This document shows, piece by piece, positions 1 to 64,000 of a DNA stretch of 64,000 nucleotides. The stretch comes from Diphasiastrum complanatum (lineage: Eukaryota; Streptophyta; Lycopodiopsida; Lycopodiales; Lycopodiaceae), in NCBI GenBank assembly GCA_029204225.1, contig CM055092.1, forward strand, positions 22,843,669 to 22,907,668, in the 5' to 3' direction. Within the stretch, counting starts at the first letter, position 1. Every line of letters begins with the position of its first letter. Both the position numbers and the translations under genes were made by a program. The notes beneath the pieces were generated by a model. The model had not been told where the DNA came from. It worked only from the letters and a program-made list of their open reading frames with translations, and searched no databases.

Positions 1-706
1 TTGAAAAGAAACTATATCACTTAACAACATAATAGCATTATTATATCTAAGTCATGTCTTCCCAAACAATAGAAAGATTTTTAGCGATAGGCCAAGCTCT
101 AATATTATCATATAAGGGCTTGTGCCATGCTGATGGGCAGCAATTGGTCCATATCAATTAGTATTATTTTTAAACAGAGTATGAAAAGCTTATTTCAGCC
201 TAGATTAATTAGATCTCATGACCCTATGTCAAATCTAATCAATGGCACTCAATCTTGATAGCTTTTCCTAGGATTAGCACCAAAAATCACATCAAGAACT
301 CACAAATTGGCTTTTTAGTGATCAAATGAATGTAGTGCATTAAATGCAGGTTCAAAGATGCCCACACATGTGGACATTACATATTTGGATCCCTACCAAA
401 CTTTAAATCAAATTCTCTCACCAAATTGTAGATGCTAGCTCGCCCTCTCAGTGCTAGTTTTTAGTACCAATACCTGCTAAAAATGGATTTGCATTAGATC
501 AATGGCTTATGCTCTTGTACTTGGCTCTGATACCATGTGAAAGTACTGTACTTTAGGACCATAAATGGATCTTAGAAAGATCCACAAGAGTGATTGTATG
601 CTTGCTTAACAATCTATCAAAAAACTAGTCATCAAAAAGTTGATCTAGATTGGCAATTTGACAAACAACAAGCATTAACAATCAAAAGCATTGATCAACA
701 TTGAAA
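1..706 (-). repeat. left arm of a 706-bp inverted repeat (LTR R-U5 plus leader)
   Basis: This stretch is the reverse complement of 52052-52757. By eye I count 4 mismatches and no gaps. It covers the retroelement leader (1-522), the tRNA-Met primer site (523-535) and the first part of the LTR (536-706), all reading on the minus strand. The match stops sharply at 706. On the other side it runs to the window edge, so the true arm may be longer. Confidence 0.93.
523..535 (-). other. tRNA-Met primer binding site (minus strand)
   Basis: The plus strand reads GGCTCTGATACCA, whose complement TGGTATCAGAGCC is the usual primer site of plant copia elements. It abuts the LTR end TGTGAAAG at 536. The element body would therefore lie to the left, outside the window. 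Confidence 0.9.
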
Positions 707-979
707 TCTGAGCCCACACATGTGAACCACAGCCTTCTATACGGCCTATAGACAGAGTTTGAAGTATAAGTCAATTTGGTTTCATTTGGATCACAAAACC
801 TCAATGTACATAGTGAACTAGCTTGAGATTGCCAATGAGCTCCAAAAATAATCTATCTTCTCACTATGGAGAGATGGAATACATAACAAAAGTGACTTCC
901 TTTGTAAAGTTAGGTGAATTTCCAGCATGTAATAAGGAAGCTAACTCAGTCTTTTTTCCTAAAATGAAACCCTAGTCTA
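536..979 (-). repeat. 5' LTR fragment of a minus-strand retroelement, interrupted
   Basis: It starts with TGTGAAAGTACTG directly after the primer site. It is a diverged relative of the complete solo LTR at 53642-54283; both contain the shared tract GGTGAATTTCCAGC. Homology is lost at about 975-979, where another LTR begins, so this copy appears truncated or interrupted there. Confidence 0.7.
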
Positions 980-1795
980 TGTAAAATTTTACACGTGTGG
1001 GATGCCTAATGTGTGTGAATGATCTCCTAAGCAAGCTTATGCACTTATTGATCAATACTAGATTGAATTCCAAGATCTAGATAAAAAACCTAAGGCATAG
1101 AGGCAAAGATAGATGCATGTGTTGATAACCAAAGTACTCTCACCTGTAAGAAAGTTATCCTTGAAAAAACTAAGTAAAATTAAGCTCCTTTCCTCGGGTA
1201 GAGAGAGAATAGAGCAAATTTGGCCTCGGGTAGAGAGAGTGTGTAATGCAAGCAAAATCCACAAAACTCAAGTTTGACTCAAAAACTCAAGATAGATTAC
1301 GATTGAAAAGAGGAGTACATATAAAACTCATGGAGATCCTTCCTTGCATCCTAGTGGACCCCTAATCCTAGCCTCTCTAATGCTATTGAATGAGTGATGC
1401 ATCCATCTTGCAATTCTATTGGACCCTTCATAAAGATAGCTCAATTTTGATTGGACCCTTTGACCAAAGCCAACACTTTGACTTGATCACTCATCAAATT
1501 ACATCTAAACACATGTCACAAGCCTAACTAGCTCGAGTTTCACCTCTTACACTACTTTGGCTTAATAGAGGCATTACATGTGGATTTGACCAATTTGCCA
1601 TCTATGCCAATTTTGGCCCTATCACAACTCTACACCAAGATGCTAGACATAAAAACTTAGGAAACCCCTAAAGCTATGATAGATAACTTCTTATAGCTAT
1701 TTTACACATGTGGGAACATGATCCACGCATGTGAAATATACTCACAAACATAAAGTCATAAAATCACCAAGATAGATTTTTGACTATTTTTCACA
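980..1795 (-). repeat. 3' LTR (minus strand), family of 25470-26299
   Basis: It begins TGTAAAATTTTACACG and ends TATTTTTCACA. It is related along its length to the LTR at 25470-26299, sharing for example a CTCATGGAGATCC tract and an end of the form GATAGATTTTTGAC. On its right is CTCCTCAAAAACTAG, which on the minus strand is a short polypurine stretch ending GAGGAG just before the LTR. This is therefore a 3' LTR and its body should lie to the right. Confidence 0.7.
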
Positions 1796-2716
1796 CTCCT
1801 CAAAAACTAGCTTGGTAAGATCAAGGAGTTGTGAAACTTTTTTAGTGGATCCTTTTGTATGTATATGAAGTAAAAAACCAGCAAAAGGATCCATCATAGC
1901 AGCACGTCACCAGATCCATGATAAGATCTCTTTGGTAGAAATCTCTTGCCGATATCTTTGAAGAGTACTCCACCAATTTGCCACTAATTCAATGTGCCTC
2001 CTCCATGCTTGATGATGATCTTTGATTTGAAATTTGAACTTGCATGAAGATGGCTGCACCATAGACATGGAAATCCGAGGCTTCCATGCCTCATAAATTT
2101 CACAAAAATCATAGAGATCAAGATCATAAGATGAGCAAAAGTGTAGATCTTCAAGATTAAGCATACTAGCTTGATTAGTCCACATGTTGTTACTTCATTT
2201 TTATAATGCTCATGTTTTAATAATGTGATGTACTCACTCAAACTGTGATACAATGAGACAAAGCCATGTACGGAATTTGTCAAATAATGGATCTTGGAGG
2301 TTCTCATTACCTCTTGGTGATAAAATAATGGAGCAACCAAGTTATTATATTTCTATGCCAAGAAAGTAATGTAGATTCTATGCATAAGAAGTTTTCATTT
2401 TGTAATCCCATGAATTATTGTAAAATTGATATAAGTGATAGTGAAACATACTATATTGTGAAAAATGCAAATACTAGCATGATTGAGACCATATATGTAC
2501 ATAGGATAATTCCAAATGTGTGGAAGTTGTTTCCTCATGTGAAATATAGGCCTAGGTTGGCTAGTACATAATCTCAAAGGCAATAAGGCAAATAGTCAAG
2601 TTTCCAAGTGAGAATCAATTTTCCTCAATTGTAGCTTTTTTTGACTTGGTGCGAATTGATTAGTTGGCTATAGATTTCTATGAGACTTTATGAGGGGAAA
2701 AATGACAAGTCATTTG
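1796..2716 (-). other. internal remnant of an LTR element, no coding frame
   Basis: This stretch starts with the polypurine tract of the LTR at 980-1795 and holds no frame I can assign. The part around 1975-2110 (plus strand) resembles 59260-59360, next to another 3' LTR. It is therefore probably the non-coding 3' internal region of this retroelement group. Short frames here lack recognisable motifs. Confidence 0.45.
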
Positions 2717-3695
2717 TGTTGGAAAGAGGTGTGTAAAAGGTAGGTCGAATAGAATTGAATAAAAGAAATTCGAATGACAAGAATTAAAACTTATTGTGCG
2801 CAGTGGAATAAACTATCTTCCTCTTTCTCTATGCATGACGTAGGCCTATCAATTCCGAACAAAACAATAGTGATAGAAATCACGTTCGATCTTATAGTAA
2901 CTAACCTTGAAATCATTAGTACTACAATGATTACATAGCCAAACATTAAGCATTGAATTATCAGACAAATAATCTGTCGTGAAGAATTACAGAAATGCAT
3001 ATATTCTGAGACGAACCTGAATGCAATAAGAAGATAGTATTGATCCACTATGAAAATGAAACATATGTAAATGAGTACAACAAGTTAAGGATAAAAGTCG
3101 CATACTCTGAGGCATCTCTGAACGGCTAAATATAAGTTTGGATTAAGCACTTTCGCTAATAAGCAGTAAGCGCAATAGCAAACTCTAAATCAACTCTAAA
3201 GAACTGAGCTAGAATGTTCAAGAGAGTTTAAGCTCACAGGCTTGAGAGAGAGAGAGAGAGAGCTAATTATTCAATACTTGCTGATCTCTTAATCACATTA
3301 TTCAAATGTAGAAATATGACAACTATTTATACTTAAGTCAATGCGGCAACGTCCAATAGTAGGACAACTAATTAGGTCGCAATCATAATGGATGGTGAGC
3401 TGGCATAAATTAAAAAATGTGTTGGCATCCATCTAGTTGAATCTTTCTTGCTAAATGGTTAGGTCAGGTCTGTAGCTTTTAAGACAAACGATAAACTGTC
3501 TTTCACCCGACAAGATTCATCGGACCATGCCCGATAAAGATTGTCGGAATATGTCCGATATGTCAGAGCCACCTGTGAGCCTTTTCCGAGTAGTTTTGCA
3601 GACTGTGTAGAAACACGAAGGAAACTGCAGGTCTAGATAAAAGTTGGACGGAGATTAAAATGTTGATTAGTCGATTAGTAGGAGAATAATCCAAC
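2717..3695 (-). repeat. 3' LTR of copia A
   Basis: The left end TGTTGGAAAGAGG and right end ATAATCCAAC are the expected near-inverted LTR ends (TGTTGG/CCAACA), with the last base pair lost on the right. On the minus strand the LTR follows TAAGGGGGAGG, the polypurine tract, which directly follows the copia stop codon. The far end (minus-strand ACACACCTCTTTCCAACA) matches the end of the copia D LTR at 51853, so A and D are one family. A short (GA)n run lies near 3243-3260. Confidence 0.82.
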
Positions 3696-3702
3696 CTCCC
3701 CC

Positions 3703-5716
3703 TTAATATGAATCGATGAATGCCTTGACCTTAAAATTTAGTTCTGCACAAAACTTTCTGTGTGAATCCAAGCTTAATGCTTTGGTAAAAATATCAGTTG
3801 TCATATCTTGTGTTCGACAATACTGCAATCTGACCTCTTTGTCGAGAACTTTGCTTCTGACATAGTGATACTTGAGTTCAATGTGCTTACTCCTAGAATA
3901 AAATCTAGGGTTGACTGACAAGGCGATGGCACTTTGATTATCATATAATAATAATGTCGGAGTATATTGGTTCAGACTAATATCTGAAAGTAAGTTTCTC
4001 AACCAAATTGCTTCATTTGTAGCTTGTAAGACTGTGATATACTCTGATTCTATAGAAGATAGAGCTATCGAAGATTGCTTGCGACTATTCCAAGAAATTG
4101 GACCATTGTTGAGGAAGAATGTAAATCCAGAAGTGGATTTACGAGTGTCTACGTCACCTGCCCAACTTGCATCTGTGTAACCACTGAGTAAATTGAGTTT
4201 GTCGTTGTCGACTGCTCCATAACAAGTGCAAAAGTCCATAGTAGCTCGAAGATATCTCATGACTCTGATACGAGTCTTCCAATCCTTAAGGAGCTGACTG
4301 CAAAAGCTATGTCTGGCCTGGTACATATCATTGCGTACATAAGAGATCCTATTACCGAATGATAAGGATACTCACGCATCTGCTCCTTCTCTTCGATTGT
4401 TCGGGGACATTGGTCTTTTGACAATTTGAGACCTGGTTCCATTAGTGAGAGAGCTAACTTGCAATTAACCAGATTATATCTGACTAACATATTGATGTAC
4501 CTCTGTTGAGTAATGTAGATCAACTTTTGATTTTTGTCTCTGTGGATTTGAATACCAAGGCAGAAATGAGCTTTGCCCAGATCGGTTATGTCGAATTCAG
4601 AAGATAGCATTGTCTTGCCTTCTTTTATCATATCAATACTGTTGCCGAAAGGCAATTTGTCATCCATGTATAAAGTGATAATGATAAAAGACTACTGCAT
4701 TGTCTTGAAGTAAACATTCAAATATGAAGAGCTTGGTGTGTAGCCGTGATCAATAAGGAAAATATTAATCCTTTGAAACCATGCTCGAGTAGATTGCTTC
4801 AAGCCATAACGTGCTTTATGGAGTTTACACACATGATTGTGTTTACCTTCGATAATATAACCTTCGAGTTGCACTGTGTAAATGTGTTCTTTGATACTCC
4901 ATTGAGATATGTTGTATGTACATCCATTTGATGTACTTCCAAATCTACTGTAGCAGCAAACGACAATAAAAGTTGAATAGAAGGGTGCTTGACTACTGGA
5001 CTGAAGGTCTCAGTGTAATCGACGTTGTATACCTGAGAAAATCCTCTCAACAAGTCGGGATTTTCTTTTATCGATGCTTCTGTCTGCTTTGTATTTGACT
5101 TTGAAAATCCATTTGCAATCAACTACATTTCTGCTAGCAGGTAATTTGACAATTGTCCATGTCTGGTTCTTGATAAGAGATGAATACTCTTTATCCATAG
5201 CTTCTTTCCAGAGATCGGAATCGGGTTGATTGAGTGCCTCTAAAACAGTCGTCGGCTCCTGAACAAGGTAGAATGCAGACTCGTCAATATACCTGATAAG
5301 TGGTCTGCTACTTCTTGGTGATCTTTTGGGGAATAGAGGAAGTTGATCATTTTCATCATACTGTAGTTGCTGAATTGCAACATCATCATCTTCGGATTCA
5401 CCATTAATATGTTGTTCGTTGAGAGTAAATGAGCTTGGACCTTCAATGGGAATAATCGATTCAGTAACCTCGAAGTTCAATATGTCAGACGAGTCAGACA
5501 AGTTGGCTACATGGGCTTGGACTTTTCTCTTGAGGTCGATATACTGATCTTCAATGAGGATGACATCCCGTCTAGTGAATATCTTCGACTTGATAGGATC
5601 GAACAACTTGTAAGCTTGATCTGAAGTAGTGTAGCTGATGAAAATACATTTGATACTCTAGAAGTTGAGTTTGTTTCTGAGATTATGAGGAATCTGTGCA
5701 TAAGCAGTACATCCAA
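3703..5716 (-). pseudogene. copia A reverse transcriptase and RNase H, broken
   Basis: This is the C-terminal half of a Ty1/copia polyprotein. RNase H is clear in 3703-4326: SGYTDASWAGD, KSTSGFTFFL, SSIESEY, YDNQSAIAL and SKHIELKYHYV appear in the usual order. RT is spread over three overlapping frames (4257-4667, 4692-5122, 5010-5606). It includes a YMDD-like core (MDDKLPFGNS, normally YVDDLLL), a KARYGLKQS tract and the start of RT with NRTW-like NQTWTIVKLP and CKWIFKVKYK. At least three frame changes separate them, so no polyprotein can be made. The stop codon is followed at once by the polypurine tract. It is close in sequence to copia C and D. Confidence 0.9.
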
Positions 5717-6991
5717 AAACTCATAAGTTGAATAAAGAAGGTTTGGTACCTGTCAAAACTTTGAATATTTTGTCTGAGAGACCTTTAGTAGGACATCTGT
5801 TCTAAATATAGGTTGTTATTGAAATAGCTTCAGCCTAGAAGGACTTTGGAAGTGTCGCATGTGATAACATGCACTTTGTCAATTCAACTAAAGGTCTGTT
5901 CTTTCTCTCAGCAAGACCATTTGACTGAGGCAAATAGGAGGTAATGTATTGTTGTTCAATGTCGTTGTTAAGCCAATACTCGTTGAATTCAGTGGAGATG
6001 TATTCTCCCTCGTTGTCGGATCTCAGTTCTTTGATTCGTTTACTAGTTTGATTTTTTGCATGCTCTTTGAATTGTCTGAACTTGATGAAAGCCTCCGATT
6101 TATGTTTAATGAAGTAAACAACTATTCTTCTGAAAAATTTTCAATAAAGATAATAACATACTTTGCATCTAACAATGAAGGAGTTTGCATAGGTCCACAT
6201 ATATCTGAATGAACAACATCTAATAGACCTTTTGCTGCATGCTTGTGACTCGATCTAAAAAGAATCCCAGTTTGCTTTCCATGGATGCAGCTATGACAGA
6301 TATAGAGATCGACTTTGCCAGAAGGATAGTCGAGATCAAGTGCAAGGGATTGTCTGGACATGTTCGATGTAGATGAATAATTCAAGTGTCTTAAGTGATG
6401 ATGCCATAGTAATGCTTTATTGACAAGAACAGAGGGTTTCAAGGCTTGACTAGAATCAGAATAACAATGTGCCAATCTATATAAGTATCCATGTCTCTTG
6501 CCGAGTGCAAGGATCTTAATATTCCTATCGATAATTTTACATTGATCAGAATCAAACTCCACCTTATGACCTAAATATGTAATTCTACTTATTGATAATA
6601 GATTGGTAGTGAGTTTAGGAACATACAAGACTTTTGACAGTAGTTTGAATTGATCATGCTGGAATCTTAATCTTACAATACCTTCACCTTTGATAGTGTG
6701 AGTGCTATCATCACCAAGATGAACATACTTCTTTGTGCTGTAAGGCGTATAAGAATGAAAAATCTCACGATGATTGGTCATATGTTGAGTAGCTCTAGAA
6801 TTCAAAAACCATGAATCATTCAAATTCACGTATTTGTCTTTGACCATAAAAGCGCCTTCATCTATTTTGACTTCAAGAAATGCTGTAACTGTATTTGCTT
6901 GTTGATCAGGTTGCATGGCTGCATTCTTTGCTTTGAGAATTCGACAATCCTGGATCTCATGGACATTGCGTTTGCAATACCTGCAAAACAT
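5717..6991 (-). pseudogene. copia A protease and integrase, broken
   Basis: The open stretch 6122-6991 holds the pre-integrase and integrase start: the zinc-binding HHLRHLNYSS and CHSCIHGKQ segments, then VVHSDICGPM with the first catalytic Asp. The catalytic continuation (LRSDN-GEY and AERKN) lies in other frames at 5900-6060, so the gene is frameshifted. The aspartic protease site, normally DSGAT, reads NSRATQHMT, so its active Asp and Gly are lost. The N-terminal zinc knuckle is partly kept (CRYCKRNVHEIQDC). Confidence 0.88.
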
Positions 6992-7581
6992 CTTCTTCTT
7001 TGACGAATGTGGATTCGATGATTGTTCTTGACCTTGAGTCTATTTTTCATTCAATGTAGACTACTTGGAGCTTTTCTGCTTCTGTCGTTTCAAACTCTTG
7101 TTGACATATAGAGCATGAGACGAAGAGGTAGACAAAGTGTCTTGACTTCTTCGATTATCTTCTTGTAGCAACATAGTGATAACTCTAGTAAGAGTTAAAT
7201 CTGAGTGTGTCACGATGATTATCACCCAGATCTCATATGTAGAGGGCAGGCTTGAAAGCAATGTTATAATTGCGTCTTGATCATCTATGACTGATCCGAC
7301 AGCGGCCATTTGTTGCAAGAGATTCTTAAACTGGTTAATATGATTATGAAGAGAATCATTATTCGACATCTTGAGTGTGAGAATTTTCTTCAAAGATGTA
7401 ACTTGGTAGTTACGTCTCTCACATCATATAGTGAGCTCAGAATGTCCCTAACTTCTTTCAAAGTTTTGGCTTCAGTTATGTGGCCAATTTGGGTATCTGC
7501 TATATTGAGGATAATAAGTGCGAAAGCTTTACCATCCTTCGCTTTCCATTTCGAGTCTTCTGTGTCGTCTTCAGGCTTCAC
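6992..7581 (-). pseudogene. copia A gag, N-terminally truncated
   Basis: Frames 7390-7581 and 7061-7393 read as copia capsid (UBN2-like) with motifs KPEDDTEDSKWKAKDGKA, LSSLYDVRD, KKILTLKMSN and LLSSLPSTYEIW. The join between the frames falls inside the HLKKIL segment. The first part of a normal gag is missing. Homology ends at about 7581, where unrelated sequence begins. No 5' LTR or primer site follows, so the element is 5' truncated. Confidence 0.82.
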
Positions 7582-9991
7582 TTCAATACCTGTAACAAGG
7601 ATCCTTTGGCATGGATTTGATTAGAAAACCAGCCAATAAACCTGATATTCCAGCAAAATCACCATAGCCATGACAAGACTTCCTTGATTGAAAACCATTT
7701 TCAAGCACCAAGAAGAGCTTTCCACCATTTGAGCACTTTTGCCATTGATTTCTTCCATCCTTGAAGAACATGATTGATCCCAAAGCGCCTCCTCCTTGAA
7801 AATAGCTACAACTCCATGAGGAAATCAAGATTCTTTCTTGATTCATAAGGATCACAAAGATCCATCATCATGTTACCAAGATCTTGAGAATTAGACATAT
7901 CAAGACTGGCAAGACTATGCATGCTAAAATAACAAAGATTTTGCATCATTTATTTATGCTTGATTTCCATTATACTCTCAGATCTAAAGAGTCTAAATAC
8001 ATAATTATGGATATAAGTGTCCTTGGAGGATGATATACTTATTCTCATAATGTCCTCACAACATGGAAAAACACCATCATCCAACAAATGGATGAATTGA
8101 CCAATCCTACTTGCATAAATCCAAGAGCATGTAGATAGATATTCCAAACAAAGACTAATGAAATGCTATCTAATGGAGAATAAAAATGTGCTAGATTTTC
8201 TTATCACTTGACTAGCTTGAGAGAAACACACAATTTTGATCAAATCTCTTAAGAACCAAATGAATGGGGATGTATCTCATATGTGGTATGAGCACTCCAC
8301 ACAGAAAAAGTACCTATTGATCCCAAAAATCATGCAAACATAGCTCTCATTGAAGAATTTGAAGCTATGAACCAATTGTAGTGGGCTATTTCCTATCCTA
8401 GCCTCAACCCTAGATCCAAGCTCACAAGCATCAAGGAGACGAGGTTAGTTGTCAAGCGGAGGTTCATTCCCATGAGAGCGATAGTGTATTCCAAAATTCA
8501 GAATGTGGATACTAACATTAAGATCCATTAACACTAAGCATTAACACTAGATCCATTAACACTACAACCATTAACCCTATTCTACAATGATAGAAACTTG
8601 CCCCTCTCTCTCCTCTTCTCTCTCATAAAAAGCATAAGAACATTCAATCCCAATAAACATCAAATCCAAAAAATAGCAAATACAAATAAAGCATGAGAGA
8701 TGGAGGAAAAGAGATAGAGAGGAAGGACATTCTTGATCCATTCCATAAGAGGGCCAACCTGCTTGTATTGAAATGAAGAGAGAACATGTACAATGATTTG
8801 AATTAACCACTTATATAATGGATTGAGGGCCTAGGCGCCCCAATTACTATGTGCTTATGGTTCGATGAAGGCTGGGTTCCTGAGGATATCCCTATGGTTG
8901 CAAGGGCAGCTTCAGTAACATGCACCTTGTGAATAGTTGTTTGGTAGGTGATATAGAATTTGGACTTCATCTCTGTCCAGGTGCTAAATGCCACTGTAAT
9001 AAATTCCATGTTTATTTTACTCAAAAAGGTGCGCTTGTGGATCTCCATTGTTGTGAGCAGAGGACTCAACAAGGGTCATCCATTGAGCCACCATGCTTGT
9101 GCTAGGAAGAATCATGATGTCCGTTGTAGTTGAAACACCATAAATGACATAACGAGGAGACTGACTAGTAATGGTAGAAGACATGAAGGCAAAAAGCTGA
9201 GTGTAAATAGCGCAAGAGTGTATCAGAACACTGTATGAAAGTTTTGGTTGCTAGAAAATTTTGCAAGAGCTTCGCTAGCACAAGTGAGAAATGACATCGA
9301 ATTCAACCCTTTTATAGGTGAATTTGGAGGGTCCATTAGACAAAGTGCTAATTTGGCTCATCAATTCTGGATAAAAATTTGCAAGCAGGTTCAGTACTGT
9401 GTAAATAGCTTCTTGAATTCTTGACGAATGTTTTTGAACATCTGAAGTGAACTGATGAAGGTTCTGAAGGTCTAGCAAAGGATGTTCATTCACCTAAGAA
9501 TCTCCTTCCCTTAGGTACTGTAATTGATGAAGAATTTCAAGATCTGGACCTATGTACAACCTAATTTTGGCATTCTGAATCCATCTGACAGGTCGACGAA
9601 GGTTCCTAAGGAGTGTAACATGCCTAGCGAAGGTTCCCAAAATGAAAAGCTTCAGAACATTCGTCTGATTTCAAAACAAATATTTTGTACTACAAAATAA
9701 CCTTCGCCCAACTCAGTGTGAGTAAATCTGAGGTGGATTTATGATCTGGCAATTCGATGAAGGGTTTTAAGATCTACTATTCAAGATTTGACTCAAAAAA
9801 TAATTTTATAAATCATTTTTCATCAAAAAATCAACTTTTGAAAATACTTTCCTTCAACATTTTCTGATCCTCATGACTTTATTGACTTTTGCTTCATTCT
9901 TTTTTTTTTTTTTTGGTCTTTTCCAAAAAGAATCGACAAGTAATGTAAAACAAAAAATTGTAAAACAACTAAAGTAAAAATGACAAGGCTG
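7582..9991. other. unassigned repeat-derived DNA, no gene seen
   Basis: No frame here carries a recognisable motif. The stretch 9100-9780 has repeated GAAGGTT/CTTCG words and precedes the 3' end of a gypsy integrase, so it may be that element's 3' region or LTR. A T-run lies at 9900-9914. Several 60-90 codon frames (for example 7583-7855, minus) were read and not accepted. Confidence 0.5.
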
Positions 9992-11250
9992 TCAAAACTT
10001 TCGTAGTCGGCTGCCATTCACTGGAGTATTAAATCGTTTTCCATCCAAATGTTCCAAAATAACTGTTCCATATTTCAATATTTTTTTCTCTTGTAAGGTC
10101 CTTCACCTGTAAGCTTCAATTTGCCTTTGATCAATTTCATCTTATACATCAGTGCTAGATCTCCTTCCTTCATATCTGTTTTGTGTAAGCGGCGATCGTG
10201 CCATGCCTTGTGTCGAGCTTTCTCTATTGCTAATGCATGTACTGCCATCAATATGGCTTCACATAATTTATGTAAAGCCTCATGACTCATTTGTAAGTAT
10301 TTTGAATCATCCAATCATTCGATTGCTGCTATACGTAAGGATGGTACTAAAAATTCAATCGGCATCACTACATCTTGACCATAAACCAGTTGAAACAGTG
10401 TCTGATTTGTACTAGCTTTGTAAGCAGTTCTGAATGGCCATAATGTTGCATAGAGTTTATGTTCCCAATCAGAACAACTTGCTTCAACCATTTTTGTCAT
10501 GTCCATTACCCCTGGAATACGGAGTACTAAACCAGTGTATAATGAAAAAGTCTTCCAACAAACACTTTATTGTTTCATTGACAAAGTGTGTTCCATGATT
10601 GAATATAGTTTTTGGTATCCTTATGAAGTGTCAGCCACCAACACCCTGATTGTAAAAGTTTGCGAACAGTGATATCTGTTGGAAAATGTCCATCTCCCAT
10701 CCCACCATGTGAAAACATGATTAGTTCAGGTACTTTGTGAGGCAACACACATCTTTTCAAAATATCATCCATTCCTCGTCGATACAATTGGCCCGCAATC
10801 AAATGATAAGGTTGTGCCTGAAGAATCAATTATTTCTTTTGTACTTTCATTAGAGAGGCGTAAGGTTGACCTAACATCAGATATTCAACAATATCTGCCG
10901 CCCACTCAGGTACGGCTTCAACATAAAACAATGTAACATCTGGTAGTTCATCATCCACTTCACTATTAACTAGTGCTGATTCAATTCTTAAAACATGGTC
11001 AGCGAGAATGCTTCCAATGCCTTAGTTGTCCAAATAGGTATAATAGTCAACTTGTCTATAGGTCTTGCTAAATCTCCAAGAATAAAATGAATATTTGATA
11101 ATAATTTGCATGACCCATAAAAATGTAGACTCCTCGAATTGTTCCTAGTGGCGGTAACTCAACAATGACTTTGATTTTGGAATAATCTGTAGCAATGCCA
11201 TGTCTGATATCACATGTCCTGATAGATCAATACTATGCTTCAAAAAGCAC
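9992..11250 (-). pseudogene. Ty3/gypsy integrase and RNase H remnant
   Basis: This is minus-strand gypsy pol in several frames. 10575-10829 is the zinc-binding N-terminal part (RRGMDDILKRCVLP, then GDGHFPTDITVRKLL). 10315-10506 is the end of the catalytic core (YATLWPFRTAYKAS, LVYGQDVVMPIE). 10075-10314 is the C-terminal domain (RHKAWHDRRLHK, EGDLALMYK). The last segment ends at a TGA at 9992-9994 after a frame change in a T-run near 10080. The stretch 10830-11250 reads as RNase H-linker fragments with many stops (VEAVPEWAADIVEYL). The gene continues at 12521 beyond a nested LTR. Confidence 0.85.
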
Positions 11251-11497
11251 AAAAAATGAACTAGTATTGTGATTTTGGGACCAACAAACACAAAGTAACT
11301 TGAATTGAAAGTTGCTGTGTGGTTTCACATGTGTGAAAAGTACATACACAGCCTCCAAGTCATTTTGATCCAAATGATTACAAGCTATCACTCTAGAAGA
11401 ACTCGCCCTCACTAGTATTGGCCAAAAACAAATTTTGTCAATGATCTTTACAAGATTTATGATTCAATGATCACTCTCTTACTTAGCTCTGATACCA
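11251..11497 (-). other. leader and primer site of a nested retroelement fragment
   Basis: This sequence lies between the gypsy RNase H remnant and the LTR start at 11498. GCTCTGATACCA at 11486-11497 is the complement of a tRNA-Met primer site. The left limit is approximate. Only leader is present; no gag or pol follows, so the fragment lacks a body. Confidence 0.65.
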
Positions 11498-11700
11498 TGA
11501 TAAATTTTACAGTTTTTAGGACAATAATGATTGTACTTTACAAGCTATCACTCTAGAAGAACTCGCCCTCACTAGTATTGGCCAAAAACAAATTTTGCCA
11601 ATGATCTTTACAAGATTTATGATTTAATGATCACTCTCTTACTTAGCTCTAATACCATGATAAATTTTATAGTCTTTAGGACAATAATTATTGTACTTTA
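11381..11700. repeat. 160-bp tandem duplication across the primer site and LTR start
   Basis: 11381-11540 and 11541-11700 are direct copies, both starting CAAGCTATCACTCTAGAAG and ending TTGTACTTTA. By eye there are about seven differences. Each copy holds a primer site and the first ~43 bp of the LTR; in the second copy the primer site is damaged (CTCTAATACCA). It is therefore a duplication of the leader-LTR junction after or during insertion. Confidence 0.92.
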
Positions 11701-12520
11701 CAATCATAGAGAGCTATTGGTTGCTTAATCAATGAATCTATCAAGTTCTACACATTAGATCTTGATCTAGATTCACTACACTTGGATTTAAGCAAGAGCA
11801 ATGGATCAACACATCATTTTTTAGTGAGAGCAGCCTCACACGTGTCAAGTATTGTCCATTGTACGGCTTGCACCTGAAACAACAAGTACAATGATATTAG
11901 ATAGCAATCATACATAAAAATCACAAGACAAATGACTAGAAACCTCACAAAAGTGTAGAGTGCAAAAGTCTCATCAATCTTCTTAGAAAAATGATGATCC
12001 TTTTATGGATCAAGTACATCCATGAGTTTGGTACAATCCAGCAGGCCTTCACACATGTGAAGAGTGCCACATCACTCAGATCTATCCATTTGATCCATCC
12101 TTGATCCTTATCCAATAGTTGACCTTCTAGAATATGACTAAAATCCAAAAAGCTAGTCTCCTAGAATATACGAATATTCCCTACAAAATAGGATCTAAGA
12201 AAAATGGTCAACTCTTATCTTCTAGTACTCTATACACACGTGTGAACATCCACTTGCCATGTGGGAGCATTTACTCATGCACATGCAAGGAAAAGCTAAT
12301 TTGTAGGTGACTAGTCAACTTGACTAAAAACTAGTCATTTCATGTTCACACTAACTAGAATGATACAAAATCATTTGGATATATACAAACATGAAAAGTA
12401 CATCCTTTCACATGTGGGAACAGGCTCCACACGTGTGAAATCAGATCATCAACATATTCTAATGTTTGATCAATATTTACATGAACCAATGTCAAGTGAG
12501 AAGTCACAATTTTCAACATG
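11498..12520 (-). repeat. copia-type LTR nested in gypsy pol
   Basis: It starts TGATAAATTTTACAG after the primer site and ends about TTTTCAACA at 12520, where the gypsy RT resumes. It has the CACATGTG/CACACGTG-rich character of the other LTRs in the window, with examples at 12055, 12415 and 12433. The right limit is inferred from where RT homology starts. Confidence 0.65.
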
Positions 12521-13145
12521 TCCAAGGACAACTCCATGAGTATCCCAAATTTGACACTTTTCTAGATTTAAGGAGATTTGGTACTTGCGACAATGTTCAA
12601 ATACTTTTTCCAAACGATTCTGATGGTCTGTATCGGCACTACGGACTCCGAGGTCGTCCAAGTATATTTCAAGGAATTTTTGCAAGTAGTCTTTAAAGGC
12701 AAACTGCACGACTCTTTGCAATGAACTAGGTGCGTTATAAAGTCCAAACGACATAACTTTCAAAAGCATAAGTTTTCTATTCTGTTGAAAAAGTTATTTT
12801 ATGATGATCTATAGGTTCTTGACTTGGTTGTAACCACTAAATCCATCCAAGAAACTGTAGGTTTTCGCTCCAGCAAGGCGGTCCAATATGCTTTCCATAA
12901 AGGGTAACGGAAAGTGATCCTTTCGTGTCACTTTGTTCAAAGCTTTGAGATCCACAAATTCTCATCTTCCCTTTTCTTAGGAACGACAACAATTGGGAAA
13001 CTGATTCTGCTCGATCTCGTAGATGAACTCAGCTTCAAGTAATCTTTGTAGTTCTTTCTTAATAAGATTGGTAATGTTTGGATTATAACATTTGAATAAT
13101 GCAATCAAGAGATCAATTTTTAGCTCCTCAAGTTTTGGAGAGAAC
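12521..13145 (-). pseudogene. Ty3/gypsy reverse transcriptase remnant
   Basis: On the minus strand, 12541-12769 reads VMSFGLYNAPSSLQR, then IYLDDLGVRS at the catalytic site (normally YVDDI), then EHCRKYQISLNLEKCQ and LGHV. Farther 5' and in other frames are LERKPTVSWMDL/FLDGFSGYNQ (12830-12880), KALNKVTRKDHFPLPF (12900-12960) and the LLEAEFIYEIE segment (13000-13060). At least three frame changes occur. It is the 5' continuation of the pol remnant at 9992-11250, separated from it by a nested LTR. Confidence 0.85.
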
Positions 13146-16261
<3,116 letters not shown>

Positions 16262-17144
16262 AAGGCTGAAGCCTTGCCCTAGCTAGTATACTCAGGATAA
16301 TTGCTTGTCTAAATCTGTACACCTGGCTTGATGTGTACTAAGGAAGTGTAAACTGCAAAATAGAACATTCATGTATTAGTAATGGCCAAAAACATCAACA
16401 AAATAGAAAACTAATCATGATTCCAAAATAAAAATAAATAGAATTTATTACCTTAGAAATATCAACATTTTGCTGAAGGTTGAACCACTCAAAAAATAAC
16501 TTTGCATTGTATAATGTGTATCACCCACAGCTGAATGAATCATTTTGCTGGGGTGACTGCAAAAAAATTCAGCACACAAGAAATCAATTATGAAACAGAA
16601 TGAATTAGAATGAAACAATTACATTAGAATACTGATTTCAAAATGCTATTAAGAAAGACAGAGTTTACCTCCAAACTAACGATCTGCCAGTCTACGGAAT
16701 GGGGAACATCTATAGGAATATATTTACCTAGATATGGAAGGTATATATCTACATCCTTATGCGTATTTCTTGCCGAATTCATCTTGACACAAAAACCTTT
16801 AATAATATTATCTACATATCTCTTTAAAGAGATCAGGTTTAAACTCCAGTGGTCACTGCAAAATAAGACTGAAATTTCTTTAGCTGCAATTCTGAGAACT
16901 ATTTCCATTGACGATGCCAATGTTAATGCATAAAACAACAAGAAGCATTTAATATATCTTACTTTGTATGATAAGGGATGAGCAGATACTTTGTTGATGG
17001 TGTGAATCCACTTGTCAGACACTGTGACAATGTGTCATTATTCTCCTTGAAGGCTTGAAGCAGAAAGCTACTCAGCACCAGCAACTCGTTGGATGAATCT
17101 CTTGCAATGTCATATTGCAAGAGTGTAAGCCCGGACTCTATCAC
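16262..17144 (-). pseudogene. Ulp1/SENP-type (C48) cysteine protease-like gene, four exons, broken
   Basis: Four minus-strand blocks join through good splice sites. Exon 1 is 16963-17144 (donor GTAAGA). Exon 2 is 16669-16855 (acceptor TTTTGCAG, donor GTAAAC). Exon 3 is 16452-16556 (donor GTAATA). Exon 4 starts at 16352. Introns are 107, 112 and 99 bp and frame is kept at each join. Exon 2 begins in NDHWSL, the catalytic His-Trp of the C48 family. Exon 3 begins PQQNDSFSCG, matching the family's Gln and Cys site (Q-x-N-x-x-x-CG). Exon 4 has FRQAIILSIL, like the family's C-terminal helix. Two in-frame stops, TGA at 16521-16523 just after the Cys-Gly and TAG early in exon 4, make it a pseudogene. 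Known C48 enzymes cleave ubiquitin-like proteins, and many plant DNA transposons carry such genes. It may start upstream of 17144; I chose the first Met of exon 1. Confidence 0.72.
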
Positions 17145-17943
17145 AAGATCACTGATAGAAGCCTGTCTGTCTTTGAGACCTCGTAGAGGACCGATATGTA
17201 CGGACAGAATGTACGGTATATCGGACCTGTGCGAGTCGAATATAAGAGAGAGCGATTAGTTTTGAAGAAAGGCACACAAGTGCGATACGGGGAGACACGT
17301 AGGTAGATGTATCGGACCTCTGCGCATGGAACGCGGTAGGAGGAATATCGATTGTGAAGGACGTGCACAAGTGCGATATGCGGAGCGAAAAAAAAAGTGA
17401 AAAAAATTCATTGAAGTTTGTGATTTTATATCGCGGTTTGCACGTGCGAAAGAATGTCCTATCACATGTGTGGGAGTTTTATGGACAAATGCGAGGGAGA
17501 CATGTGTCACCCTGTCACATTACACGTGTGGGATTTGTACGAGCAAATGCGAGAGCGACACGTGCTGTCGAGCAAACGAATGAACATGCGACACGTGTCC
17601 AGGTGTCATTTCACATGTGTCCAGATGTCACCTCACACGTGCCAGTGCCTGTAGTCCAACTGAAAGTAGACACATGTCCTTTGTCCGTTGAGCACACGTG
17701 CAAAAATTTAGTATAAATGGCATGAAAACCGATTAATTTTTTACCTTTTCCGTTCTCAACATTCGCGGCATATCGCTCTTGTGTGCACGCATTGTTGTCC
17801 ATTTGCTTGCAACGATACCTACTTGCACACAAGTGTGATATTCAGTATCTGCCTGCCGTAGACATCCCTCTTGTGCGCCATCTTGATAGTTAGTTTTGTT
17901 TCAGTTCTCCCTCGCGCACAAGTGCGATATTCAAGTTACTGCC
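17145..17943. promoter_or_regulatory. two-sided promoter-like region with E-box/ACGTG array (locus 1)
   Basis: This lies head to head between the Ulp1-like gene and the plus-strand gene at 17944. About nine ACACGTG or CACATGTG sites sit at 17462-17700. GCGATAT-type motifs with an adjacent CAAG/CTTG word flank them on both sides, for example 17365-17379, 17770-17786 and 17914-17930. A TATAAAT box is at 17712-17718 on the plus strand. The layout matches 42875-43768. Frames of 60-120 codons inside are not believable genes. Promoter function is inferred. Confidence 0.6.
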
Positions 17944-19390
17944 ATGGTCTCTTCCTCAGGATCCTCACGAGATTCAGGCTTGAGTTCATTTCTTAGTGAA
18001 TTTGGGATCACTGAAAACCTAGACTACTTCCACAGCCTATTCAGGCCATATCTATATGTTTCAAGACTGCACAACCAAATTTTGACGTATTTTATGAACA
18101 TTATGTTAGATTTAGGGATATACTTAGTAAGCCTATTTTCTCCATAGGTCCACTCTAATACATGCATTATACTGATCTTGTTCATTTCTTCCCAGCTTTC
18201 AGACATAAACTTGATAGAATGTTTACCAAATTGTTTGATCTTTTCAAAAGCAGTTCAATGTGTCCATATTGCAACAAGAAATGTCGATTGGTTGAATATC
18301 AGAGTGGTTTTGTACTTTTTCTGTTAGTTTAGATCCCAGATGATGAGGAAGTTTCTGTTGCTGACCCTCCTTTTGCATCATCCTCTGTTCAGTCAGCTAT
18401 CAAGGATATCAGTCACTTTCTTATCGACACTCCTGATAAGGAAAGTGACTTTATTGATGTAAATACTGATGTTCTCTGGGATTCTTTTATTGGCCAAAAT
18501 ACACTTGATGATGAATCCAACCCTATAGAAGAGTCGAGATGTCTTTTCAATTTGCTTGTATATTATATTAATGACGATGTATATTTTACTACTGCTGATT
18601 TATGTAAATTTTTTGACTATCATGAAGACGAGGTTCCATGTTTATTATCCGGCACAATTTTTGAATTCTCCGACTTTGTAGATTTTGAAACATATGACCT
18701 TGTTGCTGGTATTGATTTTGATGATGAGGAGGGACTTATGACCGGTGAAGAATGTCTGACTAAGACTTTATCAAATATAGCTAAGGATGGGCGAGGCAGA
18801 CCATCCGATGAAGAATTCATGACATTTCAATCCCAAATGGGCTTCCCTCGTCTATCATTAATGCATTTCACTGATGATTCCACTTTAGTACATGGCCATT
18901 ATATTGATCATCCTGATCTGGTTGTTGCTGATGATGAAGAATGTGTAAGTGTTGAAACTTCCTTGCATTAGAATGTATTTAATCACTAAATGTGTTTTTG
19001 CTAACATATTTCCTATTGCAGGATGCTCTCATAATAGATGATTTTGCTGTGAGACGAGGTGGTTTTAGACAACATGCATCCTCATTCCAGAAGGACAGTG
19101 GACTGGGCCACTATCTTAGGCATTTCCTGAAGAATGAGATCTGTATTGCTCATTCCAAGCTGAGCCCAATCGAGAAGAGTTTTATAATGGCAGTTAAAGC
19201 TTTATCATTTTACCTAGAAGAACATAAATTTGTTAAGACAAATAAGATCATTTTTGTCAAAAGATCTTATGTTTTGAACATTTTAGACTTTACTGATGGG
19301 AATGTTCCTCTAAGGAGCTCCCATTATTCATTGTATTCCACTTATATTGAGCTTAGTGGAAATAAGGATAATGCACATCTATTAGATTAG
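17944..19390 (+). pseudogene. unknown protein gene with C-X2-C motif, two or three exons, damaged
   Basis: I do not recognise this family. It starts MVSSSGSSRDSGLSS at 17944. Near 18090 the coding frame shifts (or a short intron 18127-18195 is used), then a block reads FRHKLDRMFTKLFDLFKSSS and MCPYCNKKCRLVE, a possible half zinc site. An acidic region follows (18330-18953) with one in-frame TAG just before PDDEEVSVADPP. Exon end TGT|GTAAGT at 18953 and acceptor TTGCAG at 19021 join in frame to the last exon, 19022-19390. That exon contains DDFAVRRGGFRQHASS, GLGHYLRHFLKNEI, AHSKLSPIEKS and LRSSHYSLYSTYIELS. The last exon has two diverged copies at 22821-23410 and 24035-24620. It sits downstream of the promoter-like region and convergent with the transposase-like gene. 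Confidence 0.65.
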
Positions 19391-19576
19391 CAGAGAATTT
19401 CTTCATGACATAGAATCTGACACAAGATCTAATGATGAATAGTTGACACTTTGTATTTTGGTATAATACAATCAATACATTTACATTGAGTATTTCTCCT
19501 CTCTTGTTCAATGAATTTGCAAAGCGATTCTAAACATGTCATGATTTGATGACAATGATGATCTTCTACTCAACAA

Positions 19577-22227
19577 TCACCTAACTTTCTCTTCCTGTAT
19601 GAACTTGCATGCTTTTGTAAACTTGTTGTATTGTGTGGACTTTGTTATATGTCGAATCTGAACTCTGCGGTAGAACCACTGAAACAATTGACAAATGTAG
19701 TTTCGTTTTTCATTGGTTCCTCCATGTTGTGTATTTCGATGAAATGCTGCTCGTGCTTGCCAGTGTGACTTGTCCATCCCTTGCGATGACCATACACTCA
19801 AGCTTCCATATGTATTTGCAAAAAATGTTGTATGATCTCTTAGTATGTGCTGCATATGTCAAAATCATAATGTTAGTCTTATGTTTGGATCCAAATATAT
19901 ATGAAAATTTGAAAGCATTTTGAAAATTTTATACTAACCATGTAATGAGTGATGTGATCTTCTCCTCATGCTTTTGATACTGCATTAACAAACTCGACAC
20001 AAGTCCTTTGGACAGCTTTCTTATCAATATCAGAGTATTTTTCTTTTTTTAAAATAGCAATTATACTATCAAGCTTTTTCCATACATCAACTTTTAGTAC
20101 TCTGATTTTGCCGTCTTTCTCGAAGTCCTGAGTGGCAGCAATAATATCTGTCCAAAATGAGTGTTAAATATTAGAAGCCTTACCAGTATAATTTGATAGG
20201 AAACGACGCGCTTTTGCTCCTCCTATGCTTGGCTTAGTTGGCATGTTCCCATTCTTTCCTGAAAGCTTTTCATGTTTTTGAATTTTGACATGTCCTTTAT
20301 GGAGTCCTGCTTTTGATAAAACATCTTCTAATCGAGATATAGCTTCCTTTGCTAATGATGATGGCTTAGTATTCCAAGCAAAAACTACATGAAGATAAGT
20401 GATCTTTTCTATTAATCTAACTTTTGCATGAAGAGTGCAAACATGCACATTTTTTAAGGGAATAGGTAGCACATGATTCCAATTTGGATATGCATATTCT
20501 CTAGTAATTCTTGTACTCCTAGATACATCTTTTGCCATTTTCATGCAGTACAAACAAGGGTGTTTTGATGTAGCACCGTGAGAGACATTATACATACATT
20601 TGAATGTTTTCAAATCACTTGCTAAGTGCCATTCAACATTGAAGTCTCCAACTCCTGGAATATTGAGAAGTCCTCCATCCATATGGTCCTTGATGATCCT
20701 AGGATAAGATGTCCTTGAGAATATCCATGATAATATATCATGATCCTCTTTCAGCACCTGTCCAAAAAATTAATTAGACTTAGTTTACAATGTATTAATA
20801 TTATTCAATGAATGTAATGTAATAATGAGGCTAGTTAGTTGAAACGCTGCCAACCACCATATATCATTTTCTGACTGGACACTGAATCTGAAATCTTCTT
20901 GGTTCTCTGTTTGTGATAGTGCACTATTCATGAGAGTTATACTAAACCTCTCCATCTTCTGCTCTTTCACAATTTTTGACTCATCTAACTTAAGTACTAT
21001 GATTATTTTGCCATTCACCTTTTCATAGGTTATATCATAGAATGTGATGATGTATCTCAGCAAGTAATTTAGATCAACAAATAAATTGTTTGATGAATTA
21101 TAGAATATCAATCTTCCATCAGTTTCATACACCTCCTCAATATGAAATGGAGTTCCAGTGATCTTATGCATACCTATGTTTAATGTATCCCTCTCTTTCT
21201 TCAAGTGATATGTCCTAGGGATTGGGACTTTTCTAATTTGAACTTGCTTAAAAGCTTCTCTAATTAGTTTAAATATTGTTGCATATGTTTCCCTGCTTAT
21301 ACCTGCAAAATCACAAGCACCCTGAACTATAGTCTTATCTAATTTTTTTTTTGAATGTCCACCATCAAAGGCTCTGCTATTTTACACTTTACATTTGAAA
21401 TCCTATTGTTCATCATGATACGCTCAGTGGATTTGCAAGTCAATATTGTGTCCAATGACATTCCTAGTGAAGCATTGTCTTTAATATTCCGAGGAGCTAC
21501 TAATGCAGATCTGCAAAAAAAAACAGATATTTATTAGAATATCACCATAGCTGAAATTAAATCCAAATGTCATTGAAAAACTTACAGAAATCAGAATATG
21601 CTTACGTGAATGCACGGATCCTTCTATTTCGATAACCTTCTTTTGAAAGCATTTGAATATCCTTGTAAATTTGTCGCTTTCGCTTCTTACTTTCAGCCTT
21701 CTTCTTTGCCAAATCCACATCCTTCAATAATTGTAAGATGTCAATACAAATAGACTGTAAGATTGATTGCATTTGCTCTAGTTCTGATTTGATATGATTG
21801 TTATCTTCTGTAATGATTCATTATTATTTTTTAAGTTGTTCATTTTCTCCTAACGTCTTTTGGAGATGACAATCTCTATTCTAACAATAAGAGGATATCC
21901 AAATTAACTCACTTTCTAACAAGTGAACTTTATTCATATAAAGTTGTTTTCTATAGTTCTGCAATCTTTCACAATATCCTAGTAATCCATTATGCCCATT
22001 GCATATCCATGTACTAAATGAGTTATTGAAGGGAATGTGGGATGTGTCAAAGTGCTTGGATCTTGTGGATATAATGTTCCATCTATCCACAAATCCAAGT
22101 CTTTTTTTCCTTCTGTCTTGTAACGAGAACGATCCTCAGCAGATATTTGAATTCCTTTGCCTCCTCTTCTCTGCAAAGGTGCCAAATCAATAGGGATATC
22201 CACATGTAGATGATACAATGTCATCAT
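19577..22227 (-). pseudogene. spliced transposase-like gene, damaged
   Basis: Minus-strand exons join mostly in frame. A first part lies at 21880-22227 (PLQRRGGKGIQISAEDR). A basic coiled-coil exon ends at 21606. Exons at 20846-21510, 20184-20757, 19939-20147 and 19577-19849 follow. Introns at 21511-21605 (95 bp) and 19850-19938 (89 bp) are clean; 20148-20183 is only 36 bp; the join at 20758-20845 is unresolved. Motifs are an HTH-like GISRETYATIFKLIREAF, LKLDESKIV, SDLKTFKCMYNVSHGATSK with HPCLYC, then YGSLSVWSSQGMDKSHWQ and NTQHGGTNEK. These Asp- and Cys-containing blocks, ending in a QG-(E/D)-KSH helix, remind me of DDE-type transposases seen in several eukaryotes; the family name is uncertain. 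Damage: a frameshift at the A-run near 21345 and a TGA at 19966-19968 where Trp would fit (SKA-stop-GEDHITHYM). Confidence 0.62.
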
Positions 22228-22820
22228 AAAAATAATAATAGAGTAATCAGCTGCATCAAAGTACTATGACCAGATTCTATGAAGCAAAACAAAATACTCA
22301 TCTTTGATTATATTATATACTATGTACGATCAATCCAATCTCCATGCTTGTACGCTTGATTCAAATTTGGAAATGCCACTCATTTTTTTCATTCCAATAG
22401 GTAGTTGGCACTCATATTTCCATTCTCGTGGAAGAAATGCATATGTAAACATTTTGCAATTTTTTTTTATTCGAATTTGGAGATGGCGGTCATATTCTAG
22501 ATCCAGTGAAAATATTGCCCTTTTTGTAACCAATGGAGGGAATATTTTTGAATTTAGTCAAGTTATACTGCAAACTGTTAACAGTTCTTAACTATGACTA
22601 TAGACACTATGGTTAGATCATTGGGAGTCGGGGAGGCCTTGGGAGTGGTGTGGGCAAGCAAATAAACAATATTCTTTTTTTATTTTGATATTTTTCTATA
22701 TCCTACATGATAGTCCTTAAAAGGTCTTTTTGATATTGAGAACTCCTTTAATGACTAGGCAATATGTATATACAAAAAAAAAATTGTATCTAAAATGTAT
22801 TGTAGTACAAGTATCTCAAT
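22228..22820. other. no assigned gene; one small minus-strand frame
   Basis: It lies between the transposase-like gene and the second copy of the RRGG-type exon. A minus-strand frame at 22330-22533 (67 codons, LDLEYDRHLQIRIKK, FLPREWKYECQLP) could be an upstream exon of the transposase-like gene, but no splice join was found. Confidence 0.35.
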
Positions 22821-23410
22821 CTATTTCATCTTGGACACTTTCTCCAATGAAAGTTGGAACTTAGAGTCATGTAATAACTTTTCTCTTTTATATGGATCAA
22901 AGAGATGGTAGTCTTGGCAATTATTCAAATCAACATATGCATCATACAATGCAAAATGTGATGAGTTGAACATGGAATTTATTATTCTATATCCTAAGAT
23001 TTTATTTTCTTGACAAATATTATTCTATGTACTCTTGCAAAATTATGGCTTCCAAGAAATTGAGAAAGTGCCTTAATTGCCATAATCGTTGTTTCACCAT
23101 GTGGATGAAACCTTGAATGGACAACAATTATCTCATTATTTTTGAAGAGTTTCAAATAATGGCCTAGTGCATAATCTATTTGAAATTCACCAGTAGAGGA
23201 TTTTAGCCCTTCTCAATAGATTGCAAACTCATCAAGGTATAGAAGTTTTTATGATAAAGAGAATATGTGAGTTTCAAATTAAAATCTGATTCAAAAAAAT
23301 CTATTGATACAATGCAGATACATATTTATTCCACTTTGTCTTCTTTATTGACTAGTTCATCGTCAATATTATGACAACCTCTCAACGTCAATGAAATCAT
23401 AACATTGACA
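22821..23410 (-). pseudogene. copy 2 of the unknown terminal exon module, decayed
   Basis: The minus strand from about 23251 to the TAG at 22821-22823 reads LLYLDEFAI, ALGHYLKLFKNNEI, VVHSRFHPHGETTIMAIKAL, then ARVHRIIFVKK. Stops and frame changes follow. It is homologous to 19022-19390 and closer to copy 3. A preceding exon at about 23335-23400 (CHNIDDELVNKED) keeps the acidic upstream-exon context. An in-frame stop falls where copy 3 has RRGG. Confidence 0.72.
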
Positions 23411-24034
23411 CTTGGCTCCAGAAATCCAAGTTGATTTTGAAGTCTATTGAACTCCTATTCAATAGGTAAATCCGACTTTGTCTTCATGCATCTTCTCATT
23501 TGCCATTTTAAAATACTCATTTTAAAAAAAGAATTGATCATCATTGAGGTCATCCAGACCTACTTGACAATCATCAACCTCATAGTCAATTTAATCATAA
23601 AACTCATCCAGATTCATTATAAAATACAAAGAGCCTCAACCTCTATGAAATAAAAAAAAATATCCAATATATTCGAATAGACAAGAAAAGACTCATTATT
23701 TATATTGTAGTCGGTAAGAATAACTAAAAATTTAGACAGGAGGCCATACTTGGGCCATTAATTACACAAAATCGTTATTTACATAGGCTACTTCCCTATA
23801 AGGTGCTTCTTTCCTTAATTCTCCCGGGCTCCATTGAAATACCCCTTGGCCCTGTATTCCAGCCCCTACAATGGTTTTATAGAAGAGTGCAAATTCGTCA
23901 TACAAAATCGACATATTATGAAAATCTTCAAAAAGCATGCAAATTTATACAAGCCAATAGACAATAGACATACACAGATATGTTGTATATTGAAATAAGA
24001 AATATTACAAAGTGCAAATTTGAATATTCAAAGT
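23411..24034. other. no gene seen
   Basis: AT-rich spacer between two copies of the same exon module. A 68-codon plus-strand frame at 23447-23653 is rich in Ile and Leu from AT bias and has no motif. Confidence 0.5.
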
Positions 24035-24620
24035 CTACTCCATCTTTGACACTTTCTTTAATGAAAGTTGCAATTTGGAGTCATGCAACAACCTCCTTCT
24101 TTTGTATGGATTCAAGAGCTCAGAGTTCTCGTACTTACTTAGATCAACATAGGCAGCATAAACTACGAAATGTGATGATCTAAGCATGGAATTCACCAGT
24201 CCATCATATCCTAAAATTTTAAATGCAATAGTTTTCTTAGCAAATATTATTCTATGCACCCTCATAAAATTATGTCCTCCAGAAAGTGTCTGATTGCCAT
24301 AATCAATGTTTCACCACGTTGATGACACTTTGAATGGGCCACACTTATTTCATTGTTTTTGAAGAACTTCAGATAATGGCCCAGTGCATGATCTCTTAGA
24401 AATTCACCAGCAGAAGATCTCTGTCCTCCTCGGCGGATTGCAAACTCATCAAGATAAAGGATTTCTTGAAATAAACAAAAGTGTTAGATCAACATAAAAT
24501 CTAGCTATAGATATCAATTGCTATAATTCAAGACATAACACTTACGCATTTAGATGTTTCTTCCTCCGATGATTGTCTCATCGTCAATATTGTAACCACC
24601 TCTTGATGTTAATGAGGTCA
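24035..24620 (-). pseudogene. copy 3 of the unknown terminal exon module
   Basis: The minus strand from about 24458 reads LYLDEFAIRRGGQRSS, LGHYLKFFKNNEISVAHSK and ETLIMAIRHFLE. After a one-base frame change it reads MRVHRIIFAKKTIAFKILG, LRSSHFVVYAAYVDLS, LLNPYKRRRLL and a stop at 24035-24037. It is the best-preserved relative of 19022-19390 in the C-terminal part. An upstream exon (GGYNIDDETIIGG) lies at about 24540-24610. The function is unknown. The conserved RRGG, GHYL and LRSSH blocks suggest a folded domain under past selection. Confidence 0.75.
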
Positions 24621-25469
24621 ATGTTTAGACCAAGTTGACTTTGGAATCTAAGAAAAGCACCAAAATGGACTCCATTATAGCCTTCCAAATAGGTAGTTGG
24701 AGGTAGATAGTCTCTCACTAGATTCCAATAGAAAGGAACCCATAGATGCCATGTAATAGTGAAGACTCCTTGTGATTTAGACAGTAAAATGTTGCTTCTC
24801 TCTCACTATAGGATCCTTGAAAGGTGTACTACCAACTCCTATGCAAGATCTTGCAACAAAATGTGAGATGGATCTCACTAGCTCTACCAATCTCTCTCAA
24901 ACTAGATCAACCTCTCATCAATTGATGGAGTATAGGCAAAGTTTGGGTCAAACTATCTTTGGCACGTGTGAAACACTCCAATAATTCACAAATCACTCTA
25001 ATACAATGGAATTGTAGGAAACAATGTGGCTACTACCTCAAAAAGTTGACTAGATCTCAAATAGATGACATTGACAAGCCTCTTCTTGAATTTATTGGTT
25101 AAACTAGCAAGATATGATCAAACCAAATGTGTCCACACAGGTCTAGGTGCCCTACCTAACCCTCTTCAAAAGCTTATAACTTTTGATTGCCTCACCAAAT
25201 GGATTGAAACAAATTGCTACAAAAACTAGACAAAACTAGCTTTCAAACAAGCTATCTAGCACAAATTTGGATCTGACTTGGAAGAGAACCACCCAAATGA
25301 ATTCGGCTATCCCTCACATGTGTCTGAGCACTGAATTCCGTACAGTACTAGGTCTAGTCCAATCCATATGATAATGAACCTTGATCCAAATTTGCTTGAG
25401 ATAGCATGGGAAATTTCATGAAAATATGGATGATAGATGCATCAAAAGCTTAATTTGCCTCTGATACCA
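24621..25469 (-). other. leader and primer site of a minus-strand retroelement
   Basis: No coding frame. The right end carries GCCTCTGATACCA at 25457-25469, the complement of a tRNA-Met primer site with one change, directly before the LTR. No gag or pol of this element was found to the left, where the RRGG-type exon begins, so the body is missing. Confidence 0.6.
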
Positions 25470-26299
25470 TGTGAAAATTCACACATGTGGGAATTTCCTA
25501 ATGTGTGAAATTGATCTCCTAAGCTTGGCTCATGCACTATAGATCACCTATTGATTGAAATCCAAGATCAATGACAAAATCTAAGGCAAAAAGACCATTC
25601 TACATGCATTCATTCATTACCAAAAGGTGTTTCACATGTGTGGAAGACTTCATGAAATAAAGTAAGTCCCAATAAGCTCCTCTTCTTGGGTAGAGAGATA
25701 AAATACCACTTTTGGGCTCATCTAGAGAGAGAAGACAATACAAGCAAAATTGGCAAATCTCCAAATTGACTCAAAAACTCATAGATCTCTCATTCATTAA
25801 TGAAGGGAATGAAAGTACATATAGAAAATCATGGAGATCCAAGCTTAATTCCTATTGGACCCCTTAAACATAGGATCTCTAATCCTATTGGATGTGTGAT
25901 GCAACATCCCTCACTTTTGATTGGACACCCTTCCAACACATCTCTCTCTGATGATTGGACCCTTTGACTTTTGCCACCACACAGGGTGCATCACTCATCA
26001 AACCTAAACTTGACATGAGTAAGCAACCTAACTATCTCAAGTTACATCACAATTGAATTTTGGCCTAATCATGACAAACCATGTGTACTTGACCATTTGA
26101 CCTCTAAAGCCAAAATTGGCCCTATCACCTAGTGACACCAAGATGCTTGACTAGAAATCTTTATGATACCCCTAAAGTCAACATTATAAACTATTTCTAA
26201 CTATTTTACACTTGTGAGAACATGCTCCACACATGTGAAATGTACTCACAAACATAAAATCATAAAATAACCAAGATAGATTTTTGACAATTTTTCACA
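25470..26299 (-). repeat. 5' LTR (minus strand), 830 bp
   Basis: It starts TGTGAAAATTCACACATG after the primer site and ends GACAATTTTTCACA. It is related over its whole length to 980-1795. It has many CACATGTG-type words near both ends. Confidence 0.78.
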
Positions 26300-26985
26300 A
26301 CTATGACAAAATATTAAATCCCTAAAAAAATAAAAAAAGAGGAGACGATAAGAATAAGTTGCAAAGATTATTATCAAAAGTGCGAGAAAGTGATTGAAAA
26401 GAGGTATGAAAATGATACGATCTAAACCAACAAGGATTTCAAAACTTACACCAAGTAGATTAAAGGTTATTTAAGAAATGATGAATCCCATCAAAGTAAA
26501 AAATGAAAGACCATGGAGATTTGGGCACCCGTGCATATAAAAGTAAACAAATTTTTTTTTCTCTCTTTTCTCTAATGAAAGAGCATGAGTAGGAGGATGC
26601 ATCATGCCACCAAATGACTCCCACATGCATGGAGAACAAGACAAAAGCAATGTAGGAGTTACACTCTTTTCTACCATCAAGACTTGAAGTTTAGACAAAT
26701 AGAGATATGTAATGAGAGCTTAAAATTAGAAGAACAATGGCATACACACAATATTCATCACACAAAAGGAAAAGCTACAACACAATACTGTATCATGATT
26801 AAAATGAATAGCAAGGATAATAATCACTGTATTATAAAAGAGAAAAGATCTAGCAGTTCACCTACAAACCTAGGTAGTGAAGAGTGAAGAGTGGAGCTTA
26901 AAATTGAAATTTTAACACTCTATCTCAATGATAGAACTGCACTCTTCTATAACTAATAAAAAACAAAACTTCTCAAATTTAATTC
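26300..26985. other. no gene seen
   Basis: AT-rich sequence with short frames lacking motifs, between an LTR and a decayed copia. Confidence 0.5.
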
Positions 26986-28300
26986 TACCTTATGATTTTG
27001 AATTTTTTTTTGCCACTCTGATTTATAAAAGCCAAGATCAACGGATTAAGTAATTTTTCTTGAATAAAAATGATAATAAATCTCAATGTGCTTGGTTTGA
27101 ACATGTAAAACTAGATTGTTGGCAAGGTGAATGTAGCTTTGGTTATCGCAAGATACAATAGCGGCACACATTTGTGGTTGATCTAAGTCAACAATCAATC
27201 TATGTGACCACACTGCTTCTCGTGTTGTCCTACTAAGAGCATGTTACTTAGCTTTCATACAACTATATAGCTACTATAGGTTGCTTGTTTCTACTCTATG
27301 AAATTGGAACTATACCAAAATTGAACCGATATAGAGATCATCTACCATCTACGTACCTACCCAATCTACATTTGTATGACCTATCAACATTAGCACTTCA
27401 TGTTGATCACATTTTAAACCATGATTAATTGCTCCATGACTATACTTGAGAATTTATTTGGCATATTTCTAATGGGTTTGTTTAGGATCTTGCATAAAAG
27501 TTGACTAACATTACCAACTCTATTTTGGTCACGTTCTCTCATCTCATAAAAAATTACAGCTTGAAAATAATAAGTTTCTATGCATCCATATCATAGAACT
27601 TGTATACTTTAGCTTTTTCATTATAATCAAGATAGCAAAAAAATTTATCAAGGCTTTTTTGTTTCTCATCAGAAATCTATGCATATACAACACAAATAAA
27701 TACTCTCAAACGAGAAATATTAGATCTCTTCCCAATAAAGGCTTCATGAGATGTCTCACCTTCCTCTAGTTTTGTAGGACACAAAATGTGAGTTGCTATG
27801 TTGCAAGCTTTTACCAAAAAAGTATTTGGCAAAATCCATTGCTTTTGATAATTGTCCCAAGTTTCACAATTGATCTATTTTGCTATTCACCACTTCATTT
27901 TATTGTGATGAGTAAGGAGTTGTAGTTTGTCTCTTGATCTCTTGATCCCTACAAAACTCTATAAACTTTGTTGAAAAATATTCACCACCTCTATCAGACC
28001 TCAATGTCTTGATGTAGCATCCTATTTGCTTTTCTACCAAAGCTTTTGTTTTTCTAACTTTTGCAATTTATGCATATGATTTTTTGCTTAGAAAGTAATC
28101 CACATAGATATGCTAACATCTCTAATAAATGTGATGAAATAGTAATAGCCAGTAAGAGATCTTGTCTGCATAGGCCCACATAGATTATTGTGAACAATAT
28201 CAAAAATGTTGTTTGCTCTTTTGAGGCAATAGGAAAAGTGTTCACTATGGTGATTAAGACTAATCCTACGATAATGGAAGTCATTGACATTTTAGGTGGA
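26986..28300 (-). pseudogene. copia E remnant: RNase H joined to integrase, RT missing
   Basis: On the minus strand 26990-27450 reads as RNase H in broken frames (CDNQSYIHLANN, TKHIEIYYHFYS). 27540-28290 reads as integrase (VHNNLCGPMQTRSLTGYYYF, a LRSDRGGEYFSTKF-type block near 27975-28010, RLRVFICVVYAW). Most of reverse transcriptase is absent between them, so the copy has an internal deletion. It is heavily decayed and not closely related to copia A or B. Confidence 0.78.
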
Positions 28301-28967
28301 TTTTGAGAAGTTGTGGCACTAATGTGAAATCTTTTGAAACGGGAATTGATAGAAGACCCATTTTTTTTTTAAGATTTTAAGATTTTTCAAAATTTTCATA
28401 AATTTTGAAACTTCAACTAAAAGAAAAAAAAAACGATTTGGACTTTGTTACATTTTGCGAAAATTTTAAATTTAGACTGTGATACAAGATATTTTTAAAA
28501 CTTTAGATTAATTTTGTTAAAATAATATAAACATTAGTCGTGATCAATAACTTCGAGAAGCGCTTTGTGCATGCCAACTTGTTGCCAGCTGAAGCGAAAT
28601 ACCACTATTCTCCAAAGTAGAGCTATGGTGATCTCCAAAAAAATTAACAACAACTTCTTTCATCTTAGTGTATTTAAAAGGACGATCATCATTCAACGAG
28701 CGTGCCAATTTAAAACCGTAAGAAATATTAGCAATGCATAGAGTGTATAGACTTCTTTTCACGTTTAATAAGAACCTATGAAATATATTGTGGAACAGAT
28801 CTATGTTGTTTCTAGATTTTGTATTTGCATCTTCTTTTTTTTATATTTTGTGTTTGCTTCTTCTATCATAAGTAATGTTCTTGCTTGTTGATTTTCAGAT
28901 CTTTTTACAATAACTCAAATTAGAGTTCGTCCACTAATAAATCCATCCAATCTTTAGAAAGTTGACA
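28301..28967. other. no assigned gene; one 72-codon minus frame
   Basis: A minus-strand frame at 28544-28762 (FKLARSLNDDRPFKYTKMKE, VVVNFFGDHHSS) is unrecognised. It lies divergent from the plus-strand gene at 28968. The rest is AT-rich with long A and T runs. Confidence 0.35.
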
Positions 28968-29724
28968 TGACGAACCACATGTTCTATTTTACAAAGGGCT
29001 TCGAAGGATAGAAACTCTCAGAGTTTTTTCTCTTGTCAACAAAGGCTGTCGGCAAAGGGCCGACTACTTTCGTAGCACAAGATCATGTGCTTCACAAATT
29101 ATTGGTGGTAGATGACAACGTTGGCTTTACCAATATCTCATTAAAATCCATTGATAAAAAGGTTTATTTATACATTGTGGAGAATGGATTCATGAAGATA
29201 CGCCTTTGTGAGCATGCGATAGTGAGATACTTCCTTGATGATGCGTTGAAGACCCTTGTGAGTTATTCCTCCTCTTTTACCATAATGATTTTGAATGTTA
29301 TTGTCCGTCTTTATGCTGATCATGGATTTATCTAAACCATTTTCACTGTTGTACTTTTTTCAGACCTTAAAAGCGTCAATTTTGATGGTGGCAAAGGCGC
29401 TTGAGAGAAAAGAGGACCCAATTCTGCCAAAGCCTGTTAGATCAATGTCCCTTCATAAGGGCTTGGTGTCCTCCTCACAAAAGGACTCCCAACCCCTTGG
29501 CTCCTCCAAAGATACAGCCATCCTCTCTCTCCCTAAGAGAAAGCGTACCCAAGTTGAGACTATCTTGGTTGATGCTTCAGCCTCTCTTGTAACAAAAACT
29601 AGGAAATTAAAAAACATGACTCCCAAAGGCACAGGTCCGAAAATCTTGAGAAAACCCTCTCCTCCCTCAAGTAGCTTGAATCTGCCTAGAGCTACCATTA
29701 AGCTCGATGCATCTAGTAGAGACG
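28968..29724 (+). pseudogene. unknown two-exon gene cut off by the copia B LTR
   Basis: Exon 1 (about 28968-29258) reads MTNHMFYFTKGFEG, an in-frame TAG, then VGKGPTTFVAQDHVLHKLL and ends AAGACCCTT before GTGAGT. Exon 2 starts after TTTTTTCAG at 29364 (TLKASILMVAKALERKEDP) and stays in frame. It is Lys/Ser/Pro-rich with a basic PKRKRTQ stretch and ends at 29724, where the LTR begins within a few codons of the stop. I do not recognise it. No continuation was found beyond the copia at 35232. The stop at about 29010 could mean that translation starts later. Confidence 0.5.
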
Positions 29725-30392
29725 TGTGAAATTTCAGAGTTTATGGACTGAAATTGATCTACATATGATCACAAAGAGTGATTGGTAGCTTGGGATCTTG
29801 ATCTATATCAAGACTAGCTTCCAAATCTAGCTTCTACTTGACAATCTTTGTGTTTCCAAGCAAGAACAATCAGAAAAGATGATCCACGGCTTCACACGTG
29901 TGAAGTACAGCTACTGTACAGCATGATACTAGAGAAATAATTTACTTATCATTTACAAAGCATTCATCCACAAAGAAAGTGCTTAAGAGAGTCAAAACAC
30001 AATGATAGCTTCACAAACCAAGATTTCTCATCATTAGCTCAATAATGGATCCATCATGGATCAAGTACAAATTCACCATAATCTCTCTCTAAGCTACATC
30101 CAGCACGTGTAGGACAGCTCATTGTGCTTATCCATAACTACTTTGGATAAGATCTATCAAGTTTGCCACATCATCCATTGGTGGTTTGTGTTGACCTTCT
30201 AGATTCCTACAATCTAGGACCTAACTCCTATAATTTAGGAGATGTCATATTAGACTCAAATGAAAGCTAATAAAAATAGATCTGAATATTAAAAGTGTCA
30301 TTTCACATGTTTGGACATGTCCTCACAAGTGTGGATCCACATAGATGTCTAATATTCATCAAAAACCATGTGAAAATTGCTAAATTCTAACA
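29725..30392 (-). repeat. 3' LTR of copia B, 668 bp
   Basis: It starts TGTGAAATTTCAGAG and ends AATTCTAACA. On the minus strand it is preceded by AATTGAGAAGGAG, the polypurine tract. The outer part matches 34967-35231. The inner part (about 30130-30250) is related to the truncated LTR at 58749-59202. Confidence 0.9.
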
Positions 30393-30399
30393 CTCCTTC

Positions 30400-31860
30400 T
30401 CAATTTTTACATGATACAGCTATAGTACATCTATTTACAACACCTAAGGCTGATCTTAACTTGATATATGAAGCCTTTGGCAAGGCTTTAATGAGTAGAT
30501 CAGCAAGGCAATCTGAAGAAGACACATGATGTAGCTTGATCTCCTTTGTTTGAACATTTTCTCTCACAAAATGGTGAGCAATCTCTATGTGCTTGCTCCT
30601 TGCATGGAATGTGGGATTGGTTGCTAATGCTTGGCTTGATTGGTTTTCACAAAATATTGTTGGCTGCTCCTCGGCCTCCATGACTTGTAATTCCACCAAA
30701 AGCCTCTTCAACCATAGAATCTCCTTTGTTGTGGATGTTAGTGCCTTGTATTCCGATTCGGTTGAAGATAGAGAGATAGTATCTTGCTTTTTGGAAAGCC
30801 ATGACACTATGCCATTGCAAAGAAAGGTAACAAAAGCACTTGTGGACCTCCTATCCACCTTGTCACCTGCAAAATCAGCATCCGAATACGCCCTTAAGGC
30901 TAGATTAGATCCATCATATAAAATGCCAAAGTTCTTGGTGGCCGAGATGTACCTCAACACCCTTTTTGCATTTTTCCAATGACAAATCAATGAATTTTGC
31001 ATAGATTGGCTTAGTTTGCCTACACTATAACTTAGATCAGGTCTAGTTATAGTAAGATAGATCAAAGAGCCTACAAGTCTCCTATATAGTGTGATGTCCT
31101 CAAAGGATGCTTCATCATCACTATTGGAAACTTTTACATTTTGCTCCATAGGAGTTTCTACTCCTTTACAATCTTTCATTTCAAACTTTTCTAAGATAGA
31201 AGAAGCATATTTGGATTGACAAATAAAACTCAAATCCTTGCCTCTTGAAACTTCTATTCCTACTATGAAATGAAGATTACCAAGATCTACCATCTTAAAC
31301 TCCTTAAACAATGCTACTTTCACTTCTTGTATACCATCAAGATCATTTCCACTAAGGATAATGTCATCAACATACAAAATGAGAATGATGATTTTATCAT
31401 CATTAAATCTTAAGTACAAAGAAGGATCATAAGCACTTACAACAAACTTAATAGAGTTTAAGAAGGTATTTAACCTAGAGTACCAAGCTCTAGGTGCTTG
31501 CTTAAGCCCATAAAGGCTTCTTAGCAACAAACACACTTTTTCCTCTTGATCTTCTTTGATGAAGCCCTCGGGTTGCCTCATGAAAATCTCCTCTTCCAAA
31601 TATCCATTGAGAAAAGCATTAGTCACATCAAGTTGAAATAGAGGCCAATTGAAAGTAGCTGCAAGAGAAATAATCAACCTTATGGAAACTAGCTTACCAA
31701 CAGGAGCAAAAGTTTCACCAAAATCTACTCCCTTGGTTTGCAAGAACCCCTCTGCCACTAGCCTTGCCTTGTATTTGTTGATGCTCCCATCTTGATTGTA
31801 CTTCAATCTATAGATCCATTTGCACTCAAGTGGCTTTCTTCCTTGAGGAAGAGCTTCCAT
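30400..31860 (-). CDS. copia B reverse transcriptase and RNase H segment
   Basis: An open stretch of 486 codons covers the C-terminal half of a copia polyprotein. RT: CKWIYRLKYN, KARLVAEGFLQ, FAPVGKLVSIR, LDVTNAFLNG, SLYGLKQAPRAWY and the catalytic ILYVDDIILSG. RNase H: AYSDADFAGDKVDRRSTS, LSSTESEYKAL, ENQSSQALA and SKHIEIAHHFVRE. All catalytic motifs are intact. It is separated from the upstream integrase segment by a stop and a frame change at 31860-31915, so a full polyprotein is not made from this copy. Confidence 0.93.
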   Translation of the reverse strand: MEALPQGRKPLECKWIYRLKYNQDGSINKYKARLVAEGFLQTKGVDFGETFAPVGKLVSIRLIISLAATFNWPLFQLDVTNAFLNGYLEEEIFMRQPEGFIKEDQEEKVCLLLRSLYGLKQAPRAWYSRLNTFLNSIKFVVSAYDPSLYLRFNDDKIIILILYVDDIILSGNDLDGIQEVKVALFKEFKMVDLGNLHFIVGIEVSRGKDLSFICQSKYASSILEKFEMKDCKGVETPMEQNVKVSNSDDEASFEDITLYRRLVGSLIYLTITRPDLSYSVGKLSQSMQNSLICHWKNAKRVLRYISATKNFGILYDGSNLALRAYSDADFAGDKVDRRSTSAFVTFLCNGIVSWLSKKQDTISLSSTESEYKALTSTTKEILWLKRLLVELQVMEAEEQPTIFCENQSSQALATNPTFHARSKHIEIAHHFVRENVQTKEIKLHHVSSSDCLADLLIKALPKASYIKLRSALGVVNRCTIAVSCKN

Positions 31861-31910
31861 GTATGATTCTCCATAAGAGCATCATACTCCTTTTGCATGG
31901 CATCCCTCCA

Positions 31911-32465
31911 TTATTGTGACTCCATAGCTTCTTTAAAGCAACTTGGCTCATCAAACATAGAAGTTAGAAAAGTGTAAGAGGTAAGTGAATGTAGATCTTC
32001 CCTTTGTTCACCTTTGTCAACATAGGTGAGCCTTGAGGGCTCGGCCTTCCTTCTTGTAGATCTCCTCGGAGTCCTCGGATCTTGAGATGGATCTTCAAGA
32101 TCTTGATAACATGTAGGCTCCTCCTCAAATCTTACAAGATCCTTGACATAAGATGGATTAGAAGCTTTCTCATTCAACTTGAAGTAGTTACCTTCATCAA
32201 AAGTAACATCTGTACTCACTAAAATCTTCTTAGTGACAGGATTATAGACTCTATATCCTTTGCTATTTTCAGCATAACCAACAAAGATCCCTTTAATAGA
32301 AGTAGGATCCTCCTTTTTTCTTGTATCTAATGCTTGAAAAACATAGCAAGTAGATCCAAAAATTCTTAGATCTTTAAGATTCGGCTTCTTACAAAATAGA
32401 GCCTCATAAGATGTTATGCCTCCAATGGGCTTACATGGCAATCTATTACACAAATAGGTGCACAA
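31911..32465 (-). CDS. copia B integrase C-terminal segment
   Basis: 184 codons: CNRLPCKPIGGITSYEALF, LRIFGSTCYVF, GIFVGYAENSKGYRVYN and TDVTFDEGNYF, the usual GKG-type end of copia integrase, then the acidic linker into RT (SRLTYVDKGEQ). Upstream, a Trp-to-stop change (PKSL-TAG-GEAI) and a frame change at 32465-32490 part it from the catalytic core. Downstream, a TAA after AMESQ parts it from RT. Confidence 0.9.
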   Translation of the reverse strand: MCTYLCNRLPCKPIGGITSYEALFCKKPNLKDLRIFGSTCYVFQALDTRKKEDPTSIKGIFVGYAENSKGYRVYNPVTKKILVSTDVTFDEGNYFKLNEKASNPSYVKDLVRFEEEPTCYQDLEDPSQDPRTPRRSTRRKAEPSRLTYVDKGEQREDLHSLTSYTFLTSMFDEPSCFKEAMESQ

Positions 32466-32479
32466 ATAATAGCCTCTCC

Positions 32480-34279
32480 CTATAAGGACTTAGGTAGAGA
32501 TGCATCTAACCTTAAAGCCTTAGCACACTCACATAGTGTTCTATTCATCCTCTCGGCTATTCCATTTTTTTGAGGACTATAAGTACATATAAGTTCTCTC
32601 TTAATGCCATTGGATTTACAAAACTCTATCATCTTGGTGGAGATATACTCTCCACCATTATCACTCCTCAATACTTTAATTCTAGCATCAAGTTGATTTT
32701 CAACTAGAGTTTTGAACTTAACAAAAGCTTCAAACACTTTACTTTTGGAATCCAAAAGTTCAATCCAAGTGTATCTAGAGTAATCATCAATAAAAGATAC
32801 ATACATAGATGCACCTCCATTAGATTCTTGAGAAAAAGAGTGCACATCACTATGAATAAGATCTAATGCTTTTGTAGATCTAGTGGAACAGATATCAAAA
32901 GGTAGCTTGGGTGCCTTTGAGAGGATACAAGCTTCACAACTCTTTCCACACTTTGAGAGTGTCTTTGGAAGGCCGAGAGCAAGATCATTGGTGCATAACA
33001 TCTCCATAGATTTGAAGTTGGGGTGGCCCAACCTCTTATGCCAAAGCTCCACTTGATTGAGCTCCTCCTTCACCATGTTCACACTTCCAAGAAAAACATT
33101 AGCATCAAGCTTAAAAAGCCTTCCTTGCTTGAATCCCTTTACAATGCAAGTATTATTCATCATTATGGAGCAAACTCTTTGCTTAAAATGGACATCTAAG
33201 CCATCATCCATCAATTGTCCTACACTTAACAAATTCTTAGTGAGTGTAGGAACATAGAGTACATTATCAAGATCTACTCTTTTAGAGGATCCAAGACTTA
33301 AGGGAATAGTTCCCACTCCATCTATTCTACAATCTTGATCACTTGTTGTTAGAATAGACTTTTTACAACCTACAAAAGGTACAAGAGTTGAGAAAAAATC
33401 CTTTTGAAATGTCATGTGGGAGCTAGCCCCACTATCAATCCACCATGTGTCATTGGAGTAGCTCTTTGATGTTGATGTAGAAGCCATCAAGGATGAATCC
33501 ACTTCATCCTCATCTTCCTTAAGAGTGAGGTTGCCTTGTTTGCTCTCTCCTTGTGCATTCTTCTTCTTGAAACACTCAGATGCAAAGTGCCCCTTCTTTC
33601 CACAAAAGAAGCACTTGAGTTTGTCTTTGTTCTTTTTTCCACCTTTGGAGCTTGATGGTTGATCATCATTCTTGGTCTCCTTGTGTTGGATCTTCTTCTT
33701 TGACTTTGCCTTTCCCTTGCTTGAGAAGTTGGCCTTCTCATCACCATCATGCAACTTTAAGGATCCAATCCTTTGCTTGACATGAAGGATCCTACTCTCC
33801 TCGACTACAAGCACACTATGATGCTTGTCTATGGAAGGTAGTGCATCTTGAATAGCAAAGCTTTGTACAAGATTGGAGAACTTATCTCCAAGACCATTCA
33901 AGATGATTTGAACAAGTTCATCATCATGAATACCCTCACTAATGATGGAAAGTTCTTTGTTGAGAGATTTAATTCTCAAGACATACTCTTGAGCACTCTC
34001 ATTACTCCCTCTAATGCTTTGAAGAACTTTATTTCTAATCATAAGCACTCTAGAGGTATTTTTTGATTCATAAATCCCTTTGAGGTAGTTCCATGCCTCC
34101 TTGGCCGAGGTACAAGATGCTACTTCCTTTAGAGGTTCATTACTAACATTCATTTTCAAGCAATGTAATGCTAGTCTAGCTCTCTTTTTGTACCTCACTT
34201 GATCTTGACCTCCTTGAGCTTCTTCTTCCTCTCCTATGACAAGATCAAACATATCTTGGAGCACTAGTAGTGACTCCAT
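32480..34279 (-). CDS. copia B gag, protease and integrase core
   Basis: 599 codons in order: capsid of the UBN2 type (LKGIYESKNTSRVLMIRNKV, SIISEGIHDDELV), basic linker, zinc knuckle CFFCGKKGHFASEC, protease DSGASSHMT, pre-integrase zinc site (LWHKRLGHPNFKS, CEACILSK), and integrase catalytic residues in LIHSDVHSF, LRSDNGGEY and NGIAERMNRTL. All key residues are present. It starts MESLLVLQDMFDL; a normal gag has more sequence before this, and the upstream 34280-34320 shows a LNSNWKVRMES-like continuation, so the true start may lie farther 5'. Confidence 0.93.
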   Translation of the reverse strand: MESLLVLQDMFDLVIGEEEEAQGGQDQVRYKKRARLALHCLKMNVSNEPLKEVASCTSAKEAWNYLKGIYESKNTSRVLMIRNKVLQSIRGSNESAQEYVLRIKSLNKELSIISEGIHDDELVQIILNGLGDKFSNLVQSFAIQDALPSIDKHHSVLVVEESRILHVKQRIGSLKLHDGDEKANFSSKGKAKSKKKIQHKETKNDDQPSSSKGGKKNKDKLKCFFCGKKGHFASECFKKKNAQGESKQGNLTLKEDEDEVDSSLMASTSTSKSYSNDTWWIDSGASSHMTFQKDFFSTLVPFVGCKKSILTTSDQDCRIDGVGTIPLSLGSSKRVDLDNVLYVPTLTKNLLSVGQLMDDGLDVHFKQRVCSIMMNNTCIVKGFKQGRLFKLDANVFLGSVNMVKEELNQVELWHKRLGHPNFKSMEMLCTNDLALGLPKTLSKCGKSCEACILSKAPKLPFDICSTRSTKALDLIHSDVHSFSQESNGGASMYVSFIDDYSRYTWIELLDSKSKVFEAFVKFKTLVENQLDARIKVLRSDNGGEYISTKMIEFCKSNGIKRELICTYSPQKNGIAERMNRTLCECAKALRLDASLPKSL

Positions 34280-34953
34280 TCTTACTTTCCAATTAGAATT
34301 TAGCCTTTCACTAGCCTCAAGAAGATAGGCTCCAATTGAACCATTCTAACTAGTAACAAGTACAACAGATGTGCTATTCAAAGGCTCTTCCTTCTTTCTT
34401 TCTCAGAATTTAGCTAAAATGCTACTTTTGTGAATCTCACTAGACTCAAGAAGCAAGATCTATAAAGATCTTGAACTCAAAAAGATTTGGGAAAGTGTAT
34501 TCAACACAATCTATTCACTTAGAATCTTGGATTTGATTTTTGGAAGTGCCAATGCCTTCCTATGATGTTTAGGATTGGTTTTAGTTTCACTCTTGAACTA
34601 AAAACATAAGCCTCAAACTCTCTCACAAGGATTTGTAGGTTTAATAAGATTCTAACACCATTCACTCATCAAATCTATAATGGAAACAATGGTTTTTCAT
34701 AAGCACATCACTAGTTTCACTCTACACAACTTGTTTGAAGCTCAAATATTTAAAAAACACAAAGTTTTTGTGAAAGTACAACTCCAGCAGCCTCTCAAAC
34801 ATGTGAGAAGTACTTCTAAACTTTACACACTAATCTGAACCTCCACATCACAAGTAAACTATTAGAAAAGGTCGTCCTCCTTCAAAGTGACTCTAGCACC
34901 AATGCTTTCACCAAAATGAAGATTATTGGATCATCAATCAAGCTCTTTGACTT
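34280..34953 (-). other. copia B leader
   Basis: Non-coding sequence between the gag segment and the primer site, with the first gag codons probably in 34280-34340. Nothing else seen. Confidence 0.6.
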
Positions 34954-34966
34954 GGCTCTAGTACCA
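34954..34966 (-). other. tRNA-Met primer binding site of copia B
   Basis: GGCTCTAGTACCA on the plus strand is the standard site with GAT changed to AGT. It abuts the LTR start TGTGAAATTT at 34967. Confidence 0.85.
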
Positions 34967-35231
34967 TGTGAAATTTCAGAGTTTATGGACTGAAATTGAT
35001 CTACAGATGATCACAAAGAGTGATTAGTAGCTTGGGATCTTGATCTACATCAAGACTAGCTTCCAAATCTAGCTTCTACTTGACAATCTTTGTGTTTCCA
35101 AGCAAGAACAATAAAAAAAAGATGATCCACGGCTTCACGCGTGTGAAGTATAGCTACTGTATGACCTGATAACAGATAAATAGTTTACTTATCATTTACA
35201 AAGCATTCATCCACAAAGAAAGTGCTTAACT
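34967..35231 (-). repeat. 5' LTR of copia B, truncated
   Basis: It matches the outer 265 bp of the 3' LTR and stops after AAAGTGCTTAA. The remaining ~400 bp are absent, replaced by unrelated DNA. Confidence 0.9.
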
Positions 35232-35390
35232 TTTAGCAAACTATCTCACATTATATAATCCACTTAAAAAGCATATATTTTGATAGAAACAATCATATGC
35301 CATGAAAGTTATGTGCCTTGTCTTCAAGTTCTAGTGACCTTGCTACAAACAACCTAAAGGCTTTACATTCACAACTACACATATGTGCAT

Positions 35391-35842
35391 TTTGCCACGC
35401 GAACTCGATACTTAGCCAAAATTTTGACATTTTTCTTCTGCATGGCACATCCACGCCAAAACTTTTCAAGGACCCTGCCGGTGACATCCAGGCTGGAGGT
35501 GGGGTTCGGCAACAAATTTTTAATTTTGCGTGGCACTGCCACGCAAATTTTTTTAAACTCAAAAACCTGAAATATGAGTGCCAAACTGTGTCGGCGTGGC
35601 ATAGCCATGCGTGGAAGTGCCTTGTACGGCTGTTATTTAACCGCTTGTCGTGTGATATGTACCTTTGGAAATTTTTGAAGCGTGGTAGTGCCACGCGTGG
35701 CAAATCTCCAGAGAAAATTCTAGAGAGATGGCTTCTTTATTGCCACACGTGGCAAAATTTGCCAAAAAATTTGCCATGCATGGCAATATCAAAACACAAT
35801 ACTTAAAGAGATTTTGTTTTGGAAATTTGCCATGTGTGGCAA
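35391..35842. repeat. cluster of TGCCACGCGTGGCA-type palindromes
   Basis: At least seven near-perfect palindromes with GCCA/TGGC arms and variable cores (ACGCGT, ACACGT, ATGCAT, ATGTGT). Clear sites are 35528-35544, 35593-35614, 35680-35702, 35741-35754, 35771-35786 and 35827-35842. They lie next to the 3' end of the CACTA Tnp2 gene. Subterminal short repeats in both orientations are usual for CACTA elements, so this is likely a subterminal region. Frames read across it are not genes. Confidence 0.8.
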
Positions 35843-36491
35843 AATTAGTTTATTGTAAATTTTTTCTTTTTTAACTATTATGAATAATATGTTGATAAAC
35901 AACACTTTATGATCAATGAAATGTGAACTAAAATGTGAACTAAAAATCAAATGATCATTATGTCAAATTATTATGCTCTGACAAATTGAAGTTATTATCA
36001 GTTGAATATAACATGCTATCTTATGCATTCTATATTGAGAAATTTTCATAATCAAAATTTGACATTAATCTCGATATGGTATTAATGGGTAAAAATATAA
36101 GTGTGAGCTAAATTTGCACTTGAAAGGATGCTAAGTACCTTGCAATTGAGAGCCATGTGGTAGCTTGTTAAGCTAATTTGTTGGTAAAAAAATTGCAATG
36201 TTATACACATTTGTGTGTTTGCAAAGATAAATGTATAGTCGAACATTGTGGAAAAGTGTATTATTATTTCAAAGAAGATGCTTTTTAATTATAATATATA
36301 TATAATCAACGTTTCTAATTGTTCTCTTAATTAGTTCACACATCTATTGATATTGATGAGGTTTTTCAATTCTAAGTGATTGCGAGATGTGTTTGAAATG
36401 AAACTTTAGAAATGCAACATTGTAGAAAAATGTAATAATTTTAATTTGAAGACAATATATATTGACCACAATGTATCATTTTATGACAAAA
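35843..36491. other. no gene seen, AT-rich
   Basis: Between the palindrome cluster and the Tnp2 3' end. No motif or repeat was recognised. Confidence 0.5.
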
Positions 36492-36513
36492 TTATTTGTG
36501 ACATGTACAAACT

Positions 36514-39500
36514 TTATTCATCATCGCAAGATTCAAATTCATCAGCCAATACATCTTGCAACTCATCTCCGCTAAGATGATTTTCATCATCACTATCGAA
36601 ATCAAAACCTCTCTCAATATTGTCCTCATGCAAAGAATCATTGTTGTCCTCTTCATCATCTGAGTCATCGGAATCATGAGAATCAATTCTCAGGTTTTCA
36701 AGATTTATAAAACTTGAAGATATATGTACATCTTCATCAGATATACTTGTGTTGTCCAAATTTACGTCTTCCATTTCATTCTCAACATATGCATTTTCAA
36801 ATACATATCTTGAGCGTGGCTTAATTTGAACAACCGTACCAATAGCTTTTGTTTAGTCGATCTAGTTGAAAAACATACCTGCACATTTAGCAATGTTAGG
36901 ATTAGATATTAGATATGATCATATTTTAATTCACAATAAATAGATGTAATGAAAAAGTAGTGTAGATGATTAATATATCATTGATCACAATTGACAAAAA
37001 GAAAAAATGTGAAATTCATGCACACCTGTTCACAATGACGAGGCAACACCAATGTGTCTGAAAATCCATGCTTAATGTCTTGGTTGAATCGATAGCAAAA
37101 AATCCACTACAATCTTTTTTTATAGTTGCATTTGATCCTCTAGAGTTGATTTTGAACCATTTCATGTCAAACAACAAATATTTACCCATTTCACCAAAAC
37201 ACACCTCATATATGGCTTGTATGGTTTCTACATACTCAAGCTCTCCAGAAATTGGACTTTGATCTTGAGCACTACTCCGACTTTCTCGATGGAAGGATGC
37301 CATCACACCACAATCATAAGTTCGTTATTTCATTTCAATTGATTCAATGCGATGATGATGACCATATGCCCGCATTGCACTATACTTTCGATATTGTCAC
37401 ATATTGATTATAATTAAAACAATAATCAATCATCGTACAAAATTAAAATTGTTCACCTAAAAAAAATAGAGTTATTAGACAAACCTTCCAATCACATTCT
37501 CTTGCAAATTTCCATTCTGTGTCAGATATGAATTGTCCCTTTAATCTTGCTTGTTGGAGTGTATCAACCATCCAGTCTATGGTGCATTGGTTGGGAAATG
37601 GCTCAAGATCATGTGAAGGTGCAGGTTGACCTCTACGCCTATTGCGTAAGTGTCGATTTCTAGTCAATACCCTTTTTCTTTTTTTTCTTGTTCATATAAT
37701 TCCAACCACTTATCCATTACTCCTGAATTATATAGCATGAAGGCTGAAATTTTTTTTCTCAAAATAGGTGTCATTTTTTTAAGACTACCCATACCTTGAG
37801 GTTTTTCACCTTTCACCTCATTGCTTTTGTCATTATGCCATAGCCATGGAGAAGATAGATGTATTTGAAACAAAACTTCGGTAACATAAAATAGAGATTC
37901 TTGCACTAACCATATCTCTTACATGCTTCCCTCTGGCCTAGTTGCCTTTTGACGCACAAAATCTTTCAACACTTTCATGAATCTCTCCAAGAAAAACATC
38001 CACCTACATAAAATTTTAACACATTATTGAGAGCATTCTATTTATTAATTTAAAAGAATCACACTACATTTATTGAAACCACTAAAATCAAAATCATGTG
38101 TATTATACCTTGAGTGCATAAGACCGGCAATACCAACTTCTTGGACCAAGTGCACAAGCAAATGCACCTGTATGTCTAGGATAGAAGTTGGAAAATCCTT
38201 CTCAAGCATACATACAGCCTCCACCATATCTTCTTGTTTTGTTTGCAAGTCAATCTCACGAATCTCCTTATCACACATCCATCTACATCATGTTTGTAGT
38301 ATAACTAGATTTTAGTATGTTTTAATGATTTTATCAAACTTGTATTAGAAAAAAAAACATTCAATTTCATAAAATATCGATGTGAACAAAAAAAATTTAA
38401 GTACCTGACAACGGATGCTAATTTGTAAATGGCATCACAAAGTTGATCGGTTAGACAACCACAAATGCACATTGAAAATATGTACTCGACCATCTTCAAC
38501 CAATCATGAGATTTTAGACCATGGAGCTTTCTTTCAGTTGTAAATGATGTTCGTAGTGAATGAGCAAAACCTGTTGGTGTTCTCATCTCGCAAATGATTG
38601 ACCGTACATACTTATACTCTTCTTTCGTAAGAATCCAAGGGGCTCTTGGAATAGTATAAGTTTTTTCATCAATATATAATTTTGGCCAATACTCTTTTTT
38701 TGTTTTTGATTCTTGTACATCATGTCTGGCATAAATAGTATCTTTGTCGCCCACCAAGTGTTACCATATTGATTCACCCACATTTCTGAATATGTGCATA
38801 GGATCAAGCAAGTGATTGATCAAAAGGTTATTCCAATATAGTAAACAATGAAAGATGGATAGTCTTTTCATACCATTGATTGGCTTAGTCTCGGATTCAA
38901 TCCAAAGTTTGTGCCAATCTGCCACGGACATTCTTGTTTCTGATCTTCCTCTAAAGTCTCTTCTATGAGCATTTTTAAATGGATGATTTTCATCGTGCAA
39001 GTACTTGCGATGATTTTCATATACAACTTTGTCTAAATGACGTGAGTGTCGTGCATCAATATTTGGTCCACAAATGAGACACACATGATATCCAGAAGTT
39101 GTAAAACCTAAAAGAATCAAATCCAATTTGTGCTATGAATAGAATTTTTTTAAAGAATAAATATTGCATGCAAAAAAAATAAATATACGAAAATTACAAG
39201 TGATTTCATTTTATAGTCACCTGAACAATCGCCCAATCTTGGATAGTCATGCATACATAGTCCACATTAAAATCACACGCAACAAAAATGTATTGTCTTG
39301 AAGTGGACGTGAGATGTCATATGCTTGGACTCCCTTCCATAGTAGTTCTAATTCTTCAATCAATGGTGCAAATAGATATCCATATTTTTTACTATATGTT
39401 TTCCAGGAATTAGAACTGCTAGTATGAGATGTCCTTTTTTAATGCTTAGCCAAGGCGGAATGTTATAGTTGACCAACACCACTGGCCAAGTAGACCACAT

Positions 39501-40589
39501 GCTTGACCTCTTTTCAAAGGGATTAATCTCGTTTGTTGCAAGTCCAAATCTTATATTTCTTGTTTCACTTGCGAAACATGGATATTCTTTGTCAATGTGT
39601 TTTCATGCAGGAGAGTCTGGGGATACTCTTATGATCTCATCCGAAGAACGATGACTAGCATGCCAATTCACAAGTTCTGCAAGAGACTTGCAACGAAACA
39701 ATCGTTGCAAATCATGGGATTATTGGAAAGTGTCGTAACACCTTGCATGGGGTAGTGGTCCCTTGTAAGTCATCTTGATATCGAGGAGTATCGCATATAG
39801 GACAAGCTTTTAACCCCCGATACTCACCACGATATAAGATGCAATCTTTTGGACAAGCATGATGCAATGTGTAGTCCATTCCCATTGCATTCAACATTTT
39901 TCGTGCCTCACCTCTTGTCTCTAACATAGTGTTTCTTTTGGGAGTAGTTTGCGCAATAACCTGTACATAATCAAATGAATTTTCATAATATAAAATAAAA
40001 GATCATTTAGCCAACTAAAACATTTGACTTGAACAACACATCTACTAAAATCTTTTAAAAAAATCTCAATCTTATTTACCCAAATAAGGATGTAACACTT
40101 GTATCACTCCATTTATATTTTGCTTGGAGGTTCAATATAAGCAATGAAGCGGCCAAACGAGATGTCTTTGCTCCAAGATATAATGGTGTGTTTGATTCTT
40201 CTTTCATTTTTTTTTTCCTCGACACTAATAAATGATTCACTATCATGTTCAGTGCGTTCTTCCACGTCACGATGCTCATAGACGTTATTTATCAAGTTGT
40301 TCATGATTTCAACTTCATCTTGAATGCAAAAATCATTTTCAGCACTTGATCTTGATTCTGAAAAAGAAGAAGAAGAAGATTGAGACTGATTTGTTTTGGC
40401 ACGTTGTTGTTCATCTATTTTCATCATGGCCCTCAATCCCATACGCTCACGACATGATAGTTGATTTATGTGTGGCCCATCGTATGCCAATCTTGTTCTG
40501 GATATGGAGTGACTGTTGTCATCGTCACTAGAGCTAGATGACGATTCATAGTCCTTCAAACATGGGAAACAGATTAACATATTCATCAA
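36514..40589 (-). pseudogene. CACTA (En/Spm) Tnp2 transposase gene, frameshifted
   Basis: Minus-strand blocks follow the order of Tnp2 proteins. 40113-40589 is a Ser-rich and acidic N-terminal part. 39712-39927 reads ARKMLNAMGMDYTLHHACPK, DCILYRGEYRGLKACPICD. 38761-39126 reads GYHVCLICGPNIDAR, HPFKNAHRRDFRG and YWNNLLINHLLDPMHIFRN (catalytic region). 38305-38757 reads RAPWILTKEE, LHGLKSHDWLKMVEYIF. 38045-38278 is DUF4218-like (LEKDFPTSILDIQVHLLVHL). 37016-37306 is DUF4216-like (YEVCFGEMGKYLLFDMKWF). 36514-36774 is a very acidic tail. The blocks lie in different frames with AT-rich gaps, some probably introns and some decay. No CACTA termini were located with confidence. Confidence 0.88.
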
Positions 40590-41857
40590 TTAACATATAA
40601 GATTGTCATTCATGAAAATTAAAGCTAAAATTAAAACATGCAAATCAAACACCATATCTTAAATTAAGACATACAATATGAAGTATAAAAAAAAACAATT
40701 AATTGACATTCAACATATTGATCTCACTAAATAGATAAAATGTATTTTGATATTCACAAGGTACATGCTTGAGTTTGGCTCAAAGCCTTTTGTACACATT
40801 TTGGAAGAGGATGATTGAAGCTATCATCAAAGAAACTTACAGCCCGACGAGGGCCTTTGAAAAAGACGTTTTTTTAATTTTTTTTCTCATTTTCGTGGCC
40901 ATGTGGACCAATTGAAACCTTACCTTCGGGGTTCTACGTAACGTAGAATTTTTCAAATATAAATAAAATAAAAACTTTTTAAATATATTGTTGTTTCGTC
41001 GGACAGCATTGGGAAATGCTATTGATTGATGAGACCTGCCCTTCCAGCTCATCACTGCCCAAAGAGATCCAAAAATATTGAAAATGAATATGACAGATGG
41101 TTGAGATAAAAAAATCGATGTACCATTTATGTATATGCATTGTCAAACAATGGTTAACAAGGGTAACCAGAGCTAATTTGTGGCGCCAAGTAGATCAGTG
41201 TTTCAAATTTTTGCCAACACTTTTTCTCAGATTCACAGCTTTTTGTCTACACAAATTTTCAGATTCATAGTTCATTGTTTCAGATTTTTTCATGCAAATT
41301 ACGAATGGTGTCATCAAGGAAGCCGTGCTCCTCAATCGACTCTATGCTTCTATTCAACAAGACAGATGATAATGGATTATGGGTGCCAAGAAAATATTCA
41401 AAAAACTCTTGGGTTTTGATGCATCCATCATCAAGAGGAGCATTTCGAAAAAGGAAAAGGTCAAAACTATCATTTCGATCTTATTGGAAGGCCAAAATTT
41501 TGTATTTCAGAACATCATCAAGAGGAAAATCTATTTTTGAAATTCTAGTCCAACATGTATATATGCATTCAGAGATAAATGTGCAAGGATTCAACCGTCA
41601 GGATCACTAAAAAAACAACTGTGAGTATTGATATTTTTGATACTTTGACTTCTTTGTCATTCATAAATATCTAATAGTAAACTTGCCAATCTGATAATTT
41701 TTCTCTTGCAGATTTATATCCATCCAACATAAATAAATGAGAGCCCAGTGGATCTTTAGCAGGTGTGTTAGATATTACTCACACTGATATTGGACAGCTG
41801 CAATATCGAGGTAGAACTGCAAAAGATCTAGCTAAAATTGACTTCTTTCGCCTTTAC
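40590..41857. other. no assigned gene; possible unknown exons
   Basis: This lies between Tnp2 and the H3-like locus. Plus-strand frames at 41275-41610 (Arg/Lys/Ser-rich) and a parallel frame with GFDASIIKRSISKKEKVK near 41400-41510 look weakly coding, but nothing is recognised. 40800-40960 holds no motif. Confidence 0.35.
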
Positions 41858-42415
41858 CGCTCCCATGAAAAATGGACTAACTACAAAAACTGTACCATGG
41901 AAATCGAAACTAATACTATTCTGCAAAAAAAAAGCTTCGTCCTCTACTATTGCATCTGAAATTTCTGAGGTCTTATCTTTTAGCTCGGCACAAAATTTAA
42001 GACCTAATCTAAAGCTTCTACGTATATCTGAAAAAAAAATATCAAAAAAGTTGCCGAGACGATCAATTTTGTTAGCTAGGTAGGCTTCGTAATGATTATA
42101 ATGGTCAAAATAAATAAAAAACCTAGGCTGGATCGTATGGAATTCTCACAAAAAGATTATGTACAGGAGTAGAAATAGAAGTGGAAACAATATATATAGA
42201 TTTCTCTGTTAATTTGTCTAGCTCCTCTTGGATAATCAACACTTTTGGTGATGAAACCTGCTGAGGAGTTAGACGATTAACAAGAAGAGAAAGGGGTGAA
42301 GTTTTTCGATCTGAGTCAGATTCTCCAGCATTTGACTCAGAGCTCTCTTGGCTAGGATACGTCTAGGAGGAAGGGAAGCAGCTGGCCTTTGAGATCTAGC
42401 CTTCTTGGGGACAAC
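41858..42415 (-). pseudogene. decayed C-terminal extension of the H3-like gene
   Basis: Directly after the TAG at 42416-42418 the same minus-strand frame stays open and basic (VVPKKARSQRPAASLPPRR, ILAKRALSQ). A frame change leads to LVNRLTPQQVSSPKVLII and QEELDKLTEKSIYIVST. After a gap, 41858-42100 reads HYEAYLANKIDRLGNFF, RSFRLGLKFCAELKDKTSE and ISDAIVEDEAFFLQNS without a stop. This looks like a former long, partly coiled-coil tail fused to the histone fold, now broken. The extent and any introns are uncertain. Confidence 0.45.
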
Positions 42416-42874
42416 CTATTTTCTCTTCCTCCTAGAGGTAGTAGGCATGTTGGTTCTATCCAGAGGCAGGTCTCTGGAGGTGCTGGCATTATCAACATGC
42501 AGACTAGAATATCCGTCTTGAAGCCTTTTGAGAATGGCAAAATCCTTTGGCATGATGGTGACACGCTTACCATACACTGCCAAAAGACAAGTATCATCAA
42601 AAAATTGGGACAGAAAATCTTCTGCAGCACCCTGTAAGACCTGCGTGGCTGTCACGGCAAAACGAACATTCAGCCCAAGTGACAGAGTGATATTCCGAAC
42701 AGATCGGCCGAAAGGAGCTCTAGAGATCAACAATTCAAAAAAACTCTGGAGTATTCTGATCTCCCTCAGCCAGACCTGCTTCCTACCACACCCACGGCCA
42801 ATACCAGGGGAATTACGGGAATGGGACGACTGTACAGTGGTGATGGCACGGGCGATGAATTTGCTCTTGGCCAT
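42416..42874 (-). CDS. divergent histone H3-like protein, 152 aa
   Basis: The whole H3 fold is present. Residues 35-40 read WLREIR (alphaN), 54-60 PFGRSVR (alpha1), 71-72 RF (loop 1), 83-93 AAEDFLSQFFD (alpha2), 103-111 KRVTIMPKD (loop 2/alpha3). The spacing between these blocks equals canonical H3 with no indel (Leu of LREIR to Pro 18, Pro to Arg 17, Arg to Glu 14, Arg to Lys 32). Loop 1 is therefore not lengthened as in most CENH3 proteins. DNA-contact Arg and Lys in PFGRSVR, RF and KRVT are kept. The tail (residues 1-34) lacks the ARTKQTARKS region. The C terminus has about 34 extra residues ending SRRKRK, where canonical H3 stops soon after alpha3. I chose MAKSKF at 42874; a Met lies just upstream. 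It is head to head with the promoter-like region at 42875-43768. It could be a host variant, a pseudogenised fusion, or transposon cargo. Confidence 0.85.
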   Translation of the reverse strand: MAKSKFIARAITTVQSSHSRNSPGIGRGCGRKQVWLREIRILQSFFELLISRAPFGRSVRNITLSLGLNVRFAVTATQVLQGAAEDFLSQFFDDTCLLAVYGKRVTIMPKDFAILKRLQDGYSSLHVDNASTSRDLPLDRTNMPTTSRRKRK

Positions 42875-43768
42875 CATTCTCAGAAGAAGAAAATTTACAA
42901 AAAAAAAGTTTGAACAAAACAAAAGAGGATGAAAACAAAAAAAATTTGCGATGAAAGGGTGCTTGAGATCGATACCAGAACTGAATATCGATTTTGAGCG
43001 CAAGATCTACACAGATTATGTGAAAAAAAGAGATGCGCGCTCGAAAGCGATATTGCACTACCAGTGGTATCGGACTCGAGCACACCGTGAGAGGATGAAA
43101 GCTTGAACGGTGAAAGAGCACGCTTGAGAGCGATATCGGGAGCTAAAAGCGATTATTTTACAAAAAAAATGAAAATTCTGAGGACTTATATATACGAAAT
43201 TTTTACACATGTGAAAAGACAACAAAGACATGTGTCGTTAGATTATTAGGCCACGTGGAATGTCCGTACTGACAATGATGACCCAATTATGAGGCCACGT
43301 GGGCTGAAACACATGTGCGAATCTGTTATCGACGTGTGTCATTCTCGCACGTGACAGATGTCATATCAATCATTCTAGGTACGGCGCATTTATTTAACCA
43401 ACTACATGTCGACACGTGTTCCTTCGCCACTCCTCCACACGTGCAAATTTTTTTTATAAATAAGGCCTTTTCCGGTTCGGATTTTCACGCAAATTTACGA
43501 TTGCTTTGTCGGATATCGATTTCAAGTGCGCCGCTTCTTCTCATTACCTTTCGTTGACTATTTTGCGCCTGGATCCAATACTGCATCGTTCGATATCGCA
43601 TTCAAGCGCGCTTCGCATCCCTTTTCTTTTCTGCTCATTGTGCTCGGATCCGATACTCCAACTTCAAATATCTCTCTCGAGTGCACGTTGCCTTGACGTG
43701 CTTGTCTGACCTGTGGTTTGTGCCTGAGAGCGATATTTGAAACTTTAGTTCTATTATTTTTCTTTAAA
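42875..43768. promoter_or_regulatory. two-sided promoter-like region with E-box/ACGTG array (locus 2)
   Basis: About nine CACATGTG, CCACGTGG or ACACGTG sites lie at 43204-43443. GCGATAT-type motifs flank them: 43035-43053 and 43118-43136 in one orientation, 43513-43530 and 43591-43610 in the other, so the region is roughly palindromic. TATA boxes point outward: TATATAAG on the minus strand (plus coordinates 43185-43194) toward the H3-like gene, and TATAAATA at 43455-43462 on the plus strand. The plus-strand gene it would serve is lost at about 43790, where copia C begins. Same layout as 17145-17943. Confidence 0.6.
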
Positions 43769-43789
43769 ATGTCTAATTTTGTAGGCTGC

Positions 43790-45345
43790 AGACTTGTCGA
43801 TATATCTGTGAGGTGGTTTGCTAGTTCGTGATGATCTTCTAGGTAATAGAGGAAATTGATCATTTCCATCGTACTGTAGTTGCTAAACTGCAACATCATC
43901 AGCTTCTGATTTGTCGTTGATTTGTTGTTCGTCAGAAATAGAAGAGCTTGGACCTTCAATGGGAATAGTCGACTGAGGAATTGTAAAGTTCCGAATACGT
44001 CAGGAGAATCTGATAGGTCAACTATATGGGGACTGCCCTTTTCTTTGAGGTCTTGAAACTGATCTTCGATGAAGATGACATTCCGACTCTGAATATCTTC
44101 GACTCGATGGGATTGAACAACTTGTAGGCTTTGTGTAGCTGATGAAAACACATTTGATACTCTAGAAGTTGAGCTTCTTCCTGCATTATGAGCCACTCCG
44201 GACAAGTTCGCAAAAGCAGTACATCCAAAAACTCATAAGTTTGATAAAGAAGGTTTGGTACCTGTCCAAACTTCGAATGGTGCTTTGTCTGAGATACCTT
44301 TAGTAGGACATCTGTTCTGAATATAGGTTGCTATTGAAATAGCTTCAGCCCAGAAGCACTTCGGAAGTGTCGCATGTGATAACATGCACTTTGCCGATTC
44401 AACTAAGGTTATGTTCTTTCTCTCAAGAAGACCATTTGATTGAGGCGAATAGGAGGTAATGTGTTGTTGCTCAATGTCATTGTTAAGGCAATACTCCTTG
44501 AATTTGGTGGAGATGTATTCTCCCCCATTATCTGACCTCAATGTTTTGATTTGTTTGCCAATTTGATTCTCAGCATGCTCTTTGAATTGTCTGAATTTGA
44601 TGAAAGCCTCTGATTTTTGTTTAGTGAAATAAACAACTGTTCTTCTGGAGAATTCATCAATAAAAGTAGTGAAATACTTTGCATCTAGCAATGAAAGAGT
44701 TTGCATAGGTCCACATATATCTGTATGAACAACATCTAACAAACCTTTTGTTGCATGCATGTGGTTTGATCTAAAAGGAATCCTAGCCTGCTTTCCAAAG
44801 ATACAATTATGACAGACAGGGAGATCGACTTTACCAGAAGGATAGTCGAGATCAAGAACCATAGATTGTCTAGACATGTTCAAAACAGATGCATAATTCA
44901 AGTATCCTAAGCGATGATGCAATAGTAATGCTTTATTGACTAGAATAGAGGTTTTTAATGCTTGACTAGACTTAGAATAACAATGTACCAATCTATATAA
45001 GTAGGCCTGGCTCTTGCCAAGTGCAAGGATCTTATTACTCATGTCAATAATTTTGCATTGATCAGACTCAAATTCTACCTTATGTCCTAAATCTGTAATT
45101 CTACTTACTGATAACAGATTTGTAGAGAGTTTAGGAATATATAAGCCCTTTGATAGTAGTTTGAATTGATCATGCTGAAATTGCAATCTTACAATACCTT
45201 CACCTTCAATAGTGTGAGTACTATTGTCACCAAGATGAACAAATTTCTTTGTGTTGTAAGGCGTGTAGGAGTTAAGATCTCACATTGATTGGTCATGTGT
45301 TGTGAAGCACTAAAATCCAGAAACCATTACACATGATTTTCAGTT
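43790..45345 (-). pseudogene. copia C fragment: protease and integrase
   Basis: The open stretch 44233-45186 (317 codons) covers pre-integrase and integrase: LYIPKLSTNLLSVSRIT, zinc site HHRLGYLNYAS and CHNCIFGKQ, then catalytic VVHTDICGPM, LRSDNGGEYI and NGLLERKN. The upstream protease site reads DFSASQHMT in another frame, so it lacks the Gly. The downstream linker toward RT is in changed frames to about 43790 (VSNVFSSATQ). There is no RT, gag or LTR of its own. It is a close relative of copia A. Confidence 0.9.
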
Positions 45346-45348
45346 AGT

Positions 45349-45435
45349 GTGATACAGTATGATGGTGTGTTCTTCCTCTTTCTCTTGGTGATTGCTTATG
45401 GTAATTAATTGATAGTGCTCATCAAACTATTGACA
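45349..45435 (+). repeat. short or truncated LTR end before a primer site
   Basis: It starts TGTGATACAG and ends CTATTGACA immediately before the primer site. It is either a very short LTR or the remaining end of one cut by the copia C join. No matching second LTR was found in the window. Confidence 0.4.
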
Positions 45436-45448
45436 TGGTATCAGAGCC
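45436..45448 (+). other. tRNA-Met primer binding site (plus strand)
   Basis: TGGTATCAGAGCC, a perfect site, follows CTATTGACA. Confidence 0.88.
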
Positions 45449-48509
<3,061 letters not shown>

Positions 48510-50663
48510 ATGCAAATAAATAATTTACTTTGGCATTATACACTTGGTCACTTGAATCATGTTGTTGTACAACAAATTTCTAGACAATCTATTGTTCTTG
48601 ATCTCGACTATCCTCGTGATAAAGTCGAGCTACCTGTCTATCAAGACTGTCTAGTTGGTAAACAGACTAGGAAACCATTTAGATCAAGCCATCAACATAC
48701 TGCTAGAGAATTGTTAGACATTTTATATTCAGACATTTGTGGCCCGATGAAAAATCCTTCGCTAAAGGATGCAAAGTATTTTATAACTTTTATTGATGAA
48801 TTTTTCAAAAGGACGATGGTGTACTTTATAAAGAAGAAATCAGAAGCTTTCAATTGCTTCAGGATCTTCAAGGAGTGTGCAGAAAAGGAGACTGGAAGGA
48901 CGATCAAGGCCTTAAGGTCAGACAATGGTAGAATATATCTCTACTGAGTTTAAGGAGTACTGCCAGAGCCAAGGCATTGAGCAACAATTCATCACTCCTT
49001 ATAGTCCTCAGTCAAATGGCTTAGCCGAGAGGAAGAATCATACCCTGGTTGAATCAGCCAAATGTATGCTGGTGCATGCATCGTTGCCCAAGAGATTCTA
49101 GGCCGAAGTTGTCTCCCCTGCAGCTTACCTCCAGAACATATGTTCAACCAAGGCTCTCTCAGGCAAAAACACCCCATGAGGTGTGGACAGGCTCTAAGCC
49201 TTCTGTGAAGAACCTAAGAGTATTTGGATGCGTTGCCTACATGTAGATCCCGAAAGACATGAGAAAGAAATTGGACTTCCAAGGTCTCAAGACCATCTTG
49301 ATTGGATACACTTCATCTAATAACACATACAAGCTGTATGATCCCGATACCTAGCAAGTCTTGTACAACTGGGATACAGTCTTTATCAAGGATCAGTTCA
49401 TCGACATCAAAGGCAAGGATATTGCTCTAGGAGAACCTTCATCACCTGTCATTGACACGACAATCCGAGCTTCTGGATCAAGTGTGTCCATTGTCGATCC
49501 ACTATTTGACAACAAATCAGATGAAGACATTGCTGCTACCCAACAACAAGTCCTAGGAGTGGTTCATCAGTCGATTCCTCCCAGAAGATCAAGCCGAGTG
49601 CGCACACTGCCCACAAGGTATACTCATGAGTCTGCCCTCCTATCTTATGCTGCAACTGCCGACCTCGAAGTGCATCAACTTGTGTGCAAATAGCTTAGCT
49701 GAATGGAGTTATACAAGAAGACATCTACATGATCCAACTCGAAGGATACGTTCTAGAAGGTATGAATAATCATGTCTATAAACTCCATAAGGCATTCTAT
49801 GACTTAAAACTGTCTGTCAGAGCTTGGTTTCAGAGGATCAACACATTCTTCATCGAACAAGGATTCCAACCAAGCACTGCTGATTGCAACGTCTATTCCA
49901 AGTCGGTGCAGCAATCCTTCATTATCATCACCTTATACGTGGATGATACATTGCTTTTCAGCAACAATACCAATTTGGTCAAGGATTCTAAGCAGATGTT
50001 ATTTTTAAAGTTTGACATGACTGATCTGGATGAAGCTCACTTCTGTTTGGGCATTCAGATCCACATAGACAGAGCGAGACAACTAACTTACATCACTCAA
50101 CAAAGGTATCTTCACAATGTTCTTGATAGATACAATCTAATGAATTGTAAGTTAGCTCACTCACCGATGGATCCAGGCCTGTGTTTGTCAAAGGACCAAT
50201 GTCTCATGAGGTATATTCGAGCTACCATGGACCAGTGCATTTGCTATGGAGATGTCAGCAACGACAATCTTCATCAGCTCAATGGATACTCTGATGTAAG
50301 ATGGGAAGGATATGTAGACAATCGTAAATCTACATCTGGATCAATCTATTAAAGAAGCGTTTTGGTTGAAAAATTTACTGTCAGACATTAATTTGTATCA
50401 GTACAACTCCACAATTTTATTCCGTGATAATCAAAGTGCTATGGTGTCTTATCAGCCAACCCTAGATCTCACTCTAGGAGTAAGCACATTGAAATTAGAT
50501 ATCACTACATCAAGAGCAAGGTTCTCAACAAGGAGGTGAGCTTAACGTAATGTAGAATGCAGGACATGGTTGCAGATATATTCACGAAGACATTAAGTGT
50601 TAATGCACACAATAAGTTTTGTGCATTGTTTAGTCTGAAGATCAAGACATTCACGGATCCAGA

Positions 50664-50666
<3 letters not shown>
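48510..50666 (+). pseudogene. copia D integrase, RT and RNase H, broken
   Basis: The plus strand reads integrase from LLWHYTLGHLNHV with zinc-site CLVGKQ (the usual first Cys of that site reads Tyr: VYQDC), ILYSDICGPM and LRSDN. The frame changes at 48930, then EYCQSQGIEQQFIT and LAERKNHTLVE follow. 49361-49693 is the integrase C-terminal linker (RRSSRVRTLPTRYTHES). 49729-50352 is RT with LHKAFYDLKLSVRAWFQR and an intact LYVDDTLLFS; part of RT between SKDQCLM and RYIRATMDQ is deleted. RNase H follows in broken frames to IKTFTDPD-stop at 50666. Gag, protease and the 5' LTR are missing. Same family as copia A. Confidence 0.9.

Positions 50667-50696
<30 letters not shown>
50667..50696 (+). repeat. 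run of 30 G at the polypurine tract of copia D
   Basis: The stop codon TAG is followed by 30 uninterrupted G and then the LTR start TGTTGG. The relative copia A has only TAAGGGGGAGG at this place. Confidence 0.95.
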
Positions 50697-50697
<1 letters not shown>

Positions 50698-51853
50698 GTT
50701 GGATTTATCTCCTCTACTCTCCTAAATCCTATGTTAATCTGCATCCATTCATGCTGCTGTATTTTACTTATGTTGTCACACAGTTTGCATATTTACATGT
50801 AAAACAAGACAGGCAAAAAACGCAACTGTCTGCATAAATACAAGTAAATTTCCACAAACGAAAAAGGCGAAAAAGACGACACTGTGTTTCTACATGTGAT
50901 TTGTTACAGGCGAAAAAAGGCGACATTGCCCTACAAATGCCGAAGGTGCCCTAATGGAAAAGCGAAGGTACGTCACGGCCTTCTCACGCTCATGCAACTG
51001 TGCAATCAGAATTGACAACGACAACAACCACCCACGATCTCCTACAAACAACACATCCACCTTTGTACTTTTTTTATCTGCACATCTGTAACATTATGTA
51101 TATATGGAATACCATCTGCATATTAAAAAATAAGCAAAAAAAACTGTGTGTGAGAATTAAGTGAGAAACAAACAACAAGTAAATAGCATCAGAAGCTTAT
51201 CAGAGATACACGAAGTATATGCTTTCACGCATCGATTCTTTGCATTGTCAGTAATAGGTTTATTCCTTTTTACAGATTGGATTAACTTTGTGAAGCACGC
51301 GGTTTCGTCCGCTATTGTCTTGTGCTCACGAACATTATTGACATGTATATTTTGCTATACTTAATCTGATTATGGCTCTGTTTGTTCTGCTTTTAGATTT
51401 GTGTCAATATTGCTATGCTTTTCTACATTCTGTCTGACTCTCTCATTGCTTAATTTGGTAGTCTGTTCTTTGCGAATTATTATTAGTCTAGTTGTTCTGA
51501 CTAATAATTAGTCTTGCCTTTCGCGACTAATTCACGACCGATTATCAGTCGAGCTCAGTCTAGCTCTTCGCGAATTATTCATGACTAATAATTTGTCTAG
51601 CTGTTCGTGACAAATTATCTTTCTGATGTTTTATTGCTTAATGTTTGGCTACGTAATCAGATCGAACGTGATTTCTATCACTAACATTCTATTCATGTCT
51701 AATAGGCGTACTCATGCTTAGGGAAAGAGTGAGATAGCTCATTCTGCTGCGCACGAACACTTCCCGTTCGAGTTCCTTTCTTTTTCGAGTTTCGAGTTTG
51801 TTTCTTTTCGAGCTATTTTCATTTTCTCTCTCACACACCCTCTTTTCCCAACA
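50697..51853 (+). repeat. 3' LTR of copia D, 1157 bp
   Basis: It starts TGTTGGATTTATC and ends CTTTTCCCAACA, giving TGTTGG/CCAACA ends. Both its position after the polypurine run and its end sequence match the copia A LTR design. A promoter-like TATATATGG lies at about 51099-51107. Confidence 0.9.
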
Positions 51854-51855
51854 CA

Positions 51856-52222
51856 TGTGACTATTGCTTTCAAGAGTACATGAGCCAAGAACCTAATTTA
51901 AGACCCTACTATATTCTTAGCTTAACTTTTAATAGAATAAAGATAGGCTGGGGCTATCATTAGATTGGTTATGACATGTGAAAAATTACAAGCAAGAGAT
52001 AAAGTGAGAGAGAGTAGAAAAATATGTGTCTCTATAAAAACAAGTGTGGTGTTTCAATGTTGATCAATGCTTTTGATTGTTAATGCTTGTTGTTTGTCAA
52101 ATTGCCAATCTAGATCAACTTTTTGATGACTAGTTTTTTGATAGATTGTTAAGCAAGCATACAATCACTCTTGTGGTTCTTTCTAAGATCCATTTATGGT
52201 CCTAAAGTACAGTACTTTCACA
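51856..52222 (+). repeat. 5' LTR (plus strand) with a different upstream part
   Basis: It starts TGTGACTATTGC right after the copia D LTR and ends GTACTTTCACA before a primer site. A TATAAAAA box is at 52034-52041. From 52052 on it is the inverted copy of 536-706. Before 52052 it is unrelated to the left copy (707-979) and to the solo LTR at 53642. It may be cut at its left end by copia D. Confidence 0.65.
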
Positions 52223-52757
52223 TGGTATCAGAGCCAAGTACAAGAGCATAAGCCATTGATCTAATGCAAATCCATTTTTAGCAGGTATTGGTACTAAAAA
52301 CTAGCACTGAGAGGGCGAGCTAGAATCTACAATTTGGTGAGAGAATTTGATTTAAAGTTTGGTAGGGATCCAAATATGTAATGTCCACATGTGTGGGCAT
52401 CTTTGAACCTGCATTTGATGCACTACATTCATTTGATCACTAAAAAGCCAATTTGTGAGTTCTTGATGTGATTTTTGGTGCTAATCCTAGGAAAAGCTAT
52501 CAAGATTGAGTGCCATTGATTAGATTTGACATAGGGTCATGAGATCTAATTAATCTAGGCTGAAATAAACTTTTCATACTCTGTTTAAAAATAATACTAA
52601 TTGATATGGACCAATTGCTGCCCATCAGCATGGCACAAGCCCTTATATGATAATATTAGAGCTTGGCCTATCGCTAAAAATCTTTCTATTGTTTGGGAAG
52701 ACATGACTTAGATATAATAATGCTATTATGTTGTTAAGTGATATAGTTTCTTTTCAA
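52052..52757 (+). repeat. right arm of the 706-bp inverted repeat
   Basis: Reverse complement of 1-706 with 4 mismatches. It contains the LTR end, primer site and leader. An ATG (ATGGATAACAACTGA) follows at 52759, where gag would begin, but closes after four codons. Confidence 0.93.
52223..52235 (+). other. tRNA-Met primer binding site (plus strand)
   Basis: TGGTATCAGAGCC directly after the LTR end TTTCACA. Confidence 0.9.
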
Positions 52758-53641
52758 CATGGATAACAACTGACCCTCATCTATGACACATGTCTTCCTC
52801 ACTGTATCAGTTGGACGTCTTGAAAGTGATTATGCTTTATGGTGCTGTTTTAGTACTGTATCTTACTTTTCAGCTATATTTACCTTGTTGTCATCAATAA
52901 AAATTACGTGCATAAGATATATAGGATTTTTGGTTTAGAATATTCCTCAATTGAGGAATAAACTCAGTTTCAAGTGATTGTATCCTAGAGAGCTCAATTG
53001 GATAATAGATCATCATGATTCTAAAAATAATAACTGAATTTATATGGAATTCCGCAGAATTTTGAGTGTCTAGATTAAATTTTCTTATACTTCATTCTAG
53101 TATTGAGGACCTGTCAAATATGTAGAACATACTCAAGTACTTTACATAGTCTACAAAAATACTAAGTTTTTACACAATTTGGATTGAGTTATATTTTGAC
53201 TCTAAGTATTAAATTCTACTTTCTATTTCAACCCATGAGGATCAAATTCTATTTTCTATTTTGACCTTGACAATTGAATTCTATTCTGATTCTCAAGAAC
53301 TTCGATTCAATTCTATTCGTTGACCCTGGGGTCCAAATCTATTTGACCTTGAAATTTTTTATTGAATTTGATCCACCCTAAGGTCTAAATCGATTTCAAA
53401 CTAAGAATTTTCAACTAGATGCAATTAAATCTTGTAGGTCTACTTTTATTTTGATCTAGAAATTTTGATCAGATCCCATCGCGACATTGTCTACAAAAAT
53501 GAACGTGAATTTTTCATAGATGAGAGACTACATAAGTATAAAGGACAATCTCATAGGATTGCACAGTCACTAATAATGATCTTTACACTGATATTTAAAA
53601 CATGTTTTTATGTCAAACGTCTACTACTTGTACAAAGTCAA
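52758..53641. other. decayed DNA with a dispersed repeat
   Basis: No open frame of note. 52885-53095 is a diverged direct copy of 56215-56405 (shared order: TTATGTGCAT-type, GAGTATTTC-type, CTCAATTGGATAA, GAATTGATAT-type words). It is probably part of the same old element as 54697-57559. Confidence 0.5.
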
Positions 53642-54283
53642 TGTAAAAGTATAGTACTTTAGGACCCTAAATGGATCTCCACAAGATCCTGGGTGTTTGC
53701 TAATTGAAATGTTGCAAAAACTAGACACACAAATTGATTTAGAATAGCAATTTGACACTTAACAATCAAGAACAATCATAAAGCATTGATCAAATGATTA
53801 AATCCTAGGTCACACATGTGAACCACAGGCTATAGTATGGCCACTTTGATTGCATTTGGATCATAAAAAGTCAATACACAATGTGGAGTAGCTCGAGATT
53901 GCCAATGAGACCTCAAAAATGTTTTAAGTAATCAGTATAGAGAGTCTCCTGCATACAAAAGCCTCTTCCTTTGTAAAGTTAGGTGAATTTCCAGCATGTA
54001 ATAAGGAAGTTAACTTGGCTCTCTTGCCCTAATTTTCCAACCTAGCCTCATTCCTAGAGTTATTCCAAGTAGGTGGTTAGTTGGTCAATCTCCACCACAA
54101 ATCTAAAAATAAAAGTAGGAATCACCACCAAATTGACTTGACCTACTCTTTAGACTTGATCTAGCCTACACTAGGGAAGATTTCCCATGTGGCTCCATGA
54201 CCTCACACATGTGGGACCCACTTATGTATATAATTTACAATATTTGACATAGCTTGATTTGTCAACATAGGCAATTTTTCACA
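53642..54283 (-). repeat. solo LTR, 642 bp
   Basis: It starts TGTAAAAGTATAG and ends AATTTTTCACA. It is related to 536-979. It is flanked by GTCAA (53637-53641) and GTCAG (54284-54288), a near-perfect 5-bp target duplication. No primer site or polypurine tract adjoins it, so it is a solo LTR. Confidence 0.75.
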
Positions 54284-54559
54284 GTCAGTACTTGACTTTG
54301 AAGCTAGCACATTAGATATCAAGTACTTGAAGACTCTAAATATATACTTGTACAAAGTGCAAAAAAGAAGCACAACATAGTGGCAAATGTATCAGACAAG
54401 TAGAATCATAGTGATATTAGCACAACAGTTTTGGACTCTCAATAATGCTTTATCAATTTCATACTAATTTGAAAAGTCTACGCAACATATGCATCAGTGT
54501 AATATTGCTTCACTAATGAATAATTTCTCTTTTGTCTTTTATGTATGAATGTTGTTTGC

Positions 54560-57572
<3,013 letters not shown>

Positions 57573-58048
57573 TGTTATGGCCATATTCGGTTAAGGACCT
57601 AGAATAGTCCTAATATGGTAGACCGGCCCTCCAGTGTTCGAGATTATTGGTCATGCCATGATTTAATTCCATGTCAAGGCCTGTTCTTGACTAATTACCT
57701 TGAGAGGACCCGGACACTCTAATTGAGACATTTGGAGCATTGCATGTCTGTGTGACGGATATAGGCAGGAGGACTGCATGAAGAGATGAGATCTATTTAT
57801 AGTTGGCCTGCATGGGGGTTGCATGGTTTCATGCATAGGACTCTACTATCTATATAATGAGGTGGGGATTCTCCCGTCGACATGTTGGGTTTAGGGTTAC
57901 CAGTTTTTCTCTTCTCCTCATGCTTCACATGGCATGGCTTGGGGGCTAGATCCAGTTTTGATCTAGGATTGGTTGGGTGGTTTGGGTCCATAGTCTTTTC
58001 CTATCCTCATCTTAGGGGCAATCCTTTAGGGTCATTATATTCCTGATA
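57573..58048 (+). repeat. LTR-like sequence after a polypurine tract
   Basis: It starts TGTTATGGCCATATTCGG. A TATTTATAG promoter-like word lies at about 57793-57801. The right end is not defined. The stretch 57813-57866 recurs at 58582-58635. Confidence 0.45.
57813..57866. repeat. 54-bp direct repeat, copy 1
   Basis: TGGGGGTTGCATGGTTTC... to ATAATGAGGTGG; the second copy is at 58582-58635 with one or two differences. Confidence 0.9.
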
Positions 58049-58226
58049 GGTGATAAATGCGAAGTGAGAGAAAATGAAAATCCAACACTGTAGTCAAACT
58101 CCGTGTATTTCTGCAGACTGTGTAAAAACACTTGTAAATCTGCAGATTGTAAAAGAACACGAGAAAATCTGTAGAACTAGATAAACAATGGATGAGGACT
58201 AAAAACTGATTAGTCAATTAGTAAGA
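58049..58226 (-). repeat. fragment of a copia A-type LTR
   Basis: It resembles 3590-3695: TGCAGACTGTGTAAAAACAC and AGAATAATCCAACA occur in the same order. It is joined at its right to a 30-bp minisatellite frame. Confidence 0.65.
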
Positions 58227-58605
58227 AGGAGAATAATCCAACAAAATCTACATGAAGTGTTGTGGGATGAATAGAATCCATGTGAGGTGTCGTGGGATGA
58301 ATAGAATCCATGTGAGGTGTCGTGGGATGAATAGAATCTATGTGTGGTGATATTGTAGGATGAATAGATTTCATGGAAAGATCTATGTGAGGTGTGGTGG
58401 AGTGAGTGACGTGTGGAATGGAAAGATGCATAACTTTCACATCATGAGGTGTGTAGTGACTAGTGACATCATTATGATCATCAACAAGATCTTCGTCTAA
58501 TGCCAAAGATGATCCAAAATCGATATTTCTTATCATTTTGATAAGATTGTCAATCGACGTGTTATAAGACATTGCCACTAATGGGGGTTGCATGGTTTCA
58601 TGCAT
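58210..58605 (-). other. minus-strand frame with ten-residue repeats, unknown
   Basis: 131 codons; the C-terminal part repeats SIHPTTPHMD about four times. The N-terminal part (SYNTSIDNLIKMIRNIDFG, LALDEDLVDDHND) looks weakly coding and could derive from a gag. No family recognised, and no start context supports it as a gene. Confidence 0.3.
58245..58370. repeat. 30-bp minisatellite, about four units
   Basis: Unit of the form GAGGTGTCGTGGGATGAATA followed by GAATCCATGT. Two units are nearly identical and the outer ones are diverged. Confidence 0.85.
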
Positions 58606-58635
58606 AGGACTCTACTATCAATATAATGAGGTGGA
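58582..58635. repeat. 54-bp direct repeat, copy 2
   Basis: Second copy of 57813-57866, in the same orientation. It ends GTGGAGACAT instead of GTGGGGATTC. Confidence 0.9.
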
Positions 58636-58748
58636 GACATCGCTTTGTTTGACTCTTAGGATGATGGTCTTGTTGATATCCTACAAAGACGAGCTGTACC
58701 TCATCGATAACCTATCCTATTCATGCTGGATATATATGTCATAGTCAT

Positions 58749-59202
58749 AGTGCTTATCCATATCCACTTTGGCTAAGATTCCACTAATTTGCCACATCAT
58801 CATTGGTGGCTAGTGTTGACCTTCTAGATTCCTACAATCTAGGAGATAGCTCCTACAATTTAGGAGATTTGACATTTGTCTTGTATAAAAAGTATATATA
58901 ATGGATCTGAACTTAATACTTGATATTTCACACGTGGGAGAGCACTCCTACCCATGTGATATAAAATTTTCTACCACTAGAATGGTGCCAAGTGGCATAG
59001 TACATCTACTAAACTAGTTGTTGGCCAATTTAACCACTAGTTTCCAAATTAAATGAGATGTATAGCCTATATGATCTATCTAAATGACTTAGGCATAGAT
59101 TTCACATGTGGGAACAGGCTCCACACATGTCTACTGATGATATGTATAAGTCATTGTGGTATTTACAAGATTTGATCAAGTTAGCTTTTGCCAATTTTAA
59201 CA
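58749..59202 (-). repeat. truncated 3' LTR of a copia B relative
   Basis: 58749-58870 matches 30125-30245 (TTGACCTTCTAGATTCCTAC). It ends AATTTTAACA before a CTCCTCCTCAAAAC polypurine complement. The outer part of the LTR is missing. Confidence 0.75.
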
Positions 59203-59964
59203 CTCCTCCTCAAAACTAACTTGATAAAAGCATGATGATAATTGATTCCTTCCAAATTTCATGTAGATGCTTGACCTTGAGGCATTTTCTTTCTTGATGT
59301 GCATGCTCCTCCTTGATGGAAATTCGAGACCTCCATGTCTCATGATGATCACTACAAACATGGTCATACAATATGCACTTTCTATGATCATCAATATTAC
59401 TTATGCTAGAAACATAAGTTCAAAAATCACCACAACTTGTCATGATTTATCTAATATTGAAATCAAAAAGTATTTCCATCTCAATAAGGCTAACTACTTG
59501 CTTATGGATCTAGTTGCTTATGGATCTAACTACTTGCTTATTGATCTTATTAAAAACTCAAACATCTTACTTTTGGAATCCAAAAGCGCAATCCAAATGT
59601 ATCTAGAGTAATTATCAATAAAAGATTCATACATTAATGCATCTCCATTAGATACTTGTGAAAAAGAGTGCACATCACTATGAATGAGATCTAATGACGT
59701 AGAAGATCTAGTAGAAGAGTTAGCAAATGGTTGCTTGCGAGCCTTTGAGAGGCTACAAGTCTCACGACTCTTTCCACACTTTGAAAATGCTTTTGTAAGG
59801 TCGAGTGTAAGCTCCTTTGTGCATAGGATCTCCATTGATTTGAAGTTGGGATGGCCCAACCTCTTTGAGTGATCATAATTGACCAACATCACATCAGATA
59901 GCTCAAACTTGGTGTCTATCACTGTAAATAGCCCCATTTTGGTGTCTCTATCACTCGAAAGCAA
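59203..59964 (-). pseudogene. copia B-type integrase fragment, internally deleted element
   Basis: 59530-59964 reads KRLGHPNFKSMEILCT, KCGKSRETCSLSKA, LDLIHSDVHSFSQ and FIDNYSRYIWIALLDSKSK, closely matching the integrase start of copia B. One Cys of the zinc site is Thr-shifted (RETC for CEAC). RT, RNase H and most of the integrase are absent, so the 3' LTR end is almost directly joined to this block. 59203-59529 resembles the 3' internal region at 1975-2110. Confidence 0.82.
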
Positions 59965-60203
59965 TAGTTTATTTTAAGAAGAGATTATGACAGAGATGTA
60001 ATACAGGAGCATGAGCACTTCAACAGATGGACATTGCAAATGCTCAATTTTTCCTTGTCCCCCATTACCAATCATTTCATGCTCTCAATGATCCTCTGAA
60101 ATCAAAATCTGACTGTGATGCAATCAATTAGTCCCGGCGATCCTCTCAGCATTGTCAGTAGCACCTTTGCACAAGACCACAGCCAAGGATTCCACAAACA
60201 AAG

Positions 60204-60497
60204 ATGCTTGATCCATTCCTCAACGCTAGCAATCATCTAACAACGTCCGCTGAGCTGCTGCTAGCTATTTCCTTTCCATCCACTCAACCCAAAGTCGAAA
60301 ACACCCCACCACAGCCCCCTGCGCTCTTGTCAATTGCTCCCATCTCCATCCATCAACAATCCCTTCACAAAAAAGCTCACCTCCAATCCCTCCTTGGGGA
60401 TCCCACCCACAGAGATTTCAGATCTCTTCTATTCTTAATCTTCCTTCAACTGCTTTTAACCGCACAACACACAACCATTTTCCTCGAAATCTATTAG
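60204..60497 (+). CDS. hypothetical protein, 97 aa
   Basis: Less AT-rich than its surroundings, Pro/Leu/Ser-rich (VENTPPQPPALLSIAPISI). It ends in a hydrophobic stretch (LLFLIFLQLLL) that could span a membrane. No family was recognised. It could be a gene fragment or chance. 59965-60203 before it and 60498-61133 after it hold no gene. Confidence 0.25.
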   Translation: MLDPFLNASNHLTTSAELLLAISFPSTQPKVENTPPQPPALLSIAPISIHQQSLHKKAHLQSLLGDPTHRDFRSLLFLIFLQLLLTAQHTTIFLEIY

Positions 60498-60631
60498 CTC
60501 CTTGGTACCATACTTTGTGGAAGTAGTAGTATATCTAGCATCCCTCAGTGTATTACAAAGAGGAAGAAGGAAGATTGCAACCAGCTTAACACGTGTTTTT
60601 TTTATTTTTAAGAAAACGTTCCAACCCAGTA

Positions 60632-60657
60632 CGTTCTGACCCAAAAGGGTCGGAACG
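60632..60657. repeat. short perfect-loop hairpin
   Basis: Arms CGTTCTGACCC and GGGTCGGAACG around AAAA, with one mismatch. It is not followed by a clear U-run; role unknown. Confidence 0.5.
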
Positions 60658-61133
60658 GGTTTCTAAGGGACACATATATAACAAATTAGTCAAGACTTTA
60701 TAAACTAAATAATGTCCACAACTTATATGCAACATCAAACCACATATTTACATTTGTCATTTTTTATAAATAACAAATTTTTTTATAAACACATGGTCAT
60801 TTTGTACCAACCATATCAAATCATCTACTTGTCTTATATCAAATCAAAATATAATTAATACTCATTTGTTCGTTTTAAAAAATCATCAAAATCTTCAAAG
60901 AAAACATGGTCTTCTTGTATCCAAATATGTCATATCAATCACATGCTTTTGTCCTTAAAAAATCATGCTTTAAAATATGACATATTACTAGCATGCTTTT
61001 GTCCTCAAATTTTTTTTATAAAATAAGAGTCAAATCACTTTTTTAGTTCCATAATTTTTCCTTTGGACAAACCACTCACTATATGACACCTTTTAGGCCG
61101 TGGTCACGCATTTCTAGGCAAAAAAGAAATGCG

Positions 61134-61163
61134 TTGCACTGCCACACGTGGCAGAGCCACGCG
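61134..61163. repeat. TGCCACACGTGGCA palindrome upstream of a small gene
   Basis: Same family as the clusters at 35391-35842 and 62213-62580. It lies about 20 bp upstream of a TATAAAAA box at 61185-61192. Confidence 0.8.
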
Positions 61164-61287
61164 ACACTTGAAATCTGAAAAGTGTATAAAAATGCCCTCA
61201 TTCAATATTTCTCCACGCTTTTTTGTGGATTTCTTGAGGCTCACTATCACTCTCAAGCTCTCACACTCTTACTCTCAATCTCTCATT

Positions 61288-61458
<171 letters not shown>

Positions 61459-61674
61459 CACACATACACACGTCTTTCACTCTCCAATCTCCAATCTCTT
61501 TTTTCTCTTTCACACACTCTTTCATATCTCCTTTTCATTTTTCGCACATTTTAAAGTTTGATTCTCTTTCTCACTCTCTCATAAATCTCTCTCTCACACA
61601 CACACTTTTTCATTTTTCAGATTTGATATCTTTCCGAGTTCTTTTCACAACTTCATATCTTTCTCTCAATAGTC

Positions 61675-61986
61675 ATGTCTACTAGCGATAGCAGAGCATC
61701 AAGGAGGAGGCCAAGATCCTCTTCCGGTGGAAGAGGACAAGCCTCGGGATTGGATTCTGATCGAGTGCGAGATTTTTATACTATGTTATCTCCTGAGGAA
61801 AGGCAAAGAATGAAAGCCCTTTGTCTTTCCGAAGGAGAATCCGATCAACAAGATCGTGGATTCGTTTCGACGGAGATGCCGTCGGAAGAATCCACAAATG
61901 TTTTCTATGACCTTGATGAGGACGGTTCCATCATCATGGACATTAGGGGTAAGGTCGTCATCAATAGATTGCACATCAACCAATAA
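61675..61986 (+). CDS. hypothetical protein, 103 aa, possibly first exon
   Basis: It starts MSTSDSRASRRRPRSSSGGR, then an acidic helix-forming middle (LSPEERQRMKALCLSEGES) and FYDLDEDGSIIMDIRG. GGTAAGG at about 61949 is a good splice donor after DIRG, so the last 12 codons may be intron. Upstream are a TATAAAAA box (61185-61192) and a long CT-rich leader with a microsatellite. It lies between GCCACGCGTGGC palindromes on both sides, like the CACTA Tnp2 gene. It may thus be an accessory gene of a CACTA-type element. No family recognised. Confidence 0.5.
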   Translation: MSTSDSRASRRRPRSSSGGRGQASGLDSDRVRDFYTMLSPEERQRMKALCLSEGESDQQDRGFVSTEMPSEESTNVFYDLDEDGSIIMDIRGKVVINRLHINQ

Positions 61987-62017
61987 ACAAACCAATAAAC
62001 AATGAAAAACTAACAAT

Positions 62018-62126
<109 letters not shown>

Positions 62127-62212
62127 AGCTTTTCTTCACAAAATCGATTTGCAAATACAGTCGGGCCCCCCACCTTTTTTAATTTCGCAAGGTTTTTTTT
62201 GTTCCTATATTT

Positions 62213-62580
62213 TTGCGTGGCACTGCCTCGCCATTTAAAAAAATTTCAGAACATTTGCCACGGCGTGGCAGGATTGACCTTGCTGGAAAAAGTTGCCACG
62301 TGTGGCAAACTTAAAAAAAAAATATCAGCATTTTGCCATGCGTGGCACAGCTGAGCTTTCTGGAAAAAATTTGCCATGCATGGCAGTGCCACGCGTGGCA
62401 AATTTACAAAATTATAAGCGTGGCAGTGCCACGCATATTTAAAATTTAAATTTGCCTGAGCCCCCGCCCCCCCCAAAAAAAAAAAATTTGTTCAGAGGAA
62501 TGGTCGATGACGAAATTTTTTGACGGCATGGCAGTGCCACACGTTCATTGCCACGCGATTGCCACAGACATTGCCATGCG
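62213..62580. repeat. second cluster of TGCCACGCGTGGCA-type palindromes
   Basis: Sites at 62256-62270, 62293-62308, 62331-62347, 62371-62402, 62418-62434 and 62524-62580 share arms and variable core with the cluster at 35391-35842. A C-run and A-run lie at 62461-62488. Confidence 0.82.
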
Positions 62581-63235
62581 AGGGCCGACGGGTCAAATCT
62601 GGTCCCCGTCTTATGTGCATGGCAATGGGCCCATATTTGTAGTTGTGATTTTACAAGTTAACAACACAATTCAAGTTTATCATTTATCTGTATGATCAAA
62701 TAGCATAATTTTTCCTACACTTAGAAAGCACATGCTAATGTGTTCGAGGCTTGATGGCTTGTTATTCAACATGCCATTTTTGAAGGATTCTTGTTAGGAA
62801 TGCAACAACCATAGTGAAAAATGACATTGGCAATAGAGAGATGATGGTGTTCTCAATTTTCACAAATGTATTTTAAATTTTAAAAGATGACATGCAAAAC
62901 AAAAGATTCAATCAACACGGAATTCGAGGGTAACATTGTGATGAAAAGACATAGCTATAATAATGTCATGTACAACAAAGTTAAACTTATCCATGTATGT
63001 GCAAATAATTCTCAACGCATCCAACAATACCCTCTAATTTTTGTATTTTGATGCTACGAGAAAAATTGGATGTATGTCAAAATCCAAAATAAACATAAAA
63101 GAAAAGCAAAAATATGCATGCAAGTGTGTGATGATATTTTAGAATAGGTGGTGAATCATGCTCGTGGGCCAACTTGATGTCAATTAGCACCTTGAAAAAA
63201 ACTCAAATCCGTCATAAACTTTCAAGAGCACAAAA
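62581..63235. other. no gene seen
   Basis: AT-rich sequence without frames or recognised repeats. Confidence 0.5.
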
Positions 63236-63280
63236 CACACAAACACACACACACACACATTCACACACAAACACACAAAT

Positions 63281-63353
<73 letters not shown>
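63236..63353 (+). repeat. (CA)-rich then (CT)n microsatellite
   Basis: Interrupted CA run 63236-63279 followed by a pure CT run 63282-63353. Confidence 0.97.
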
Positions 63354-63356
<3 letters not shown>

Positions 63357-63460
63357 TCTCCAACACCTCACTTTATGCTTATTTTTCTCTCTGAAAACCC
63401 TAAATATAAAATCCTAACCCTAAATTAATAGAAAAAACCCCTCCCCTTCATGCAGTACGC

Positions 63461-63463
<3 letters not shown>

Positions 63464-63509
<46 letters not shown>
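63464..63509 (+). repeat. (TC)n microsatellite, 46 bp
   Basis: Pure TC run. The surroundings at 63510-63710 hold no gene. Confidence 0.97.
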
Positions 63510-63512
<3 letters not shown>

Positions 63513-63710
63513 GCAAATATACGTTCTCTCTCTCCTTCTAGGAGTTTCTGAAACCGCACGTTCTTTCACTAGGAAGTTTCTAAAATCACGTGCCTTTCAA
63601 ACCACACTTCATAATCTTTCAACTGACGTCAAGAGACGATTTAGGAACACGTGGCCAATGAGAATGCAAGAATCAGTTTTTCTCCATAACAACCAACATT
63701 CTCTCTCCAC

Positions 63711-63945
<235 letters not shown>

Positions 63946-64000
63946 ATGAATTCAAACAATGGCACACTTCCTTTGCTTGCTACGAAATAAGGCATTTGGA

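Follow-up and report, generated by a model that had tools for sequence, protein, structure and literature searches.

The locus described here raises the question of what a divergent histone H3-like frame is doing among the mobile elements of the clubmoss Diphasiastrum complanatum: is it a free-standing histone gene, a gene carried by an element, or a piece of a longer coding sequence? The window, as the whole analysed stretch of 64,000 nucleotides is called here, covers 22,843,669-22,907,668 of contig CM055092.1 (GCA_029204225.1) and was compared with the rest of the genome for this purpose. On balance, from comparison of sequences, the frame is probably the decayed first exon of a transposon-borne fusion gene acting in anti-silencing. 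The histone assignment is firm, with a match to the Pfam Histone family (PF00125) of 67.6 bits (E=1.5e-18) and with H3 as the top matches in the PDB (5.5e-17). The fold aligns with the PDB H3 chains without a gap across LREIR, PFGR and KRVTIMPKD, which bears out the H3 block order and spacing claimed in an earlier note on this DNA. That note was right that a frame exists at its coordinates, 42416..42874; the plus strand there does not encode it, and the frame is found on the minus strand with 153 codons (Table 1). A structure prediction made with the window protein alone had a mean pLDDT of 38 and was left unused, and an Rfam scan of the window gave no match.

The frame ends at a TAG that follows the residues KRK. 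The same site is occupied by Gln in 19 of 20 other copies and by Arg in the remaining one, and the sole database relative, P0001 from D. complanatum, also reads through it. The "extra basic C-terminus" of the earlier note is thus no true end of the protein. Following the TAG and a small deletion, the remainder of exon 1 has fallen out of frame, with open pieces left at 42123-42362 and 41828-42145. Because the TAG is joined by this deletion, which shifts the frame downstream, the window copy is dead and its histone frame is open by chance. Several oddities are private to it, among them the tip AKSKFIAR and the Tyr at the H113 position, which had been read correctly but is His in 26 of the 27 copies compared; the many diverged residues reported earlier are present, several of them being likewise changes of this one copy. 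Among 1110 candidates, a protein search for relatives 264-840 aa long gave no match.

Table 1. Positions of the histone locus, its element and related features in the window.
Feature	Position	Strand	Basis and remarks
Histone H3-like frame	42416..42877	minus (42877->42416)	153 codons + TAG; first part of fusion-gene exon 1, cut short by the nonsense codon
Rest of exon 1 (basic linker, acidic Ser-rich stretch, unnamed domain)	41834..42415	minus	comparison with P0001, L010 and L023
Family A element remnant, ~3 kb	40825..43780	minus	L018 aligned to the window by blastn at 88.3% and 90.2% identity
3' terminal inverted repeat CATCAAAGAAACTTACAGCCCGACGAGGGCCTTT	40825..40858	plus	3 mismatches against the end in other copies
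TATA-box-like TATATATAAG, histone gene	43185..43194	minus	59 nt before first leader motif; sequence and arm alignment
TATA-box-like TATAAATAAGG, opposite rightward arm	43455..43465	plus	57 nt before first leader motif
Three leader motifs like GATATCGCTCTCAAGCG, histone leader	42960..43137	minus	starts 43137, 43054, 42976; ~80 nt apart
Three leader motifs, opposite arm	43512..43683	plus	starts 43512, 43592, 43667; 75-80 nt apart
Copia fragment adjoining the truncated end of the element	43781..45327	minus	82.9% identical to copia at 5268-6812; rve and gag_pre-integrs domains
Second, diverged element (family-D-like)	16302..22754	minus	collinear tblastx; sequence and tblastn

A search of the D. 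complanatum genome (1.74 Gb in 5176 contigs) for multicopy relatives, as the earlier note had proposed, was productive. The best 150 of 6911 loose candidates were scored and all had E<=3.6e-65, the window's own place among them; the window copy apart, identity across these 150 was 73-82%. The places are scattered across many contigs, and by hand count the matched stretch is free of stops in 44 of the 150 and carries a stop in 106. Twenty stretches of 10 kb were fetched for comparison, and similarity between the copies was found to reach far past the histone and to stop at sharply defined ends; identity is mostly 85-95%, and near 80% for one diverged copy. In four of the places (L012, L015, L016 and L017) a promoter/leader segment is tandemly duplicated upstream of the histone. 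The possibility of a single old processed H3 pseudogene is ruled out, as promoter, leader and terminal repeats are copied along with the histone and the gene has introns.

The unit that is copied, referred to here as the family A element, measures 9.0, 8.5 and 8.8 kb in L018, L020 and L035, the three measured elements that have the histone as well as both ends. A derivative of 6.5 kb, L034, lacks the histone. One end reads CATTAGAGAAAATATGGGCCC... and the other, inverted, CATTAGAGAAACTTAGAGCCC..., with 26 of 33 positions alike by hand count, and the element is therefore bounded by imperfect terminal inverted repeats (CATTAGAGAAA...). A 110-nt probe of the 5' end gave, for the best 40 of 1418 candidates, at least 99% identity over 108-110 nt, which suggests that some element copies may be young. 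Inspection by eye of the four copies with both ends (L018, L020, L034 and L035) showed no target-site duplication, and the ends, which read CATTAG/CTAATG, are not of the CACTA/En-Spm type. Upstream of the histone and on the same strand lie protein pieces with the stretches LKLDESEI and GDLKTLKCM. A search for relatives gave thirteen proteins, of which two, at 32-34% identity, came from general sequence archives; five of the thirteen were aligned. LKLDE and AxD[LM]K are conserved in the pieces. The protein is putatively a DDE-type transposase, by which the element would move, and Pfam named no convincing family in the pieces scanned, neither a hAT transposase or dimerisation domain nor a MULE transposase or a VANC-type DNA-binding part.

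The histone gene shares a divergent promoter with an oppositely directed gene, which starts at the other promoter arm and has no Pfam match. Each arm carries a TATA-like box followed by three leader motifs at a spacing of about 80 nt. The two arms align with a local score of 101, and 300 dinucleotide shuffles reached at most 50. In the window a search for the leader motif that tolerated up to 4 mismatches in its 17 positions found seven matches within 42960-43737, one being the query itself, and four more elsewhere, each with 4 mismatches. The "matching promoter layout" of the earlier note is accordingly seen here as one divergent promoter with two alignable arms, and again in a second related element at 22.75-16.3 kb. 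Of the element represented by L018, the window remnant keeps -909 to +1059 and +3111 to +4115, counted from the histone ATG; about 2 kb have been deleted internally and the part upstream of -909 is missing, as is the rightward gene of the opposite arm.

The histone element is separate from the neighbouring copia and CACTA-type genes and has its own ends and putative transposase. The suggestion of a mobile-element cargo therefore holds in that an element carries and multiplies the histone, and fails for the neighbours, which are not the carrier. The copia fragment is unrelated sequence with its junction at 43781, and the degraded CACTA-type (tnp2) transposase at 36-40.6 kb is separated from the histone by the 3' end of the element at 40825. 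In this tnp2 remnant (36000-40600, minus strand) DUF4218 scores 41.8 bits and Transposase_21 scores 28.0 bits, just below the cut-off of 28.6. The second element of the window contains putative transposase pieces at 20164-21171, a divergent promoter whose ATATCGCACTTGTG-type motifs, near 17.3-18.0 kb, have the same layout as in family A, and C48 protease exons near 16.3-17.2 kb; a histone fold was not found within 16302..22754. Two more fragments of related elements lie at 22839-24613 on the plus strand and match L018 from about -2574 to -1511 in reverse orientation.

The reading of the frame as a free-standing histone was abandoned, since the histone is encoded in exon 1 of a gene that fuses it to a protease. 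The predicted order of this gene is histone, basic KRK linker, acidic Ser-rich stretch, unnamed domain and Ulp1/C48-like protease. Of the 14 copies showing the site, 11 have a GTAAG donor directly behind PYEN at the end of exon 1; this exon is followed, in fitting phases, by exons of 187 nt (RHWSLNIL...EFDSLL), 105 nt (CVQQNDAFSCAW...) and about 351 nt, the sum of the four exons being about 590 codons. The stretches of C48 are present in order, namely His-Trp, Asp and Gln-x5-Cys, which are presumably the catalytic residues. For family A the C48 score is 20.4 bits, just below the cut-off of 20.7, with a query made from the exon 1 end of L018 and exons 2-4 of L012; exons 2-4 alone score 15.6 bits, also below it. 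A sequence search of the PDB with the family A exons gave no Ulp1/SENP protein, only weak capsid matches (E>=0.085). The second element of the window, in contrast, reaches 39.3 bits for Peptidase_C48 from exon pieces with X at two stops, and is 41% identical to family A over 186 aa.

Further families of these histones were found with a genome search that used the Arabidopsis CENH3 sequence for a query. The best 150 of 5403 candidates were scored, 13 places lying near 108 bits and 137 at 63-77 bits; the 13 form a separate score group of canonical-like H3. Ten of the 150 places were fetched, of which seven belong to a family B, one to a family C, one to a family D and one to canonical H3. The single family D locus, with one stop in exon 1 and one in exon 4, contains both parts of the fusion above the Pfam cut-offs (Histone 90.5 bits, C48 29.8 bits) and is 32% identical to family A over exon 1, after which its C48 exons follow. 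Family C is 30% identical to exon 1 of family A over 370 residues and continues with the pieces HHW and QQVDSFSCGW, its C48 score of 17.7 bits being below the cut-off. The fusion layout is thus common to families A, C and D at 30-32% identity of exon 1. Set against Peptidase C48 proper (Ulp1/SENP, PF02902), the clubmoss protease differs in being fused behind a histone, with the curated cut-off passed by family D and the second element of the window and not by families A and C.

Family B is an observation of its own: its members (L036-L042; KWLQDIRSYQKSVKFLIPRAPFVRLVKEI...) are multicopy, short, CENH3-like histones with Pro/Ser-rich N-termini. In the one copy searched, no C48 match was found in the 1.5 kb downstream of the histone.

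To describe the histone part, 27 family A copies were compared, picked from the best-scoring and mostly stop-free places. The N-terminal tail had been reported as absent; it is only shortened, being 34 residues long with an H3-type tip, AKSKFIAR in the window copy, so that a long tail with the usual modifiable lysines is indeed lacking. The tip is ARTKSTAR in 12 of the 27 copies. Lys occurs at H3 position 4 in all 27, and position 9 is mostly without Lys (Ala in 25, Val in one and Lys in one, L028). The single family C tail reads ARTKQTTRPKS, with its Lys-Ser placed one residue later. Between H3.1 and the commonest residues of the 27 copies there are 47 identities over 86 gapless positions, and loop 1 in this alignment has the length of H3 without the lengthening of CENH3, as the earlier note had held in arguing against an ordinary CENH3. 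That assignment was rejected on loop 1 length and copy number. The clubmoss family thus has the H3 fold in common with plant CENH3 and canonical H3 and differs from both in its short tail, C-terminal fusion and high copy number. A tree placed families A, C and D together (93/88) and apart from the H3 and CENH3 rows; with 11 of 18 inner branches open, it is compatible with an origin of the histone from either H3 or CENH3.

H3-like histones within transposons are already known from fungi. The H3-like (H3L) genes of Pyrenophora tritici-repentis and Pseudocercospora fijiensis lie inside hAT transposons (PMC3538342; PMC6710886) and, in the accessible text of these papers, resemble the clubmoss case in that an H3-like histone is multiplied between inverted repeats in multi-gene elements of several kb. 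They differ in having a hAT transposase and, in P. fijiensis, 8-bp target duplications, and the same text describes no protease fusion. The clubmoss element shows neither a hAT domain nor a target duplication, and it has an H3-C48 fusion beginning in exon 1 whose layout is kept by three diverged families. A second parallel is offered by the VANDAL elements of Arabidopsis, plant DNA transposons that carry VANC anti-silencing genes, some with an Ulp1 domain; according to the part of the source available, the VANC system reads short motifs in stretches of the elements that do not code for protein, and KIU (Kaonashi) Ulp1 genes occur in Arabidopsis MULEs (PMC13317346, citing Hoen et al. 2006). The Ulp1 domain there is likewise part of an accessory gene. 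The same text assigns VANDAL/VANC MULEs to the non-TIR kind (PMC13317346), whereas the clubmoss element has inverted repeats; its protease is partnered with an H3 histone, and Pfam gave no MULE transposase domain for the scanned pieces. By analogy, the leader motifs and the C48 domain would fit the VANC pattern, with the histone in place of the DNA-binding part. A literature search on transposon-encoded histones, on Ulp1/SUMO proteases with transposons or H3 and on lycophyte H3, in which most subscription papers were outside the coverage, brought up no histone-protease fusion, and phrase searches on transposon-encoded histones gave no paper at all. H3 in transposons and Ulp1 in plant MULEs are therefore known, and the fusion of the two, being in no paper found, is apparently new.

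The likeliest role of the fusion, judged from these parallels, would be anti-silencing. The histone part would place the fusion protein into or onto nucleosomes, and the repeated leader motifs may help it to recognise the chromatin of the element itself. The protease part, if active, could then act on chromatin proteins required for silencing and strip them of SUMO or a related modifier, by which the element would stay transcribable. A tail with Lys4 and mostly without Lys9 might in addition give chromatin that is able to bear active marks and hard to mark as heterochromatic; this idea is weakened by the Lys-Ser of family C one residue later and by the Lys9 of L028. The term "chromatin-modifying", offered as a possibility in the earlier note, is likewise an inference. 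A histone joined to a SUMO-protease-like part in three diverged families of one clubmoss genome would represent a new route to meddling with chromatin, and it makes testable the escape of a transposon from silencing by supplying its own nucleosome part. It should also be noted that counts of H3 and CENH3 genes in lycophyte genomes are possibly inflated by element-borne copies.

A stronger version of this proposal can be put forward only tentatively. Here the transposon lineage would encode its own chromatin, in the form of an H3 replacement histone with a SUMO protease and few silencing-mark lysines that is deposited over the element. If true, anti-silencing would work through nucleosome composition, unlike the DNA binding of VANC.

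It is unlikely, although the joining of an H3-type fold to an enzyme would suit it, that the histone part instead steers the proteins or the insertion of the element to certain chromatin, where the protease would loosen or process host factors. Most copies contain LLIPxAPF, AAEDFL and KDF, which we take to be letters typical of plant CENH3, and the CENP-T and CENP-S histone-fold models give weak scores on the element-borne histones, both of which could point to such selfish targeting. Against it, the places are scattered over many contigs, loop 1 lacks the CENH3 lengthening and the tree, most of whose inner branches are open, does not group the family with CENH3.

Whether the histone part has been maintained at all was approached through substitution patterns. 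Pairwise dN/dS among the 27 copies was about 0.43-0.45 (fold 0.41, tail 0.58, linker 0.32), only moderately under the baseline from non-coding pseudo-frames, which was 0.60-0.67 for the leader and spanned 0.41-1.06 when every control stretch is counted. No drop is seen for the C-terminal domain, with 0.62 in frame against 0.53 and 0.55 out of frame. As dN/dS lies near the baseline and this domain is without a drop, most differences between the copies are attributed to neutral decay. Changes private to one copy comprised 98 replacements and 42 silent changes, while those shared by at least 3 of 26 copies comprised 43 replacements, one of them a stop, and 41 silent changes (p=0.0065 against private; p=0.053 for the fold alone). 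Two contigs carry the near-identical copies L010 and L011, so one pair was omitted from the dN/dS and L011 from the test of shared and private changes; the second copy of L013 coincides with L014 and was also omitted. When families A and C are compared, synonymous sites being close to saturation, the tip is conserved at 7 of 9 positions and the fold at 48% of 89, compared with 30% for the linker and 29% for the C-terminal domain. The lower share of replacements among the shared changes, together with a tip and fold that are the best kept parts between A and C, suggests that the fusion gene has probably been under constraint in the moving lineage.

These figures also bear on the possibility that a host H3 was captured once and carried without benefit, as in the fungal hAT transduplications. 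There is precedent for captured H3 in the fungal elements (PMC3538342; PMC6710886, as far as their accessible text goes), many of the clubmoss copies are broken (a stop occurs in 106 of the 150 stretches matched), and pairwise dN/dS is near the neutral baseline. A mere passenger would nevertheless hardly be expected to keep its fusion layout in three families at 30-32% identity of exon 1, with tip and fold best kept, nor would the shared changes be poorer in replacements, and this explanation is considered improbable as well.

Some giant viruses carry H3-like histones and Ulp1-like proteases. The locus is nevertheless very unlikely to be a fragment of an endogenous large DNA virus, even as a multi-gene element with shared promoter motifs, since at the sensitivity used IMG/VR contained no relative of the histone (one query sequence) or of the transposase, Pfam named no viral core gene in the scanned pieces, and the element has short inverted-repeat ends and a transposase-like gene. 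An ordinary expanded family of host H3 variants that merely sits among transposons is largely refuted and has almost no probability left, for all that the frames have a TATA box and leader and are long and open at some places, as the copies share inverted-repeat ends at unrelated flanks and the same additional genes, and the 13 canonical-like H3 places score as a separate group. Anti-silencing by a transposon-borne fusion is therefore retained as the preferred reading.

A few further repeats of the window were recorded. Positions 1-706 and 52052-52757 form a 706-bp inverted repeat, 99.4% identical, with arms about 51 kb apart, which probably represents an element that moved recently, or the ends of one. 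A copia element that has long open frames at 30.4-34.3 kb is flanked by direct repeats of about 263 bp, 93.9% identical, at 29725-29986 and 34967-35229. Dinucleotide arrays of unusual length, perfect or nearly so and with up to 116 units, are present at 14023-14213, 46213-46354, 54563-54696, 61313-61471, 62023-62123 and 63711-63942.
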